From Nitrospira sp. (GTDB taxonomy: Bacteria > Nitrospirota > Nitrospiria > Nitrospirales > Nitrospiraceae): DNA of 41,761 bases. Position 1 is the stretch's first letter. Every line of letters starts with the position of its first letter. The stretch covers positions 1 to 41,761 of the forward strand of contig JAHFEW010000015.1 in assembly GCA_023248215.1 (NCBI GenBank), given 5' to 3'. A model generated the notes under the pieces. It was given only the letters and a program-made list of their open reading frames with translations. It was not told the origin of the DNA and searched no databases. Below are positions 1 through 41,761 of this stretch, piece by piece. The translations under genes and the position numbers were made by a program.

Positions 1-1
1 C

Positions 2-529
2 GTCCTGTTTGACATCGTGGTGGCCCTCACCAAGCTAATGGCGCCCGTGCTGAGTTTCACCGCCGAGGAAATTTGGCGGATGTTGCCTGAGGCGGTTCGA
101 GCAGACTCGAAGGCCGACAGTGTGCACCTGGCGATGTTCCCTGACGTCGATCCCCACTGGGCTGATCCGCAGCTGGCTCAGCGGTGGGAGCAGCTCCTTG
201 AGGTCAGAACGGCAGTCCAGGCGGCACTGGAAGTGAAACGTCGCGACAAGGTGATCGGTGCGCCGCTTGAGGCGAAGGTGATGATCGAGGCCCAGACCGC
301 ACCGTACGACCTGTTGAAGGGATACGGCCAGGATCTTCCGGCGTTCTTCATTGTCTCAGACGTGGTCTTGCAGCCGGCGCCACATCTGCCCGACAGTCCT
401 GGTTTTACGATTGCGGTGGAGAAGGCGACTGGCACTAAGTGCGAGAGGTGCTGGAATTATCGTTCGACCGTGGGAACCTATCCCGATCATCCGACCCTGT
501 GTGATCGCTGCATCGAGGCCGTCCGTTGA
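2..529 (+). CDS. ileS: Isoleucyl-tRNA synthetase, C-terminal part (5' end outside window)
   Basis: This is the last 175 or so residues of a class I aminoacyl-tRNA synthetase that charges tRNA-Ile in the cytoplasm. The visible part is the anticodon-binding helical domain (motif LMAPVLSFTAEEIW near the start) followed by the C-terminal zinc ribbon, with CERCWNY and CDRC giving four cysteine ligands, as in bacterial IleRS. The reading frame is open from base 2, so the gene continues upstream. Its TGA stop overlaps the TTG start of lspA (TTGA). Linkage of ileS to lspA is a common bacterial arrangement and suggests co-transcription. Confidence 0.95.
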   Translation, partial: VLFDIVVALTKLMAPVLSFTAEEIWRMLPEAVRADSKADSVHLAMFPDVDPHWADPQLAQRWEQLLEVRTAVQAALEVKRRDKVIGAPLEAKVMIEAQTAPYDLLKGYGQDLPAFFIVSDVVLQPAPHLPDSPGFTIAVEKATGTKCERCWNYRSTVGTYPDHPTLCDRCIEAVR

Positions 530-1047
530 GCACATCCGTCCGCTATTTGCTGCTCGGATTGCTCAGCCTGGCGATCGTCGTGGTGGATCAAATCACCAAA
601 GTCTACGTCATGCAGACCATGCGCCTGCATGAGTCCATTTCGGTGATTTCCGATTTCTTCAGCATCACCTACATTCGCAACCCCGGCGCGGCGTTCGGGT
701 TTCTGTCCTCCAGCAGCGGCACGTTCCGCTTCGTGTTTTTTGGACTCACGTCGATCTTTGCCGTGGGATTGCTGGGCACCATTCTGGTGCGCATGCCGAA
801 GCACGACTGGATGGGCCAGCTCAGCGTGGTTGCGATTCTCGGCGGGGCGATTGGGAATTTACTGGATCGGCTGCGGTACGGGGAAGTGATCGACTTTCTG
901 GACTTCTACATCAACGGTTACCACTGGCCGGCCTTCAATGTGGCCGACTCGGCGATTACCGTCGGGGTGGTGTTTCTGATCCTCCACTTCGCGTTCGAGA
1001 AGCATCCCGATGATGCTCCCGTTCTCCAGGAGAACCGTCCCTCCTAG
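526..1047 (+). CDS. lspA: Lipoprotein signal peptidase (signal peptidase II)
   Basis: Inner-membrane aspartyl protease that removes the signal peptide of prolipoproteins after lipidation. The product has 173 aa, normal for the family. Conserved boxes are VDQITK (about residue 20), RNPGAAFGF (51-59), GNLLDRLRYGEVIDF (110-124) and FNVADSAI (137-144); the catalytic aspartates should be D123 and D141. Four hydrophobic membrane segments are evident. The start is TTG at 526, overlapping the ileS stop by four bases, so translation is probably coupled. The TAG stop lies one base before a palindromic repeat element. Several lipoprotein substrates are encoded in this window (3068 and 40920). Confidence 0.96.
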   Translation: MSTSVRYLLLGLLSLAIVVVDQITKVYVMQTMRLHESISVISDFFSITYIRNPGAAFGFLSSSSGTFRFVFFGLTSIFAVGLLGTILVRMPKHDWMGQLSVVAILGGAIGNLLDRLRYGEVIDFLDFYINGYHWPAFNVADSAITVGVVFLILHFAFEKHPDDAPVLQENRPS

Positions 1048-1344
1048 CAGGATGTTGAAAAAGTCCGCCAGCTTTGTACAGACACCGGGCGCTCACTAAC
1101 TCGCGCCCGTGCGCAAACGTAACGCTCCTTACTCGTCGCGTCGCGCACCTCAGAGGCTCAACGTACGGCTATGGGAACAGAGCCTGTCCCGGCAGGGTCA
1201 GGGTGGGCGGGTAAGAATGTTACGATTCGCCTCGAAGACACTGCCGGCTCACCATCTCGCCGGCGTCCACAAACGTGGCGCTCATTATGCTTCGCGCCGT
1301 GGACCTCGCTGCGGCCGCGCCGGACGGCCTTTTTGAACATCCTG
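1048..1344. repeat. Palindromic intergenic element, copy A
   Basis: This non-coding element begins CAGGATGTTGAAAAAG one base after the lspA TAG stop and ends CTTTTTGAACATCCTG, so its ends form inverted repeats. It matches copy D (12420-12670) in opposite orientation over both outer arms of roughly 110 bases each with few differences; the centres differ. The T-run near each end next to GC-rich arms could act as a terminator for either direction. With the following bases it accounts for the 399-base gap between lspA and the DUF2024 gene. Confidence 0.85.
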
Positions 1345-1393
1345 CGAGTGCTTCTATCTGTGCCTGAGATACAGAGCGGTTTGCTATTTCGAG

Positions 1394-1418
1394 GCTGTTA
1401 GAAAGGTTTTTCAACAGC
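1394..1418. repeat. Short palindrome, possible terminator
   Basis: GCTGTTAGAAA and TTTTTCAACAGC form an imperfect inverted repeat with a T-run. A similar short palindrome follows the ABC ATPase at 12348-12371. It lies between repeat A and the end of the minus-strand DUF2024 gene and could terminate either neighbour. Function is inferred from shape only. Confidence 0.4.
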
Positions 1419-1446
1419 TCTCCTAGCCCTTCCCTTCCCTTCCCGA

Positions 1447-1716
1447 CTAGGCCGACAATGGCACGATGAACCCGCCTTGATCGCGGAATTGCCGCTGCTG
1501 CGCTTCCGAAAACATGACGAGCGGCTCGCTGTGGCAGAATTGGCATTCCTTGAGGGTGATGACCGCCTTCGGTTCCCCGATTCCCACCAGATACTGCTTG
1601 GCGAGCGTGAGGGCCTGGTCTTCATTCGTCGTCATCACGTCAAAGTGCAGCCTGCCGTTCTTGCCGTCGACCCAGGTGTCGTACACATGCACGGTATCCA
1701 TCTGGTTGTTTCTCAT
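1447..1716 (-). CDS. DUF2024 family protein
   Basis: Small cytoplasmic protein of 89 aa resembling the DUF2024 family, whose function is not known to me. Recognisable features are VHVYDTWV near the N-terminus, a LHFDVMT strand, the stretch AKQYLVGIGEP, and CQFCHSEP near the C-terminus, where the Cys/His set could bind metal. The frame stays open further upstream, but the ATG at 1716 is preferred because AAGGAG lies ten bases before it. It follows uppP on the same strand but is separated from it by repeat B, so co-transcription is uncertain. Confidence 0.75.
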   Translation of the reverse strand: MRNNQMDTVHVYDTWVDGKNGRLHFDVMTTNEDQALTLAKQYLVGIGEPKAVITLKECQFCHSEPLVMFSEAQQRQFRDQGGFIVPLSA

Positions 1717-1812
1717 GTCGGCTCGGCTCCTTGTTAGCAGGTTACGAACATACTCTTTCACCCCTGTCATCGTCAGAGGCATCGAGATTTCAAACAACAA
1801 TAGATGGGGATA

Positions 1813-1935
1813 CAGGATGCTCAAAAAGGCTGTCCAGCAAGGCCGCAGCGAGTGAAGGGCCGAGGCGTACCCTTAGGGTACGTTGAGGGTCTGAACGAAG
1901 CGAGAACGCCGCTGGCGGACTTTTTCAGCATCCTG
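1813..1935. repeat. Palindromic intergenic element, copy B
   Basis: Short copy (123 bases) running from CAGGATGCTCAAAAAG to CTTTTTCAGCATCCTG, with GC-rich arms and the inner inverted pair GTACCC/GGGTAC. Its right end is the exact reverse complement of the left end of copy C over more than 30 bases. It separates uppP from the DUF2024 gene and may end uppP transcription. Confidence 0.85.
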
Positions 1936-1945
1936 TTAGGTTCGA

Positions 1946-2821
1946 TTAGCGGACGACCAAAAGCACAATGATGCCCAGCACCATGCGGTAGTAGGCGAAC
2001 ACGCGGAGGCTGTGGCGTTGGACGAATGTGAGGAAGGCGGCGATGACGGCCCAGGCGACGACGAACGAGACCAGCAGTCCGATCCCAAGGGCGACATAGT
2101 CTTGTTGACTGAACGCTGCTTGCGATTTCAGCATTTGGTAGATCGTGGCGATGATCATCGTAGGGAGCGCCAAAAAGAAGGAATATTCGGTGGCGACGCG
2201 CCGGTCGAGACCGGCCAGGAGACCACCGACAATCGTCGAGCCGGAACGGGACATGCCTGGAATCAAGGAGACGCATTGTGCGAGGCCGATCCAGAGGGCC
2301 GAGCGCGGTGTGACCTGGAGCAGTTCCCTGACGCGCACGCGGTCCCGCATCCGTTCGACCGCCAAAATGATGATGCCCCCCACGATCAACGAGGCTGCAA
2401 CCGTGGCTGGGGTGAACAGATAGGCCTTGATCGACTTATGGGCGACGAATCCCACGAGGGCCGCGGGTAGAAAGGCCAATCCCAATCCGATGACGAACCA
2501 CAGGTTGGGCTGGGCCTGAATGGACTTCTGAATGAGCGTCGTCCAGGGGGTGTTCCCGCGAGCAGCCACCAGCGATCGAAAGTCGCGCTGTTCACGGAGG
2601 GTGTGGGAGGCCAGTGCCGCGAGCTTCGTGCGTTCGTAGGCGATGATGGCCAAAATCGACCCAAGCTGGATCGAGATCTCCACATTCGAGGCGATGTCTC
2701 CCGTGAATCCGAGGGCATGCCCGGCGAGAATGAGATGGCCCGTGGAGGAGACGGGAAGAAATTCCGTCAGTCCTTCGATAATGCCGAGAATGACGGCGAG
2801 CTCCGGGCCCCAGTTCATCAT
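1946..2821 (-). CDS. uppP: Undecaprenyl-diphosphatase (BacA/UppP family)
   Basis: Integral membrane phosphatase that converts undecaprenyl diphosphate to the monophosphate, recycling the lipid carrier for peptidoglycan and other envelope polymers. The product has 291 aa with about eight hydrophobic segments. Both signature boxes are present: EGLTEFLPVSSTGH (residues 16-29) and PGMSRSGSTI further on, which carry the catalytic Glu, His and Arg residues. Two ATG codons stand in tandem at 2821 and 2818 with no Shine-Dalgarno sequence; an AT-rich TATTTTATT precedes them directly. The gene is transcribed away from the lipoprotein gene at 3068, leaving a divergent intergenic region. Confidence 0.95.
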   Translation of the reverse strand: MMNWGPELAVILGIIEGLTEFLPVSSTGHLILAGHALGFTGDIASNVEISIQLGSILAIIAYERTKLAALASHTLREQRDFRSLVAARGNTPWTTLIQKSIQAQPNLWFVIGLGLAFLPAALVGFVAHKSIKAYLFTPATVAASLIVGGIIILAVERMRDRVRVRELLQVTPRSALWIGLAQCVSLIPGMSRSGSTIVGGLLAGLDRRVATEYSFFLALPTMIIATIYQMLKSQAAFSQQDYVALGIGLLVSFVVAWAVIAAFLTFVQRHSLRVFAYYRMVLGIIVLLVVR

Positions 2822-2986
2822 AATAAAATAGGATGGTAGTGGAGATGCTGGTGGTGTGTGGTTTCGCTGAACAGTCGGTGCATATTCCCAAACTGTTCTC
2901 CTGCAGTCAAGCGTCGTCGGCTTTTGTGGATGAGGTCACAGGCTGCGACCGGTTCGCCGGCCGGTGCTCCACAATCGGCAAACATA

Positions 2987-3015
2987 TTGACAAACTGTGG
3001 TTCTTGGCATACACA
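2987..3015 (+). promoter_or_regulatory. Candidate sigma-70 promoter for the 3068 lipoprotein gene
   Basis: A perfect TTGACA at 2987-2992 is followed after 17 bases by TACACA at 3010-3015. The -35 box is strong and the -10 box weak. It points at the gene starting at 3068 with a leader of about 45 bases. Confidence 0.4.
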
Positions 3016-3067
3016 CAACAAGAGGAAAAGAAGTCCGATCGGTTCTGATCGAACAGGGGAGGGTCGC

Positions 3068-3799
3068 ATGAGGCATGTGTGGATGGCTGGGCTCGCGCTC
3101 ATCAGCGCGATAGCCGTCAGCGGATGCGTGAGTGATAAGAAATATCATGAGGTGCTTGCCGACGCCGATGCCGCCAGGGGCGACCTGGAACGTACGCGTG
3201 CGCAGAAGAATGCGTTGGAACAACAGGTCAAGACGCTGAAGGACCTCAACGCCAAGTTTGGGTCGGAAAGCCAAATCGCCCGGGATGAGCTGCAGCGGAT
3301 CCAGCATGGTCGCGACAAAGAGCGGGACACGATTGATGTCCGGACGAAGGAGCTGGAAGACAAGGTCAAGCAGCTGACGGCGCAAAATCGGAACGTCAAG
3401 CAGGAGTATGAAGAGGCCCGCCGGCATAACGAACAATTGAAGTCGCTGGTCGCGCGGTACCAAAAGGAGATGAAGGAACGCTCCCGGTCGCTGTCGCCGA
3501 GTATGGGCTCCTCTTCCTTGACGGCTCCGTCATCCGGTTTAGGCGCGTCATCGACCAAATCGGCTCCGTCGCCTTCTGCATTCGGCGCACCGTCTGAGGC
3601 AGCTCCGACATTGTCGGTGCTCAATATCAATAAGGCCCCGTCGACCGATCTGGTGCTCTCTTTGGGCATCACTCAGGATGTGGCCGACCGAATCGTGAGC
3701 AATCGCCCCTACAAAGTGAAGGGCGAGTTGGTTGCCAAGAACGTGGTGCCGAAGGACGTGTTCGACGACATCAAGGACCGGATTACCGTCAGTCCATAA
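3068..3799 (+). CDS. Coiled-coil lipoprotein with helix-hairpin-helix-like C-terminus
   Basis: Predicted envelope lipoprotein of 243 aa. It has a signal peptide with lipobox VSGC (lipidated Cys20), then a long charged coiled coil (about residues 25-140: LEQQVKTLKDLNAK, KELEDKVKQLTAQN and similar), a Ser/Pro/Ala-rich linker (about 140-180), and a tail beginning LNINKAPSTDLVLSLGI that resembles the ComEA-type helix-hairpin-helix fold. The ATG at 3068 is chosen because AGGGGAGGG lies just before it and the signal peptide follows at once; the open frame extends further upstream without support. A perfect terminator follows, so it is probably monocistronic. The function is unknown. Confidence 0.8.
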   Translation: MRHVWMAGLALISAIAVSGCVSDKKYHEVLADADAARGDLERTRAQKNALEQQVKTLKDLNAKFGSESQIARDELQRIQHGRDKERDTIDVRTKELEDKVKQLTAQNRNVKQEYEEARRHNEQLKSLVARYQKEMKERSRSLSPSMGSSSLTAPSSGLGASSTKSAPSPSAFGAPSEAAPTLSVLNINKAPSTDLVLSLGITQDVADRIVSNRPYKVKGELVAKNVVPKDVFDDIKDRITVSP

Positions 3800-3842
3800 G
3801 TATTGTGTGCGAGCGTCCACGGCTGGTGGACCGTGCGATCGA

Positions 3843-3884
3843 GAAGGCCGTTTGCCGTCACAGGCAAACGGCCTTCGTCTTTTC
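3843..3884 (+). terminator. Rho-independent terminator
   Basis: A perfect 14-base-pair stem (GAAGGCCGTTTGCC with GGCAAACGGCCTTC), a six-base GTCACA loop and a downstream CGTCTTTT tract. It lies 44 bases after the lipoprotein stop and insulates it from the adaptor gene at 3990. Confidence 0.9.
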
Positions 3885-3989
3885 TGCACAGACCCTTGCG
3901 CGGGCATGCGGGAGCGGGCCGCTTGCTGCATCGCAAAATCGTTTCCTGGTAGAATGCCCGCATTGCTCGGTGGGGAGGATGGCCCGTTC

Positions 3990-5249
3990 ATGCGCCGTGT
4001 GAGTTTGATCGTCGGAGTGCTGGCAATCGGCCTCGCTATCGCCGGGTACGTATTTTTCAACGGCGAGCGACGACCTCCGCTGCGGTATCGCACCGTTCCT
4101 GTCGAACGAGGGACGATCGTGTCCCTGGTGACGGCAACGGGCACCATCAACCCCATTACCACGATTCAGGTCGGCAGCCAGGTATCGGGCATGATTGAAA
4201 GCCTGCATGCCGATTTCAATTCCAAGGTGAAGGCGAATCAGGTGGTGGCGCGCATCGATCCCTTTCCCTATCAGGCCAGGCGCGATCAGGCGGTCGCGAG
4301 TCTCGCCAATGCAAGAGCGGCGTTGGACAAGGCGCGGATCGATCTGGCCCAGCGTCGACGGGAATTCGATCGGGCCAAGTCGCTGATCGGACAACAATTC
4401 ATCTCACAAAACGAAGTCGACGTCGCCTTGACCGCTTCCGAAGGCGCTGTGGCGCAGCTGAAAGTTACGGAAGCCGCCGTCAAGCAGGCGGAGGCGATGT
4501 TGCAGGCGGCCGAGTTGGACCTGAAGTATACGGTGATCCGTTCACCGGTCGACGGCGTGGTGATCTCCCGGCTCGTCGAGGGCGGGCAGCGAATCTCCGC
4601 CAGCTTTTCCATTCCCACCCTATTCTTGATCGCGGAAGATGTCACCAAAATGCAGGTCGATACCAACGTCAGCGAAGCCGACATCGGTGGAGTGGCCGAG
4701 GGAAAAGCGGCCTCGTTCACGGTCGATGCCTATCCTGGTGAACAAATTCATGGACGTGTGCGGCAGGTCAGAAATGCACCCATCAACATTCAGAATGTGG
4801 TGACCTACGATGTCGTGGTCGAATTCGAGAACCCGGATTTTCGTCTGAAGCCCGGCATGACGGCGAATGTGTCCATTGTCGTGGCCAAGAAGGAGCAGAT
4901 TCTCAAGGTGCCGAATTCGGCACTCCGCTTCAGTCCTCCCAAAGGAGCTCGAGAAGTGGGGGCTGCGGCCAGGCCTGCCAAGGGTGATGAGACGGGCGGG
5001 GTGTCTGGACCAGCAGGCCGTCAGCGAGCCCTCTGGAAGCAGAACCTTAATGACGAGCTGGAGCCGGTCCCGGTAGAAATGGGTATCTCCGACGGGGCCT
5101 ATGCTGAAATCAGTTCCACGGCGATCACTGAGGGCGATCAGGTCATTATCGGTATTGAATCTCCGCGCGGAGATCGCAAGGGCGGGGATCTTCCCCCCGG
5201 GTTTGGGTCCGGGCAGCAGCGCGGTCCGCGGCGTGATCGCGGCATCTAG
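3990..5249 (+). CDS. MacA-like periplasmic adaptor (membrane fusion protein)
   Basis: Adaptor subunit that would link an inner-membrane ABC exporter to an outer-membrane TolC-type channel. The 419-aa product has an N-terminal membrane anchor (about residues 5-24), a first lipoyl half with TGTINPITTIQVGSQVSG, an alpha-helical hairpin (ANARAALDKARIDLAQRR and its partner), the second lipoyl half YTVIRSPVDGVVISR, and beta-barrel/membrane-proximal domains ending in FRLKPGMTANVSI. A Gly/Arg-rich tail follows. The ATG at 3990 has GGGGAGGA ten bases upstream. It precedes a MacB-like ATPase and permease, but a 185-base repeat element intervenes. No TolC homologue is visible in the window; the substrate cannot be told. 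Confidence 0.9.
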   Translation: MRRVSLIVGVLAIGLAIAGYVFFNGERRPPLRYRTVPVERGTIVSLVTATGTINPITTIQVGSQVSGMIESLHADFNSKVKANQVVARIDPFPYQARRDQAVASLANARAALDKARIDLAQRRREFDRAKSLIGQQFISQNEVDVALTASEGAVAQLKVTEAAVKQAEAMLQAAELDLKYTVIRSPVDGVVISRLVEGGQRISASFSIPTLFLIAEDVTKMQVDTNVSEADIGGVAEGKAASFTVDAYPGEQIHGRVRQVRNAPINIQNVVTYDVVVEFENPDFRLKPGMTANVSIVVAKKEQILKVPNSALRFSPPKGAREVGAAARPAKGDETGGVSGPAGRQRALWKQNLNDELEPVPVEMGISDGAYAEISSTAITEGDQVIIGIESPRGDRKGGDLPPGFGSGQQRGPRRDRGI

Positions 5250-5434
5250 CAGGATGCTGAAAAAGTCCGCCAGCGGCGTTCTCGATACCCGTGAAGCGTG
5301 AACGGTATCTCGCCCTTCTAAGAAAGGTTCAATGTTCAATTCTCAATGCTCAATTGAACACTCAACATTGAACATGACAGCTGCTCACGCTTCACGAACG
5401 ACGGACGAAGAGGACCGATTTTTTGAGCATCCTG
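5250..5434. repeat. Palindromic intergenic element, copy C, with heptamer core
   Basis: It starts one base after the adaptor TAG stop (CAGGATGCTGAAAAAG) and ends TTTTTTGAGCATCCTG. Nested inside are an 11-base inverted pair (GTGAAGCGTGA at 5291-5301 and TCACGCTTCAC at 5385-5395) and a core (5328-5376) of seven-base units such as TTCAATG, TTCAATT, CTCAATG and CTCAATT that is itself partly palindromic. The whole could fold into a long cruciform. It separates the adaptor from its ATPase gene. Confidence 0.85.
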
Positions 5435-5511
5435 CAAGTCTGCTCCCGCCCAGCATGGGCTTCGCTGATCGGCGGTGAAGCCGTCCAGCGCCACCAACTC
5501 GTAAGGACGGC

Positions 5512-6222
5512 ATGGCCCCCTTAATCGTCTGTGAAGATATCTGGAAGATCTATCGCGTCGGCGACGTCGAGGTGAAGGCCTTGAGAGGCGTCGATTTGAC
5601 TATTGAGCGGGGTGAGTTCGTTGCTGTGATGGGCACATCCGGATCGGGCAAGTCGACGCTGATGAATATCCTGGGTTGTCTTGACCAACCGACTCGCGGG
5701 CGATACCAACTGGATGGGTTGGATGTGGGGACGGCGAAGCCGGACCTCCTGGCGGAGCTTCGCAATCGGCAGATTGGGTTTGTGTTCCAGAACTTTAACC
5801 TCATTCCCAGAACCAGTGCGTTGGAAAATGCCCAGTTGCCGCTGTTCTACCGAGGAGTCTCGATCAAGGAGCAGCGGAAGCAGGCCGCGGCGGCGTTGCA
5901 GCGGGTTGGGCTGGCCGGCCGGGAACAGCACTACCCTGCCCAGCTTTCCGGAGGTCAACAGCAGCGCGTCGCCATTGCGAGAGCCCTGGTCGGGGCCCCC
6001 TCGATTCTCTTCGCCGATGAACCCACCGGCAATCTTGATACCGTGTCGAGTCGCGAGATTATGGGCATCCTGGCGCAGCTCAATCGTGAGGATGGGATTA
6101 CCATCATTCTGGTGACGCACGAATCCGATATCGCCGCCTATGCCTCCCGTGAACTCGTCATGAAGGATGGACAGGTCGTGCAAGATGTTCGGCGGGTCCC
6201 ACACCTGGCTGTCGTGCAGTAG
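5512..6222 (+). CDS. MacB/LolD-type ABC transporter ATP-binding protein
   Basis: Cytoplasmic ATPase of 236 aa that would drive the permease encoded directly downstream. Walker A is GTSGSGKST (about residues 41-49), the Q-loop lies in GFVFQNFNLIPR, the signature is LSGGQQQR, Walker B is [12 protein letters not shown] and the H-loop is VTHES. These are the marks of the MacB/LolD subfamily, which works mechanically on periplasmic or lipoprotein substrates. The ATG at 5512 is preceded by AAGGACG. It ends seven bases before the permease start, so the two are surely co-translated; the adaptor is 262 bases upstream beyond repeat C. Confidence 0.95.
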   Translation: MAPLIVCEDIWKIYRVGDVEVKALRGVDLTIERGEFVAVMGTSGSGKSTLMNILGCLDQPTRGRYQLDGLDVGTAKPDLLAELRNRQIGFVFQNFNLIPRTSALENAQLPLFYRGVSIKEQRKQAAAALQRVGLAGREQHYPAQLSGGQQQRVAIARALVGAPSILFADEPTGNLDTVSSREIMGILAQLNREDGITIILVTHESDIAAYASRELVMKDGQVVQDVRRVPHLAVVQ

Positions 6223-6229
6223 GAATGCC

Positions 6230-7465
6230 ATGGTTGCCTTTATTCTGTTGACCGTCATGACCGCGTTGCGGGTGCTCAGCCGAAACCGCCTTCGTGCCGG
6301 CCTGACCATGCTTGGCATTGTGATCGGCGTGGGCGCAGTCATTGCCATGGTGAGCATCGGACAGGGAGCCCGCGCGGCGGTACAGGCACAGGTGGCCAGC
6401 ATGGGGACGAACGTGATCATCATCATGCCGGGGTCCACGACGGTGAGTGGTGTGCGGGGAGGGCAGGGCGGGGCGGTGACGTTGACGGTCGGAGATGCGG
6501 CCGATCTGAAAAAGCGGAGCCCCTTGCTGTCGGACACCGGATGGGCGAAGCGGGAGGTGATGCAAATCGTCAACGGGAACCGCAACTGGAACGGTCCGGT
6601 CAACGGCATCTCACCGAGCTATCTCACCATCCGCGATTGGTCGTTCATGAGCGGAGGGGCGTTTACGCAGACAGATATGGAAGGTGCCGCCCGAGTGGCG
6701 TTGATCGGTCAGACGACGCTGGAAAACTTGTTTGATCCAAGCGAGGAGGCGATCGGCGCAACGATCCGGATCAAAAATGTGCCGTTTCAGGTCGTCGGGG
6801 TATTGGCGCCCAAGGGCCAGTCGGCCCAAGGCTCCGACCAGGATGACGTCATTTTCATTCCCTTCACGACGGCCGAGCGGAAGGTATTCGGCAGCCAGTT
6901 CTTAGGATCGGTAGGGGCCTTGTTCGCTTCAACGGAGCAGAGCGCTGATTTGCCCGAGGCGGTTGAGCATATTCGCGAGGTGTTGAGGACCCGCCACCGC
7001 CTTCGGGCCGAGCAGGCGGATGACTTCACCATCCGTACCCAGGTCGACATCGGGAAGGTGCAGGAAGGCACGAGTCAGACCCTCACGGTCATGCTGTTTG
7101 CCATCGCCTCGGTGTCGCTGCTGGTCGGCGGCATCGGCATCATGAATATTCTCCTGGTCTCGGTCACGGAGCGAACGAGAGAAATCGGGGTGCGCATGGC
7201 GGTCGGTGCAAAGCGAGTGCATATCCTCACGCAGTTCCTCATCGAAGCCGTGACCTTGAGCCTGTTCGGCGGCATCATCGGTGTGATCGTGGGCATCGTC
7301 GGCGCCAGGCTCACGACCGCGATTGCGGGATGGCCGACGATCATTTCTCTCGATTCCATCGTTAGCGCCTGTATCTTCTCGCTGGCAGTCGGACTCTTTT
7401 TCGGCCTCTACCCTGCCAATAAGGCCGCTCGACTCAACCCCATCGAAGCGCTTCGCTACGAATAG
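6230..7465 (+). CDS. MacB-like ABC transporter permease
   Basis: Inner-membrane permease of 411 aa with the MacB layout: one N-terminal membrane helix (MLGIVIGVGAVIAMVSIG, about residues 27-44), a large periplasmic domain, then three C-terminal helices with the FtsX-domain signatures VGGIGIMNILLVSVTERTRE and IGVRMAVGAK. It ends in PIEALRYE, as is typical of the family. ATG at 6230 is preferred (AGGA just upstream, seven bases after the ATPase stop). In E. coli MacB the ATPase and permease are one chain; here they are separate. Together with the 3990 adaptor this forms a putative tripartite exporter. Confidence 0.94.
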   Translation: MVAFILLTVMTALRVLSRNRLRAGLTMLGIVIGVGAVIAMVSIGQGARAAVQAQVASMGTNVIIIMPGSTTVSGVRGGQGGAVTLTVGDAADLKKRSPLLSDTGWAKREVMQIVNGNRNWNGPVNGISPSYLTIRDWSFMSGGAFTQTDMEGAARVALIGQTTLENLFDPSEEAIGATIRIKNVPFQVVGVLAPKGQSAQGSDQDDVIFIPFTTAERKVFGSQFLGSVGALFASTEQSADLPEAVEHIREVLRTRHRLRAEQADDFTIRTQVDIGKVQEGTSQTLTVMLFAIASVSLLVGGIGIMNILLVSVTERTREIGVRMAVGAKRVHILTQFLIEAVTLSLFGGIIGVIVGIVGARLTTAIAGWPTIISLDSIVSACIFSLAVGLFFGLYPANKAARLNPIEALRYE

Positions 7466-7548
7466 CGGTCCAAGCCGCATCGATATTCTTTGCTCAATCA
7501 CGACCAAGCAAGACGATGTGGCGAGTGGTTGGGAGAAGGATGTCGGTG

Positions 7549-8787
7549 TCAGCGGACGGCTCGTTCGAACTCCGCAGGTATCGTTCCCAAGACCGAACGG
7601 ATCCCGCGTATTGGAGCCTGTTCATCCTGGTTGGCGAGGTCGATGACGAGCGGGACGATGTAGGGTGTACCCGAGGGGTCGTGCGTGATGGTGACGATGG
7701 GTTGGTGCAGCTTTCCGGAGTTAATGACGGAGACGACGGCTCGTTCCCCCGTGGTCAGTGCGATATAGCTATAAACCGGGTAAATGCCCAGCACTTTGAC
7801 GAAGAGCGAGACCAGTCGGTTCTCGTATTTTCCTTCCTGCCCTTCCTGATAGAGCCGTTGCAACGACTGGTGCGGGGTCAGTGGCGAGGCGCCACCGAAT
7901 CCTGTCAGGAGCTCGTCGTAGCGGTCCGTCACCATGACGATACGCGTCATATCTGAGGTGAACGCACCTCCGGTTTCAGCGGGAAATCCGCTTCCGTTCA
8001 AATAGGCATGGTGCTCTGCCACAATTTGCTCGACCGAGGGGGCGAATCCACCTTGGCGCTCGAGCAGAATCGCGCCGGAGCGCGCATGGGATTCATAGGT
8101 CCGGCGGTTCGGCTCCGACAGGGTGGTCGAAGTATCGTGAATACGTCGGAGAATGGTCGGCGGTACCTGCAAGAGCCCGATGTCATGCAAAAGCGCGCCG
8201 GTGGCGAGATCCTGCAGTGTGAAGAGATCGTAGGCCGCGGCGTGGGCGAGAATCATCGAAAAGCTGCAGGTGGCGAGTGCATGCTCGCTGAGGGACGTGT
8301 TCCCCTCGCGGCCTTGGCTGAAGGCCATGAACAAGGCGTGGGTTGTCAGGGTTTTGGCCACGGCATCGATTTCATGGATGGTGTGCTCGGCCTTCTCCAG
8401 ATCGACGATGCCCGTTTCGGCGATGTGTGAAAAGGTTGAGTGCACCGATCGTTCGAGTTGCCGGCGTGCTGCCCGGGCGGCCTGCAGTTCCTGCGTCATC
8501 ATGGCGAGGGACCGGACGGCAGGTGGGCCCACCGCCGGCGTGGAGACCGGCTGAAGGATGGCCTTCGGCCGGGTTGGAGGAGGGTTGGATGCGTCCGACA
8601 CGTCGATGCCACGGGCGGGATCGATCTTCAGGTGTTTTACGCCGGCGCGCCGCAACTTCTCGATCTGCTCGTCGGTTCGAATTAAAAACGAATGCCGTAG
8701 AAAGGGCGAACGAAACCAAGCCACGTCCAATTTTGCGACGTGCATGCCGATCCGAAGCGAATCTATGGAGATTGGTCGGTATGCCAT
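7549..8787 (-). CDS. DUF3391 plus HD-GYP domain protein (putative c-di-GMP phosphodiesterase)
   Basis: A 412-aa cytoplasmic signalling protein. The N-terminal 60 residues match the DUF3391 type often placed before HD-GYP domains, followed by a Pro/Ala-rich linker, and an HD-GYP domain from about residue 110. The metal-binding HD is at 201-202 (LLHDIG) and a second His pair at 259-260 (EHH). The family signature is altered: the Lys usual after HDIG is Leu, and GYP reads GFP within LNGSGFP. Hydrolysis of c-di-GMP is therefore plausible but not assured. The ATG at 8787 has no good Shine-Dalgarno; a downstream ATG at codon 15 is an alternative. It is the last gene of a minus-strand run with HTH, mraZ and RusA-like genes. 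Confidence 0.85.
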   Translation of the reverse strand: MAYRPISIDSLRIGMHVAKLDVAWFRSPFLRHSFLIRTDEQIEKLRRAGVKHLKIDPARGIDVSDASNPPPTRPKAILQPVSTPAVGPPAVRSLAMMTQELQAARAARRQLERSVHSTFSHIAETGIVDLEKAEHTIHEIDAVAKTLTTHALFMAFSQGREGNTSLSEHALATCSFSMILAHAAAYDLFTLQDLATGALLHDIGLLQVPPTILRRIHDTSTTLSEPNRRTYESHARSGAILLERQGGFAPSVEQIVAEHHAYLNGSGFPAETGGAFTSDMTRIVMVTDRYDELLTGFGGASPLTPHQSLQRLYQEGQEGKYENRLVSLFVKVLGIYPVYSYIALTTGERAVVSVINSGKLHQPIVTITHDPSGTPYIVPLVIDLANQDEQAPIRGIRSVLGTIPAEFERAVR

Positions 8788-8843
8788 AGAGTACGAGACC
8801 AGCGGACTTGTGCGGGCCCGCGCATTGTCCTCACTCTCTCCTC

Positions 8844-9479
8844 TCAGTCTCGCTGCTTGTGAGCGGGATTCTTTGGGGGAACGGCAGCTGGTGTGGCGAG
8901 GGTGGTGGGGCGAGCGGGTTCAGGTGATGCGGGCGGTGCGACCGACAACCGTATTTCCATGCGGGGGTTGTCCCGATCTTGAAACTTGTAGAGGTGGATC
9001 TCCACTACCCGGTTATCATTCAGTCCCAGACCCTCACACAACGCGTCTTGCGCGATCTTGAGTCCCCCATCGGTATCCCGACGAAGCGCAGACTCAAAGA
9101 AAAAATGAATCGACAACGAAAGGCTCGCTTGCCGCAAGATTTGTCTTAGAGTACCACGATGGGGCGATTGGGCAAGTGCAACGAGAATTTGTTGCCCGAC
9201 GAGGTCTTTGTACGCGCGTCCCTTGGCGGAGAGCAGGCGGCGCCCATTGACGGTGGCATATTGATGATTCACGCTGGGCGGGACGGGTAACGTGAGCCCG
9301 ATCGAGTCTGCAGCCACTCTCACCGTGGGGGCAGGGGGCGCGAGTCGATGCAGTGGGTTTCGGCCTTTGGTGGACGCGCGTGGTAGAACAGGATCTTCCG
9401 TAGAGAGCAGGGCCTTCTTGGACGAGGGACGAAAGGAGGTAGACCTGAACGGAATGGGGGACTGTCGAGAACGGGCCAC
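8844..9479 (-). CDS. RusA-like Holliday junction resolvase family protein
   Basis: The C-terminal two thirds resemble RusA, a dimeric endonuclease that resolves Holliday junctions: LPVPPSVNHQYATVNGRRL, SAKGRAYKDLV, then RRDTDGGLKIAQDAL and LGLNDNRVVEI, which carry the expected acidic metal ligands (D-x-D, a following D, and an ND pair). RusA is best known from phages, but no phage genes lie nearby. The start is uncertain: GTG at 9479 (used here, 211 aa) or TTG at 9488; the frame runs back into mraZ. A conserved core beginning near VADS IGLTLP suggests the N-terminal 50 or so residues may be non-essential or untranslated. The C-terminus is Pro/Ala-rich. Confidence 0.7.
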   Translation of the reverse strand: MARSRQSPIPFRSTSFRPSSKKALLSTEDPVLPRASTKGRNPLHRLAPPAPTVRVAADSIGLTLPVPPSVNHQYATVNGRRLLSAKGRAYKDLVGQQILVALAQSPHRGTLRQILRQASLSLSIHFFFESALRRDTDGGLKIAQDALCEGLGLNDNRVVEIHLYKFQDRDNPRMEIRLSVAPPASPEPARPTTLATPAAVPPKNPAHKQRD

Positions 9480-9504
9480 GCGGCGCAAGGGCCTGCCTAT
9501 TGCA

Positions 9505-9945
9505 CTAGAGAAGATTGAGGATCTTGGCCATATTTTGCTCGTACCGATCCTCTGTCTTGGAGATGTACCGCCGCCATTCAGCCGGATTCCAGATTTCCAT
9601 GCGGTGATACAATCCCACGAGGATGATTTCCTGATCTTCATCCATCGGCACGAGCTTACGAAGGCGGCCTGGAATTAACACACGGCCGGCTTTATCGATG
9701 TCCGAGGTGCCGGCTTCCGAGACTACGAAGTGCATGAACAGGCGGCTCTGGTCCTCATCCAGGGTGGTTTTGGTCCGCTCCAACACCTTTTCCCATTCCT
9801 TGGCTGAATACACCCAGAGCGACTGTTCGGCGTTTTTCAGGAACATCACCTGATTACCTTCGGCTTCGAGATGTTCTCGAAGGGGAGAGGGGATCAAGAA
9901 ACGTCCCTTTTCATCGACTTTGCAGAGATATTCCCCGGCGAACAT
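9505..9945 (-). CDS. mraZ: MraZ transcriptional regulator
   Basis: DNA-binding protein of 146 aa with two AbrB/SpoVT-type halves: GEYLCKVDEKGRFLIP at the N-terminus and SDIDKAGRVLIPGRLR in the middle. MraZ normally heads the dcw division/cell-wall cluster and represses it; here no mraW, ftsL or mur gene follows. A start at 9954 is possible, but GGAGG abuts that ATG, whereas it lies nine bases before the ATG at 9945, so 9945 (MFAGEY) is preferred. It begins 16 bases after the stop of the upstream HTH gene, with a RusA-like gene downstream, so the three are probably one transcript. Confidence 0.93.
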   Translation of the reverse strand: MFAGEYLCKVDEKGRFLIPSPLREHLEAEGNQVMFLKNAEQSLWVYSAKEWEKVLERTKTTLDEDQSRLFMHFVVSEAGTSDIDKAGRVLIPGRLRKLVPMDEDQEIILVGLYHRMEIWNPAEWRRYISKTEDRYEQNMAKILNLL

Positions 9946-9961
9946 TATCGGCATCCTCCGG

Positions 9962-10159
9962 TCAAGGCCGCGGTATTGGGCCGGAACGTTCTCGGAGCCA
10001 TCGTTCGAGGTCGGTACGTACGAAACGCCATTCCTTGCCCAGCTTGAAACCAGGCAGGTGACGGTCCTGAATGTAGCGGTAAAGCGTACGAGGGCTGACC
10101 TTGAGATAGCGGCAGGTCTCCGCCACCGTGAGGAGTTCGTTCTTGAGGTCGGTCGTCAT
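9962..10159 (-). CDS. Excisionase-type helix-turn-helix protein
   Basis: A 65-aa DNA-binding protein of the MerR-like excisionase/HTH_17 type. LLTVAETCRYLKVSPRTLYRY forms the helix-turn-helix, followed by the wing GFKLGKEWRFVRTDLERWL. Such proteins act as excisionases, phage regulators or simple chromosomal transcription factors. It is the first gene behind the promoter at 10222-10250 and lies just upstream of mraZ, so it could regulate its own operon through the palindrome at 10244-10267. No integrase or attachment site is nearby, so a chromosomal regulator is the likelier role. Confidence 0.85.
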   Translation of the reverse strand: MTTDLKNELLTVAETCRYLKVSPRTLYRYIQDRHLPGFKLGKEWRFVRTDLERWLRERSGPIPRP

Positions 10160-10221
10160 GTAGACTCAATGGAGATGTTGGTAGGAACATAAAAGCGAGC
10201 CACGGGTCCATTTCTAGGCTG

Positions 10222-10250
10222 ATGGTAGGAGACAAGGCCAATCCTGTCAA
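10222..10250 (-). promoter_or_regulatory. Sigma-70 promoter for the HTH-mraZ-rusA-HD-GYP operon
   Basis: On the minus strand TTGACA (10250-10245) is followed after exactly 17 bases by TACCAT (10227-10222). It lies about 60 bases before the HTH start and downstream of the FmdB gene, separating the two minus-strand groups. Confidence 0.65.
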
Positions 10251-10267
10251 GTGAATATTCATGACAG
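10244..10267. promoter_or_regulatory. Palindromic operator candidate overlapping the -35 box
   Basis: CTGTCA and TGACAG flank the ten-base perfect palindrome TGAATATTCA in a 24-base near-symmetrical site (one-base offset of centres). It overlaps the TTGACA box of the HTH-mraZ promoter, where a bound repressor would block RNA polymerase. There is no T-run, so it is less likely to be a terminator for the FmdB gene. Confidence 0.5.
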
Positions 10268-10273
10268 TGGAGG

Positions 10274-10618
10274 TCAGTCGAGGTCGGTAGGGCCCATGTC
10301 TGCCGATGGCAGCTGCCCTTCCTCCATCGCGGCATCTACGTCGTCTCCAAGGTCTTCACCCATTTCCTGCCCCATTTTCTTCATGAACCGGGCCATGCTC
10401 TGGGGGTCATTTTCGTCGAGCCCGCCCAGATGACTTGGATCGGCCAGGGCCTCGAGTCGCGCCTCTTCCGACTTGGGAGAGGCAAACCGTGACATGAGTC
10501 GTTCCATGTCAGGACTGTGACAGTGGCCGCAGGTCTGCTGCGGGGGGGCGCTGATGCTCAGGACCAATCGACTGGTCCGCTTTCCGCATTGCCGACAGCG
10601 ATATTCATAGATCGGCAT
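10274..10618 (-). CDS. FmdB-family zinc ribbon protein
   Basis: A 114-aa protein beginning MPIYEYRCRQCGK, the typical FmdB/CxxC zinc ribbon start. Cys8, Cys11, Cys30 and Cys33 would bind one zinc ion. The rest is acidic and low in hydrophobic residues, with DENDPQSMARFMKKMGQEMG suggesting an amphipathic helix. FmdB-type proteins have been proposed as regulators, but the general function is unknown. It starts three bases after the comF stop and is surely co-transcribed with it. Confidence 0.88.
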   Translation of the reverse strand: MPIYEYRCRQCGKRTSRLVLSISAPPQQTCGHCHSPDMERLMSRFASPKSEEARLEALADPSHLGGLDENDPQSMARFMKKMGQEMGEDLGDDVDAAMEEGQLPSADMGPTDLD

Positions 10619-10621
10619 GGA

Positions 10622-11419
10622 CTAGGCTCTCAATTCTTCTCGTTGGTTAAAGGCCGACGGCGGCAGTGACGAGTCCGGCATCATGCCGGCATCCACCGAA
10701 CGGGCGAGTGCAAGGACCGCGACGTCTTGAGCGCCGGATTCGAGCAGGATTCTGGCACATTCGTTGACCGTCGTGCCCGTAGTGAACACGTCGTCGATGA
10801 GCAGGACGCGCTTCCCGATGACTTCCTGGGGAGCGCGTAGGGCGAACGCCTTGCGAAGGTTCCGAAGGCGGGCCGAGCGCGGGAGCGTGATTTGCGGATC
10901 GGTGTCGACGATACGAACCAAGTTCCGATAGGATACCGGCCGGTGTAAGACAGGACTGATGCGGTCGGCGAGGAGCAGGGACTGATTGAACTCCCTGCGG
11001 CGAAGGCGGTTGGGGTGGAGAGGGACGGGCATGAGGAGGTCTGTCTCCAGGTTCCGGGGAAGGGCTTGGACGAGCAGCGCTCCCAGCGAATCCGCCAATG
11101 CCACCTTCCCTCGATACTTGAACAGGGCGATGGCGTCCTGAAGCGGAGGGGAGTAGGCATAGGCAGCCCAGACCTGGGTGTAATGAGGGTCGCGGGTGCG
11201 GCAGTCATGACATTCGTGGGTCGGACTATAGGCGGTGGCGGAGGGCGACGCAAAGGGGCGGTGGCATCGTGGGCAGGCCGGTCCTTGTAGGGGGCGAATG
11301 TGTCCCCAGCATTGGCGGCAGAAAAACGGAGTGGGATCGTCCGTGAGAGGCTGATCGCAGGTGGTGCAATCTGACGGCAGCAGTAGCCGTGAGGCCTGTC
11401 GGAAGATGCCTGCTAACAT
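10622..11419 (-). CDS. ComF family protein (phosphoribosyltransferase-like)
   Basis: A 265-aa protein with an N-terminal zinc-finger region (paired Cys motifs CTTCDQP, CRQC, CPRC and CHDC in the first 75 residues) and a C-terminal type I phosphoribosyltransferase fold with the PRPP loop VLLIDDVFTTGTTVNE. ComF takes part in DNA uptake in naturally competent bacteria, where it works with the translocation machinery; no other competence genes are in this window. The ATG at 11419 has AGAGG eight bases upstream. A TTGACA promoter lies at 11474-11502 (minus strand). Confidence 0.92.
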   Translation of the reverse strand: MLAGIFRQASRLLLPSDCTTCDQPLTDDPTPFFCRQCWGHIRPLQGPACPRCHRPFASPSATAYSPTHECHDCRTRDPHYTQVWAAYAYSPPLQDAIALFKYRGKVALADSLGALLVQALPRNLETDLLMPVPLHPNRLRRREFNQSLLLADRISPVLHRPVSYRNLVRIVDTDPQITLPRSARLRNLRKAFALRAPQEVIGKRVLLIDDVFTTGTTVNECARILLESGAQDVAVLALARSVDAGMMPDSSLPPSAFNQREELRA

Positions 11420-11473
11420 GGGCGATACCTCTTCTTACATGTCCGGCGCGAGCCGCGGGAACATTTTCCTGGA

Positions 11474-11502
11474 CTTGTACGGAAAACCCTTCAGCCTGTC
11501 AA
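11474..11502 (-). promoter_or_regulatory. Candidate promoter for comF-fmdB
   Basis: On the minus strand TTGACA (11502-11497) and, 17 bases on, TACAAG (11479-11474). The intergenic region 11420-11639 is divergent; for the plus-strand ABC gene only a weak TTGTGG / TATACG pair (about 11505-11535) is visible. Confidence 0.5.
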
Positions 11503-11639
11503 GGTTGTGGGGTGTAAACGGGGTATGGTATACGACCATTCCGTCTGCATCAGGGCGACTCCATAGGGGCCGGCAGGTCGAGGTTGCACGCGACTGCCAA
11601 GGGCTTCCTCTACACTTCACAGCCATCGGTTCCCAAATC

Positions 11640-12344
11640 ATGCAAGACCCTGCCAAAACGCTCGTGAGTGTACAGAATCTCTCGAAAGAATACAGCCGCG
11701 GGCAGACCGCTGTGTGCGCGCTGCAGGATGTCACACTCGACGTGAAGGTGGGAGATTTCTGTGCCTTCGTGGGGCCCAGCGGGTGTGGTAAGAGTACCCT
11801 GCTTAATCTCGTCGGTGGTTTGGACCATCCCACCTCCGGCAGCATCGCGATTGAGAATCGGCCTGTGACCTATGCGAGCGCCATGGAGTGGACCCGCCTG
11901 CGGCGTGAGTTGATCGGGATCGTCTTTCAGGCGTTTCATCTGATTCCCGGTCTGACGGTCGCGGAAAATGTCGCGTTGCCCTTATTACTCAAAGGCGAAC
12001 AGGGGACAGCGGTCGCGGAGCGGGTCGTTGAGGTGTTGCGGGCGGTGGGTATGGATGCTCGCCGTTCCCATCGGCCAAGCGAACTGTCGGGAGGGGAGCA
12101 GCAGCGTGTCGCCATTGCCCGGGCGATCGTGCATCGGCCCCGGCTTATTCTGGCCGATGAACCGACGGGAAATCTTGACTCCAAACAGGGTGCCGACATC
12201 GTCAAATTATTCCGTACGCTCCCGCAACGTTTCGGCCACTCGGTGTTGCTGGTGACGCATAGCGAGGCGGCGGCGGCGGCAGCTGACTATGTATGGCACA
12301 TGCGGGATGGCCGTCTGGTGAACTGTGTAAGGCAGGAGGCCTAG
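11640..12344 (+). CDS. LolD/MacB-type ABC transporter ATP-binding protein
   Basis: A 234-aa ATPase with Walker [11 protein letters not shown]-loop [10 protein letters not shown], signature [12 protein letters not shown], Walker [13 protein letters not shown] and H-loop VTHSEA. The subfamily pairs with FtsX-type permeases. No permease adjoins it; the nearest candidate is the double-FtsX permease at 14092, beyond pyrD and an opposite-strand regulator. The ATG at 11640 fits the family start but lacks a Shine-Dalgarno sequence; the open frame extends about 280 bases upstream without similarity. It ends in TAG within CTAG and is followed by a short palindrome. Confidence 0.93.
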
Positions 12345-12347
12345 CCG

Positions 12348-12371
12348 GCTGTTAAAAAAATATTTCAACAG
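12348..12371. terminator. Short A/T-rich palindrome after ABC ATPase, possible terminator
   Basis: GCTGTTAAAAA pairs imperfectly with TATTTCAACAG in a hairpin three bases after the ABC ATPase stop. It resembles the palindrome at 1394-1418, so it may be a member of a second small repeat family. The stem is weak. Confidence 0.4.
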
Positions 12372-12419
12372 TCTCGACATACCGCCCCGTCCTGTATCAC
12401 GAGCAGGATCAGCAGCACA

Positions 12420-12670
12420 CAGGATGTTCAAAAAGACCGTCCAGCGAGGCCGCAGCGAGGTCCACGGCGCGAAGAATAATGAGCGCCACGTTTGTGGACG
12501 CCGGCGAGATGGTGAGCCGGCAGTGTCTTAGAGGCGAGGCGTACTTTTTTCGTACGCTGAACCTCTGAGGTGCGCGACGCGACGAGTAAGGAGCGTCACG
12601 TTTGCGCACGGGCGCGAGTCGGCGAGCGTCCAGAGTCTGTACAAAGCTGGCGGACTTTTTCAACCTCCTG
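12420..12670. repeat. Palindromic intergenic element, copy D
   Basis: Inverted relative to copy A and closely similar in both arms: starts CAGGATGTTCAAAAAG, ends CTTTTTCAACCTCCTG. The centre contains the short hairpin AGGCGTACTTTTTTCGTACG, absent from A. It fills most of the 344-base gap between the ABC ATPase and pyrD and ends 18 bases before the pyrD start, so the pyrD promoter may lie within or before the element. Confidence 0.85.
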
Positions 12671-12688
12671 CTAAGAGAAAGGATCAGC

Positions 12689-13615
12689 ATGGACCTCAGC
12701 ACCACCATTGCCGGAGTGAAGTTTCCAACCTGTTTCATGAATGCATCCGGAGCGCTTTGTGTGACGCGTGAGGAACTGCATGCGCTGGGTCGCTCGCGCG
12801 CGGGAGCGATCGTGACCAAGTCGATGACGGTAGAGCCACGGGTCGGGAATCCCGAACCGCGCTATTACGGTTTTCCCGGCGGGTCGATCAATTCGATGGG
12901 GCTCCCGAATCTCGGGTATCGGGCCTATGCGGAACTGATTCCCGAACTCACCCGGTTTGGGAAACCTGTCATCGCCAGTATTGCCGGTCTCTGCGAGGAC
13001 GACTTCCTCACGATGGCACGGGTGATCAATCAAGCGCGGCCCGATCTCATTGAAGTCAATCTATCCTGCCCGAACATTCCCGGTAAGCCACAGATCGCCT
13101 ATGATCCAGTTGACTCGGAACGGCTTCTGAAGCGGCTGCGTCCTCTCATTACAGTTCCCATGGGCGTGAAGTTGCCCCCCTATTTCGACCCGGCCCACCA
13201 TGCCGTGATGGCCGACGTGATTCGGCGCAGCGGGGTGGATTATCTGAATCTCATCAATTCCGTCGGCAATGGACTCGTCGTGGACCCGAAGCGTGAAACG
13301 CCGGTTATCAAGCCGAAGGGAGGCTTCGGAGGGTTGGGAGGCTCGTTGATCAAACCTGTCGCGCTGGCGAATGTGCGGGCATTCTGGAAGTTGTTGGATG
13401 GGCGTATCCCGATCATTGGAACCGGCGGAGTCATGCAGGGCGTGGATGCGTTTGAGCATGTGCTCTGCGGTGCCTCGGCTGTCCAGGTGGGGACGGTTTT
13501 GGTTGAGGAGGGAGTGGCGGTGTTTGAGCGGTTGGAGCGCGAATTGACGGGGGAACTCGCCACGCGTGGCAAGCAGTCGCTTCATGAATGCCGGGGAAAA
13601 TTAAAAGAATTGTAA
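12689..13615 (+). CDS. pyrD: Dihydroorotate dehydrogenase, class 1A type
   Basis: FMN enzyme of pyrimidine synthesis that oxidises dihydroorotate to orotate. The product has 308 aa. NLSCPNIPGKPQIAYD carries the catalytic cysteine in the form typical of soluble class 1A (fumarate-reducing) enzymes, rather than the membrane-bound quinone-linked class 2. SINSMGLPNLG, KLPPYFD, NSVGNGLVVD and IIGTGGVMQG supply the FMN and substrate sites. ATG at 12689 has AAAGGA six bases upstream; the frame runs further into repeat D but without support. No PyrK-type partner lies nearby, consistent with class 1A. Confidence 0.93.
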   Translation: MDLSTTIAGVKFPTCFMNASGALCVTREELHALGRSRAGAIVTKSMTVEPRVGNPEPRYYGFPGGSINSMGLPNLGYRAYAELIPELTRFGKPVIASIAGLCEDDFLTMARVINQARPDLIEVNLSCPNIPGKPQIAYDPVDSERLLKRLRPLITVPMGVKLPPYFDPAHHAVMADVIRRSGVDYLNLINSVGNGLVVDPKRETPVIKPKGGFGGLGGSLIKPVALANVRAFWKLLDGRIPIIGTGGVMQGVDAFEHVLCGASAVQVGTVLVEEGVAVFERLERELTGELATRGKQSLHECRGKLKEL

Positions 13616-13657
13616 TGGGAAGTGGCGGGAGTCCGCTCACGAGACCTTCGCGCGGGA

Positions 13658-13993
13658 TTATTTAAACGCGAAATTTTTCGGGAGAAAGCCCTGCTGCAGC
13701 GCTTGCCGGAGTAGCTGTGCGACGTTGCGGACTTTCAATCGCCGCATCAGATTAAATCGATGCACCTCAACCGTTCGGACACTGATCGCGAGCCGACGGG
13801 CAATATCTCGGTTCGTATTGCCTTGCGACACGAGCTTCAGGATTTCTTTCTGTCGGGGCGTCAGCCCATCTGCTCGTTTGCCGGTCGGCTTGGTCGATCT
13901 GGCAGTCTTTCTGGTCCGTGCAGCCTTGGTTGACGTCGTGACCTTTATCGCCTTCGCAGTTTTCTTAGGACGAATTTTTTTGCGTGGTGCCAT
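13658..13993 (-). CDS. LuxR-type HTH protein with Lys/Arg-rich tail
   Basis: A 111-aa protein (from ATG 13993; a TTG at 14011 would add six residues). The first 43 or so residues are rich in Lys, Arg, Thr and Ala with Pro (MAPRKKIRPKKTAKAIK and similar), like the tails of bacterial histone H1-like proteins. The rest is a LuxR/GerE helix-turn-helix: GLTPRQKEILKLVSQGNTNRDIARRL and SVRTVEVHRFNLMRRL. No receiver or ligand-binding domain is present. It lies opposite to and between pyrD and the large permease and has its own promoter. Confidence 0.85.
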   Translation of the reverse strand: MAPRKKIRPKKTAKAIKVTTSTKAARTRKTARSTKPTGKRADGLTPRQKEILKLVSQGNTNRDIARRLAISVRTVEVHRFNLMRRLKVRNVAQLLRQALQQGFLPKNFAFK

Positions 13994-14026
13994 AGAGATT
14001 GTGTGTCCCAAATTCTACTGTTAGTA

Positions 14027-14055
14027 ATCCTAGCATATCTGGCCAAATCTGTAAA
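14027..14055 (-). promoter_or_regulatory. Extended -10 promoter for the LuxR-type gene
   Basis: On the minus strand TTTACA (14055-14050), 17 bases, TAGGAT (14032-14027), with TGC just before the -10 box giving an extended -10. It lies in the 98-base divergent region shared with the permease gene. Confidence 0.55.
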
Positions 14056-14091
14056 AACAATTACTGGACTCCTGTTCGAGCGAGCGTACTG

Positions 14092-16740
14092 ATGTCGCTG
14101 ATACCTTCGTCCTTGGTCGCGGTCCTCGTTCGTCTTGGATGGGCCCATGTGTCTGCGCATCCTGGTCGAACCCTGCTCACGATTGTCGGGGTCGGATTGG
14201 GGGTTGCGGCAACGATTGCCGTCCAAACCGCCAATGTGGATGTCCTGCGCTCCTTCGAGGAGTCGGTCTTGACGGTAGCAGGTCCCGTCACACTGGAGGT
14301 GTCGGCGGGAGAGGCAGGGATGGATGAGCGTCTGATCGCCGCGGTGCGGGATGTTGCCGGAGTGGAATCGGCCCGTCCGGTGGTGGAAGTCGGCGTTCGC
14401 GAGGCTGAAGGTGCCGGCCGCTCGTTCCTTGTTCTTGGGGTGGACATACTGGATGAATTGAACTCGATTCGAGGCCGTATCCCTGCCACGCTCGATGTGC
14501 TGCAACGCCCCGGGGAGGAGGAAGGGCTGGAGGGGCTACTGGCCTCTAACGGCCTTTTGGTGGGCCAGGCCCTTGCGGCGGATTTAGCCGTGAGACCTCA
14601 GAGCGTTCTCCCCCTTGAGGTCGGCGGTCGTGAAGTCTCCGTCTTGATCACGGCAATCATGAATCGCCAACCGGGCCCTCCATCGATATGGGACCGCTTG
14701 GCCGTCATGGATATTGCTGCTGCGCAACGGACGTTCGGCCTCGGCGCGCGCCTGGATCGCATCGATGTCGTTACGTATCCCTCGTCCTCAGTCGAGCAGG
14801 TGGCGGAGGCGATACAACGAGTTCTGCCTCCGGCTGTCACGGTACGCCGTCCGGTTCAACGCAGCCGGCAGGTCGAATCCATGGTCGGCGCCTTTCAATT
14901 GAATTTATCCGTCTTGAGCATGGTGGGGCTGCTGGTCGGGATATTTTTGATCTACAACACCGTGTCCTTTACAGTGACGCAAAGACGGAGGGAGGTGGGG
15001 ATTCTGCGCGCGATCGGGATGTCCGAGCCCATGGTCGTCGGTCTCTTTCTCGCAGAGGCCGGGCTGTTCGGTCTGGCCGGAGGGGTCGTAGGCGGCGGGC
15101 TTGGGCTCGTACTGGGGAATGTGCTTGTCGGCTTGGTTGGCCGCACAATTCATGATCTTTACGTACCGCTGGCGGACATGCCGAAGGCCTTCGGTTTCCC
15201 GCCTGGATCTGGCAGGTTGTTGGTTGAGGCGGTTGTGATCGGAAGTGGGGTGTCCATGCTAGGGGCGCTGGGTCCCAGTTTGGATGCTGGTCGCACCATT
15301 GTGGTCGCGGCCCTTGCTCCCGGAGAATACGATGTCGCACAGCGGGTGCGTGCCGCTCCGCTCGGCATCGCGGGGGGAATCTTGCTGGTGATCGCCCTGG
15401 GATGTGCCTTCGCCGAACCTATCGGCGGGGTGCCGGTCTTCGGGTATCTGGCGACCTTCTGCGTGCTCGCCGGGTTATCCTGCCTGGTGCCCATTCTCAT
15501 ACGGCAGGTCTGTCGCACGCGAGAGTTGGGAACGGCTTCTCACTCGCCTTCGTTGGGAGGCGCCATCCGCCACATTGCGCGGGAGCAAACCACGAGGGGA
15601 ATGGGGCGCAATGCGGTCACAGTGTCTGCCTTTCTGGTCGGGGTGGCCATCATGGTCGGGGTCATGATGATGATTCGGAGCTTTCGCGACACGGTCGAGA
15701 TCTGGATCGATCAGACCGTGATGGCGGATTTCATCGTGGCTCCGGCCGGATGGCCCCATGTCAGCGGTGGCGGGACGGTGAATCACACCCTTCCTGCCGT
15801 CTGGAGGACTAAATTGGCCGGCGCAGAGCATGTGTCGGCGGTCGATGCTTACCGCGATGTTCGCATCGAGCTGCAGGGACGGCCGGTCGCACTGGTTTCG
15901 AGAGATCTGGCGCTCCATGCCGCACGGAGTCGCTACCTCTTCCTGGAAGGTGAATCGGCGGCTATCCTGGCTCGCGCCGCAGCCGGGGAAGGGGCCGTTC
16001 TTTCGGAGGTGTTGGCTAATCACCTGCATGTGACGAGGGGGAGCCAACTGTCCGTGATGACGCCATCGGGGGAGAAATCGGTGACCGTCCTGGGAGTATT
16101 TTTCGACTATGCGACAGACGGGGGGAAGGTCGTCATCGACCGGTCGTTGTTTCAACGATGGTGGAACGATGATGGTGTCACGCTGTTTCCCGTCTATGCC
16201 ACATCCGGCATCGATCTGGAACAGGTTCGGCTCGCCATCCTTGAAAGCTTGGCGCACGAGACAGAGGGGCTCACTTCCACGACGGTGCTGACCAATGCGG
16301 AATTACGACAGGAGATTCTGCGTATTTTCGACCGCACCTTCACGCTGACCTATGTGCTGGAGGCCATTGCAGTGATCATTGCCATGCTGGGGATTATCAA
16401 CACGTTGGTCACCTCCGTTGTGGAACGGCGTCGTGAGTTGGCCACACTCCAAGCACTCGGGAGCAGCCGGGGGCAAATTACGGCGCTGATCCTGTGGGAG
16501 GCCGGGTATCTCGGACTGCTAGGGACAGCGATGGGATTGTTCGGAGGGCTCGCTCTCGCGTGGATCCTCATCAGGGTCATCAACCGGCAGTCGTTCGGCT
16601 GGACGATCCAGATCTCGTGGCCGCTTGGCCTCATGGCCGAAGTTGCAGCCATGGCCTTGGTGGCATCGCTCCTAGCCGGGCTCTGGCCGGCCCGTTGGGC
16701 TGCCAAGCAACCGCTGGTAGAAGGATTGCGTTACGAATGA
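14092..16740 (+). CDS. Large ABC transporter permease with two FtsX domains
   Basis: An 882-aa inner-membrane permease with the double-FtsX layout (LolC/E-type halves fused, as in AttF/YbbP-like proteins). After an N-terminal helix (LLTIVGVGLGVAATIAVQTA) and a periplasmic domain comes a first FtsX triad with VSFTVTQRRREVGILRAIGMS. A second periplasmic domain begins after GVAIMVGVMMMIRSF, and the chain ends with a second triad with NTLVTSVVERRRELATLQALG and LVEGLRYE. ATG at 14092 is the likely start; the Shine-Dalgarno is weak. Its ATPase is probably that at 11640. Substrate unknown; a lipoprotein or lipid is plausible for this class. It overlaps the convergent bioB end by ten bases. Confidence 0.9.
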   Translation: MSLIPSSLVAVLVRLGWAHVSAHPGRTLLTIVGVGLGVAATIAVQTANVDVLRSFEESVLTVAGPVTLEVSAGEAGMDERLIAAVRDVAGVESARPVVEVGVREAEGAGRSFLVLGVDILDELNSIRGRIPATLDVLQRPGEEEGLEGLLASNGLLVGQALAADLAVRPQSVLPLEVGGREVSVLITAIMNRQPGPPSIWDRLAVMDIAAAQRTFGLGARLDRIDVVTYPSSSVEQVAEAIQRVLPPAVTVRRPVQRSRQVESMVGAFQLNLSVLSMVGLLVGIFLIYNTVSFTVTQRRREVGILRAIGMSEPMVVGLFLAEAGLFGLAGGVVGGGLGLVLGNVLVGLVGRTIHDLYVPLADMPKAFGFPPGSGRLLVEAVVIGSGVSMLGALGPSLDAGRTIVVAALAPGEYDVAQRVRAAPLGIAGGILLVIALGCAFAEPIGGVPVFGYLATFCVLAGLSCLVPILIRQVCRTRELGTASHSPSLGGAIRHIAREQTTRGMGRNAVTVSAFLVGVAIMVGVMMMIRSFRDTVEIWIDQTVMADFIVAPAGWPHVSGGGTVNHTLPAVWRTKLAGAEHVSAVDAYRDVRIELQGRPVALVSRDLALHAARSRYLFLEGESAAILARAAAGEGAVLSEVLANHLHVTRGSQLSVMTPSGEKSVTVLGVFFDYATDGGKVVIDRSLFQRWWNDDGVTLFPVYATSGIDLEQVRLAILESLAHETEGLTSTTVLTNAELRQEILRIFDRTFTLTYVLEAIAVIIAMLGIINTLVTSVVERRRELATLQALGSSRGQITALILWEAGYLGLLGTAMGLFGGLALAWILIRVINRQSFGWTIQISWPLGLMAEVAAMALVASLLAGLWPARWAAKQPLVEGLRYE

Positions 16741-17765
16741 AGACCGACGGCTGGTGGAGACGTGTGCGCTGATCCCTGTTCGATGGGAAGTGCATCGACC
16801 TGAATGTCGAAGCCAAGGTCCTCGATCATTCGCCATACTTCCGCCGCAGGCTGGCCCGGCGTAGTGAGATAGCCGTTCACAAACACCGAATCCGCCGGAT
16901 AGAGCGCCAGCGGCTGCAGGCTGCGCAGATTGTGCTCCCGCCCACCGGCGATACGAATCTCCGTCCGCGGATGCAGGAAGCGGAAGAGGCAGAGGGCCTT
17001 CAGGCACCGTTGCGGCGTGAGGGGGGCGCAGTGTTCTAACGGCGTGCCGGACGCCGGATGGAAGGTGTTGATGGGAATCGAGTCCGGTTTGACTTCACGG
17101 AGCGCCAAGGCCAGATCGATCAAGTCCTCATCGCTTTCCCCCATGCCGACGATGCCACCCGAACAGATTTCGAGCCCGGCGGTTCGTGCATGCCGAATCG
17201 TGGCCAGCCGGTCCTGAAAGGTGTGCGTGGTGCAGATCGAGGGATGATAGGCCTCGCTGGTGTTCAAGTTGTGATTGATCCGGTCGACGCCGGCGGCTTT
17301 TAGGTCTTTCGCTTGGCGTTCGTTGAGGAGTCCCAGAGAACAGCAGATCTGAATCGGGACTTCCTGCTTGATGGACCGCACGGCGGAGGCGATGTCGGCG
17401 ATCTCCCGATCCAACGGGCTGCGCCCGCTGATGACGATGCAGTACCGTTGCGCCTTGGCGGCGGCGGCGCGGCGCGCGCCGGTCACCATTTGGTCTTGAG
17501 GGAGCAGTCCGTAGCGCTCAATTGGGGCCGTCGAGACGGCGGATTGCGAACAGTAGCCGCAGTCTTCCTGGCAGGCGCCGCTCTTGGCGTTCAACAGCAT
17601 TTGCAGGCGAACCGTTTTACCGAAGTGGCGTTCCCGGACTTTGAAGGCGGCCTGTAAGAGTTCGAGCAGGCGGGAGTCCGGTGTTTGCAATACGGCGAGG
17701 CTTTCCTCTCGGGTGAGCAATTCATCCCGCAAAGCCTTGTCGGCCAGGATTGTGAAGTCAGTCAT
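16731..17765 (-). CDS. bioB: Biotin synthase
   Basis: Radical SAM enzyme that inserts sulphur into dethiobiotin in the last step of biotin synthesis. The product has 344 aa. The radical SAM cysteines C65, C69 and C72 sit in GACQEDCGYCSQSA; other family boxes are CSLGLLNERQAKDLKAAGVDRINHNLNT, SGGIVGMGE, INTFHPASGTPLE and IRIAGGREHNLRSLQPLAL. The ATG at 17765 has GAGGAG nine bases upstream. No other bio genes are in the window. Its last ten bases overlap the end of the opposing permease gene. Confidence 0.97.
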   Translation of the reverse strand: MTDFTILADKALRDELLTREESLAVLQTPDSRLLELLQAAFKVRERHFGKTVRLQMLLNAKSGACQEDCGYCSQSAVSTAPIERYGLLPQDQMVTGARRAAAAKAQRYCIVISGRSPLDREIADIASAVRSIKQEVPIQICCSLGLLNERQAKDLKAAGVDRINHNLNTSEAYHPSICTTHTFQDRLATIRHARTAGLEICSGGIVGMGESDEDLIDLALALREVKPDSIPINTFHPASGTPLEHCAPLTPQRCLKALCLFRFLHPRTEIRIAGGREHNLRSLQPLALYPADSVFVNGYLTTPGQPAAEVWRMIEDLGFDIQVDALPIEQGSAHTSPPAVGLHS

Positions 17766-17842
17766 GCACGCTACTCCTCGAAAAGACCGGTCGAACCTCG
17801 CCACCCGCTTCGTGTTTCCGTGGGCAAGAGGCCGCGTCTGTG

Positions 17843-17868
17843 AAAAGAAAAAAGGGCGGGGAAACCCT
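17843..17868 (-). terminator. Candidate terminator of the rplU-lapAB operon
   Basis: On the minus strand AGGG, a TTTCCCCG loop and CCCT are followed by TTTTTTCTTTT. The stem is only four base pairs and begins in the TPR gene stop codon, but the T-tract is good. bioB starts about 80 bases further on. Confidence 0.4.
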
Positions 17869-19267
17869 ACACGGTTTCAAATGGAGATGCAATGCCTTGA
17901 TAAGGGACGACCGGGATTCGTGAGCTCTGGCCGTCTTGATCGGTATCGGATTTGTTGGCATCGCGCCAGGGGAGTGCGACATAGGTGTTCCAGCGTCCGC
18001 ATCGTCGGCAGCGACCCGACCACTCGGCTAATTCGTGGTGGCACTGGGTGCACTGATAGGGCACGACCACCCGTTTCTTGAAGCCAAGGGCTTTCTTGAG
18101 TTCCCCCACGGCCTCGTCCATGTGCTGCTTGCGAAGGTACAGGTTGGCCATGATCTTATGGTAGTCGACGAGCTGCTCCTGCGTTCCGTCGAGGGTCGAG
18201 AGCACGTCATAGGCTTCATCGACCATTTCAAGCCGATAATACAGCTTCCCGAGGTAGAACTGGATCACGGTGTTGTGGGGGTCTTGCTGGAGCGCCTCTT
18301 GGTAGGCACGGATGATTTCGTCGGGCTCTCCCAGTTCGAGAAAGAGTTCTTCCAATCGGTGAAGAATGATGACGCTGCGTGTTTTCGCATAGATCTTCTT
18401 GAGAATTTCAACCGCGTTCTTGGTCTTGCCCTCTCGCACCAGGATCTCCCCAATGCCGATGTAGGCCGGCAAGAAGGTGCGATCTTTTTTGATCGCGCCC
18501 CGGAAATAGCGACGAGCCTTGTCGGGGTGCCCGCGCTCCAGGAGTTGCCGTCCGACTTCGTACATACAGCCGAGTAGGAGATTGGCCTCGGCCCGCCGTT
18601 CGCTTTCAGGTAAGTTGGCTTTGACCATCCGGTGTTGGATTTCGAGCGCATCGCTCCATTTTTCAAGTCGGATCTGGAGGTCGCGTTTGCGGATCAAGGC
18701 CATCAAGTTATCCGGCTCAATGCGAAGAATATCTTGAAGCGTCTGGAGTGCCTCCTCATACCGACGGGCGCCCTCTAGGTCTTTCGCCAATTCGAGCAGG
18801 ACTTCCACGTTGCGTTCTTCGATGCGGTGGGCTTGCTGGTGGAGGCGAATGGCCTCGGTAAAGTTGCTTTCCGACCGATAAATGTTGCCGAGCCACAGCA
18901 GTGAATCCGTTCGGTTGGGATCGATGACGAGGGCGCGTTCAAACAGGCTGACCGCATCTGCGGTCCGCTTGGACATGAAGGCGTGCGTCCCGTCCCGGTG
19001 GAGGGCATCGACCTTTTCCTTGCGTCGTACCAGGCGATTGGTGCGCCAATTCATGAAGACATGGGAGGTTTCTTTGATCGTGACGATGAGGGCTACCAGC
19101 GTGGCTCCCAGGGCCATCGCGAACAATACCAATGACACGGGGCTCAGTTCGAACAGCGCGTCCGGGCTGGTTCGAATCGTAATCGTACCGGGGTTGAGTT
19201 CGCGAAAATAACTGTAGAGAAAAATGCCGACGCTGACGAGAAAGATCGTGGAGAGGAGCCGAAACAT
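17867..19267 (-). CDS. TPR protein with LapA-like membrane part and LapB-like rubredoxin metal site
   Basis: A 466-aa inner-membrane protein. Two hydrophobic segments (about residues 3-21 and 44-65, separated by a short periplasmic loop) resemble the LapA layout. About eight tetratricopeptide repeats follow, e.g. ALVIDPNRTDSLLWLGNIYRSE and ILRIEPDNLMALIRKRDL. Near the C-terminus is a rubredoxin-type site CTQCHHEL...CRRCGRW, as in LapB/YciM. In E. coli LapB regulates LpxC turnover and so lipopolysaccharide synthesis, with LapA encoded just before it. Here both parts appear in one chain. It starts one base after the rsfS stop. Confidence 0.85.
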   Translation of the reverse strand: MFRLLSTIFLVSVGIFLYSYFRELNPGTITIRTSPDALFELSPVSLVLFAMALGATLVALIVTIKETSHVFMNWRTNRLVRRKEKVDALHRDGTHAFMSKRTADAVSLFERALVIDPNRTDSLLWLGNIYRSESNFTEAIRLHQQAHRIEERNVEVLLELAKDLEGARRYEEALQTLQDILRIEPDNLMALIRKRDLQIRLEKWSDALEIQHRMVKANLPESERRAEANLLLGCMYEVGRQLLERGHPDKARRYFRGAIKKDRTFLPAYIGIGEILVREGKTKNAVEILKKIYAKTRSVIILHRLEELFLELGEPDEIIRAYQEALQQDPHNTVIQFYLGKLYYRLEMVDEAYDVLSTLDGTQEQLVDYHKIMANLYLRKQHMDEAVGELKKALGFKKRVVVPYQCTQCHHELAEWSGRCRRCGRWNTYVALPWRDANKSDTDQDGQSSRIPVVPYQGIASPFETV

Positions 19268-19268
19268 G

Positions 19269-19691
19269 CTAGACCCGTTTCCGGGTGCGAGCCGGACGTA
19301 CCGTGGGTGGCGCTGGTCGGGCGGCTTTCAGTGCGCGCTCTTCCGGCAACCGGACCTGCCCTGCGTCGCTCCACAGTCGTTCGAGGGCGTAGTGTTCGCG
19401 AATATCCTTCTGGAAGATGTGAACGATGACGTCACCAAAGTCCATGACGACCCACTTGGCTGACGACGCGCCTTCAATACTGAGTGGCGCGTGTCCTTGC
19501 GCAGTGAGAATGTCGCTCACGTGGTCGGCGATCGCTCGTGCTTGACGTTCCGATTCCCCGGAGCCGATGACCAGGTAGTCGGCGATAGAGGTCAGTGTGG
19601 CGATATGCAGGATCAGGACATCGGTGGCCTTCTTGTCCAGGATGGCGCTTGCCACCGCGAGAGCTTTGGCCTTTGCTTCAGGTACGATCAC
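19269..19691 (-). CDS. rsfS: Ribosomal silencing factor RsfS
   Basis: A 140-aa RsfS/Iojap protein that binds ribosomal protein L14 and blocks subunit joining when nutrients are scarce. Family motifs are KKATDVLILHI, DYLVIGSGESERQARAIADHV, SSAKWVVMDFGDVIVHIF and YALERLWSD. The C-terminal 25 residues are a basic Pro/Ala/Arg-rich extension beyond the usual end. Start GTG at 19691 with GGGAGG just upstream; it overlaps nadD by 14 bases. nadD-rsfS linkage is common in bacteria. Confidence 0.95.
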   Translation of the reverse strand: MIVPEAKAKALAVASAILDKKATDVLILHIATLTSIADYLVIGSGESERQARAIADHVSDILTAQGHAPLSIEGASSAKWVVMDFGDVIVHIFQKDIREHYALERLWSDAGQVRLPEERALKAARPAPPTVRPARTRKRV

Positions 19692-20358
19692 TGTCCTCCC
19701 TGTATAACCCCTCGCGAAGTATATAGGATTCGACAGGGGGGGGCAACAGATTTACCAGGGGTTGGCCCTCTTGTACGCGTCTTCTGATTTCCGAGGCGGA
19801 GACGTCGCAAGGAGGCAGTCGCAGGAAGGTCAATGTTCGGCCCTGCGCGAGGACCACGTCCGCCCGTTCCTGTTGAGCAGCATCCAATGCGATCAAGGTC
19901 TCCTCCCGAATGGAATGAAAGAGCGGGATCGACGCCACGGCTCGAAAACTGACGGAAGGCCGCGAAAACACCACGAACCGGCAGCTTCTGAGCAACGTCT
20001 CGGCATCTTTCCACGAGGGCAGGTCCAGAAAGGCATCCAGCCCGATGATGAAAAATAAAGTGCTCTCGGGCCCGTATTCTTGCTGAATCGCACGGACGGT
20101 ATCGATTGAATAGGATTTACCAGGTCGGCGGATTTCCATGTCCGTGAGGGCGAATCCCGGCATGTCCTGAATGGCGAGCTCGACCATTCGATAGCGGTGC
20201 TGGGCGGTGGCCAGCGCGCCGAGTTGTTTATGTGGAGGATCACCTGTCGGGATGAACAGGATGCGGTCTAGTTGGAGGAGCTGCTGGGCGGAGTGGGCGA
20301 TCGAGAGATGACACCGGTGGATCGGATTAAAGCTGCCGCCCAAGAGTCCCAGACGCAT
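19678..20358 (-). CDS. nadD: Nicotinate-nucleotide adenylyltransferase
   Basis: Makes deamido-NAD from nicotinate mononucleotide and ATP. The 226-aa product starts with LGLLGGSFNPIHRCHL, the nucleotidyltransferase box with the HxxH-type motif, and continues with FIPTGDPPHK and FIIGLDAFLDLPSWKDAETLL. The C-terminal SASEIRRRVQEG matches the family's SSTxIR element. The gene sits 110 bases after proB and overlaps rsfS; the gap 20359-20468 shows no clear signal. Confidence 0.96.
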   Translation of the reverse strand: MRLGLLGGSFNPIHRCHLSIAHSAQQLLQLDRILFIPTGDPPHKQLGALATAQHRYRMVELAIQDMPGFALTDMEIRRPGKSYSIDTVRAIQQEYGPESTLFFIIGLDAFLDLPSWKDAETLLRSCRFVVFSRPSVSFRAVASIPLFHSIREETLIALDAAQQERADVVLAQGRTLTFLRLPPCDVSASEIRRRVQEGQPLVNLLPPPVESYILREGLYREDSDRT

Positions 20359-20468
20359 GCGCAGAAGGCTCCCCGCAACAGGTCGGTGGTGATCGGCGGT
20401 TCCTCGCCGGACTCGGGTCTCCTCACCTCCCGTACTGAGCAGTCAGCATCGGGCGGGTGACGCGATGG

Positions 20469-21590
20469 TTAGAGGATTACCAAGTTGTCTCGGTGAATCA
20501 CTTCTTCATATTCCTGGAGCCCGGGAAGTTTTTGGATATCGACGGTCTTGAGTCCCTTGATGCGAGCCAGGATCTCGGAGGAGAAGTTGACAAGACCCTT
20601 GGCGCATTCCTTCCCGTCAGGGGCGACGCAGGTGACCGGGTCACCGGCTTCAAAGTGACCGGTACTATCGACGATGCCCGATGCCAAGAGGCTTTTTCCT
20701 TTTTGTACCAGGGCCTCGACGGCGCCCTGATCAAGCTGCACTTGGCCGCGGGGGCGCAGGGTGAAGGCGATCCAGTGTTTCCGGCTGGTCAGTCGTCGTT
20801 CGCGGGCGAGGAACAGGCTGCCGCCAGGTTTTCCAGAAAGCACCTCCGGAAGCAGCCGCGATTGTGTTCCATTGAGAATTAAGGTCGCCACCCCGTACTC
20901 ACCCACCTTCTTTGCCGCGCGCACCTTGGTGGCCATGCCACCGGTGCCTTCGAAAGTGGAGGACATGCCGGCCCGCCGTTCGATGTCTTCGGTGATGTCC
21001 TGGATCAGCGGAATCAGCGTGGCGGTGGAGTCCTTGCGGGGATCGGCGGTAAAGAGCCCGTCCACGTCGGACAGGATCACGAGCAGGTCCGCGTCCACCA
21101 GGTGCGCGACTTGGGCCGCGAGGGTATCGTTGTCCCCCACGCGGATTTCCTCCACCGCGACGGTATCGTTTTCGTTGATGATGGGAATCACACCGAACTT
21201 GATCAGTGTCGTGAGGGTGTGCCGTGCATTTAGGAACCGCCGGCGATCGGCCAAGTCTTCGTGCGTCAGGAGCACTTGCGCAACACGGAGATTCAAGCGC
21301 TCGAACGCCTTTTCGTAGGCCCACATCAGATGGCTTTGGCCCACCGCAGCGGCGGCTTGTTTCACCGGCAGGCTCTTGGGATATTCGCGCAGCCCAAGTT
21401 TCTTGATGCCGGACACCACCGCACCGGACGATACGACCAGCACTTCGCGGCCTTGCGCGCGTACGTCGGCAATCTCGCCGGCGAGCCGATCGATTCGTTC
21501 GGCGCTCAGGCCGGTTTCGCGCGACGCGACCAGGCTGCTCCCGATCTTAATGACGACGCGTTTCGCTTGTCTTAGGAGTTCATCTCGCAC
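20469..21590 (-). CDS. proB: Glutamate 5-kinase
   Basis: First enzyme of proline synthesis: phosphorylates glutamate. The 373-aa product has the amino acid kinase domain (KRVVIKIGSSLV, VSSGAVVSGIKKLGL, INENDTVAVEEI, DNDTLAAQVA, LSDVDGLFTADPR, GTGGMATKVRAAK) and a C-terminal PUA domain (about residues 280-373). Start GTG at 21590, 19 bases inside the end of obgE, with no strong Shine-Dalgarno, so translation may depend on coupling. proA is not in the window. Confidence 0.96.
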   Translation of the reverse strand: MRDELLRQAKRVVIKIGSSLVASRETGLSAERIDRLAGEIADVRAQGREVLVVSSGAVVSGIKKLGLREYPKSLPVKQAAAAVGQSHLMWAYEKAFERLNLRVAQVLLTHEDLADRRRFLNARHTLTTLIKFGVIPIINENDTVAVEEIRVGDNDTLAAQVAHLVDADLLVILSDVDGLFTADPRKDSTATLIPLIQDITEDIERRAGMSSTFEGTGGMATKVRAAKKVGEYGVATLILNGTQSRLLPEVLSGKPGGSLFLARERRLTSRKHWIAFTLRPRGQVQLDQGAVEALVQKGKSLLASGIVDSTGHFEAGDPVTCVAPDGKECAKGLVNFSSEILARIKGLKTVDIQKLPGLQEYEEVIHRDNLVIL

Positions 21591-22603
21591 GGGGTTTTCC
21601 GGAGAAGCTCCACCTGCTGGCCCATGTAGCGCACGCAGTCGTCCAGTCCCTCTCGCGTGGCTGCCGAAATCGCGAAAAATGGAATTTTATGTCGTTGGCA
21701 ATACTTCCGGAGCCGTTCGAGGCGCTCCCCCTCACCCTTGACGTCGAGTTTCGTGCCCAGCACGGCAAAAGGGCGGGCGGCAAGGGTTTCGTCATAGGCA
21801 GTGAGTTCGTGGCGCATGACCTCGAAACTCGTCACAGGGTCTTCGGTGATCCACTCGGAGATATCGATCACATGGATCAGCAGGCTGGTTCGTTCAATGT
21901 GGCGGAGAAACTGAAAACCCAGCCCCTTGCCTTCATGCGCTCCTTCGATCAGTCCAGGAATATCGGCGATGACGAAGGTCTGCGCCTCGTTCCATCGCAC
22001 GACCGCCAGGTTGGGGGTGAGTGTGGTAAAGGGGTAGTCGGCGATTTTTGGCCTTGCGGCTGAGACGGCGGCGATAAGGGTTGATTTGCCGGCGTTTGGA
22101 TAGCCCACTAATCCGACATCCGCGAGGAGTTTCAAATCGAGTCGGAGAAAGCGCTCCTCCCCGGGAGTGCCCGGTTCAAATTGCGTCGGGACGCGGTTGG
22201 TTGAGGTGGCGAATTGAGTGTTGCCTCTGCCTCCAAGGCCGCCCTTGGCGATGACGCAGCTCTCACCATCCACCGTGAGATCAGCCAGGAGTTCTTGGGT
22301 GGTGTCGTCAAACACCATGGTGCCGACTGGGACAGGAATACAGACATCGACGCCCCGACGCCCATGGCAATTGCTGCCTCCCCCCGGCTCGCCGTTCTCT
22401 GCCTCGTAATGTTTCTGGTAGCGAAGATCCAGCAGAGTGCTGAGCCGTGTGGTCGACCTCACGACGATGCTGCCGCCGTTCCCTCCGTCTCCGCCGTCTG
22501 GGCCGCCGCGCGGGACAAATTTTTCCCGGCGAAAGCTGCAAGCGCCATTGCCGCCTTGCCCGGCTTTCACAAGGATTTGGACTTGATCGACAAATGTAGA
22601 CAT
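21572..22603 (-). CDS. obgE: Obg-family GTPase
   Basis: Ribosome-associated GTPase for large-subunit maturation and stress control. The 343-aa product has the glycine-rich Obg fold (VKAGQGGNGACSFRREKF, GGPDGGDGGNGGS) and the G domain: G1 GYPNAGKST, G3 DIPGLIEGAHEGKGLG, G4 as GTKLD, G5 as SAATREG. It ends soon after the G domain, so the C-terminal OCT extension of some homologues is absent. ATG at 22603 has GGGGGA about eight bases upstream; the open frame continues upstream without similarity. Follows rpmA by 129 bases. Confidence 0.96.
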   Translation of the reverse strand: MSTFVDQVQILVKAGQGGNGACSFRREKFVPRGGPDGGDGGNGGSIVVRSTTRLSTLLDLRYQKHYEAENGEPGGGSNCHGRRGVDVCIPVPVGTMVFDDTTQELLADLTVDGESCVIAKGGLGGRGNTQFATSTNRVPTQFEPGTPGEERFLRLDLKLLADVGLVGYPNAGKSTLIAAVSAARPKIADYPFTTLTPNLAVVRWNEAQTFVIADIPGLIEGAHEGKGLGFQFLRHIERTSLLIHVIDISEWITEDPVTSFEVMRHELTAYDETLAARPFAVLGTKLDVKGEGERLERLRKYCQRHKIPFFAISAATREGLDDCVRYMGQQVELLRKTPCEMNS

Positions 22604-22732
22604 TACGGCAATCCCCCAGCCGGCGCGGTTATTCAGAGGCAGCAGTATATCGTATTCGCCGGTCCCTGGGGGAAGCTGTGGAAGCGAAAGGCACCTGGTC
22701 CGTGGGAACAAACGTGTGGACTGAGGAGGGGG

Positions 22733-22996
22733 TCAGGCCTTTGCTGTGATCGGATAAACACTAATCTTCTGCCGGCCGCGGCCACCTTCGAATTTCACCA
22801 CCCCGGTCACATAGGTAAATAGGGTATGGTCCCGGCCCAGGCCGACATTGAGCCCAGGGAAAAACTTCGTTCCCCGCTGGCGGACGATGATAGAACCGGC
22901 CTTGATCGTCTCTCCGCCGTAAGCCTTGACGCCGAGGTATTGTGGGTTACTGTCGCGGCCGTTCCTTGTCGAACCGCCGCCTTTGTTTGTTGCCAT
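22733..22996 (-). CDS. rpmA: 50S ribosomal protein L27
   Basis: An 87-aa ribosomal protein that starts [18 protein letters not shown] and contains [23 protein letters not shown], the classic L27 block whose N-terminus reaches the peptidyl transferase centre. There is no Firmicutes-type cleavable N-terminal extension. GGGGAG lies six bases before the ATG. It is 21 bases downstream of rplU in the usual rplU-rpmA-obg order. Confidence 0.98.
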
Positions 22997-23017
22997 GGCA
23001 AACTCCCCTTCGAGTCG

Positions 23018-23332
23018 TTACTTCGTTTCGATCTCAGTGACCCGCAGCTGCGTAAAGCCTTGCCGGTGGCCTCTGGTTCGCCGATAATTTTTGCGACGGT
23101 GCTTCTTAAACACCGTGATAGATCTGGTGCGCCCTTGGCGGATGATCTCCGCCGTCACGCGCGCGCCGGCTACGACCGGTTGGCCCACAACCAGCCCGCT
23201 GTCTCCATGCAGCAGCCGGACTCGGTCGATCTGCACGGAATTCCCGACGTCGCCCGGAAGTGACTCCACCTGGAGCACCGTCCCCGCTTCCACTCGATAC
23301 TGTTTTCCGCCTGTCTCAATAATAGCGTACAT
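23018..23332 (-). CDS. rplU: 50S ribosomal protein L21
   Basis: A 104-aa ribosomal protein beginning MYAIIETGGKQYRVEAG, with the basic 23S-binding stretch VFKKHRRKNYRRTRGHRQ near the C-terminus. ATG at 23332 is supported by GAGGAG ten bases upstream; a longer frame upstream is not. It is the first gene of the minus-strand operon rplU-rpmA-obgE-proB-nadD-rsfS and probably the LapA/B fusion. Confidence 0.98.
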   Translation of the reverse strand: MYAIIETGGKQYRVEAGTVLQVESLPGDVGNSVQIDRVRLLHGDSGLVVGQPVVAGARVTAEIIRQGRTRSITVFKKHRRKNYRRTRGHRQGFTQLRVTEIETK

Positions 23333-23366
23333 GTGCGTCTTTCTCCTCGTCAGCAGAACGTGAGTG

Positions 23367-23394
23367 TCTATCACAGCCGTAAAGAGGGTGTCAA
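23367..23394 (-). promoter_or_regulatory. Candidate promoter of the rplU operon
   Basis: On the minus strand TTGACA (23394-23389), 16 bases, GATAGA (23372-23367) preceded by TGT, an extended -10 form. Leader to the rplU ATG is about 30 bases. Confidence 0.5.
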
Positions 23395-23527
23395 GGCAAA
23401 GTGCATCGAAGGGTGGTTAGTGGATTGCTCAGATTCTGAAAACGCGGGTGTCCCGTGGGAAATGAACAGCTCTTATGGAATCGATTCGAAACAGAATGAC
23501 TGGCGGTGACGTGCGCGGTCTGCTGTC

Positions 23528-23557
23528 TTGACGGTCATCGCGAGGCGCTGTTATTAT
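23528..23557 (+). promoter_or_regulatory. Promoter of ilvE placing transcription start at or next to the ATG
   Basis: TTGACG (23528-23533), 18 bases, TATTAT (23552-23557). The ATG at 23565 is seven bases after the -10 box, where transcription would normally begin. Confidence 0.6.
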
Positions 23558-23564
23558 CCCGCGC

Positions 23565-24479
23565 ATGTTGCAAGCCAGCGAAAAAATATGGATGGATGGA
23601 ACATTTGTCGCCTGGGCCGATGCCCAGGTCCACGTGCTGACGCACTCACTCCACTACGGATTGGCGGCGTTTGAGGGCATTCGATGCTACAAGGGAAAGA
23701 GCGGGTCTGCCATTTTCAGACTGTCCGAGCATGTGGATCGCCTCTTCGAATCCGCGCATATTGCGTTGATCGAGATGCCATACGATAAGAAGCAAATAAC
23801 CGAGGCCATCGTCGAAACAGTGAGGATCAATCGGTTGGAGGCCTGTTACATTCGTCCGCTTGTGTATATCGGGTATGGGGCCATGGGGCTCTATCCGGGT
23901 GAGAATCCCATCAAGGTGAGCATTGCTGCCTGGAAATGGGGGACGTATCTGGGGGATGAGGCGCTGACCAAAGGGATTCGCGCAAGGGTCTCCTCATTTA
24001 CGCGCCATCATGTGAATGTCTCCATGACGCGCGGGAAAATATCCGGCTACTACGTGAATTCCATTCTCGCCAAACGCGAAGTCAAGGCGGATGGCTACGA
24101 TGAGGCCATCATGCTCGATCCTGAGGGCTATGTGGCTGAAGGTACGGGAGAAAATGTATTTATTGTCAGGCGCGGTATCCTGAAGACGACCCCGTTGACC
24201 TCGATTCTTGAGGGCATTACGCGGAATTCCATCATTCAATTGGCGAAGGAACGCAATATTCCAGTGGTCGAGGAACGTTTCACGCGTGATGAAATGTATG
24301 TGGCTGAGGAAGTGTTTGTCACTGGCACCGCGGCGGAACTCACACCGGTGACCGAAATCGATCGACGAAGCATCGGCACCGGGAGGCCTGGTCCGATTAC
24401 GCAGGCATTACAAAAAGCATTTTTTGAAGTTGTCGGTGGGACGGATCCCGCTCATCGGCAATGGCTCACTCCTGTCTAG
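23565..24479 (+). CDS. ilvE: Branched-chain amino acid aminotransferase
   Basis: PLP enzyme that forms valine, leucine and isoleucine from their keto acids. The 304-aa product has the fold type IV boxes: HSLHYGLAAFEGIRCY, YIRPLVYIGYGAMG, the PLP-binding Lys158 in MTRGKISGYYVNS, DPEGYVAEGTGENVFIV and VFVTGTAAELTPVTEID. No Shine-Dalgarno precedes the ATG and the promoter sits so close that the mRNA is probably leaderless. It runs convergently with secG; the 130 bases between them show no good terminator. Confidence 0.96.
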   Translation: MLQASEKIWMDGTFVAWADAQVHVLTHSLHYGLAAFEGIRCYKGKSGSAIFRLSEHVDRLFESAHIALIEMPYDKKQITEAIVETVRINRLEACYIRPLVYIGYGAMGLYPGENPIKVSIAAWKWGTYLGDEALTKGIRARVSSFTRHHVNVSMTRGKISGYYVNSILAKREVKADGYDEAIMLDPEGYVAEGTGENVFIVRRGILKTTPLTSILEGITRNSIIQLAKERNIPVVEERFTRDEMYVAEEVFVTGTAAELTPVTEIDRRSIGTGRPGPITQALQKAFFEVVGGTDPAHRQWLTPV

Positions 24480-24609
24480 GGTTCTGTTCCGCCTCGTCTT
24501 CTCCCCGACCATCTCCGTAAAACATTACACCCATGACCATGAAGGTTATGGCTTCGTGGTTTACTGGGAGTCTATTTGATTCGACAGAGAAGTAACGTGT
24601 GAAGAAATG

Positions 24610-24963
24610 CTAGTGGGAACCTTCCCCTGCGGGATGGGATTCTGTGGTAGGGGGCGTGGAGGTCGCTGGCGGCGTTGTACTCGGTGTGGTCGCAGCCGGC
24701 TTCTTATTCAAGTCAATGACGGTGGAGGAAAAATTTCGTTCCTTGGCGAGAATGGCTAAGGATAGGGAAGTGAACATAAACACGAAAGCCGTGATGACGG
24801 TGAACTTGCTGAGGAAGTTCGCCGGCCCACGACTGCCAAATACGGTTTGGCTGGAACCACCGAACGCCGCACCAATTTCCGCCCCTTTGCCTGATTGCAG
24901 CAAGATGGCTCCAATCATGAGCAAGCAGACCATGACATGAATGATGACGAGTAAGGTGTACAT
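24610..24963 (-). CDS. secG: Preprotein translocase subunit SecG
   Basis: A 117-aa membrane subunit of SecYEG. Two hydrophobic helices (about residues 2-20 and 54-73) flank the cytoplasmic loop LLQSGKGAEIGAAFGGSSQTVFGSRG, typical of SecG. The C-terminal 35 residues are a Pro/Thr/Ser-rich tail ending in an acidic/His stretch. The ATG at 24963 is eight bases after the tpiA stop. tpiA-secG linkage is common in bacteria and makes this the last gene of the gap-pgk-tpiA-secG operon. Confidence 0.95.
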   Translation of the reverse strand: MYTLLVIIHVMVCLLMIGAILLQSGKGAEIGAAFGGSSQTVFGSRGPANFLSKFTVITAFVFMFTSLSLAILAKERNFSSTVIDLNKKPAATTPSTTPPATSTPPTTESHPAGEGSH

Positions 24964-24971
24964 GTTGAGTT

Positions 24972-25751
24972 TTAGGTCGTGGAGGGACTGGACCCGAGCG
25001 CGACCTTGAGGAGTGTAGCAAAAGAGACCGGGTCTAAACAAGCCCCGCCCACGAGCGCGCCATCGATTTCTTCGGAGATGAGAAAGTCGGCAATATTCTG
25101 CGGCGTGACGCTGCCCCCATAGAGAATGCGCACGTGGCGGCCGGTGTTTGATCCACTCAGTTCGTCGATGGTGCGACGAATCACCCGATGGACTGGTACG
25201 GCTTGTTCTGACGATGCGGCCCGACCGGTCCCAATGGCCCAGACAGGCTCATAGGCGATCGTCATGGTTCCGAGCGCCCGCGCCTCGATACCGGCAAGCC
25301 CGGCGCGAAGTTGTCGTTGGATGACGAGGTCAGTATTGCCCGCATCGCGATCCTGCAGCGTTTCTCCTACGCAGAGGATCGGCTCAAGGCCATGCCGGAT
25401 AGCCGCCAGAACTTTCTTGTTGGTCCAGGCGTCTTGGTCTCCGAAGTACTGTCGCCGCTCAGAATGACCGACCAGGACAAACTGGCAACCGAGATCCTTC
25501 AGCATCGCGCCGGACACTTCGCCGGTGAAGGCACCTTTCTCTTCCCAGTAGAGGTTTTGTGCACCGAGTAGAAAGAGCGGAGCAGGGCCGAGCGCCTCGC
25601 GTACCGCCTGCAGGGCGGTAAACGGCGGAGTCAGGCCGACTTGGATGCCGGCGAGGTCTGTCACCTGCTGCGCGAGTCTGCGAACGAACGCCGTGGCTTC
25701 AGAGGCGGTTTTGTTCATTTTCCAGTTGCCGACAATGAAGCGAGTTCTCAC
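24972..25751 (-). CDS. tpiA: Triosephosphate isomerase
   Basis: Interconverts dihydroxyacetone phosphate and glyceraldehyde 3-phosphate. The product has 259 aa from GTG at 25751, where FIVGNWKMNK begins the classic N-terminus; AGAGG precedes it closely. Catalytic residues are K11, H96 (VLVGHSERR) and E168 (AYEPVWAIGTG); the phosphate loop is ILYGGSV. The open frame runs a further 190 bases upstream into pgk but that part has no family similarity. Forty bases separate it from pgk. Confidence 0.96.
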   Translation of the reverse strand: MRTRFIVGNWKMNKTASEATAFVRRLAQQVTDLAGIQVGLTPPFTALQAVREALGPAPLFLLGAQNLYWEEKGAFTGEVSGAMLKDLGCQFVLVGHSERRQYFGDQDAWTNKKVLAAIRHGLEPILCVGETLQDRDAGNTDLVIQRQLRAGLAGIEARALGTMTIAYEPVWAIGTGRAASSEQAVPVHRVIRRTIDELSGSNTGRHVRILYGGSVTPQNIADFLISEEIDGALVGGACLDPVSFATLLKVALGSSPSTT

Positions 25752-25791
25752 TAAACCTCTGCTGTGGTGAGGAGGAATGGGGGCGATATTG

Positions 25792-26991
25792 TTACGGCGT
25801 ACGATTGGGAAGTGCTGCGAGACCAGGGAGGATCTTCCCCTCCAGTAATTCCAACGCGGCCCCACCGCCGGTTGAGATGAATGAGATGCTTTCGGATTCC
25901 CCGGCACGATGGATGGCGAGTGCCGTTTCGCCTCCGCCGACAATGGTCAGGGCGTATGCGTTGGCGACGGAATGGGCCATTGCGAGGGTGCCTCTGGCGA
26001 AGGCATCGACTTCAAACATGCCCATTGGACCATTCCAGAGAATGGTTTTGGCATCCTGGACCGCTTCCGAGAACAGTTTGACGGAGGCGGGGCCGATATC
26101 TAATCCGTACCATCCTTTGGGAATCTCCTGAACCGGGACGATCTTCGTTTCGGCACCCGGCTCCCGGCTAGCCGCGACGACGCAGTCCACCGGAAGATAG
26201 AATTTGACTCCGCTTGCAAAGGCGTGGTCCTGGACGCCCTTGGCAAAGTCGAGCATGTCGTTCTCTACAAGCGATTGACCGATCTCCAGCCCCATGGCCT
26301 TCAAGAAAGTGAAAGCCATGCCGCCGCCGATAATGACCTTATCGACTTTCTTGCCGAGATTCTCGATCACCCCGATTTTACCTGACACTTTTGCGCCGCC
26401 GAGAATGGCGACAAACGGCCGGACCGGGTTTTCCACGGCCCCTTCCAAGTATTCGATTTCTTTTTTCAGGAGGTAGCCGGCAGCTGCCTCAGGAATGAAT
26501 TTCGTGATGCCGACCGTTGAAGCGTGGGCTCGGTGGGCGGCACCGAACGCATCATTGATATAGACATCGGCAAGGGAGGCCAGGGCCTTGGAAAATCCGT
26601 CGTCGTTTTTCTCTTCTCCCGCATGGAAACGGAGATTTTCCAGTAGCATGACATCACCAGGTTGCATCTTGGCAACGAGGCCTTCAACGGTGGAGCCGAT
26701 GCAGTCCGGAGCAAAGGTCACCTCTTTGCCGAGGAGGCGTTGGAGGCGCTTCGCAACGGGCGCCAGACTGAATTTAGGGTCGAATTTTCCGTTCGGTCGA
26801 CCGAGGTGTGAGCAGAGAATGACCTTGGCTCCCTCATCGACGGCGCGATTAATGGTCGGGAGCGTCGATCGAATCCTCGTATCGTCGGTAATCTGCAATG
26901 AATCGTCGAGCGGGACGTTATAGTCGGCACGAATAATGACGCGCTTTCCCCGAAGCTGAACATCCTCGATGATTCGTTTGCGAAGGTTCAT
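25792..26991 (-). CDS. pgk: Phosphoglycerate kinase
   Basis: Transfers phosphate between 1,3-bisphosphoglycerate and ADP. The 399-aa product is full length with RVIIRADYNVPLDD, LCSHLGRPNG, LLENLRFHAGEEKND, AFGAAHRAHASTVG, AILGGAKVSGKI and the C-terminal nucleotide-binding WNGPMGMFE and STGGGAALELLEG. ATG at 26991 with AGGA six bases upstream. Second gene of the glycolytic/Calvin-type lower-pathway operon; gap precedes it by about 96 bases. Confidence 0.98.
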   Translation of the reverse strand: MNLRKRIIEDVQLRGKRVIIRADYNVPLDDSLQITDDTRIRSTLPTINRAVDEGAKVILCSHLGRPNGKFDPKFSLAPVAKRLQRLLGKEVTFAPDCIGSTVEGLVAKMQPGDVMLLENLRFHAGEEKNDDGFSKALASLADVYINDAFGAAHRAHASTVGITKFIPEAAAGYLLKKEIEYLEGAVENPVRPFVAILGGAKVSGKIGVIENLGKKVDKVIIGGGMAFTFLKAMGLEIGQSLVENDMLDFAKGVQDHAFASGVKFYLPVDCVVAASREPGAETKIVPVQEIPKGWYGLDIGPASVKLFSEAVQDAKTILWNGPMGMFEVDAFARGTLAMAHSVANAYALTIVGGGETALAIHRAGESESISFISTGGGAALELLEGKILPGLAALPNRTP

Positions 26992-27087
26992 GGCAGGTCC
27001 TCACTCTTCCTGTGGTCTATACAGAGCCGGTGGTCCTCAGGATCGGCTAGCGCCGTGTGTCAGAAAAGCGTGTTGCTAGGAACCAGT

Positions 27088-28107
<1,020 letters not shown>

Positions 28108-28146
28108 TCAGGAATTAAGCGGGTTGAACAGAATGAGCCTGCGGCG

Positions 28147-28175
28147 ATAGTACTGACCGACTATCTGTGTGTCAA
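28147..28175 (-). promoter_or_regulatory. Strong sigma-70 promoter of the gap operon
   Basis: On the minus strand a perfect TTGACA (28175-28170), exactly 17 bases, then TACTAT (28152-28147), which differs from the consensus -10 at two positions. The leader is about 45 bases. Confidence 0.75.
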
Positions 28176-28248
28176 GCATACAAAAAAGAGGGAATGGTTG
28201 TAATTTTTGGCCGTCGTTAAGCGTCATGCCCTTGGCCATCGGGTTGCC

Positions 28249-28277
28249 TTGTTTGCGCGGAGGAGGTCGAGTAGAGT
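28249..28277 (+). promoter_or_regulatory. Candidate promoter of mutS2
   Basis: TTGTTT (28249-28254), 17 bases, TAGAGT (28272-28277); start of transcription would be about 30 bases before the mutS2 ATG. The divergent gap promoter lies 75 bases away. Confidence 0.45.
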
Positions 28278-28313
28278 CTGGCGTTCTGAACATCCACCGG
28301 GTTCTGGTACGTG

Positions 28314-30746
28314 ATGCAATCTGACAAGCTTCAGCGTGAGGCAGCGAACGTTCTGGAATGGGCCAAGCTCTTGGATGTCCTGGCTTCCTATGCGCAGTCG
28401 ACGGTCGGTGCAGCGCACTGCCGGTCGTTACGGTTTGAGCAAGATCTTGCGCAGGCCCAGCTGCGCCAGCAGGAAACGTCCGACATGGTGCTCTTGAGGG
28501 CCGGCGTCGAGCCCTTCCCGCTGCTTCGATTTCCCAACGTGGCCGAATGGTTGGGGCGAGTGGCAAAGGGAGCCTGTTTGGAGGTGCATGAGCTACGCGA
28601 TATTGCACTGGTACTGGAATTGATCGAAGAGGTTCAGCGGTATCTCTCGCGGCACCAAGCCGACGCGCCTACGTTGAGCGCGATGGCTACACAGTTCGGG
28701 CCAGTGAGCGAGTATCGTCGGCTGCTAGTCGCCCTGAATGTCGCCATCGATCGAGACGGGTCCATGCGGGAATCGGCCAGTCCTGAATTGCATCGGCTGA
28801 TGCATCGTGCCAACGAGCTCAAGCAGCACATGCGGCACCGCCTCGACCAGATTCTGCACTCACGCCGGTACGAGGACGTGCTCCAGGAAGACTATTTCGC
28901 GCAACGAGAAGGGCGCTACGTTGTCCCGATCAAGACCGACATGCAGGGGAAAATTCCCGGCATCGTGCACGATGTGTCGGCGAGCGGCGCCACCGTGTTT
29001 CTGGAGCCCCGCGAACTCGTCGAGCTCAATAACTCCATCAAGGTGGTGGATCTCGAGGTGGAACGCGAGGTGCGGAGAATTTTGCGAGAGCTGTCTGCCA
29101 TGATTGCCCCCCACACGTCGGAGCTCGCAGTGAGTGTGGCTCTGCTGGGGCAGCTCGATGCCATCTCAGCGAAGGCAGGGCTGAGCCAACAGCTGCACGC
29201 GATTCCGCCGCGTCTCAATGTCGAGGGCCGCATCCTGCTCAGACAAGCGCGGCACCCATTCCTCGTTCTCACCAAAGAACAGGTAGTGCCGAATGACCTG
29301 GCGTTCGATGAGACCGTGCGGGTGCTCATCATTTCCGGCCCCAACACCGGCGGGAAAACCGTCGTATTGAAGCTGCTCGGGTTGTTCGCGTTGATGGTAC
29401 GCTGCGGTCTGCACCTTCCCTGCGCCCCGGAGTCGGAGATGGCCGTCTTCCCGTCGGTCTATGCCGATATCGGCGATGCGCAGGATCTGGCGCGGGACCT
29501 GTCCAGTTTTTCTGCCCATATCACTCAAATGGTACAGCTGCTGAAAGAGGTCTCCGAGGGAACGGAAGCGGGCAGAGAGCAGGCGCCGGTGCATCCCGGG
29601 CGAGCGCTCGTGTTACTGGATGAGCCGGTAACATCCACGGATCCGGCCGAGGGCGCCGCGCTGGCGAGCGCGCTGCTCTGTCGTCTGGCGGCAGCGGGAG
29701 TTAAGGTGGTGGCCACGACGCACTACAGCCTGCTGAAAGGTTTGGCGCAAGCGAGCGCGGGCTTTGCCAATGCGAGCGTCGAATTTGATCTGGACCGGCT
29801 CTCGCCGACCTATCGTCTGATCCTGGGGCAACCGGGCGGGTCGGCGGCGATCGAGATTGCCGGGCGTCTTGGGATGGATCGGTCGCTGCTTCAGGATGCC
29901 CGTGCGCGTCTGCAGGGGGATAATCGAGTGTTGGAGACCCTGTTGAATGATCTGCAGGACAAACAGCGGCGGTTGAACGATGACATGGCCGCCGCGAGTC
30001 TGGCGAAACAAGCCGCCGAACAGGCCGCGCGGGAAACCCAGGACCTGCTGACCTTCTTGCAGGAATCGGAACGAGACGAGCGGCAGGGGCTTAAGAAAAA
30101 ACTGTCCCAAGAATTTCAGCGTGCCCGGGCGGCGGTCCAAGAGACGATCGATGAGCTGAAGCGCGATCAAAAACTGATCAAGGCGAAGGAAACGAAAGTC
30201 CGGCTCACCGAACTCGAGCAGGAAGTCAGGCGCGATGTGGGTGAACCGCATGAGCCGATTCCCGTGGATCAACTGTCGGTCGGCGATGCGGTCGAGGTCG
30301 TCGGGTTGGGCATGACGGGAACCCTGCTCGAAAGTCCGCAAGGAAAAAAACGGGTGCGTCTGAAAGTCGGAGAAGGAGAAATCCTGGCCAACGTGGCCAG
30401 TTTGGCGGGGATCCCACGCGCCTCGCAGCCTGCTCGAAGTGAGCCGAGTAAAGCGAGTGCAGCCCCACCGAGACGAGGCAGCCAGACGCTGGCGCCCGAG
30501 GACATTCAGGAAACGTTCGATGTGCGCGGCCAGACAGGGGATGACGCGCTGGATGTCGTGGTGGCCGGGCTCGATCGTGCGATCCTGGGGGGAAGTCCAT
30601 TTGTGCGCATCATTCACGGGCATGGGACCGGCCGGCTCAAGGTGGCATTGCGCGAGTATTTGAAGGCGTCCCCCTACGTCGTGACATTCAGACCTGGCGA
30701 TCGCGCGGAAGGAGGAGACGGGGTCACGATTGTGGAGTTGCGATGA
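28314..30746 (+). CDS. mutS2: Endonuclease MutS2
   Basis: An 810-aa MutS-family ATPase that lacks the mismatch-recognition domain of MutS. The order is an N-terminal core/lever part, the ATPase domain with Walker A GPNTGGKTVV (about 342-351) and a Walker B region LVLLDEPVTSTDPAEGAALAS, a long charged coiled coil (about 530-640), a KOW-like patch and a C-terminal Smr domain from about 735 (FDVRGQ, HGHGTGRLK) that gives nuclease activity. MutS2 is linked to control of recombination or rescue of collided ribosomes. The usual ELGAG following the Walker B Asp reads EPVTS. GTG at 28311 and ATG at 28314 are both possible starts; no Shine-Dalgarno. Confidence 0.94.
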   Translation: MQSDKLQREAANVLEWAKLLDVLASYAQSTVGAAHCRSLRFEQDLAQAQLRQQETSDMVLLRAGVEPFPLLRFPNVAEWLGRVAKGACLEVHELRDIALVLELIEEVQRYLSRHQADAPTLSAMATQFGPVSEYRRLLVALNVAIDRDGSMRESASPELHRLMHRANELKQHMRHRLDQILHSRRYEDVLQEDYFAQREGRYVVPIKTDMQGKIPGIVHDVSASGATVFLEPRELVELNNSIKVVDLEVEREVRRILRELSAMIAPHTSELAVSVALLGQLDAISAKAGLSQQLHAIPPRLNVEGRILLRQARHPFLVLTKEQVVPNDLAFDETVRVLIISGPNTGGKTVVLKLLGLFALMVRCGLHLPCAPESEMAVFPSVYADIGDAQDLARDLSSFSAHITQMVQLLKEVSEGTEAGREQAPVHPGRALVLLDEPVTSTDPAEGAALASALLCRLAAAGVKVVATTHYSLLKGLAQASAGFANASVEFDLDRLSPTYRLILGQPGGSAAIEIAGRLGMDRSLLQDARARLQGDNRVLETLLNDLQDKQRRLNDDMAAASLAKQAAEQAARETQDLLTFLQESERDERQGLKKKLSQEFQRARAAVQETIDELKRDQKLIKAKETKVRLTELEQEVRRDVGEPHEPIPVDQLSVGDAVEVVGLGMTGTLLESPQGKKRVRLKVGEGEILANVASLAGIPRASQPARSEPSKASAAPPRRGSQTLAPEDIQETFDVRGQTGDDALDVVVAGLDRAILGGSPFVRIIHGHGTGRLKVALREYLKASPYVVTFRPGDRAEGGDGVTIVELR

Positions 30747-30823
30747 ACCAGCAGCAGAAGATCGTGGGTTGGTGACCGGCAGTGCTCTGGGATCCGTCTC
30801 GTTACGAAGGCATAGGGTCTATG

Positions 30824-30851
30824 TTCAGCGACAGAATTTCTGTATGCTGAA
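30824..30851. promoter_or_regulatory. Nested inverted repeat upstream of the histidine kinase gene
   Basis: TTCAGC-G-ACAGAA-T-TTCTGT-AT-GCTGAA: twelve paired bases in each arm, interrupted by single or double bases. No T-run follows, so it looks more like a protein-binding site or an RNA hairpin than a terminator. The 251-base region 30747-30997 holds no gene and no promoter I can support. Confidence 0.45.
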
Positions 30852-30997
30852 GGGGTGATGTGTTTGATGTTCGAAATCTGTGGAGTGTGACATGACGTAA
30901 GCTGTATCGCGATTCGGCTCTGAATCTTCGCCGGTCAGAGATTGCGGTCTGGCCGGGAGGAACTGGTCGAGCCCTGCCCTTCCACGGCGTTGCCGCC

Positions 30998-33304
30998 ATG
31001 AGTCAGCGGGTTAGCCTCCAGAGTTTGATCACCCTGTCTGTGCTGTCGGTAGGGATTCTCTCCGGCACAGTGGGGCTCGCCTATGCCTACTGGCATGCCA
31101 AACAGTCCCTTCAAACCACGGTCGGGGTCACCTTCCAGGAAATAGCCCATCAAAGCGCGGACAAAGCGGCGTTGTTGCTCGCCAAGGAAATTGAATGGAT
31201 GCAACGACTCAGTGCGCTGCCGGACATTCGTGCGTCCGTGGAAGGGACCGCGCAGGTCGGGCAGGCTGCGTTGCAGTTCGAGCGGTGGCGTGAAGAGCAG
31301 CATCGCTATTTTCACTCGCTGGCAATCGTGCGCGCGGATGGACAGTTGGTCGGAGGCCGTCTGAGTGACAGCGCGCGAGCCTTCTATGCGCAGCAACCTT
31401 GGTGGCCCACTATTTTTAGGGACGGTCGCCCCTGGGCCGGTCCGTTCACGGTCGACGAAGATGGCCGCGGCTCTTGGGAAGTCGCGGTGCCGATCGGTGG
31501 ACAGGGGCAACCGGTACGCGGCGCCCTGAAGGTCGTCATCGGGACGGATCGAATCCTGTCCTCGATCCTGGAGAGTCGCATCGGCCGAACGGGTCACATG
31601 ATGCTCTTGTCCGACGATGGATCGGTGCTCGCCTGTTCCTTGCTGCCACCAAGCCTTCACGCGCCACTCCCGGCAATCCTTGCGCAGTGGGGAAAGGATG
31701 CCCCCGCCGCACGAGGGTTCCAGATTGAGAGCGACACGCATGGCGGCAATGGGGGCATCATCGGGGTGGCCCGCGTCGTCCTGCCTACGCAGGTGGCACA
31801 GGCGCATGCCTGGTATGTCCTGATGCAACAGGATCCGTCGGAAACGTTTGAGCCACTGCTGGCCCTGGTCGGGAAACTCGCGGCATTCTGGGTCGGGGCG
31901 ATCGGCTTTATCGTGTGGCTCCGTTGGAGGTTGGGACAACGAATCGTGCGTCCCCTCGGCGCGCTGATCCAGCGTGTCAACCTGCTTGGCGACGCCAGGA
32001 CTTCAGAACCGCTTCCGACTCAGGCACCTGGCCTACCCTGCGGGATCGTTGAGATCGACGCGCTCGCCGCGAGTTTCGATGACCTCTCCCAGCGATTAGA
32101 GCAGGCATCGCGAGCCAAGGCTCAGTATGTCCGTCGACTGGAGCAAGCCAATCTTGATCTGGCCACCTCCAAGGAACATTATCGTCTCCTATGGAACCAC
32201 GCGGTCGATACCAAAATTCTGATCGATCCCACCGGCGCCATCCAAGACATCAATCGGCGCGGCGAGGTCACGCTGGGGCGGCCGGCAGCCACCATCGTCA
32301 ATCATCCGGTTTCCGACCTGGTGGCTGAATCCGAGCGGCCACGCCTGTTGGAGCAGCTGAAGCTGGTGCTGCAGAGCGGCGCCGATGTGCCGGCCGGGAC
32401 GATGCAGGTGCCGACACCGGCGGGCGAGCTGACGATGGACATCGATTTTGTGCCGGTCAAGAAATCCGGCCGCATTGAATCGATCATGATGCAACTCAGC
32501 GACCTCACCGAGCAGAAGGAACTCGAACGCCAGTTGCTCCGGTCTGAGCGATTGGCGTCGTTGAGCCAATTTGCTTCGATGTTCGCCCATGACATTCGGA
32601 ATCCGCTGGCCGGGATCAAGAAGACGCTGGAGTGGCTGGGCCGGTGTTCGGAGATGGAACAGGGCCAGCCGCGTCGCTGTCTGGAGGATCTGCGGTTCAC
32701 CACCGACCTGCTTCTGGGCATGATCAATGACATGTTGGACGTCTACCAGGAAAACTATTCGGGCCTTCCGCTCAGCACCTCACCGGTCTCGCCGGGTCTG
32801 TTGCTGAGGGAGGTGATGCAGCTGTTTCGCTCTGAGGCCGAGGCGCAGGAGGTGCGGTTCCGTGTGCAGATTCCTGACGACGAGGTGTGGATCATGGGAG
32901 ATGGGCGGCGATTGCATCGGGTGCTGATCAACCTGATCCACAACGCGTTGAAGTACTCGCCGCCGCAGGGCACGATTATGATTACCGTGCAGGTTGAGGA
33001 GGGGCAGGCTTTACAAGGGGGAGATGACGTCGAGCCGTATGACGGTCCGACGGTGACGATTCACATCGAAGACGAGGGGCCTGGGATTGCGCCGGATGAT
33101 TTGCCGCATCTGTTTGAAATGTTTTTCAGGAAGAAGGACGGGCAGGACTATCGAATCGGCCGCGGCCTGGGGTTGCACTTCTGTCAGCTGGTGGTCGAGG
33201 CCCACGGGGGACAGATCAGGGCGGGAAATCGCCCGGAGCGCGGCGCAATGTTTACGGTCGCGTTGCCGGTCAGACAGGAACAGCTATGCCCATCACCATC
33301 TTGA
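30998..33304 (+). CDS. Sensor histidine kinase (extracytoplasmic sensor, HAMP, PAS)
   Basis: A 768-aa membrane kinase. There is a first membrane helix (about residues 10-30), a periplasmic Cache-like sensor region (about 35-285, with FRDGRPWAGPFTVDEDGRGSW), a second helix (about 288-309), a HAMP-like segment, a coiled coil, a PAS domain (about 395-510) and the kinase core: H531 in MFAHDIRNPLAG, N box NLIHNALKYS, G1 DEGPGIAP, F box FFRKKDG, G2 GRGLGLHF. It overlaps the response regulator by 19 bases. The ligand is unknown. No Shine-Dalgarno is visible at the ATG. Confidence 0.92.
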   Translation: MSQRVSLQSLITLSVLSVGILSGTVGLAYAYWHAKQSLQTTVGVTFQEIAHQSADKAALLLAKEIEWMQRLSALPDIRASVEGTAQVGQAALQFERWREEQHRYFHSLAIVRADGQLVGGRLSDSARAFYAQQPWWPTIFRDGRPWAGPFTVDEDGRGSWEVAVPIGGQGQPVRGALKVVIGTDRILSSILESRIGRTGHMMLLSDDGSVLACSLLPPSLHAPLPAILAQWGKDAPAARGFQIESDTHGGNGGIIGVARVVLPTQVAQAHAWYVLMQQDPSETFEPLLALVGKLAAFWVGAIGFIVWLRWRLGQRIVRPLGALIQRVNLLGDARTSEPLPTQAPGLPCGIVEIDALAASFDDLSQRLEQASRAKAQYVRRLEQANLDLATSKEHYRLLWNHAVDTKILIDPTGAIQDINRRGEVTLGRPAATIVNHPVSDLVAESERPRLLEQLKLVLQSGADVPAGTMQVPTPAGELTMDIDFVPVKKSGRIESIMMQLSDLTEQKELERQLLRSERLASLSQFASMFAHDIRNPLAGIKKTLEWLGRCSEMEQGQPRRCLEDLRFTTDLLLGMINDMLDVYQENYSGLPLSTSPVSPGLLLREVMQLFRSEAEAQEVRFRVQIPDDEVWIMGDGRRLHRVLINLIHNALKYSPPQGTIMITVQVEEGQALQGGDDVEPYDGPTVTIHIEDEGPGIAPDDLPHLFEMFFRKKDGQDYRIGRGLGLHFCQLVVEAHGGQIRAGNRPERGAMFTVALPVRQEQLCPSPS

Positions 33305-33930
33305 TCGCTGAAGATCAACGGTTGTTCCGGCAGAGTTTGCGCATGTTGCTTGAACACGAGCGGGACCTCGTCGTCGTCGGAGAGGCGATGGACGGCCGAC
33401 AGGCTTTCGACCTTGCGGTGGAACGAAAGCCCGGCATCGTGCTGATGGATGTGGACATGCCTAGACTGGACGGCATCACCGCCACGCGATTGATCCGGAG
33501 TTGTGTGCCGGACAGCAAGGTGCTGATGCTCTCGGTGCATGACGACGATGCCCGCATCGTGGCGGCAGTGCAAGCGGGTGCCTGCGGGTACATCCTCAAG
33601 GACGCAGACCATCAGGAGTTCCTGCGGATCATTCGCGCCACTTTCAAGGGCGAGCCGGTGCGGTCGGCCTTCATGCCCGACGGGTTTGCCAAGAAGGCGG
33701 TGGCTCTGGTGAATAAACAGGACGAGTCCGGTGTCCGTGGGCTGACCCTGTTGACCGATCGCGAGCGGGAAATCCTGGCCTGCGCGGCGGCCGGGGGCAG
33801 CAACAAAGACATCGCCGATCAACTTTGTGTCTCCCTCGATACCGTCAAAACCCATCTTCACCACATCTATCAAAAGCTGAAGGTGAGCGGTCGGGTGGAA
33901 GCAGTCCTCACCTACCTGGGCAATAGCTAA
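33286..33930 (+). CDS. NarL/FixJ-family response regulator
   Basis: A 214-aa two-domain regulator: receiver domain with acidic pocket AEDQ, phosphoacceptor D55 (VLMDVDMP), Ser and Lys switch residues (LSVHD, GYILKDA), and a C-terminal LuxR-type HTH (LTDREREILACAAAGGSNKDIADQL, SLDTVKTHLHHIYQKL). Overlap with the kinase gene makes them a cognate pair. Likely targets are the exported-protein genes that follow, though that is only inference from position. Confidence 0.95.
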   Translation: MPITILIAEDQRLFRQSLRMLLEHERDLVVVGEAMDGRQAFDLAVERKPGIVLMDVDMPRLDGITATRLIRSCVPDSKVLMLSVHDDDARIVAAVQAGACGYILKDADHQEFLRIIRATFKGEPVRSAFMPDGFAKKAVALVNKQDESGVRGLTLLTDREREILACAAAGGSNKDIADQLCVSLDTVKTHLHHIYQKLKVSGRVEAVLTYLGNS

Positions 33931-34022
33931 CATCCGCCGAACCTCTCTCACCCGAAGGGTGGAGACAAAATCCATCCTCCAGGCAATGGGCCTCAACCTC
34001 CCCCTTCCGTTAGAGTTTTGCA

Positions 34023-34038
34023 TGGCACAGTCGGTGCC
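34023..34038 (+). promoter_or_regulatory. Possible sigma-54 (-24/-12) promoter
   Basis: TGGCACAGTCGGTGCC has TGGCAC at -24 and TGC at -12 with the correct 12-base GG-to-GC step. It lies 38 bases before the gene at 34077. The neighbouring regulator is NarL-type rather than a sigma-54 activator, which lowers confidence. A small hairpin CACCC-GAA-GGGTG lies at 33949-33961 after the regulator gene. Confidence 0.3.
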
Positions 34039-34076
34039 GTGCGGAGCGCTCATTCTTCATGAAGGAGGAACGCGTT

Positions 34077-34406
34077 ATGAGGAAAGGATGGAAGCGAGAA
34101 TTGACGCTGCTTTTTGCCGCTTCGTTAGGACTAGCCCTGCTTCTCGCCTCTGCGGTTCAGGCTCAAGTCATACACCCGGATCAGATGATCGGCTCTCCGG
34201 CGCTGCAGAAGGAGGCGATCCCGGAGGGAGGGGTCACGTCTAACGAGCCGGCAGCCGGCGACTTGGAGAAAGGGTTTGATCGTCCGATGGTCATGCCGGA
34301 AACCGGTTCTTCTGGCGGCATGGACACGAACATGCTGAAGACGCCGGACGCAACCGATGCGGAGAATGCTCGAGAATCGGATAGTCGATCGGCGGTTTCC
34401 TTTTGA
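34077..34406 (+). CDS. Small exported protein, unknown function
   Basis: A 109-aa protein I do not recognise. It has a clear signal peptide (basic start MRKGWKREL, hydrophobic core LLFAASLGLALLLASA, cleavage after VQA) and a mature part of about 80 residues rich in Pro, Met, Asp, Glu and Ser with little predicted structure (PALQKEAIPEGG, GFDRPMVMPETGSSGG). ATG at 34077 is favoured because AAGGAGGA lies eight bases upstream. It is the first of three small exported proteins after the two-component pair. Confidence 0.75.
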   Translation: MRKGWKRELTLLFAASLGLALLLASAVQAQVIHPDQMIGSPALQKEAIPEGGVTSNEPAAGDLEKGFDRPMVMPETGSSGGMDTNMLKTPDATDAENARESDSRSAVSF

Positions 34407-34453
34407 CCTCGGTGTCAGGATCGTCCCGTCATAATAAATATTGGAGGCGTACC

Positions 34454-34849
34454 ATGAATAGTCAGAGAAGAGGAGATGGTTTTTGGGCGCTGTTCTTCGG
34501 ATTGTGCATCGGCTCGGGACTGCTCCTCGGGACTGCGTTTGCTCAGCAATCGTGGGTCGATGATATCAATACCTCACTCAATTTCTATAAAACCAACTAC
34601 CCCGGTTCGAATTGGGAGCCCTATAGCCAGCGGCTGCAGACGGTGAAAGAGGCGGTGGGCCGCGGGGATACCAAGATGGTCAAGACCGAAATGGGGAAGT
34701 GGTTCAAAATGCTCAGGACCCGCGACCAGGGGATTCATGATGTCGCGGCCGACGAGTTGTTCAACTTTGCATTGATGGTGACGCCGATTCAGGAATACGG
34801 CATCACGGTTCCACCGGTCCCAGGGGCTGGTAATGAGTCGGTCTATTGA
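34454..34849 (+). CDS. Small exported protein, unknown function
   Basis: A 131-aa protein of unknown family. Signal peptide with core ALFFGLCIGSGLLLGTA and cleavage near AFA-QQ; the mature part is mainly helical (DDINTSLNFYKTNYPG, RLQTVKEAVGRGDTKMVKTEMGKWFKML) with aromatic residues. ATG at 34454 has GGAGG seven bases upstream, and the frame is open further back without support. Spacing of 47 bases to the preceding gene suggests one transcript. Confidence 0.78.
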   Translation: MNSQRRGDGFWALFFGLCIGSGLLLGTAFAQQSWVDDINTSLNFYKTNYPGSNWEPYSQRLQTVKEAVGRGDTKMVKTEMGKWFKMLRTRDQGIHDVAADELFNFALMVTPIQEYGITVPPVPGAGNESVY

Positions 34850-34889
34850 TGGGGATGCCAGGGCTCAGAAGCTGTGAAAGGAGACGACC

Positions 34890-35399
34890 ATGAGGTGGAA
34901 AACATGCATAGCCGTCGGTGCGATGGGGATTCTCTGGCCTTTGGGGGTGGGATGGGCCGATTCCTCAGACGGTTCCACGCTCGGAGCGCGTCTGGCGGTG
35001 AGCGGTCAGATTGCCAAGATTGAGAGTGGATTGTTGTTCGTGAAAACTCCCTATGGTTTGCAACTGCGGACGATCAGTCCGAACAAGGCCGACCGAGTCG
35101 GACTGCATGCTGCCCGGATCGGTGATGAAGTGTGGTTGCTGGTTGATTCCGGCAACGTGTTGCTGGATGCGACCGGACCGGGCGGGAAACTCTTTGACAA
35201 CCACAAAGTGCTCACCGGTCGGATTCACTATGCGGATCCCTATTGGGGAGAGATCCAGATCTCGACTCCGGAGGGATTCGAACGCTATGAGGTTGATACG
35301 CTGGCGGGGAGCAAGCTGTCGGTGTTTCAAGAGGGCATGCCTGTGACGATCGAGCTGGATGCGGATAACGTGATGATCGACATTCACCAGAATCGGTGA
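34890..35399 (+). CDS. Exported beta-rich protein with internal duplication
   Basis: A 169-aa protein of unknown family with a signal peptide (ending GVGWA-DS). The mature part appears to consist of two similar beta-rich units: SGQIAKIESGLLFVKTPYGL ending GDEVWLLVDSGNVLLD, and TGRIHYADPYWGEIQISTPEG ending GMPVTIELDADNVMID. Shared features are a Gly-x-Ile start, a TPxG turn and a terminal D/N-V-hydrophobic-D. Small OB- or SH3-like barrels are possible. AAAGGAG lies before the ATG; 40 bases from the previous gene. Confidence 0.78.
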   Translation: MRWKTCIAVGAMGILWPLGVGWADSSDGSTLGARLAVSGQIAKIESGLLFVKTPYGLQLRTISPNKADRVGLHAARIGDEVWLLVDSGNVLLDATGPGGKLFDNHKVLTGRIHYADPYWGEIQISTPEGFERYEVDTLAGSKLSVFQEGMPVTIELDADNVMIDIHQNR

Positions 35400-35546
35400 G
35401 TATGTGTTGTTGCTCGCTCCGTCGTCGCCTTGACTTCGTGACGAGGGGCTCGTACCATTTCTATGACGCGCGCTTCTGCATACCGCTCAACGAGCAGAGG
35501 CGCGCGGTTCCTCTCAGCTCACAACGCGAACGCATCAGGACGGCCT

Positions 35547-36329
35547 ATGCGACGTCGTCTGCTACGGATGATGGTCTGTCTAGTAGCGGGAGGTTGGCTT
35601 GCCGTCATTCCTCCGACGTGGGGTCTTGAATCGCCTCAACCGTCCGGCATTCCTCTTCAGACTATCTTGGAACTGGAACAGACGGCCCGTCTGTTGGCCA
35701 TTCTCCTCGACTCCGGCCGCGCGGTCATCAATGATAACCAGACGTTGTTGGATGATCCGGCGAGAGCCGACAAGGGATTCACGCCGGAGGTCTTCGAACG
35801 ACAACTGGTAGACATGTTTCGCGGACGTGCCGGCATCGATCTGCAGGAGATCCAGACGAGCACGCTGACTCCGCGGAACAAACAGCTGCTCAAACAGCTG
35901 GTGGCGGTGAGCAAACAGGTCATCGCGGACGCCCAAGCGGACCTCAATCGTCACGGGACCGGGTTCAAGGGGTTCATTCCAGCTGTGTTCGGGGCGCGGG
36001 TCGCGACTCGGTTTACCGCCGAGACCGGTGTGCGATTGAAACAGACGGCGCTGGTTCCACGGAATCCTGCCAACCGGCCGGATCCATACGAACGGGTCGC
36101 GCTGGAAGCCTTTGCCGATTCCACCTATCCCCGAGAGAAAGTCATCAGTGAGCTCGCGGCCACCAGCTCTTCTCTGCGCCTGATGTTTCCGTTGTATGCG
36201 ACAAGGCACTGTCTTGATTGCCACGGTGGACCCAAAGGGGGGCTCGACCGGACGGGGTATCCGCGGGAAGGCCTCACGTTGGGACAAAATGCCGGTGCCA
36301 TTAGCGTGCTGCTGCCGGTTACGAAATGA
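35547..36329 (+). CDS. DUF3365 (Tll0287-like) exported haem-motif protein
   Basis: A 260-aa exported protein. After a signal peptide (LLRMMVCLVAGGWLAVIPP) the sequence resembles the DUF3365/Tll0287-like domain, known as a PAS/Cache-like sensor that can carry haem. The single CLDCH motif near the C-terminus (HCLDCHGGPKGG) is a c-type haem attachment site, and NPANRPDPYERVALEAF is the usual upstream segment. ATG at 35547 is chosen over an earlier in-frame ATG at 35463 because AGGA lies before it and the signal peptide begins there. Its stop overlaps the next start (ATGA), so the two products are probably made in equal amounts. Confidence 0.85.
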   Translation: MRRRLLRMMVCLVAGGWLAVIPPTWGLESPQPSGIPLQTILELEQTARLLAILLDSGRAVINDNQTLLDDPARADKGFTPEVFERQLVDMFRGRAGIDLQEIQTSTLTPRNKQLLKQLVAVSKQVIADAQADLNRHGTGFKGFIPAVFGARVATRFTAETGVRLKQTALVPRNPANRPDPYERVALEAFADSTYPREKVISELAATSSSLRLMFPLYATRHCLDCHGGPKGGLDRTGYPREGLTLGQNAGAISVLLPVTK

Positions 36330-37942
36330 AGATCTACCTGGTCTTGCTAGCAATGCTGTGCATGGCGGACAGCCTCGGGTGGGCGAGTGAACGCCAGCCG
36401 GTACCCGTGGAAAAACCAGCCGGCAGCGGCGTCATCGTCCACCATGATGGATATATCCTCACGGCTCACCATGTTGTGTCGAATGCCAAACGAATCACGA
36501 TCGTGACGTCCGGAGAATTTCGGGCGCCGGCCGTGCTGGTCAGCGTCGATGCCGAACATGATCTGGCCCTGTTGAAGGTCGAGACGATCGGTCTGTCCGA
36601 GGCGCCGCTCGGGTACGCCGGCGCCGTGAAATTGGATCAAGAAGTTATTGCCGTCGGATTTCAGTTTGGGTTACGCGAGATTACCGTCACCCGCGGGCAC
36701 GTGGCTGCCGTGCGCACCAAAGGTGTGCAACGGGTGTTTCAAGTGGATGCGGCGGTGAATCCCGGCAACAGCGGAGGGCCTGTGTTCAACCGGCGCGGTG
36801 AAGTCGTGGGGATCCTCACCACGAAGTTTACCCATCCGTCCGGGATCGTGCCTGAAGGGATGGCGTTTGCCGTCCCGATCAGTTATGCCACGCCCTTGTT
36901 GGCCAACATTCCGGATTTTGATTTCTCCTCGATCGGGAAATCCAGAAAGGATCCCAAGAGAGGAAAGGGGAACGATGATCTGGTGACGGAATTGGCACGC
37001 ACGTCGGTAAGGATCGAGACGGTCCGGATGTCCGAGGGGCCGGCCGTTTCTATCCAGCCGGGTCCGGTTCCTCCCGCCCCGGACAGCCAGCGCGGCGCTC
37101 ATCCATCGGTGACTCACGCGCCGACGTTTCCCGCCCATCCCCCCGAACCGCCTCCGTCCCTCAGCGATGACTCTGTCAGTCGCGTGAATGCCCAACTCCA
37201 GGCAAGCCAACAGGAAGAATTAAAGCGGCTTCTTGAGCAGGGAGTGACTCCTCCCGAGGACATGACGCTGATTCCGGCGGGTGAGTTTTTGATGGGGACG
37301 GAGGAAGGCCCTCCCGATGCTCGGCCTCTCCATCGCCTATACGTGAGCTCCTATTGGATCGATCGGTCTGGAGTGACGAACGGCCAGTATCGGCAGTGCG
37401 TGGAGAGGGGAGGGTGTCTGGCTCCCAAAGTGCGTGAGGCGTTCGATGATCCGCAGCTGGCCCAACATCCGGTGACCAATATCACCTGGACGCAAGCCCG
37501 AGCCTATTGTCAGTGGGTCGGAAAACGGTTGCCCACGGAGGCGGAATGGGAGAAGGCGGCGCGCGGAACCGATGGCAGGCGCTATCCCTGGGGCAACAGT
37601 GACGAGGTGATCCAGAAAAGCAGACTCAAGATAAACGACGAGAAGCCTTCCGCCAATGGCATCGACCCGGTGGGAATGCCGTCGGCTTCCGCCTCACCCT
37701 ATGGGGTCTTCGGCATGATCGGGATAGTGTCGGAGTGGGTGAAAGATTGGTATGCGGAAGATTTTTACCGCACGTCGCCGTCGCGAGATCCTCAGGGGCC
37801 GCTACGCGGGACGTTTCGTGTCTTACGTGGCGGTAGTTGGATGGAGCGCCCACTCGAATTGCGGACCAGCTATCGAGCCTGGGACGAGATGACCTACTGG
37901 GGGCCGACCTTAGGATTTCGCTGCGCGAATGACGTGCCCTAG
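36326..37942 (+). CDS. Exported HtrA-type serine protease fused to FGE-sulfatase (SUMF1) domain
   Basis: A 538-aa periplasmic protein. Signal peptide (about 1-20); trypsin-like protease with triad H49 (LTAHHVV), D79 (EHDLALLKV) and S149 (NPGNSGGPVF); no PDZ domain; a Pro/Ser-rich linker (about 225-300); then an FGE/SUMF1-type domain (about 310-536; IPAGEFLMGT, PVTNITWTQARAYCQWVGKRLPTE, YPWGN, FRVLRGGSW, LGFRCA). The two cysteines that active formylglycine-generating enzymes carry after RGGSW are absent here (MERPLELRTSYR), so the domain is more likely for binding. Translationally coupled to the haem-motif gene; its TAG stop adjoins repeat E. Confidence 0.88.
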   Translation: MKIYLVLLAMLCMADSLGWASERQPVPVEKPAGSGVIVHHDGYILTAHHVVSNAKRITIVTSGEFRAPAVLVSVDAEHDLALLKVETIGLSEAPLGYAGAVKLDQEVIAVGFQFGLREITVTRGHVAAVRTKGVQRVFQVDAAVNPGNSGGPVFNRRGEVVGILTTKFTHPSGIVPEGMAFAVPISYATPLLANIPDFDFSSIGKSRKDPKRGKGNDDLVTELARTSVRIETVRMSEGPAVSIQPGPVPPAPDSQRGAHPSVTHAPTFPAHPPEPPPSLSDDSVSRVNAQLQASQQEELKRLLEQGVTPPEDMTLIPAGEFLMGTEEGPPDARPLHRLYVSSYWIDRSGVTNGQYRQCVERGGCLAPKVREAFDDPQLAQHPVTNITWTQARAYCQWVGKRLPTEAEWEKAARGTDGRRYPWGNSDEVIQKSRLKINDEKPSANGIDPVGMPSASASPYGVFGMIGIVSEWVKDWYAEDFYRTSPSRDPQGPLRGTFRVLRGGSWMERPLELRTSYRAWDEMTYWGPTLGFRCANDVP

Positions 37943-38064
37943 CGGGATGCTGAAATAGGCCGCCAGCTTCGTTCTCGCCGCGCTCAAAGGCTCAACGTAC
38001 TGAAGCGTACGCCTCGCTTCTTCGCTTGCTGTGGCCTTACTGGACGGCCTTTTTGAGCATCCCG
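37943..38064. repeat. Palindromic intergenic element, copy E
   Basis: A 122-base copy: CGGGATGCTGAAATAG at the left, TTTTTGAGCATCCCG at the right; the terminal A/T pair is replaced by G/C on both sides, a compensating change. The inner part carries AACGTACTGAAGCGTACGCC, a small hairpin. It starts directly after the TAG stop of the protease-FGE gene. Confidence 0.82.
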
Positions 38065-38246
38065 CGTGATGTTCTCCTGTCGTGCCAGTCGGCCGACGAA
38101 CAAAACTTAGGCGCGCCACAAGGTTCCCCGCAACTTACTAGGGTAATCTGCCTGAGCATATCCCAGCCTCCCCCTTTCCCTCCTCTTCGTTCTCCAGTAC
38201 GATAGCCCGACAGGCCGCGCTCCTGTGGTCCTGGGTAGTCGTCTTC
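38065..38246. other. Non-coding stretch upstream of the cyclase gene
   Basis: Together with repeat E this fills the 304 bases before the cyclase. I see no gene, no convincing terminator and only a poor promoter (TTTCCC, 17 bases, TACGAT near 38175-38203). A pyrimidine-rich tract (CCTCCCCCTTTCCCTCCTC) runs at about 38167-38186. Confidence 0.4.
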
Positions 38247-40391
38247 ATGAGATCCGCTACACGTACGAAAAAAATCCTGTCGGCGATCGCGGTGGGATTC
38301 GCGGTCTTTGGCCTCGTAGCAGGCTTTCACCTGACCGGATGGTTTGAGGTGGTGGAACTCAAGGCGTTGGATCATCTCGTCCGGCGGTCTGCTGATCCTG
38401 CCCAAGCCGATTCCAACCTCCTGTTGCTGGCAATCGATGAATCAAGCCTCGAAGCGTTTGGGCGCTGGCCCTGGCCGCGCGATCGGTTTGGCTACGTCGT
38501 GCGGTACCTCAAGCAGGCGGGGGTCAAGGCCATCGTGTTCGACGTGATGTTCTTGGAGCCGGATGAGAACGCCGAAGAGTTCGATCAATCTTTTGCCGAC
38601 GATCTGAAGGCGGCGGGGAATGTGTTTCTGCCCATGTTGTTTCAGGCGGAACCCATTCCAATTTCGCCGGACGTGCAGGCTCGCGCGACGGTGCAGGTTG
38701 AGTCGCCGGACGCGGGTCGTACGGTTGCGACAGAGATCCACGGGGGAGTAAAACTGCCGATTCCGATTCTGTCGCAACAGGCGCGCGGCTTGGGCGTCAT
38801 CAATCTTTCCGCAGACGTGGACGGACCCACCAGACGAATTCCACTGTTGGGACAGGTGAACGGTCACCTGGTCCCGCACCTTTCGGTGGCGGTCTCGCAA
38901 TACTTGCTTGGCGCAGAAAGGCTCTCAATTCGGGACGGCGGCGTACAAATCGGCGCCCGCCACGTGCCTCTCGAGCCGGACGGGACGATGCTGATCGAAT
39001 GGCATGGGTCGCTGGAGCAGACGTACCATGCCAGGAGGTACTCGATCGGACGAGTCTTGCAGGCGTTTGCGCAGCAGCAGAAGGGGGAGCGGCCCTCCCT
39101 TGATCCGTCGGTTTTCAAGGATAAGGTGGTGTTTATCGCCGGCACGGCCGCCGGTCTCTACGATCTTCGCGTCACGCCGTTCTCTTCAGCCACCCCTGGT
39201 GTGCTCATCCACATGGCCGCATTGGACAATCTGCTGCATGGGCAGGCGCTGCAATCCGCCCCGCCCTGGTTTTCCCTCGTGACCCTGCTCCTGCTTTGTC
39301 TCGTCTCGGCCGGAACCTTCATGTTGTTCCGCTCGTATCGGATCAAGTTCGGCGTCACGATTGGACTGGCGGTGGCGTATTACGGATTGGTCGTGCATGC
39401 GTTCTCCGGGCACGAGCGCTGGCTGGAACTGGTCTTTCCTGAAGCCGCTCTGGCGTTGACATTCGGCACGGCGGCGACCGTCGAGTATGTGACCGAAGGG
39501 AAACAACGTCGGTTGATGCGGGCGGCGTTCGACAAGTATATGTCGGCGGAGGTCGTCGAAGAGATCATGCGCAACCCCGAGGCCATCAAGCTGGGGGGGG
39601 AGAAAAAAGAGATCTCGATCTTTTTCTCCGACATCGCGGGATTTACAACCATCTCGGAAAAAATGCCTCCCGAAGATCTCGTGGCGTTGCTCAACCGCTA
39701 CCTGTCGGCGATGACGACCATCATCAAGAACACCCATCGCGGCAATGTGAACAAGTATCTGGGCGATGGGATCATGGCCCTCTTCGGTGCGCCTCTGGAC
39801 GACCCCAAACATGCCACGTTCGCCTGCTACGCTGCGCTCGACTGCCAGGCTGAGCTGGTCCGCCTTCGGGAGATCTGGAAGCAGGAGGGACTTCCGGAGA
39901 TCGGCGCGAGGATCGGCATCAATTCCGGTCCCTGTCTCGTCGGCAACATGGGCTCTGAAGAACGGATGGAATACACGGTGACCGGTGATAGCGTGAATCT
40001 GGCCTCGCGCCTCGAGGGGGCCAGCAAGTTTTACGACACGTTGATTTTGATCGGTCAACGGACCGCTGAATTGGCCAAGACGGACATTGAAGTGCGGGAG
40101 ATCGATCTGCTACGAGTGAAGGGCAAACAGGAACCGGTCGTCGTGTACGAACTGCTTGCCCGCAAGGGACAGCTGGATGCACACAAACGACAGGTCGTCG
40201 AGGTGTATCTGGAAGGGTTGGCTGCCTACAAGACACGTAATTTCTCGACCGCCTGCGCACGATTTTCAGAAGCTGTTCACCTCGATCCCTCGGATGGGCC
40301 TTCACGGGTCTACCTCGATCGATCCGCCAACTATCGACAGACTCCCCCGCCCTCGGACTGGGACGGGGTCTATGAATTGACGTCAAAATAA
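38247..40391 (+). CDS. CHASE2-domain adenylate/guanylate cyclase (class III)
   Basis: A 714-aa membrane signalling enzyme. N-terminal helix (about 10-30), extracytoplasmic CHASE2 sensor (about 35-330; LLAIDESSLEAFGRWPWPRDR, GVKAIVFDVMFLEP), three membrane helices (about 335-425), then a class III cyclase domain with metal-binding D462 (FFSDIAGFT) and D507 (YLGDGIMALFG). Lys in NKYLGDG and Asp in VTGDSVNLASRLE are the residues that favour ATP, so it is probably an adenylate cyclase. A TPR-like tail of about 60 residues follows. No Shine-Dalgarno is visible before the ATG. Confidence 0.92.
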   Translation: MRSATRTKKILSAIAVGFAVFGLVAGFHLTGWFEVVELKALDHLVRRSADPAQADSNLLLLAIDESSLEAFGRWPWPRDRFGYVVRYLKQAGVKAIVFDVMFLEPDENAEEFDQSFADDLKAAGNVFLPMLFQAEPIPISPDVQARATVQVESPDAGRTVATEIHGGVKLPIPILSQQARGLGVINLSADVDGPTRRIPLLGQVNGHLVPHLSVAVSQYLLGAERLSIRDGGVQIGARHVPLEPDGTMLIEWHGSLEQTYHARRYSIGRVLQAFAQQQKGERPSLDPSVFKDKVVFIAGTAAGLYDLRVTPFSSATPGVLIHMAALDNLLHGQALQSAPPWFSLVTLLLLCLVSAGTFMLFRSYRIKFGVTIGLAVAYYGLVVHAFSGHERWLELVFPEAALALTFGTAATVEYVTEGKQRRLMRAAFDKYMSAEVVEEIMRNPEAIKLGGEKKEISIFFSDIAGFTTISEKMPPEDLVALLNRYLSAMTTIIKNTHRGNVNKYLGDGIMALFGAPLDDPKHATFACYAALDCQAELVRLREIWKQEGLPEIGARIGINSGPCLVGNMGSEERMEYTVTGDSVNLASRLEGASKFYDTLILIGQRTAELAKTDIEVREIDLLRVKGKQEPVVVYELLARKGQLDAHKRQVVEVYLEGLAAYKTRNFSTACARFSEAVHLDPSDGPSRVYLDRSANYRQTPPPSDWDGVYELTSK

Positions 40392-40417
40392 GCCGCTGCG
40401 CTCAAGGGGAGGATGCT

Positions 40418-40930
40418 GTGACACAACCACGATCGTTTTGGATGCCTCTCATCCTGGTGTGGGTCGGCCTGTTCGTGTGGGGAACGGAGGTGTTGGCTGA
40501 AACGGTGTATGTGCAAGCGAAGCAGGCGCAACTCCGTGCAGGGAAAACATCCTTGGATGCCGTGGTTGGGAAGGTGAAGTTCGGTGAGGCACTGGAAGTC
40601 GTCGGACGCGACGGAAATTGGGTGGACGTAAAAACTTCGAGTGGCGCGCGCGGCTGGATTTTTGCGAATAAAACGACGCCGTCGAAGCCCTCCGGGAACA
40701 ACGACACCCTCGCTAAGCTTGGCCAGAGCATGCGGGCGGGAGATGCTTCGGCGACGACGGCATCAGCCGGCGCACGAGGATTGGACAAGGCCTCTGAAGG
40801 CTATGCCAACCGCACCGGAGTGTCATCGCGGGATCGGGAGGCGGTAGATCGCATGACGACGTACCAGATTCCCGACCAGGAGGTCGAAGAGTTCCTGCGG
40901 GAAGGAGGGCTCGGTGAATATGCCAAGTAA
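40418..40930 (+). CDS. Exported SH3-domain protein
   Basis: A 170-aa exported protein with signal peptide (hydrophobic core LILVWVGLFVWG, cleavage after VLA) and a bacterial SH3 domain (about 29-90; VQAKQAQLRAGKTSLDAVVGKVKFGEALEVV, GWIFANK). The rest is polar, with a helical acidic C-terminus (DQEVEEFLREGGLGEYAK). Start GTG at 40418 with GGGGAGGA upstream, 27 bases after the cyclase stop. It overlaps the following metalloprotease gene by 11 bases. SH3 domains of this kind often bind peptidoglycan; a role as partner of the protease is inference. Confidence 0.85.
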   Translation: MTQPRSFWMPLILVWVGLFVWGTEVLAETVYVQAKQAQLRAGKTSLDAVVGKVKFGEALEVVGRDGNWVDVKTSSGARGWIFANKTTPSKPSGNNDTLAKLGQSMRAGDASATTASAGARGLDKASEGYANRTGVSSRDREAVDRMTTYQIPDQEVEEFLREGGLGEYAK

Positions 40931-41761
40931 TAGAAGGGTGCTGGCGAGTCTGGTCGCGCTCTCGATGACGTTGGGAAGTTGTGCCGAGGTGCAGCGAGCC
41001 GCTGAAGGTGTCGCCAGGCAGTCGGGCAGTCCGCGGTTGGCGAATGCCATCCACGGTGCGAGCAACGTCGTCGGCAGTCTTCTCCCTATCGGATACGAGG
41101 AAGAGTCGTCCATCGGACAGGCGATGGCCTTGCAGGTCGTGGCACGGTATGGCGGGGTGGTGGATCAGCCCGAGCTGGTGCGTTATGTGAATTTGGTGGG
41201 GAAGGCGGTGGCCAACACGTCCGATCGGCCCGATATTCCCTACCGCGTCGCCATCCTGGAGCACGAGTCGATCAACGCCTTTGCCGCGCCCGCCGGCTAT
41301 ATCTTTGTCACGCGAGGATTGCTCAGGCAGATCCGCAACGAGGCGGAGCTCGCCGCGGTCTTGGGACATGAAATTGCCCATGTGAGCGAGAAGCATATCC
41401 TCGATGTCATTCAACGGAGCAAGCGCCTGGCCGGGGTAACCGAAGCGGGGCTGGCCTATGCGACGAGCGATCCTGCCGCGTTCAAGAGCGTGATCGACGG
41501 CGCCGTCAAAAAGCTCCTCGATGAAGGCCTCGATCAAGAGAAAGAAACCGAGGCCGATACGGTGGGCGAAGTCTTCGCCGCGCGAGTCGGATACGATTCA
41601 GAAGCCTATGTGACTCTGCTGATGCGGCTGCGGGACCTCAAGGGCGACAACCGTGCCTTCTTCAAAACCCATCCCAACTTTTCAGCCCGGATCGAGGCCG
41701 TGCAGCAGACGATTCGCACCAAGCATCTGGTGGCGACGGGGTTGTTGCTGCAGGAGCGATT
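40920..41761 (+). CDS. M48-family metalloprotease lipoprotein (3' end outside window)
   Basis: The frame is open from ATG at 40920 to the end of the window (280 codons, no stop), so the gene is cut off. It has a lipobox LGSC with Cys21, then the M48 protease domain: SINAFAAPAGYIFVTRGLL, zinc motif HEIAH at about residues 150-154 (VLGHEIAHVSEKH), and the third ligand region ETEADTVGEVFAARVGYD, followed by FFKTHPNFSARIEAV. This matches the BepA/LoiP-type periplasmic proteases that check outer-membrane protein assembly. A TPR domain as in BepA could follow beyond the window. Overlaps the SH3 gene. Confidence 0.92.
   Translation, partial: MPSNRRVLASLVALSMTLGSCAEVQRAAEGVARQSGSPRLANAIHGASNVVGSLLPIGYEEESSIGQAMALQVVARYGGVVDQPELVRYVNLVGKAVANTSDRPDIPYRVAILEHESINAFAAPAGYIFVTRGLLRQIRNEAELAAVLGHEIAHVSEKHILDVIQRSKRLAGVTEAGLAYATSDPAAFKSVIDGAVKKLLDEGLDQEKETEADTVGEVFAARVGYDSEAYVTLLMRLRDLKGDNRAFFKTHPNFSARIEAVQQTIRTKHLVATGLLLQER

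Follow-up and report, generated by a model that had tools for sequence, protein, structure and literature searches.

A displaced mraZ in Nitrospirales most likely controls the dcw cluster in trans, from an operon whose RusA probably replaced RuvC

mraZ usually heads the division and cell-wall (dcw) cluster. In the window, the 41,761-nucleotide stretch of Nitrospira sp. DNA analysed here, mraZ lies between a gene for a small HTH protein and a gene for a RusA-like Holliday-junction resolvase, with an HD protein gene last. What is a division regulator doing in such company? We find that the locus is a conserved Nitrospira operon and no phage remnant. From comparative sequence analysis, we also consider it probable that the operon is a vertically inherited core feature of the order, that its displaced MraZ tunes the dcw cluster in trans and that its RusA has replaced RuvC. 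The features of the locus are:

10622–11419, minus strand: ComF/GntX-family phosphoribosyltransferase-like protein; conserved neighbour upstream.
10274–10618, minus strand: FmdB-family zinc-ribbon protein; conserved neighbour upstream.
10222–10250, minus strand: promoter TTGACA-N17-TACCAT, preceding HTH-mraZ-rusA-HD; without MraZ boxes.
9962–10159, minus strand: HTH_17/excisionase-family (TIGR01764) DNA-binding protein, 65 aa (PF12728, 9e-19).
9505–9954, minus strand: MraZ (PF02381, 9e-30); both DxxGR half-motifs intact.
8844–9488, minus strand: predicted RusA-family Holliday-junction resolvase (PF05866, 6e-8; core 9305–8925).
7549–8787, minus strand: DUF3391 plus HD-GYP-like protein with an altered motif; variable last gene of the operon.

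All four genes that an earlier, sequence-only reading had placed in the operon (HTH, MraZ, RusA and HD) gave profile matches and lie on the minus strand with short gaps: 7 nt between the HTH gene and mraZ, about 16 nt between mraZ and rusA and 56 nt between rusA and the HD gene. The single promoter that it proposed was borne out, as the HTH gene is preceded by one consensus promoter and no further one turned up in the gaps between genes. Close relatives have this promoter almost letter for letter, including the N. defluvii clade, in which the HTH gene has been lost. The operon strand carries a single terminator-like site, at 9138–9124, which is at chance level. The four genes are probably transcribed as one transcript, and the neighbourhood runs on upstream into fmdB and then comF. 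A palindrome-like GACA-N10-TGTC across the promoter spacer, noticed by eye, was dropped because other Nitrospira clades lack it. The longest rusA ORF (9641–8844) overlaps mraZ. Since the rusA start codon falls a few nucleotides past the mraZ stop in relatives, the TTG at 9488, which is kept in the window's clade, or the GTG at 9479 is the likely start here.

Conservation in relatives had been set beforehand as the test on which that reading could fail, and the outcome did not refute it. rusA directly follows mraZ in 80/80 loci from named Nitrospira and, scored by the same rule, in 28 of the 29 loci sampled from four families of the order. The named relatives are labelled Nitrospira or Nitrospirae/Nitrospiraceae, except for two MAGs labelled 'Nitrosospira'; for coded genomes, membership in Nitrospirales was taken from the named Nitrospira loci and the order code of the sample. 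Upstream, comF lies on the same strand in all 75 testable genus loci and fmdB precedes mraZ in 73 of them. The HTH gene precedes mraZ in 68/79 genus loci and, in the four-family sample, is present in families f1 and f2 only and absent from f3 and f4. The HD protein gene, the least constant downstream member, is found in 57 of 76 testable genus loci and is missing from 19. Given the variable HTH, fmdB and HD flanks, mraZ-rusA is the constant core of the locus.

One explanation is that mraZ and rusA are functionally unrelated neighbours, with the shared promoter a historical accident and the role of MraZ independent of its position. Consistent with this, the HTH, FmdB and HD partners vary between families while the pair alone is constant. 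However, the pair and, at most loci, its short spacing survived the divergence of the four families despite reshuffled flanks. We regard this explanation as quite possible, although we lean against it. We consider it unlikely that mraZ and rusA are functionally coupled, such that one promoter sets both junction resolution and how much of the division regulator is made. If they were, unresolved or repaired chromosomes would shift dcw expression, and the HTH protein or the promoter would sense the linking state.

The account we favor, a vertically inherited operon whose MraZ acts on the dcw cluster from a distance, begins with where mraZ is and is not found. The window's gene is the only mraZ in its genome, which is 99.96% complete. 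The earlier description of an 'orphan' MraZ is therefore apt insofar as the gene lies away from dcw, but the possibility that it is an extra copy is ruled out. rsmH lies on another contig (C46), followed by ftsL-, ftsI-, murE-, murF-, mraY- and murD-like genes, which we assigned by reading the sequences and the gene order rather than by profile scan. Thus, the dcw cluster is in place except for mraZ, and the check proposed earlier, whether the cluster has an mraZ of its own, gave a clear answer: it begins at rsmH. In all complete relatives, hundreds of kilobases separate mraZ from rsmH. The protein has the features of the family, with D.KGR and D..GR, one per half, in 110/110 sequences, a PF02381 match in two stretches and a TIGR00242 score of 93.2 bits, just below the 98.35 cut-off; dN/dS for mraZ is 0.01–0.12. 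A usual trait of MraZ-family genes, although not a strictly defining one, is to be the first dcw gene beside rsmH, and this trait is missing here.

Candidate MraZ operators are found at rsmH. The genome's own rsmH promoter reads TTGACA-N16-TATACT, and right after its -10 element, at 6072–6095 of contig C46, are three repeats with a 10-bp period, which read in turn GTGGGGTGAA, GTGGGTGGAA and ATGG. Without mismatch, the exact triple-box pattern occurs once in the whole genome, at rsmH. A triple box precedes rsmH in 24/26 Nitrospirales (0.005 expected from dinucleotide shuffles) and at least two boxes do so in 26/26 (1.2 expected from the same shuffles). Upstream of mraZ, strict double boxes were found at 0/107 loci (0.47 expected), and the loose pattern gave one triple box, in one genome, 302 nt upstream. 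In other orders and classes of Nitrospirota, mraZ is ahead of rsmH, as judged by tblastn, in 29 of 30 loci, and a triple box lies just upstream of mraZ in 24 of the 30 (0.01 expected). In published MraZ sites, GTG repeats of 7 nt, set 3 nt apart, directly follow the -10 element (PMC7761207), and PMC8475190 cites repeats of the form AAAGTG[T/G]; the boxes described here agree with them in form and position.

As the boxes are kept at rsmH and missing at the mraZ operon, MraZ most likely controls the dcw cluster in trans. It would bind the rsmH boxes and thereby affect dcw transcription; since the mraZ promoter lacks boxes, no autoregulation is expected. The parts resemble those of the MraZ-dcw circuit of E. 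coli, B. cenocepacia, Mollicutes and N. elongata, in that MraZ has both DxxGR motifs and GTGG-type repeats with a 10-bp period follow the dcw -10 element (for E. coli, as described in later papers citing the original work). In contrast to those systems, Nitrospira mraZ does not head the dcw cluster, the operator lies before rsmH and the mraZ promoter is free of boxes. Control from an ectopic site has a precedent in Neisseria elongata, where ectopic mraZ controls dcw as an activator (PMC9395523). Against control in trans, repression and complementation by Mycoplasma genitalium MraZ were effective in cis only (PMC8475190). We propose that in the order's ancestor, mraZ moved away from its leading position in the dcw cluster, leaving its operator before rsmH, and that MraZ made from a separate operon would since have tuned dcw transcription by binding the rsmH promoter, without controlling itself. 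A whole order that keeps the operator at dcw and mraZ elsewhere would be a natural experiment for testing control in trans by a regulator that does not control itself. In the part of the literature that we covered, we found no report of a displaced-mraZ trans circuit or of RusA replacing RuvC, and nothing relevant on mraZ with RusA or with Nitrospira.

On the sequence evidence, mraZ may have reached its present site in either of two ways, by relocation within the lineage or by joint transfer together with rusA. With joint transfer, the pair would have arrived together from outside, the incoming MraZ would have replaced the native one, and the native mraZ and ruvC would have been lost afterwards; the functions of the pair would be those of the favored account. 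In the MraZ tree, the Nitrospirales sequences share a single origin (100/100) with a very long stem (2.1 changes per site), attracted weakly to Bacillota/Actinomycetota and apart from other Nitrospirota, and MraZ is about 33% identical to the Bacillus and Listeria proteins versus about 30% to those of other Nitrospirota. However, a tree with all Nitrospirota in one clade is not rejected either (p-AU 0.17), and our survey within Nitrospirota revealed no mraZ-rusA pair outside the order. With this stem and p-AU value, the tree is compatible both with descent from the phylum's own MraZ, as vertical origin would have it, and with another source. We consider joint transfer possible but on the unlikely side, and return to the vertically inherited operon and its second constant member, rusA.

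The RusA protein is about 214 aa, with variable extensions of about 60 aa at the N terminus and about 30 aa at the C terminus. This places it outside the usual RusA length of about 120 aa (PMC3485210), which speaks against a resolvase, but the residues expected of one are conserved. The motif RRDxD[GS]GLK is present in 108/108 sequences and NDNR in 107/108, and in an alignment to 1q8r and its D70N form, the equivalents of R69, D70, D72, K76 and D91 are kept in 107–108 of the 108. The best matches of the AlphaFold model (pLDDT 87) among solved structures are to E. coli RusA; in Foldseek comparisons with 1q8r, 2h8c and 2h8e, E values are 4e-10 to 9e-8 and TM scores by target 0.81–0.87. For the rusA core, dN/dS is 0.06–0.14. 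Thus, in fold and catalytic residues the protein is like E. coli RusA, which belongs to the Rac prophage, and from its sequence and model we would expect it to cleave Holliday junctions. It differs from the RusA proteins of E. coli, Aquifex aeolicus and phage r1t in its length, in its DxDGGLK/NDNR signature, in being near-universal in an order and in being fixed behind mraZ. In A. aeolicus, a RusA encoded on the chromosome provides a precedent, with resolvase activity (Sharples et al., 2002, as cited in PMC3485210).

The distribution of RusA is the mirror image of that of RuvC. Among 245 genomes sampled across the phylum (77 Nitrospirales, 11 from other orders of the class and 157 others), RusA of this type is present in 76 of the 77 Nitrospirales, none of the 11 sister-order genomes and one of the remaining 157, a distant match. 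RuvC is found in 0/77 Nitrospirales, 11/11 sister-order genomes and 145/157 other Nitrospirota. In the four-family sample, searches for RuvC and for RecU each gave 0/61. RuvB is retained in Nitrospirales, and yebC is followed by ruvA without an intervening ruvC at 8/8 ingroup loci, whereas the order is yebC-ruvC-ruvA at 9/9 sister-order loci. (The eight leave out two family-f3 loci at which ruvB lacks adjacent yebC and ruvA.) In G032, the sole ingroup genome of the phylum-wide sample that lacks RusA, mraZ is missing too; a gap in the assembly at their common locus, or loss of the two genes together, would have this effect. The mirror-image distribution, the lack of RecU, the retention of RuvB and the closed-up yebC-ruvA order indicate that RusA most likely replaced RuvC as the housekeeping Holliday-junction resolvase.

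In our proposal, a RusA of a phage-type family became fixed directly behind mraZ in the order's ancestor and would have taken over from RuvC, resolving Holliday junctions of the chromosome together with the retained RuvAB; the order of these events is inferred. As with RecU in Bacillota, this would be a non-orthologous replacement of RuvC with RuvAB retained, but by a protein of another fold that is encoded beside mraZ. RusA would thus be an apparent further replacement for RuvC besides RecU. A survey of recombination genes omitted RusA as rare and prophage-linked (PMC1193525), yet these globally important nitrifiers seem to have no other canonical Holliday-junction resolvase, and theirs is encoded right behind a division regulator.

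Could the chromosomal work be done by other means, through YqgF/RuvX or RecG-based pathways, leaving RusA a subsidiary function, such as one directed against phages or plasmids? YqgF could resolve junctions; it occurs almost universally and is a proposed resolvase for genomes that lack both RuvC and RecU, and in most bacteria RusA belongs to prophages (PMC1193525). However, biochemistry of the Deinococcus protein indicated that YqgF is an RNase and no resolvase (PMC9601230). A side role for RusA would also fit one genome (G060), in which an element equipped with a sliding clamp and a primase of its own carries a second RusA of this type, of 124 aa; its neighbours there encode a sliding-clamp homologue, a CHC2/Toprim primase-like protein and an excisionase-like HTH protein. 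As this second RusA is nested among the host copies of family f3, with moderate support, the element more likely took it from the host than served as donor. Against a side role, RusA and RuvC exclude each other almost perfectly at the order boundary, and RusA is strictly retained at a single locus under purifying selection. We therefore judge this alternative distinctly unlikely, and hold to replacement of RuvC by RusA.

The sequence-only reading had also raised the possibility of a domesticated phage remnant joined to mraZ, of which only the deep family origin of RusA stands. RusA falls in PHROG 34 and the HTH protein in PHROG 66, both phage-common families. RusA had no match in phage records, the two nearest viral contigs being 29–32% identical, and the genes are under order-wide purifying selection. 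MraZ likewise had only distant matches; those in 'phage' records are 28–36% identical, and several of these records are short unannotated fragments, perhaps of host DNA. With no integrase, structural or other phage gene recognised among the operon's neighbours, flat GC across the window and vertical conservation throughout the order, a prophage remnant is very improbable.

The remaining operon members bear on the suggestion that the locus links division, recombination and signalling. Gene order does tie division and recombination genes together, but the signalling arm is weak: the HD gene is missing from 19/76 genus loci and its motif residues are gone. The earlier assignment of the HD protein as a c-di-GMP-type phosphodiesterase is accordingly unproven. 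In place of the HDxGK and HHExxDGxGYP motifs, the protein has HDIGL, in which the motif Lys is gone, and lacks the Glu of HHE. The Lys is Leu in 24/24 motif-readable HD sequences, and HHE is replaced by HHA, HHV or HHT in 20/20 readable ones. Together with its lower conservation, these changes make a c-di-GMP role for the HD protein doubtful. The HTH protein is like small regulators of the excisionase family (TIGR01764) in its 65-aa HTH_17 domain, but differs from them in that no integrase partner was seen and in that it is gone from several clades while the mraZ-rusA pair stays. The altered HD motif itself varies, reading HHA..NG.GFP in the window's clade and HHA/HHV/HHT..DG.GYP in other clades.

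Around the promoter of the mraZ-rusA operon, about 45 bp are nearly letter-identical between clades that carry the HTH gene and clades that do not (window 10219-10264; promoter region of loci L035 and L036), and the spacer between the -35 and -10 elements falls inside this stretch. Such near-identity across clades suggests that the stretch is a putative operator for some regulator.

A second RusA, a short protein of 124 aa and of the Nitrospirales type, is encoded in the relative genome G060 on the following element:

L249 (G060:C35:36500-48000), 1015-7106: mobile-looking element

The element also encodes its own homologue of the DNA polymerase III beta clamp, a CHC2/Toprim primase-like protein, a response regulator and an excisionase-like HTH. 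Locus L250 contains the element's 124-aa RusA again, as a degraded copy.

In the window's own genome, ruvA and ruvB flank a further gene:

L230, 3511-4017: small Cys-rich protein, with ruvA on one side and ruvB on the other

The remaining family-f1 loci examined also have a ruvA-ruvB gap of about 500 bp, whereas the two genes nearly abut in several sister-order loci.

The window contains another family tied to branched-DNA handling, MutS2, and two multidomain proteins:

28311-30746: MutS2-type protein with an Smr domain
36326-37942: fusion protein combining a trypsin-like protease domain and a domain of the sulfatase-modifying-factor (FGE) type
38247-40391: adenylate/guanylate cyclase catalytic domain joined to a CHASE2 sensor domain

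The MutS2-type gene lies about 19 kb from rusA, a proximity that is probably coincidental.
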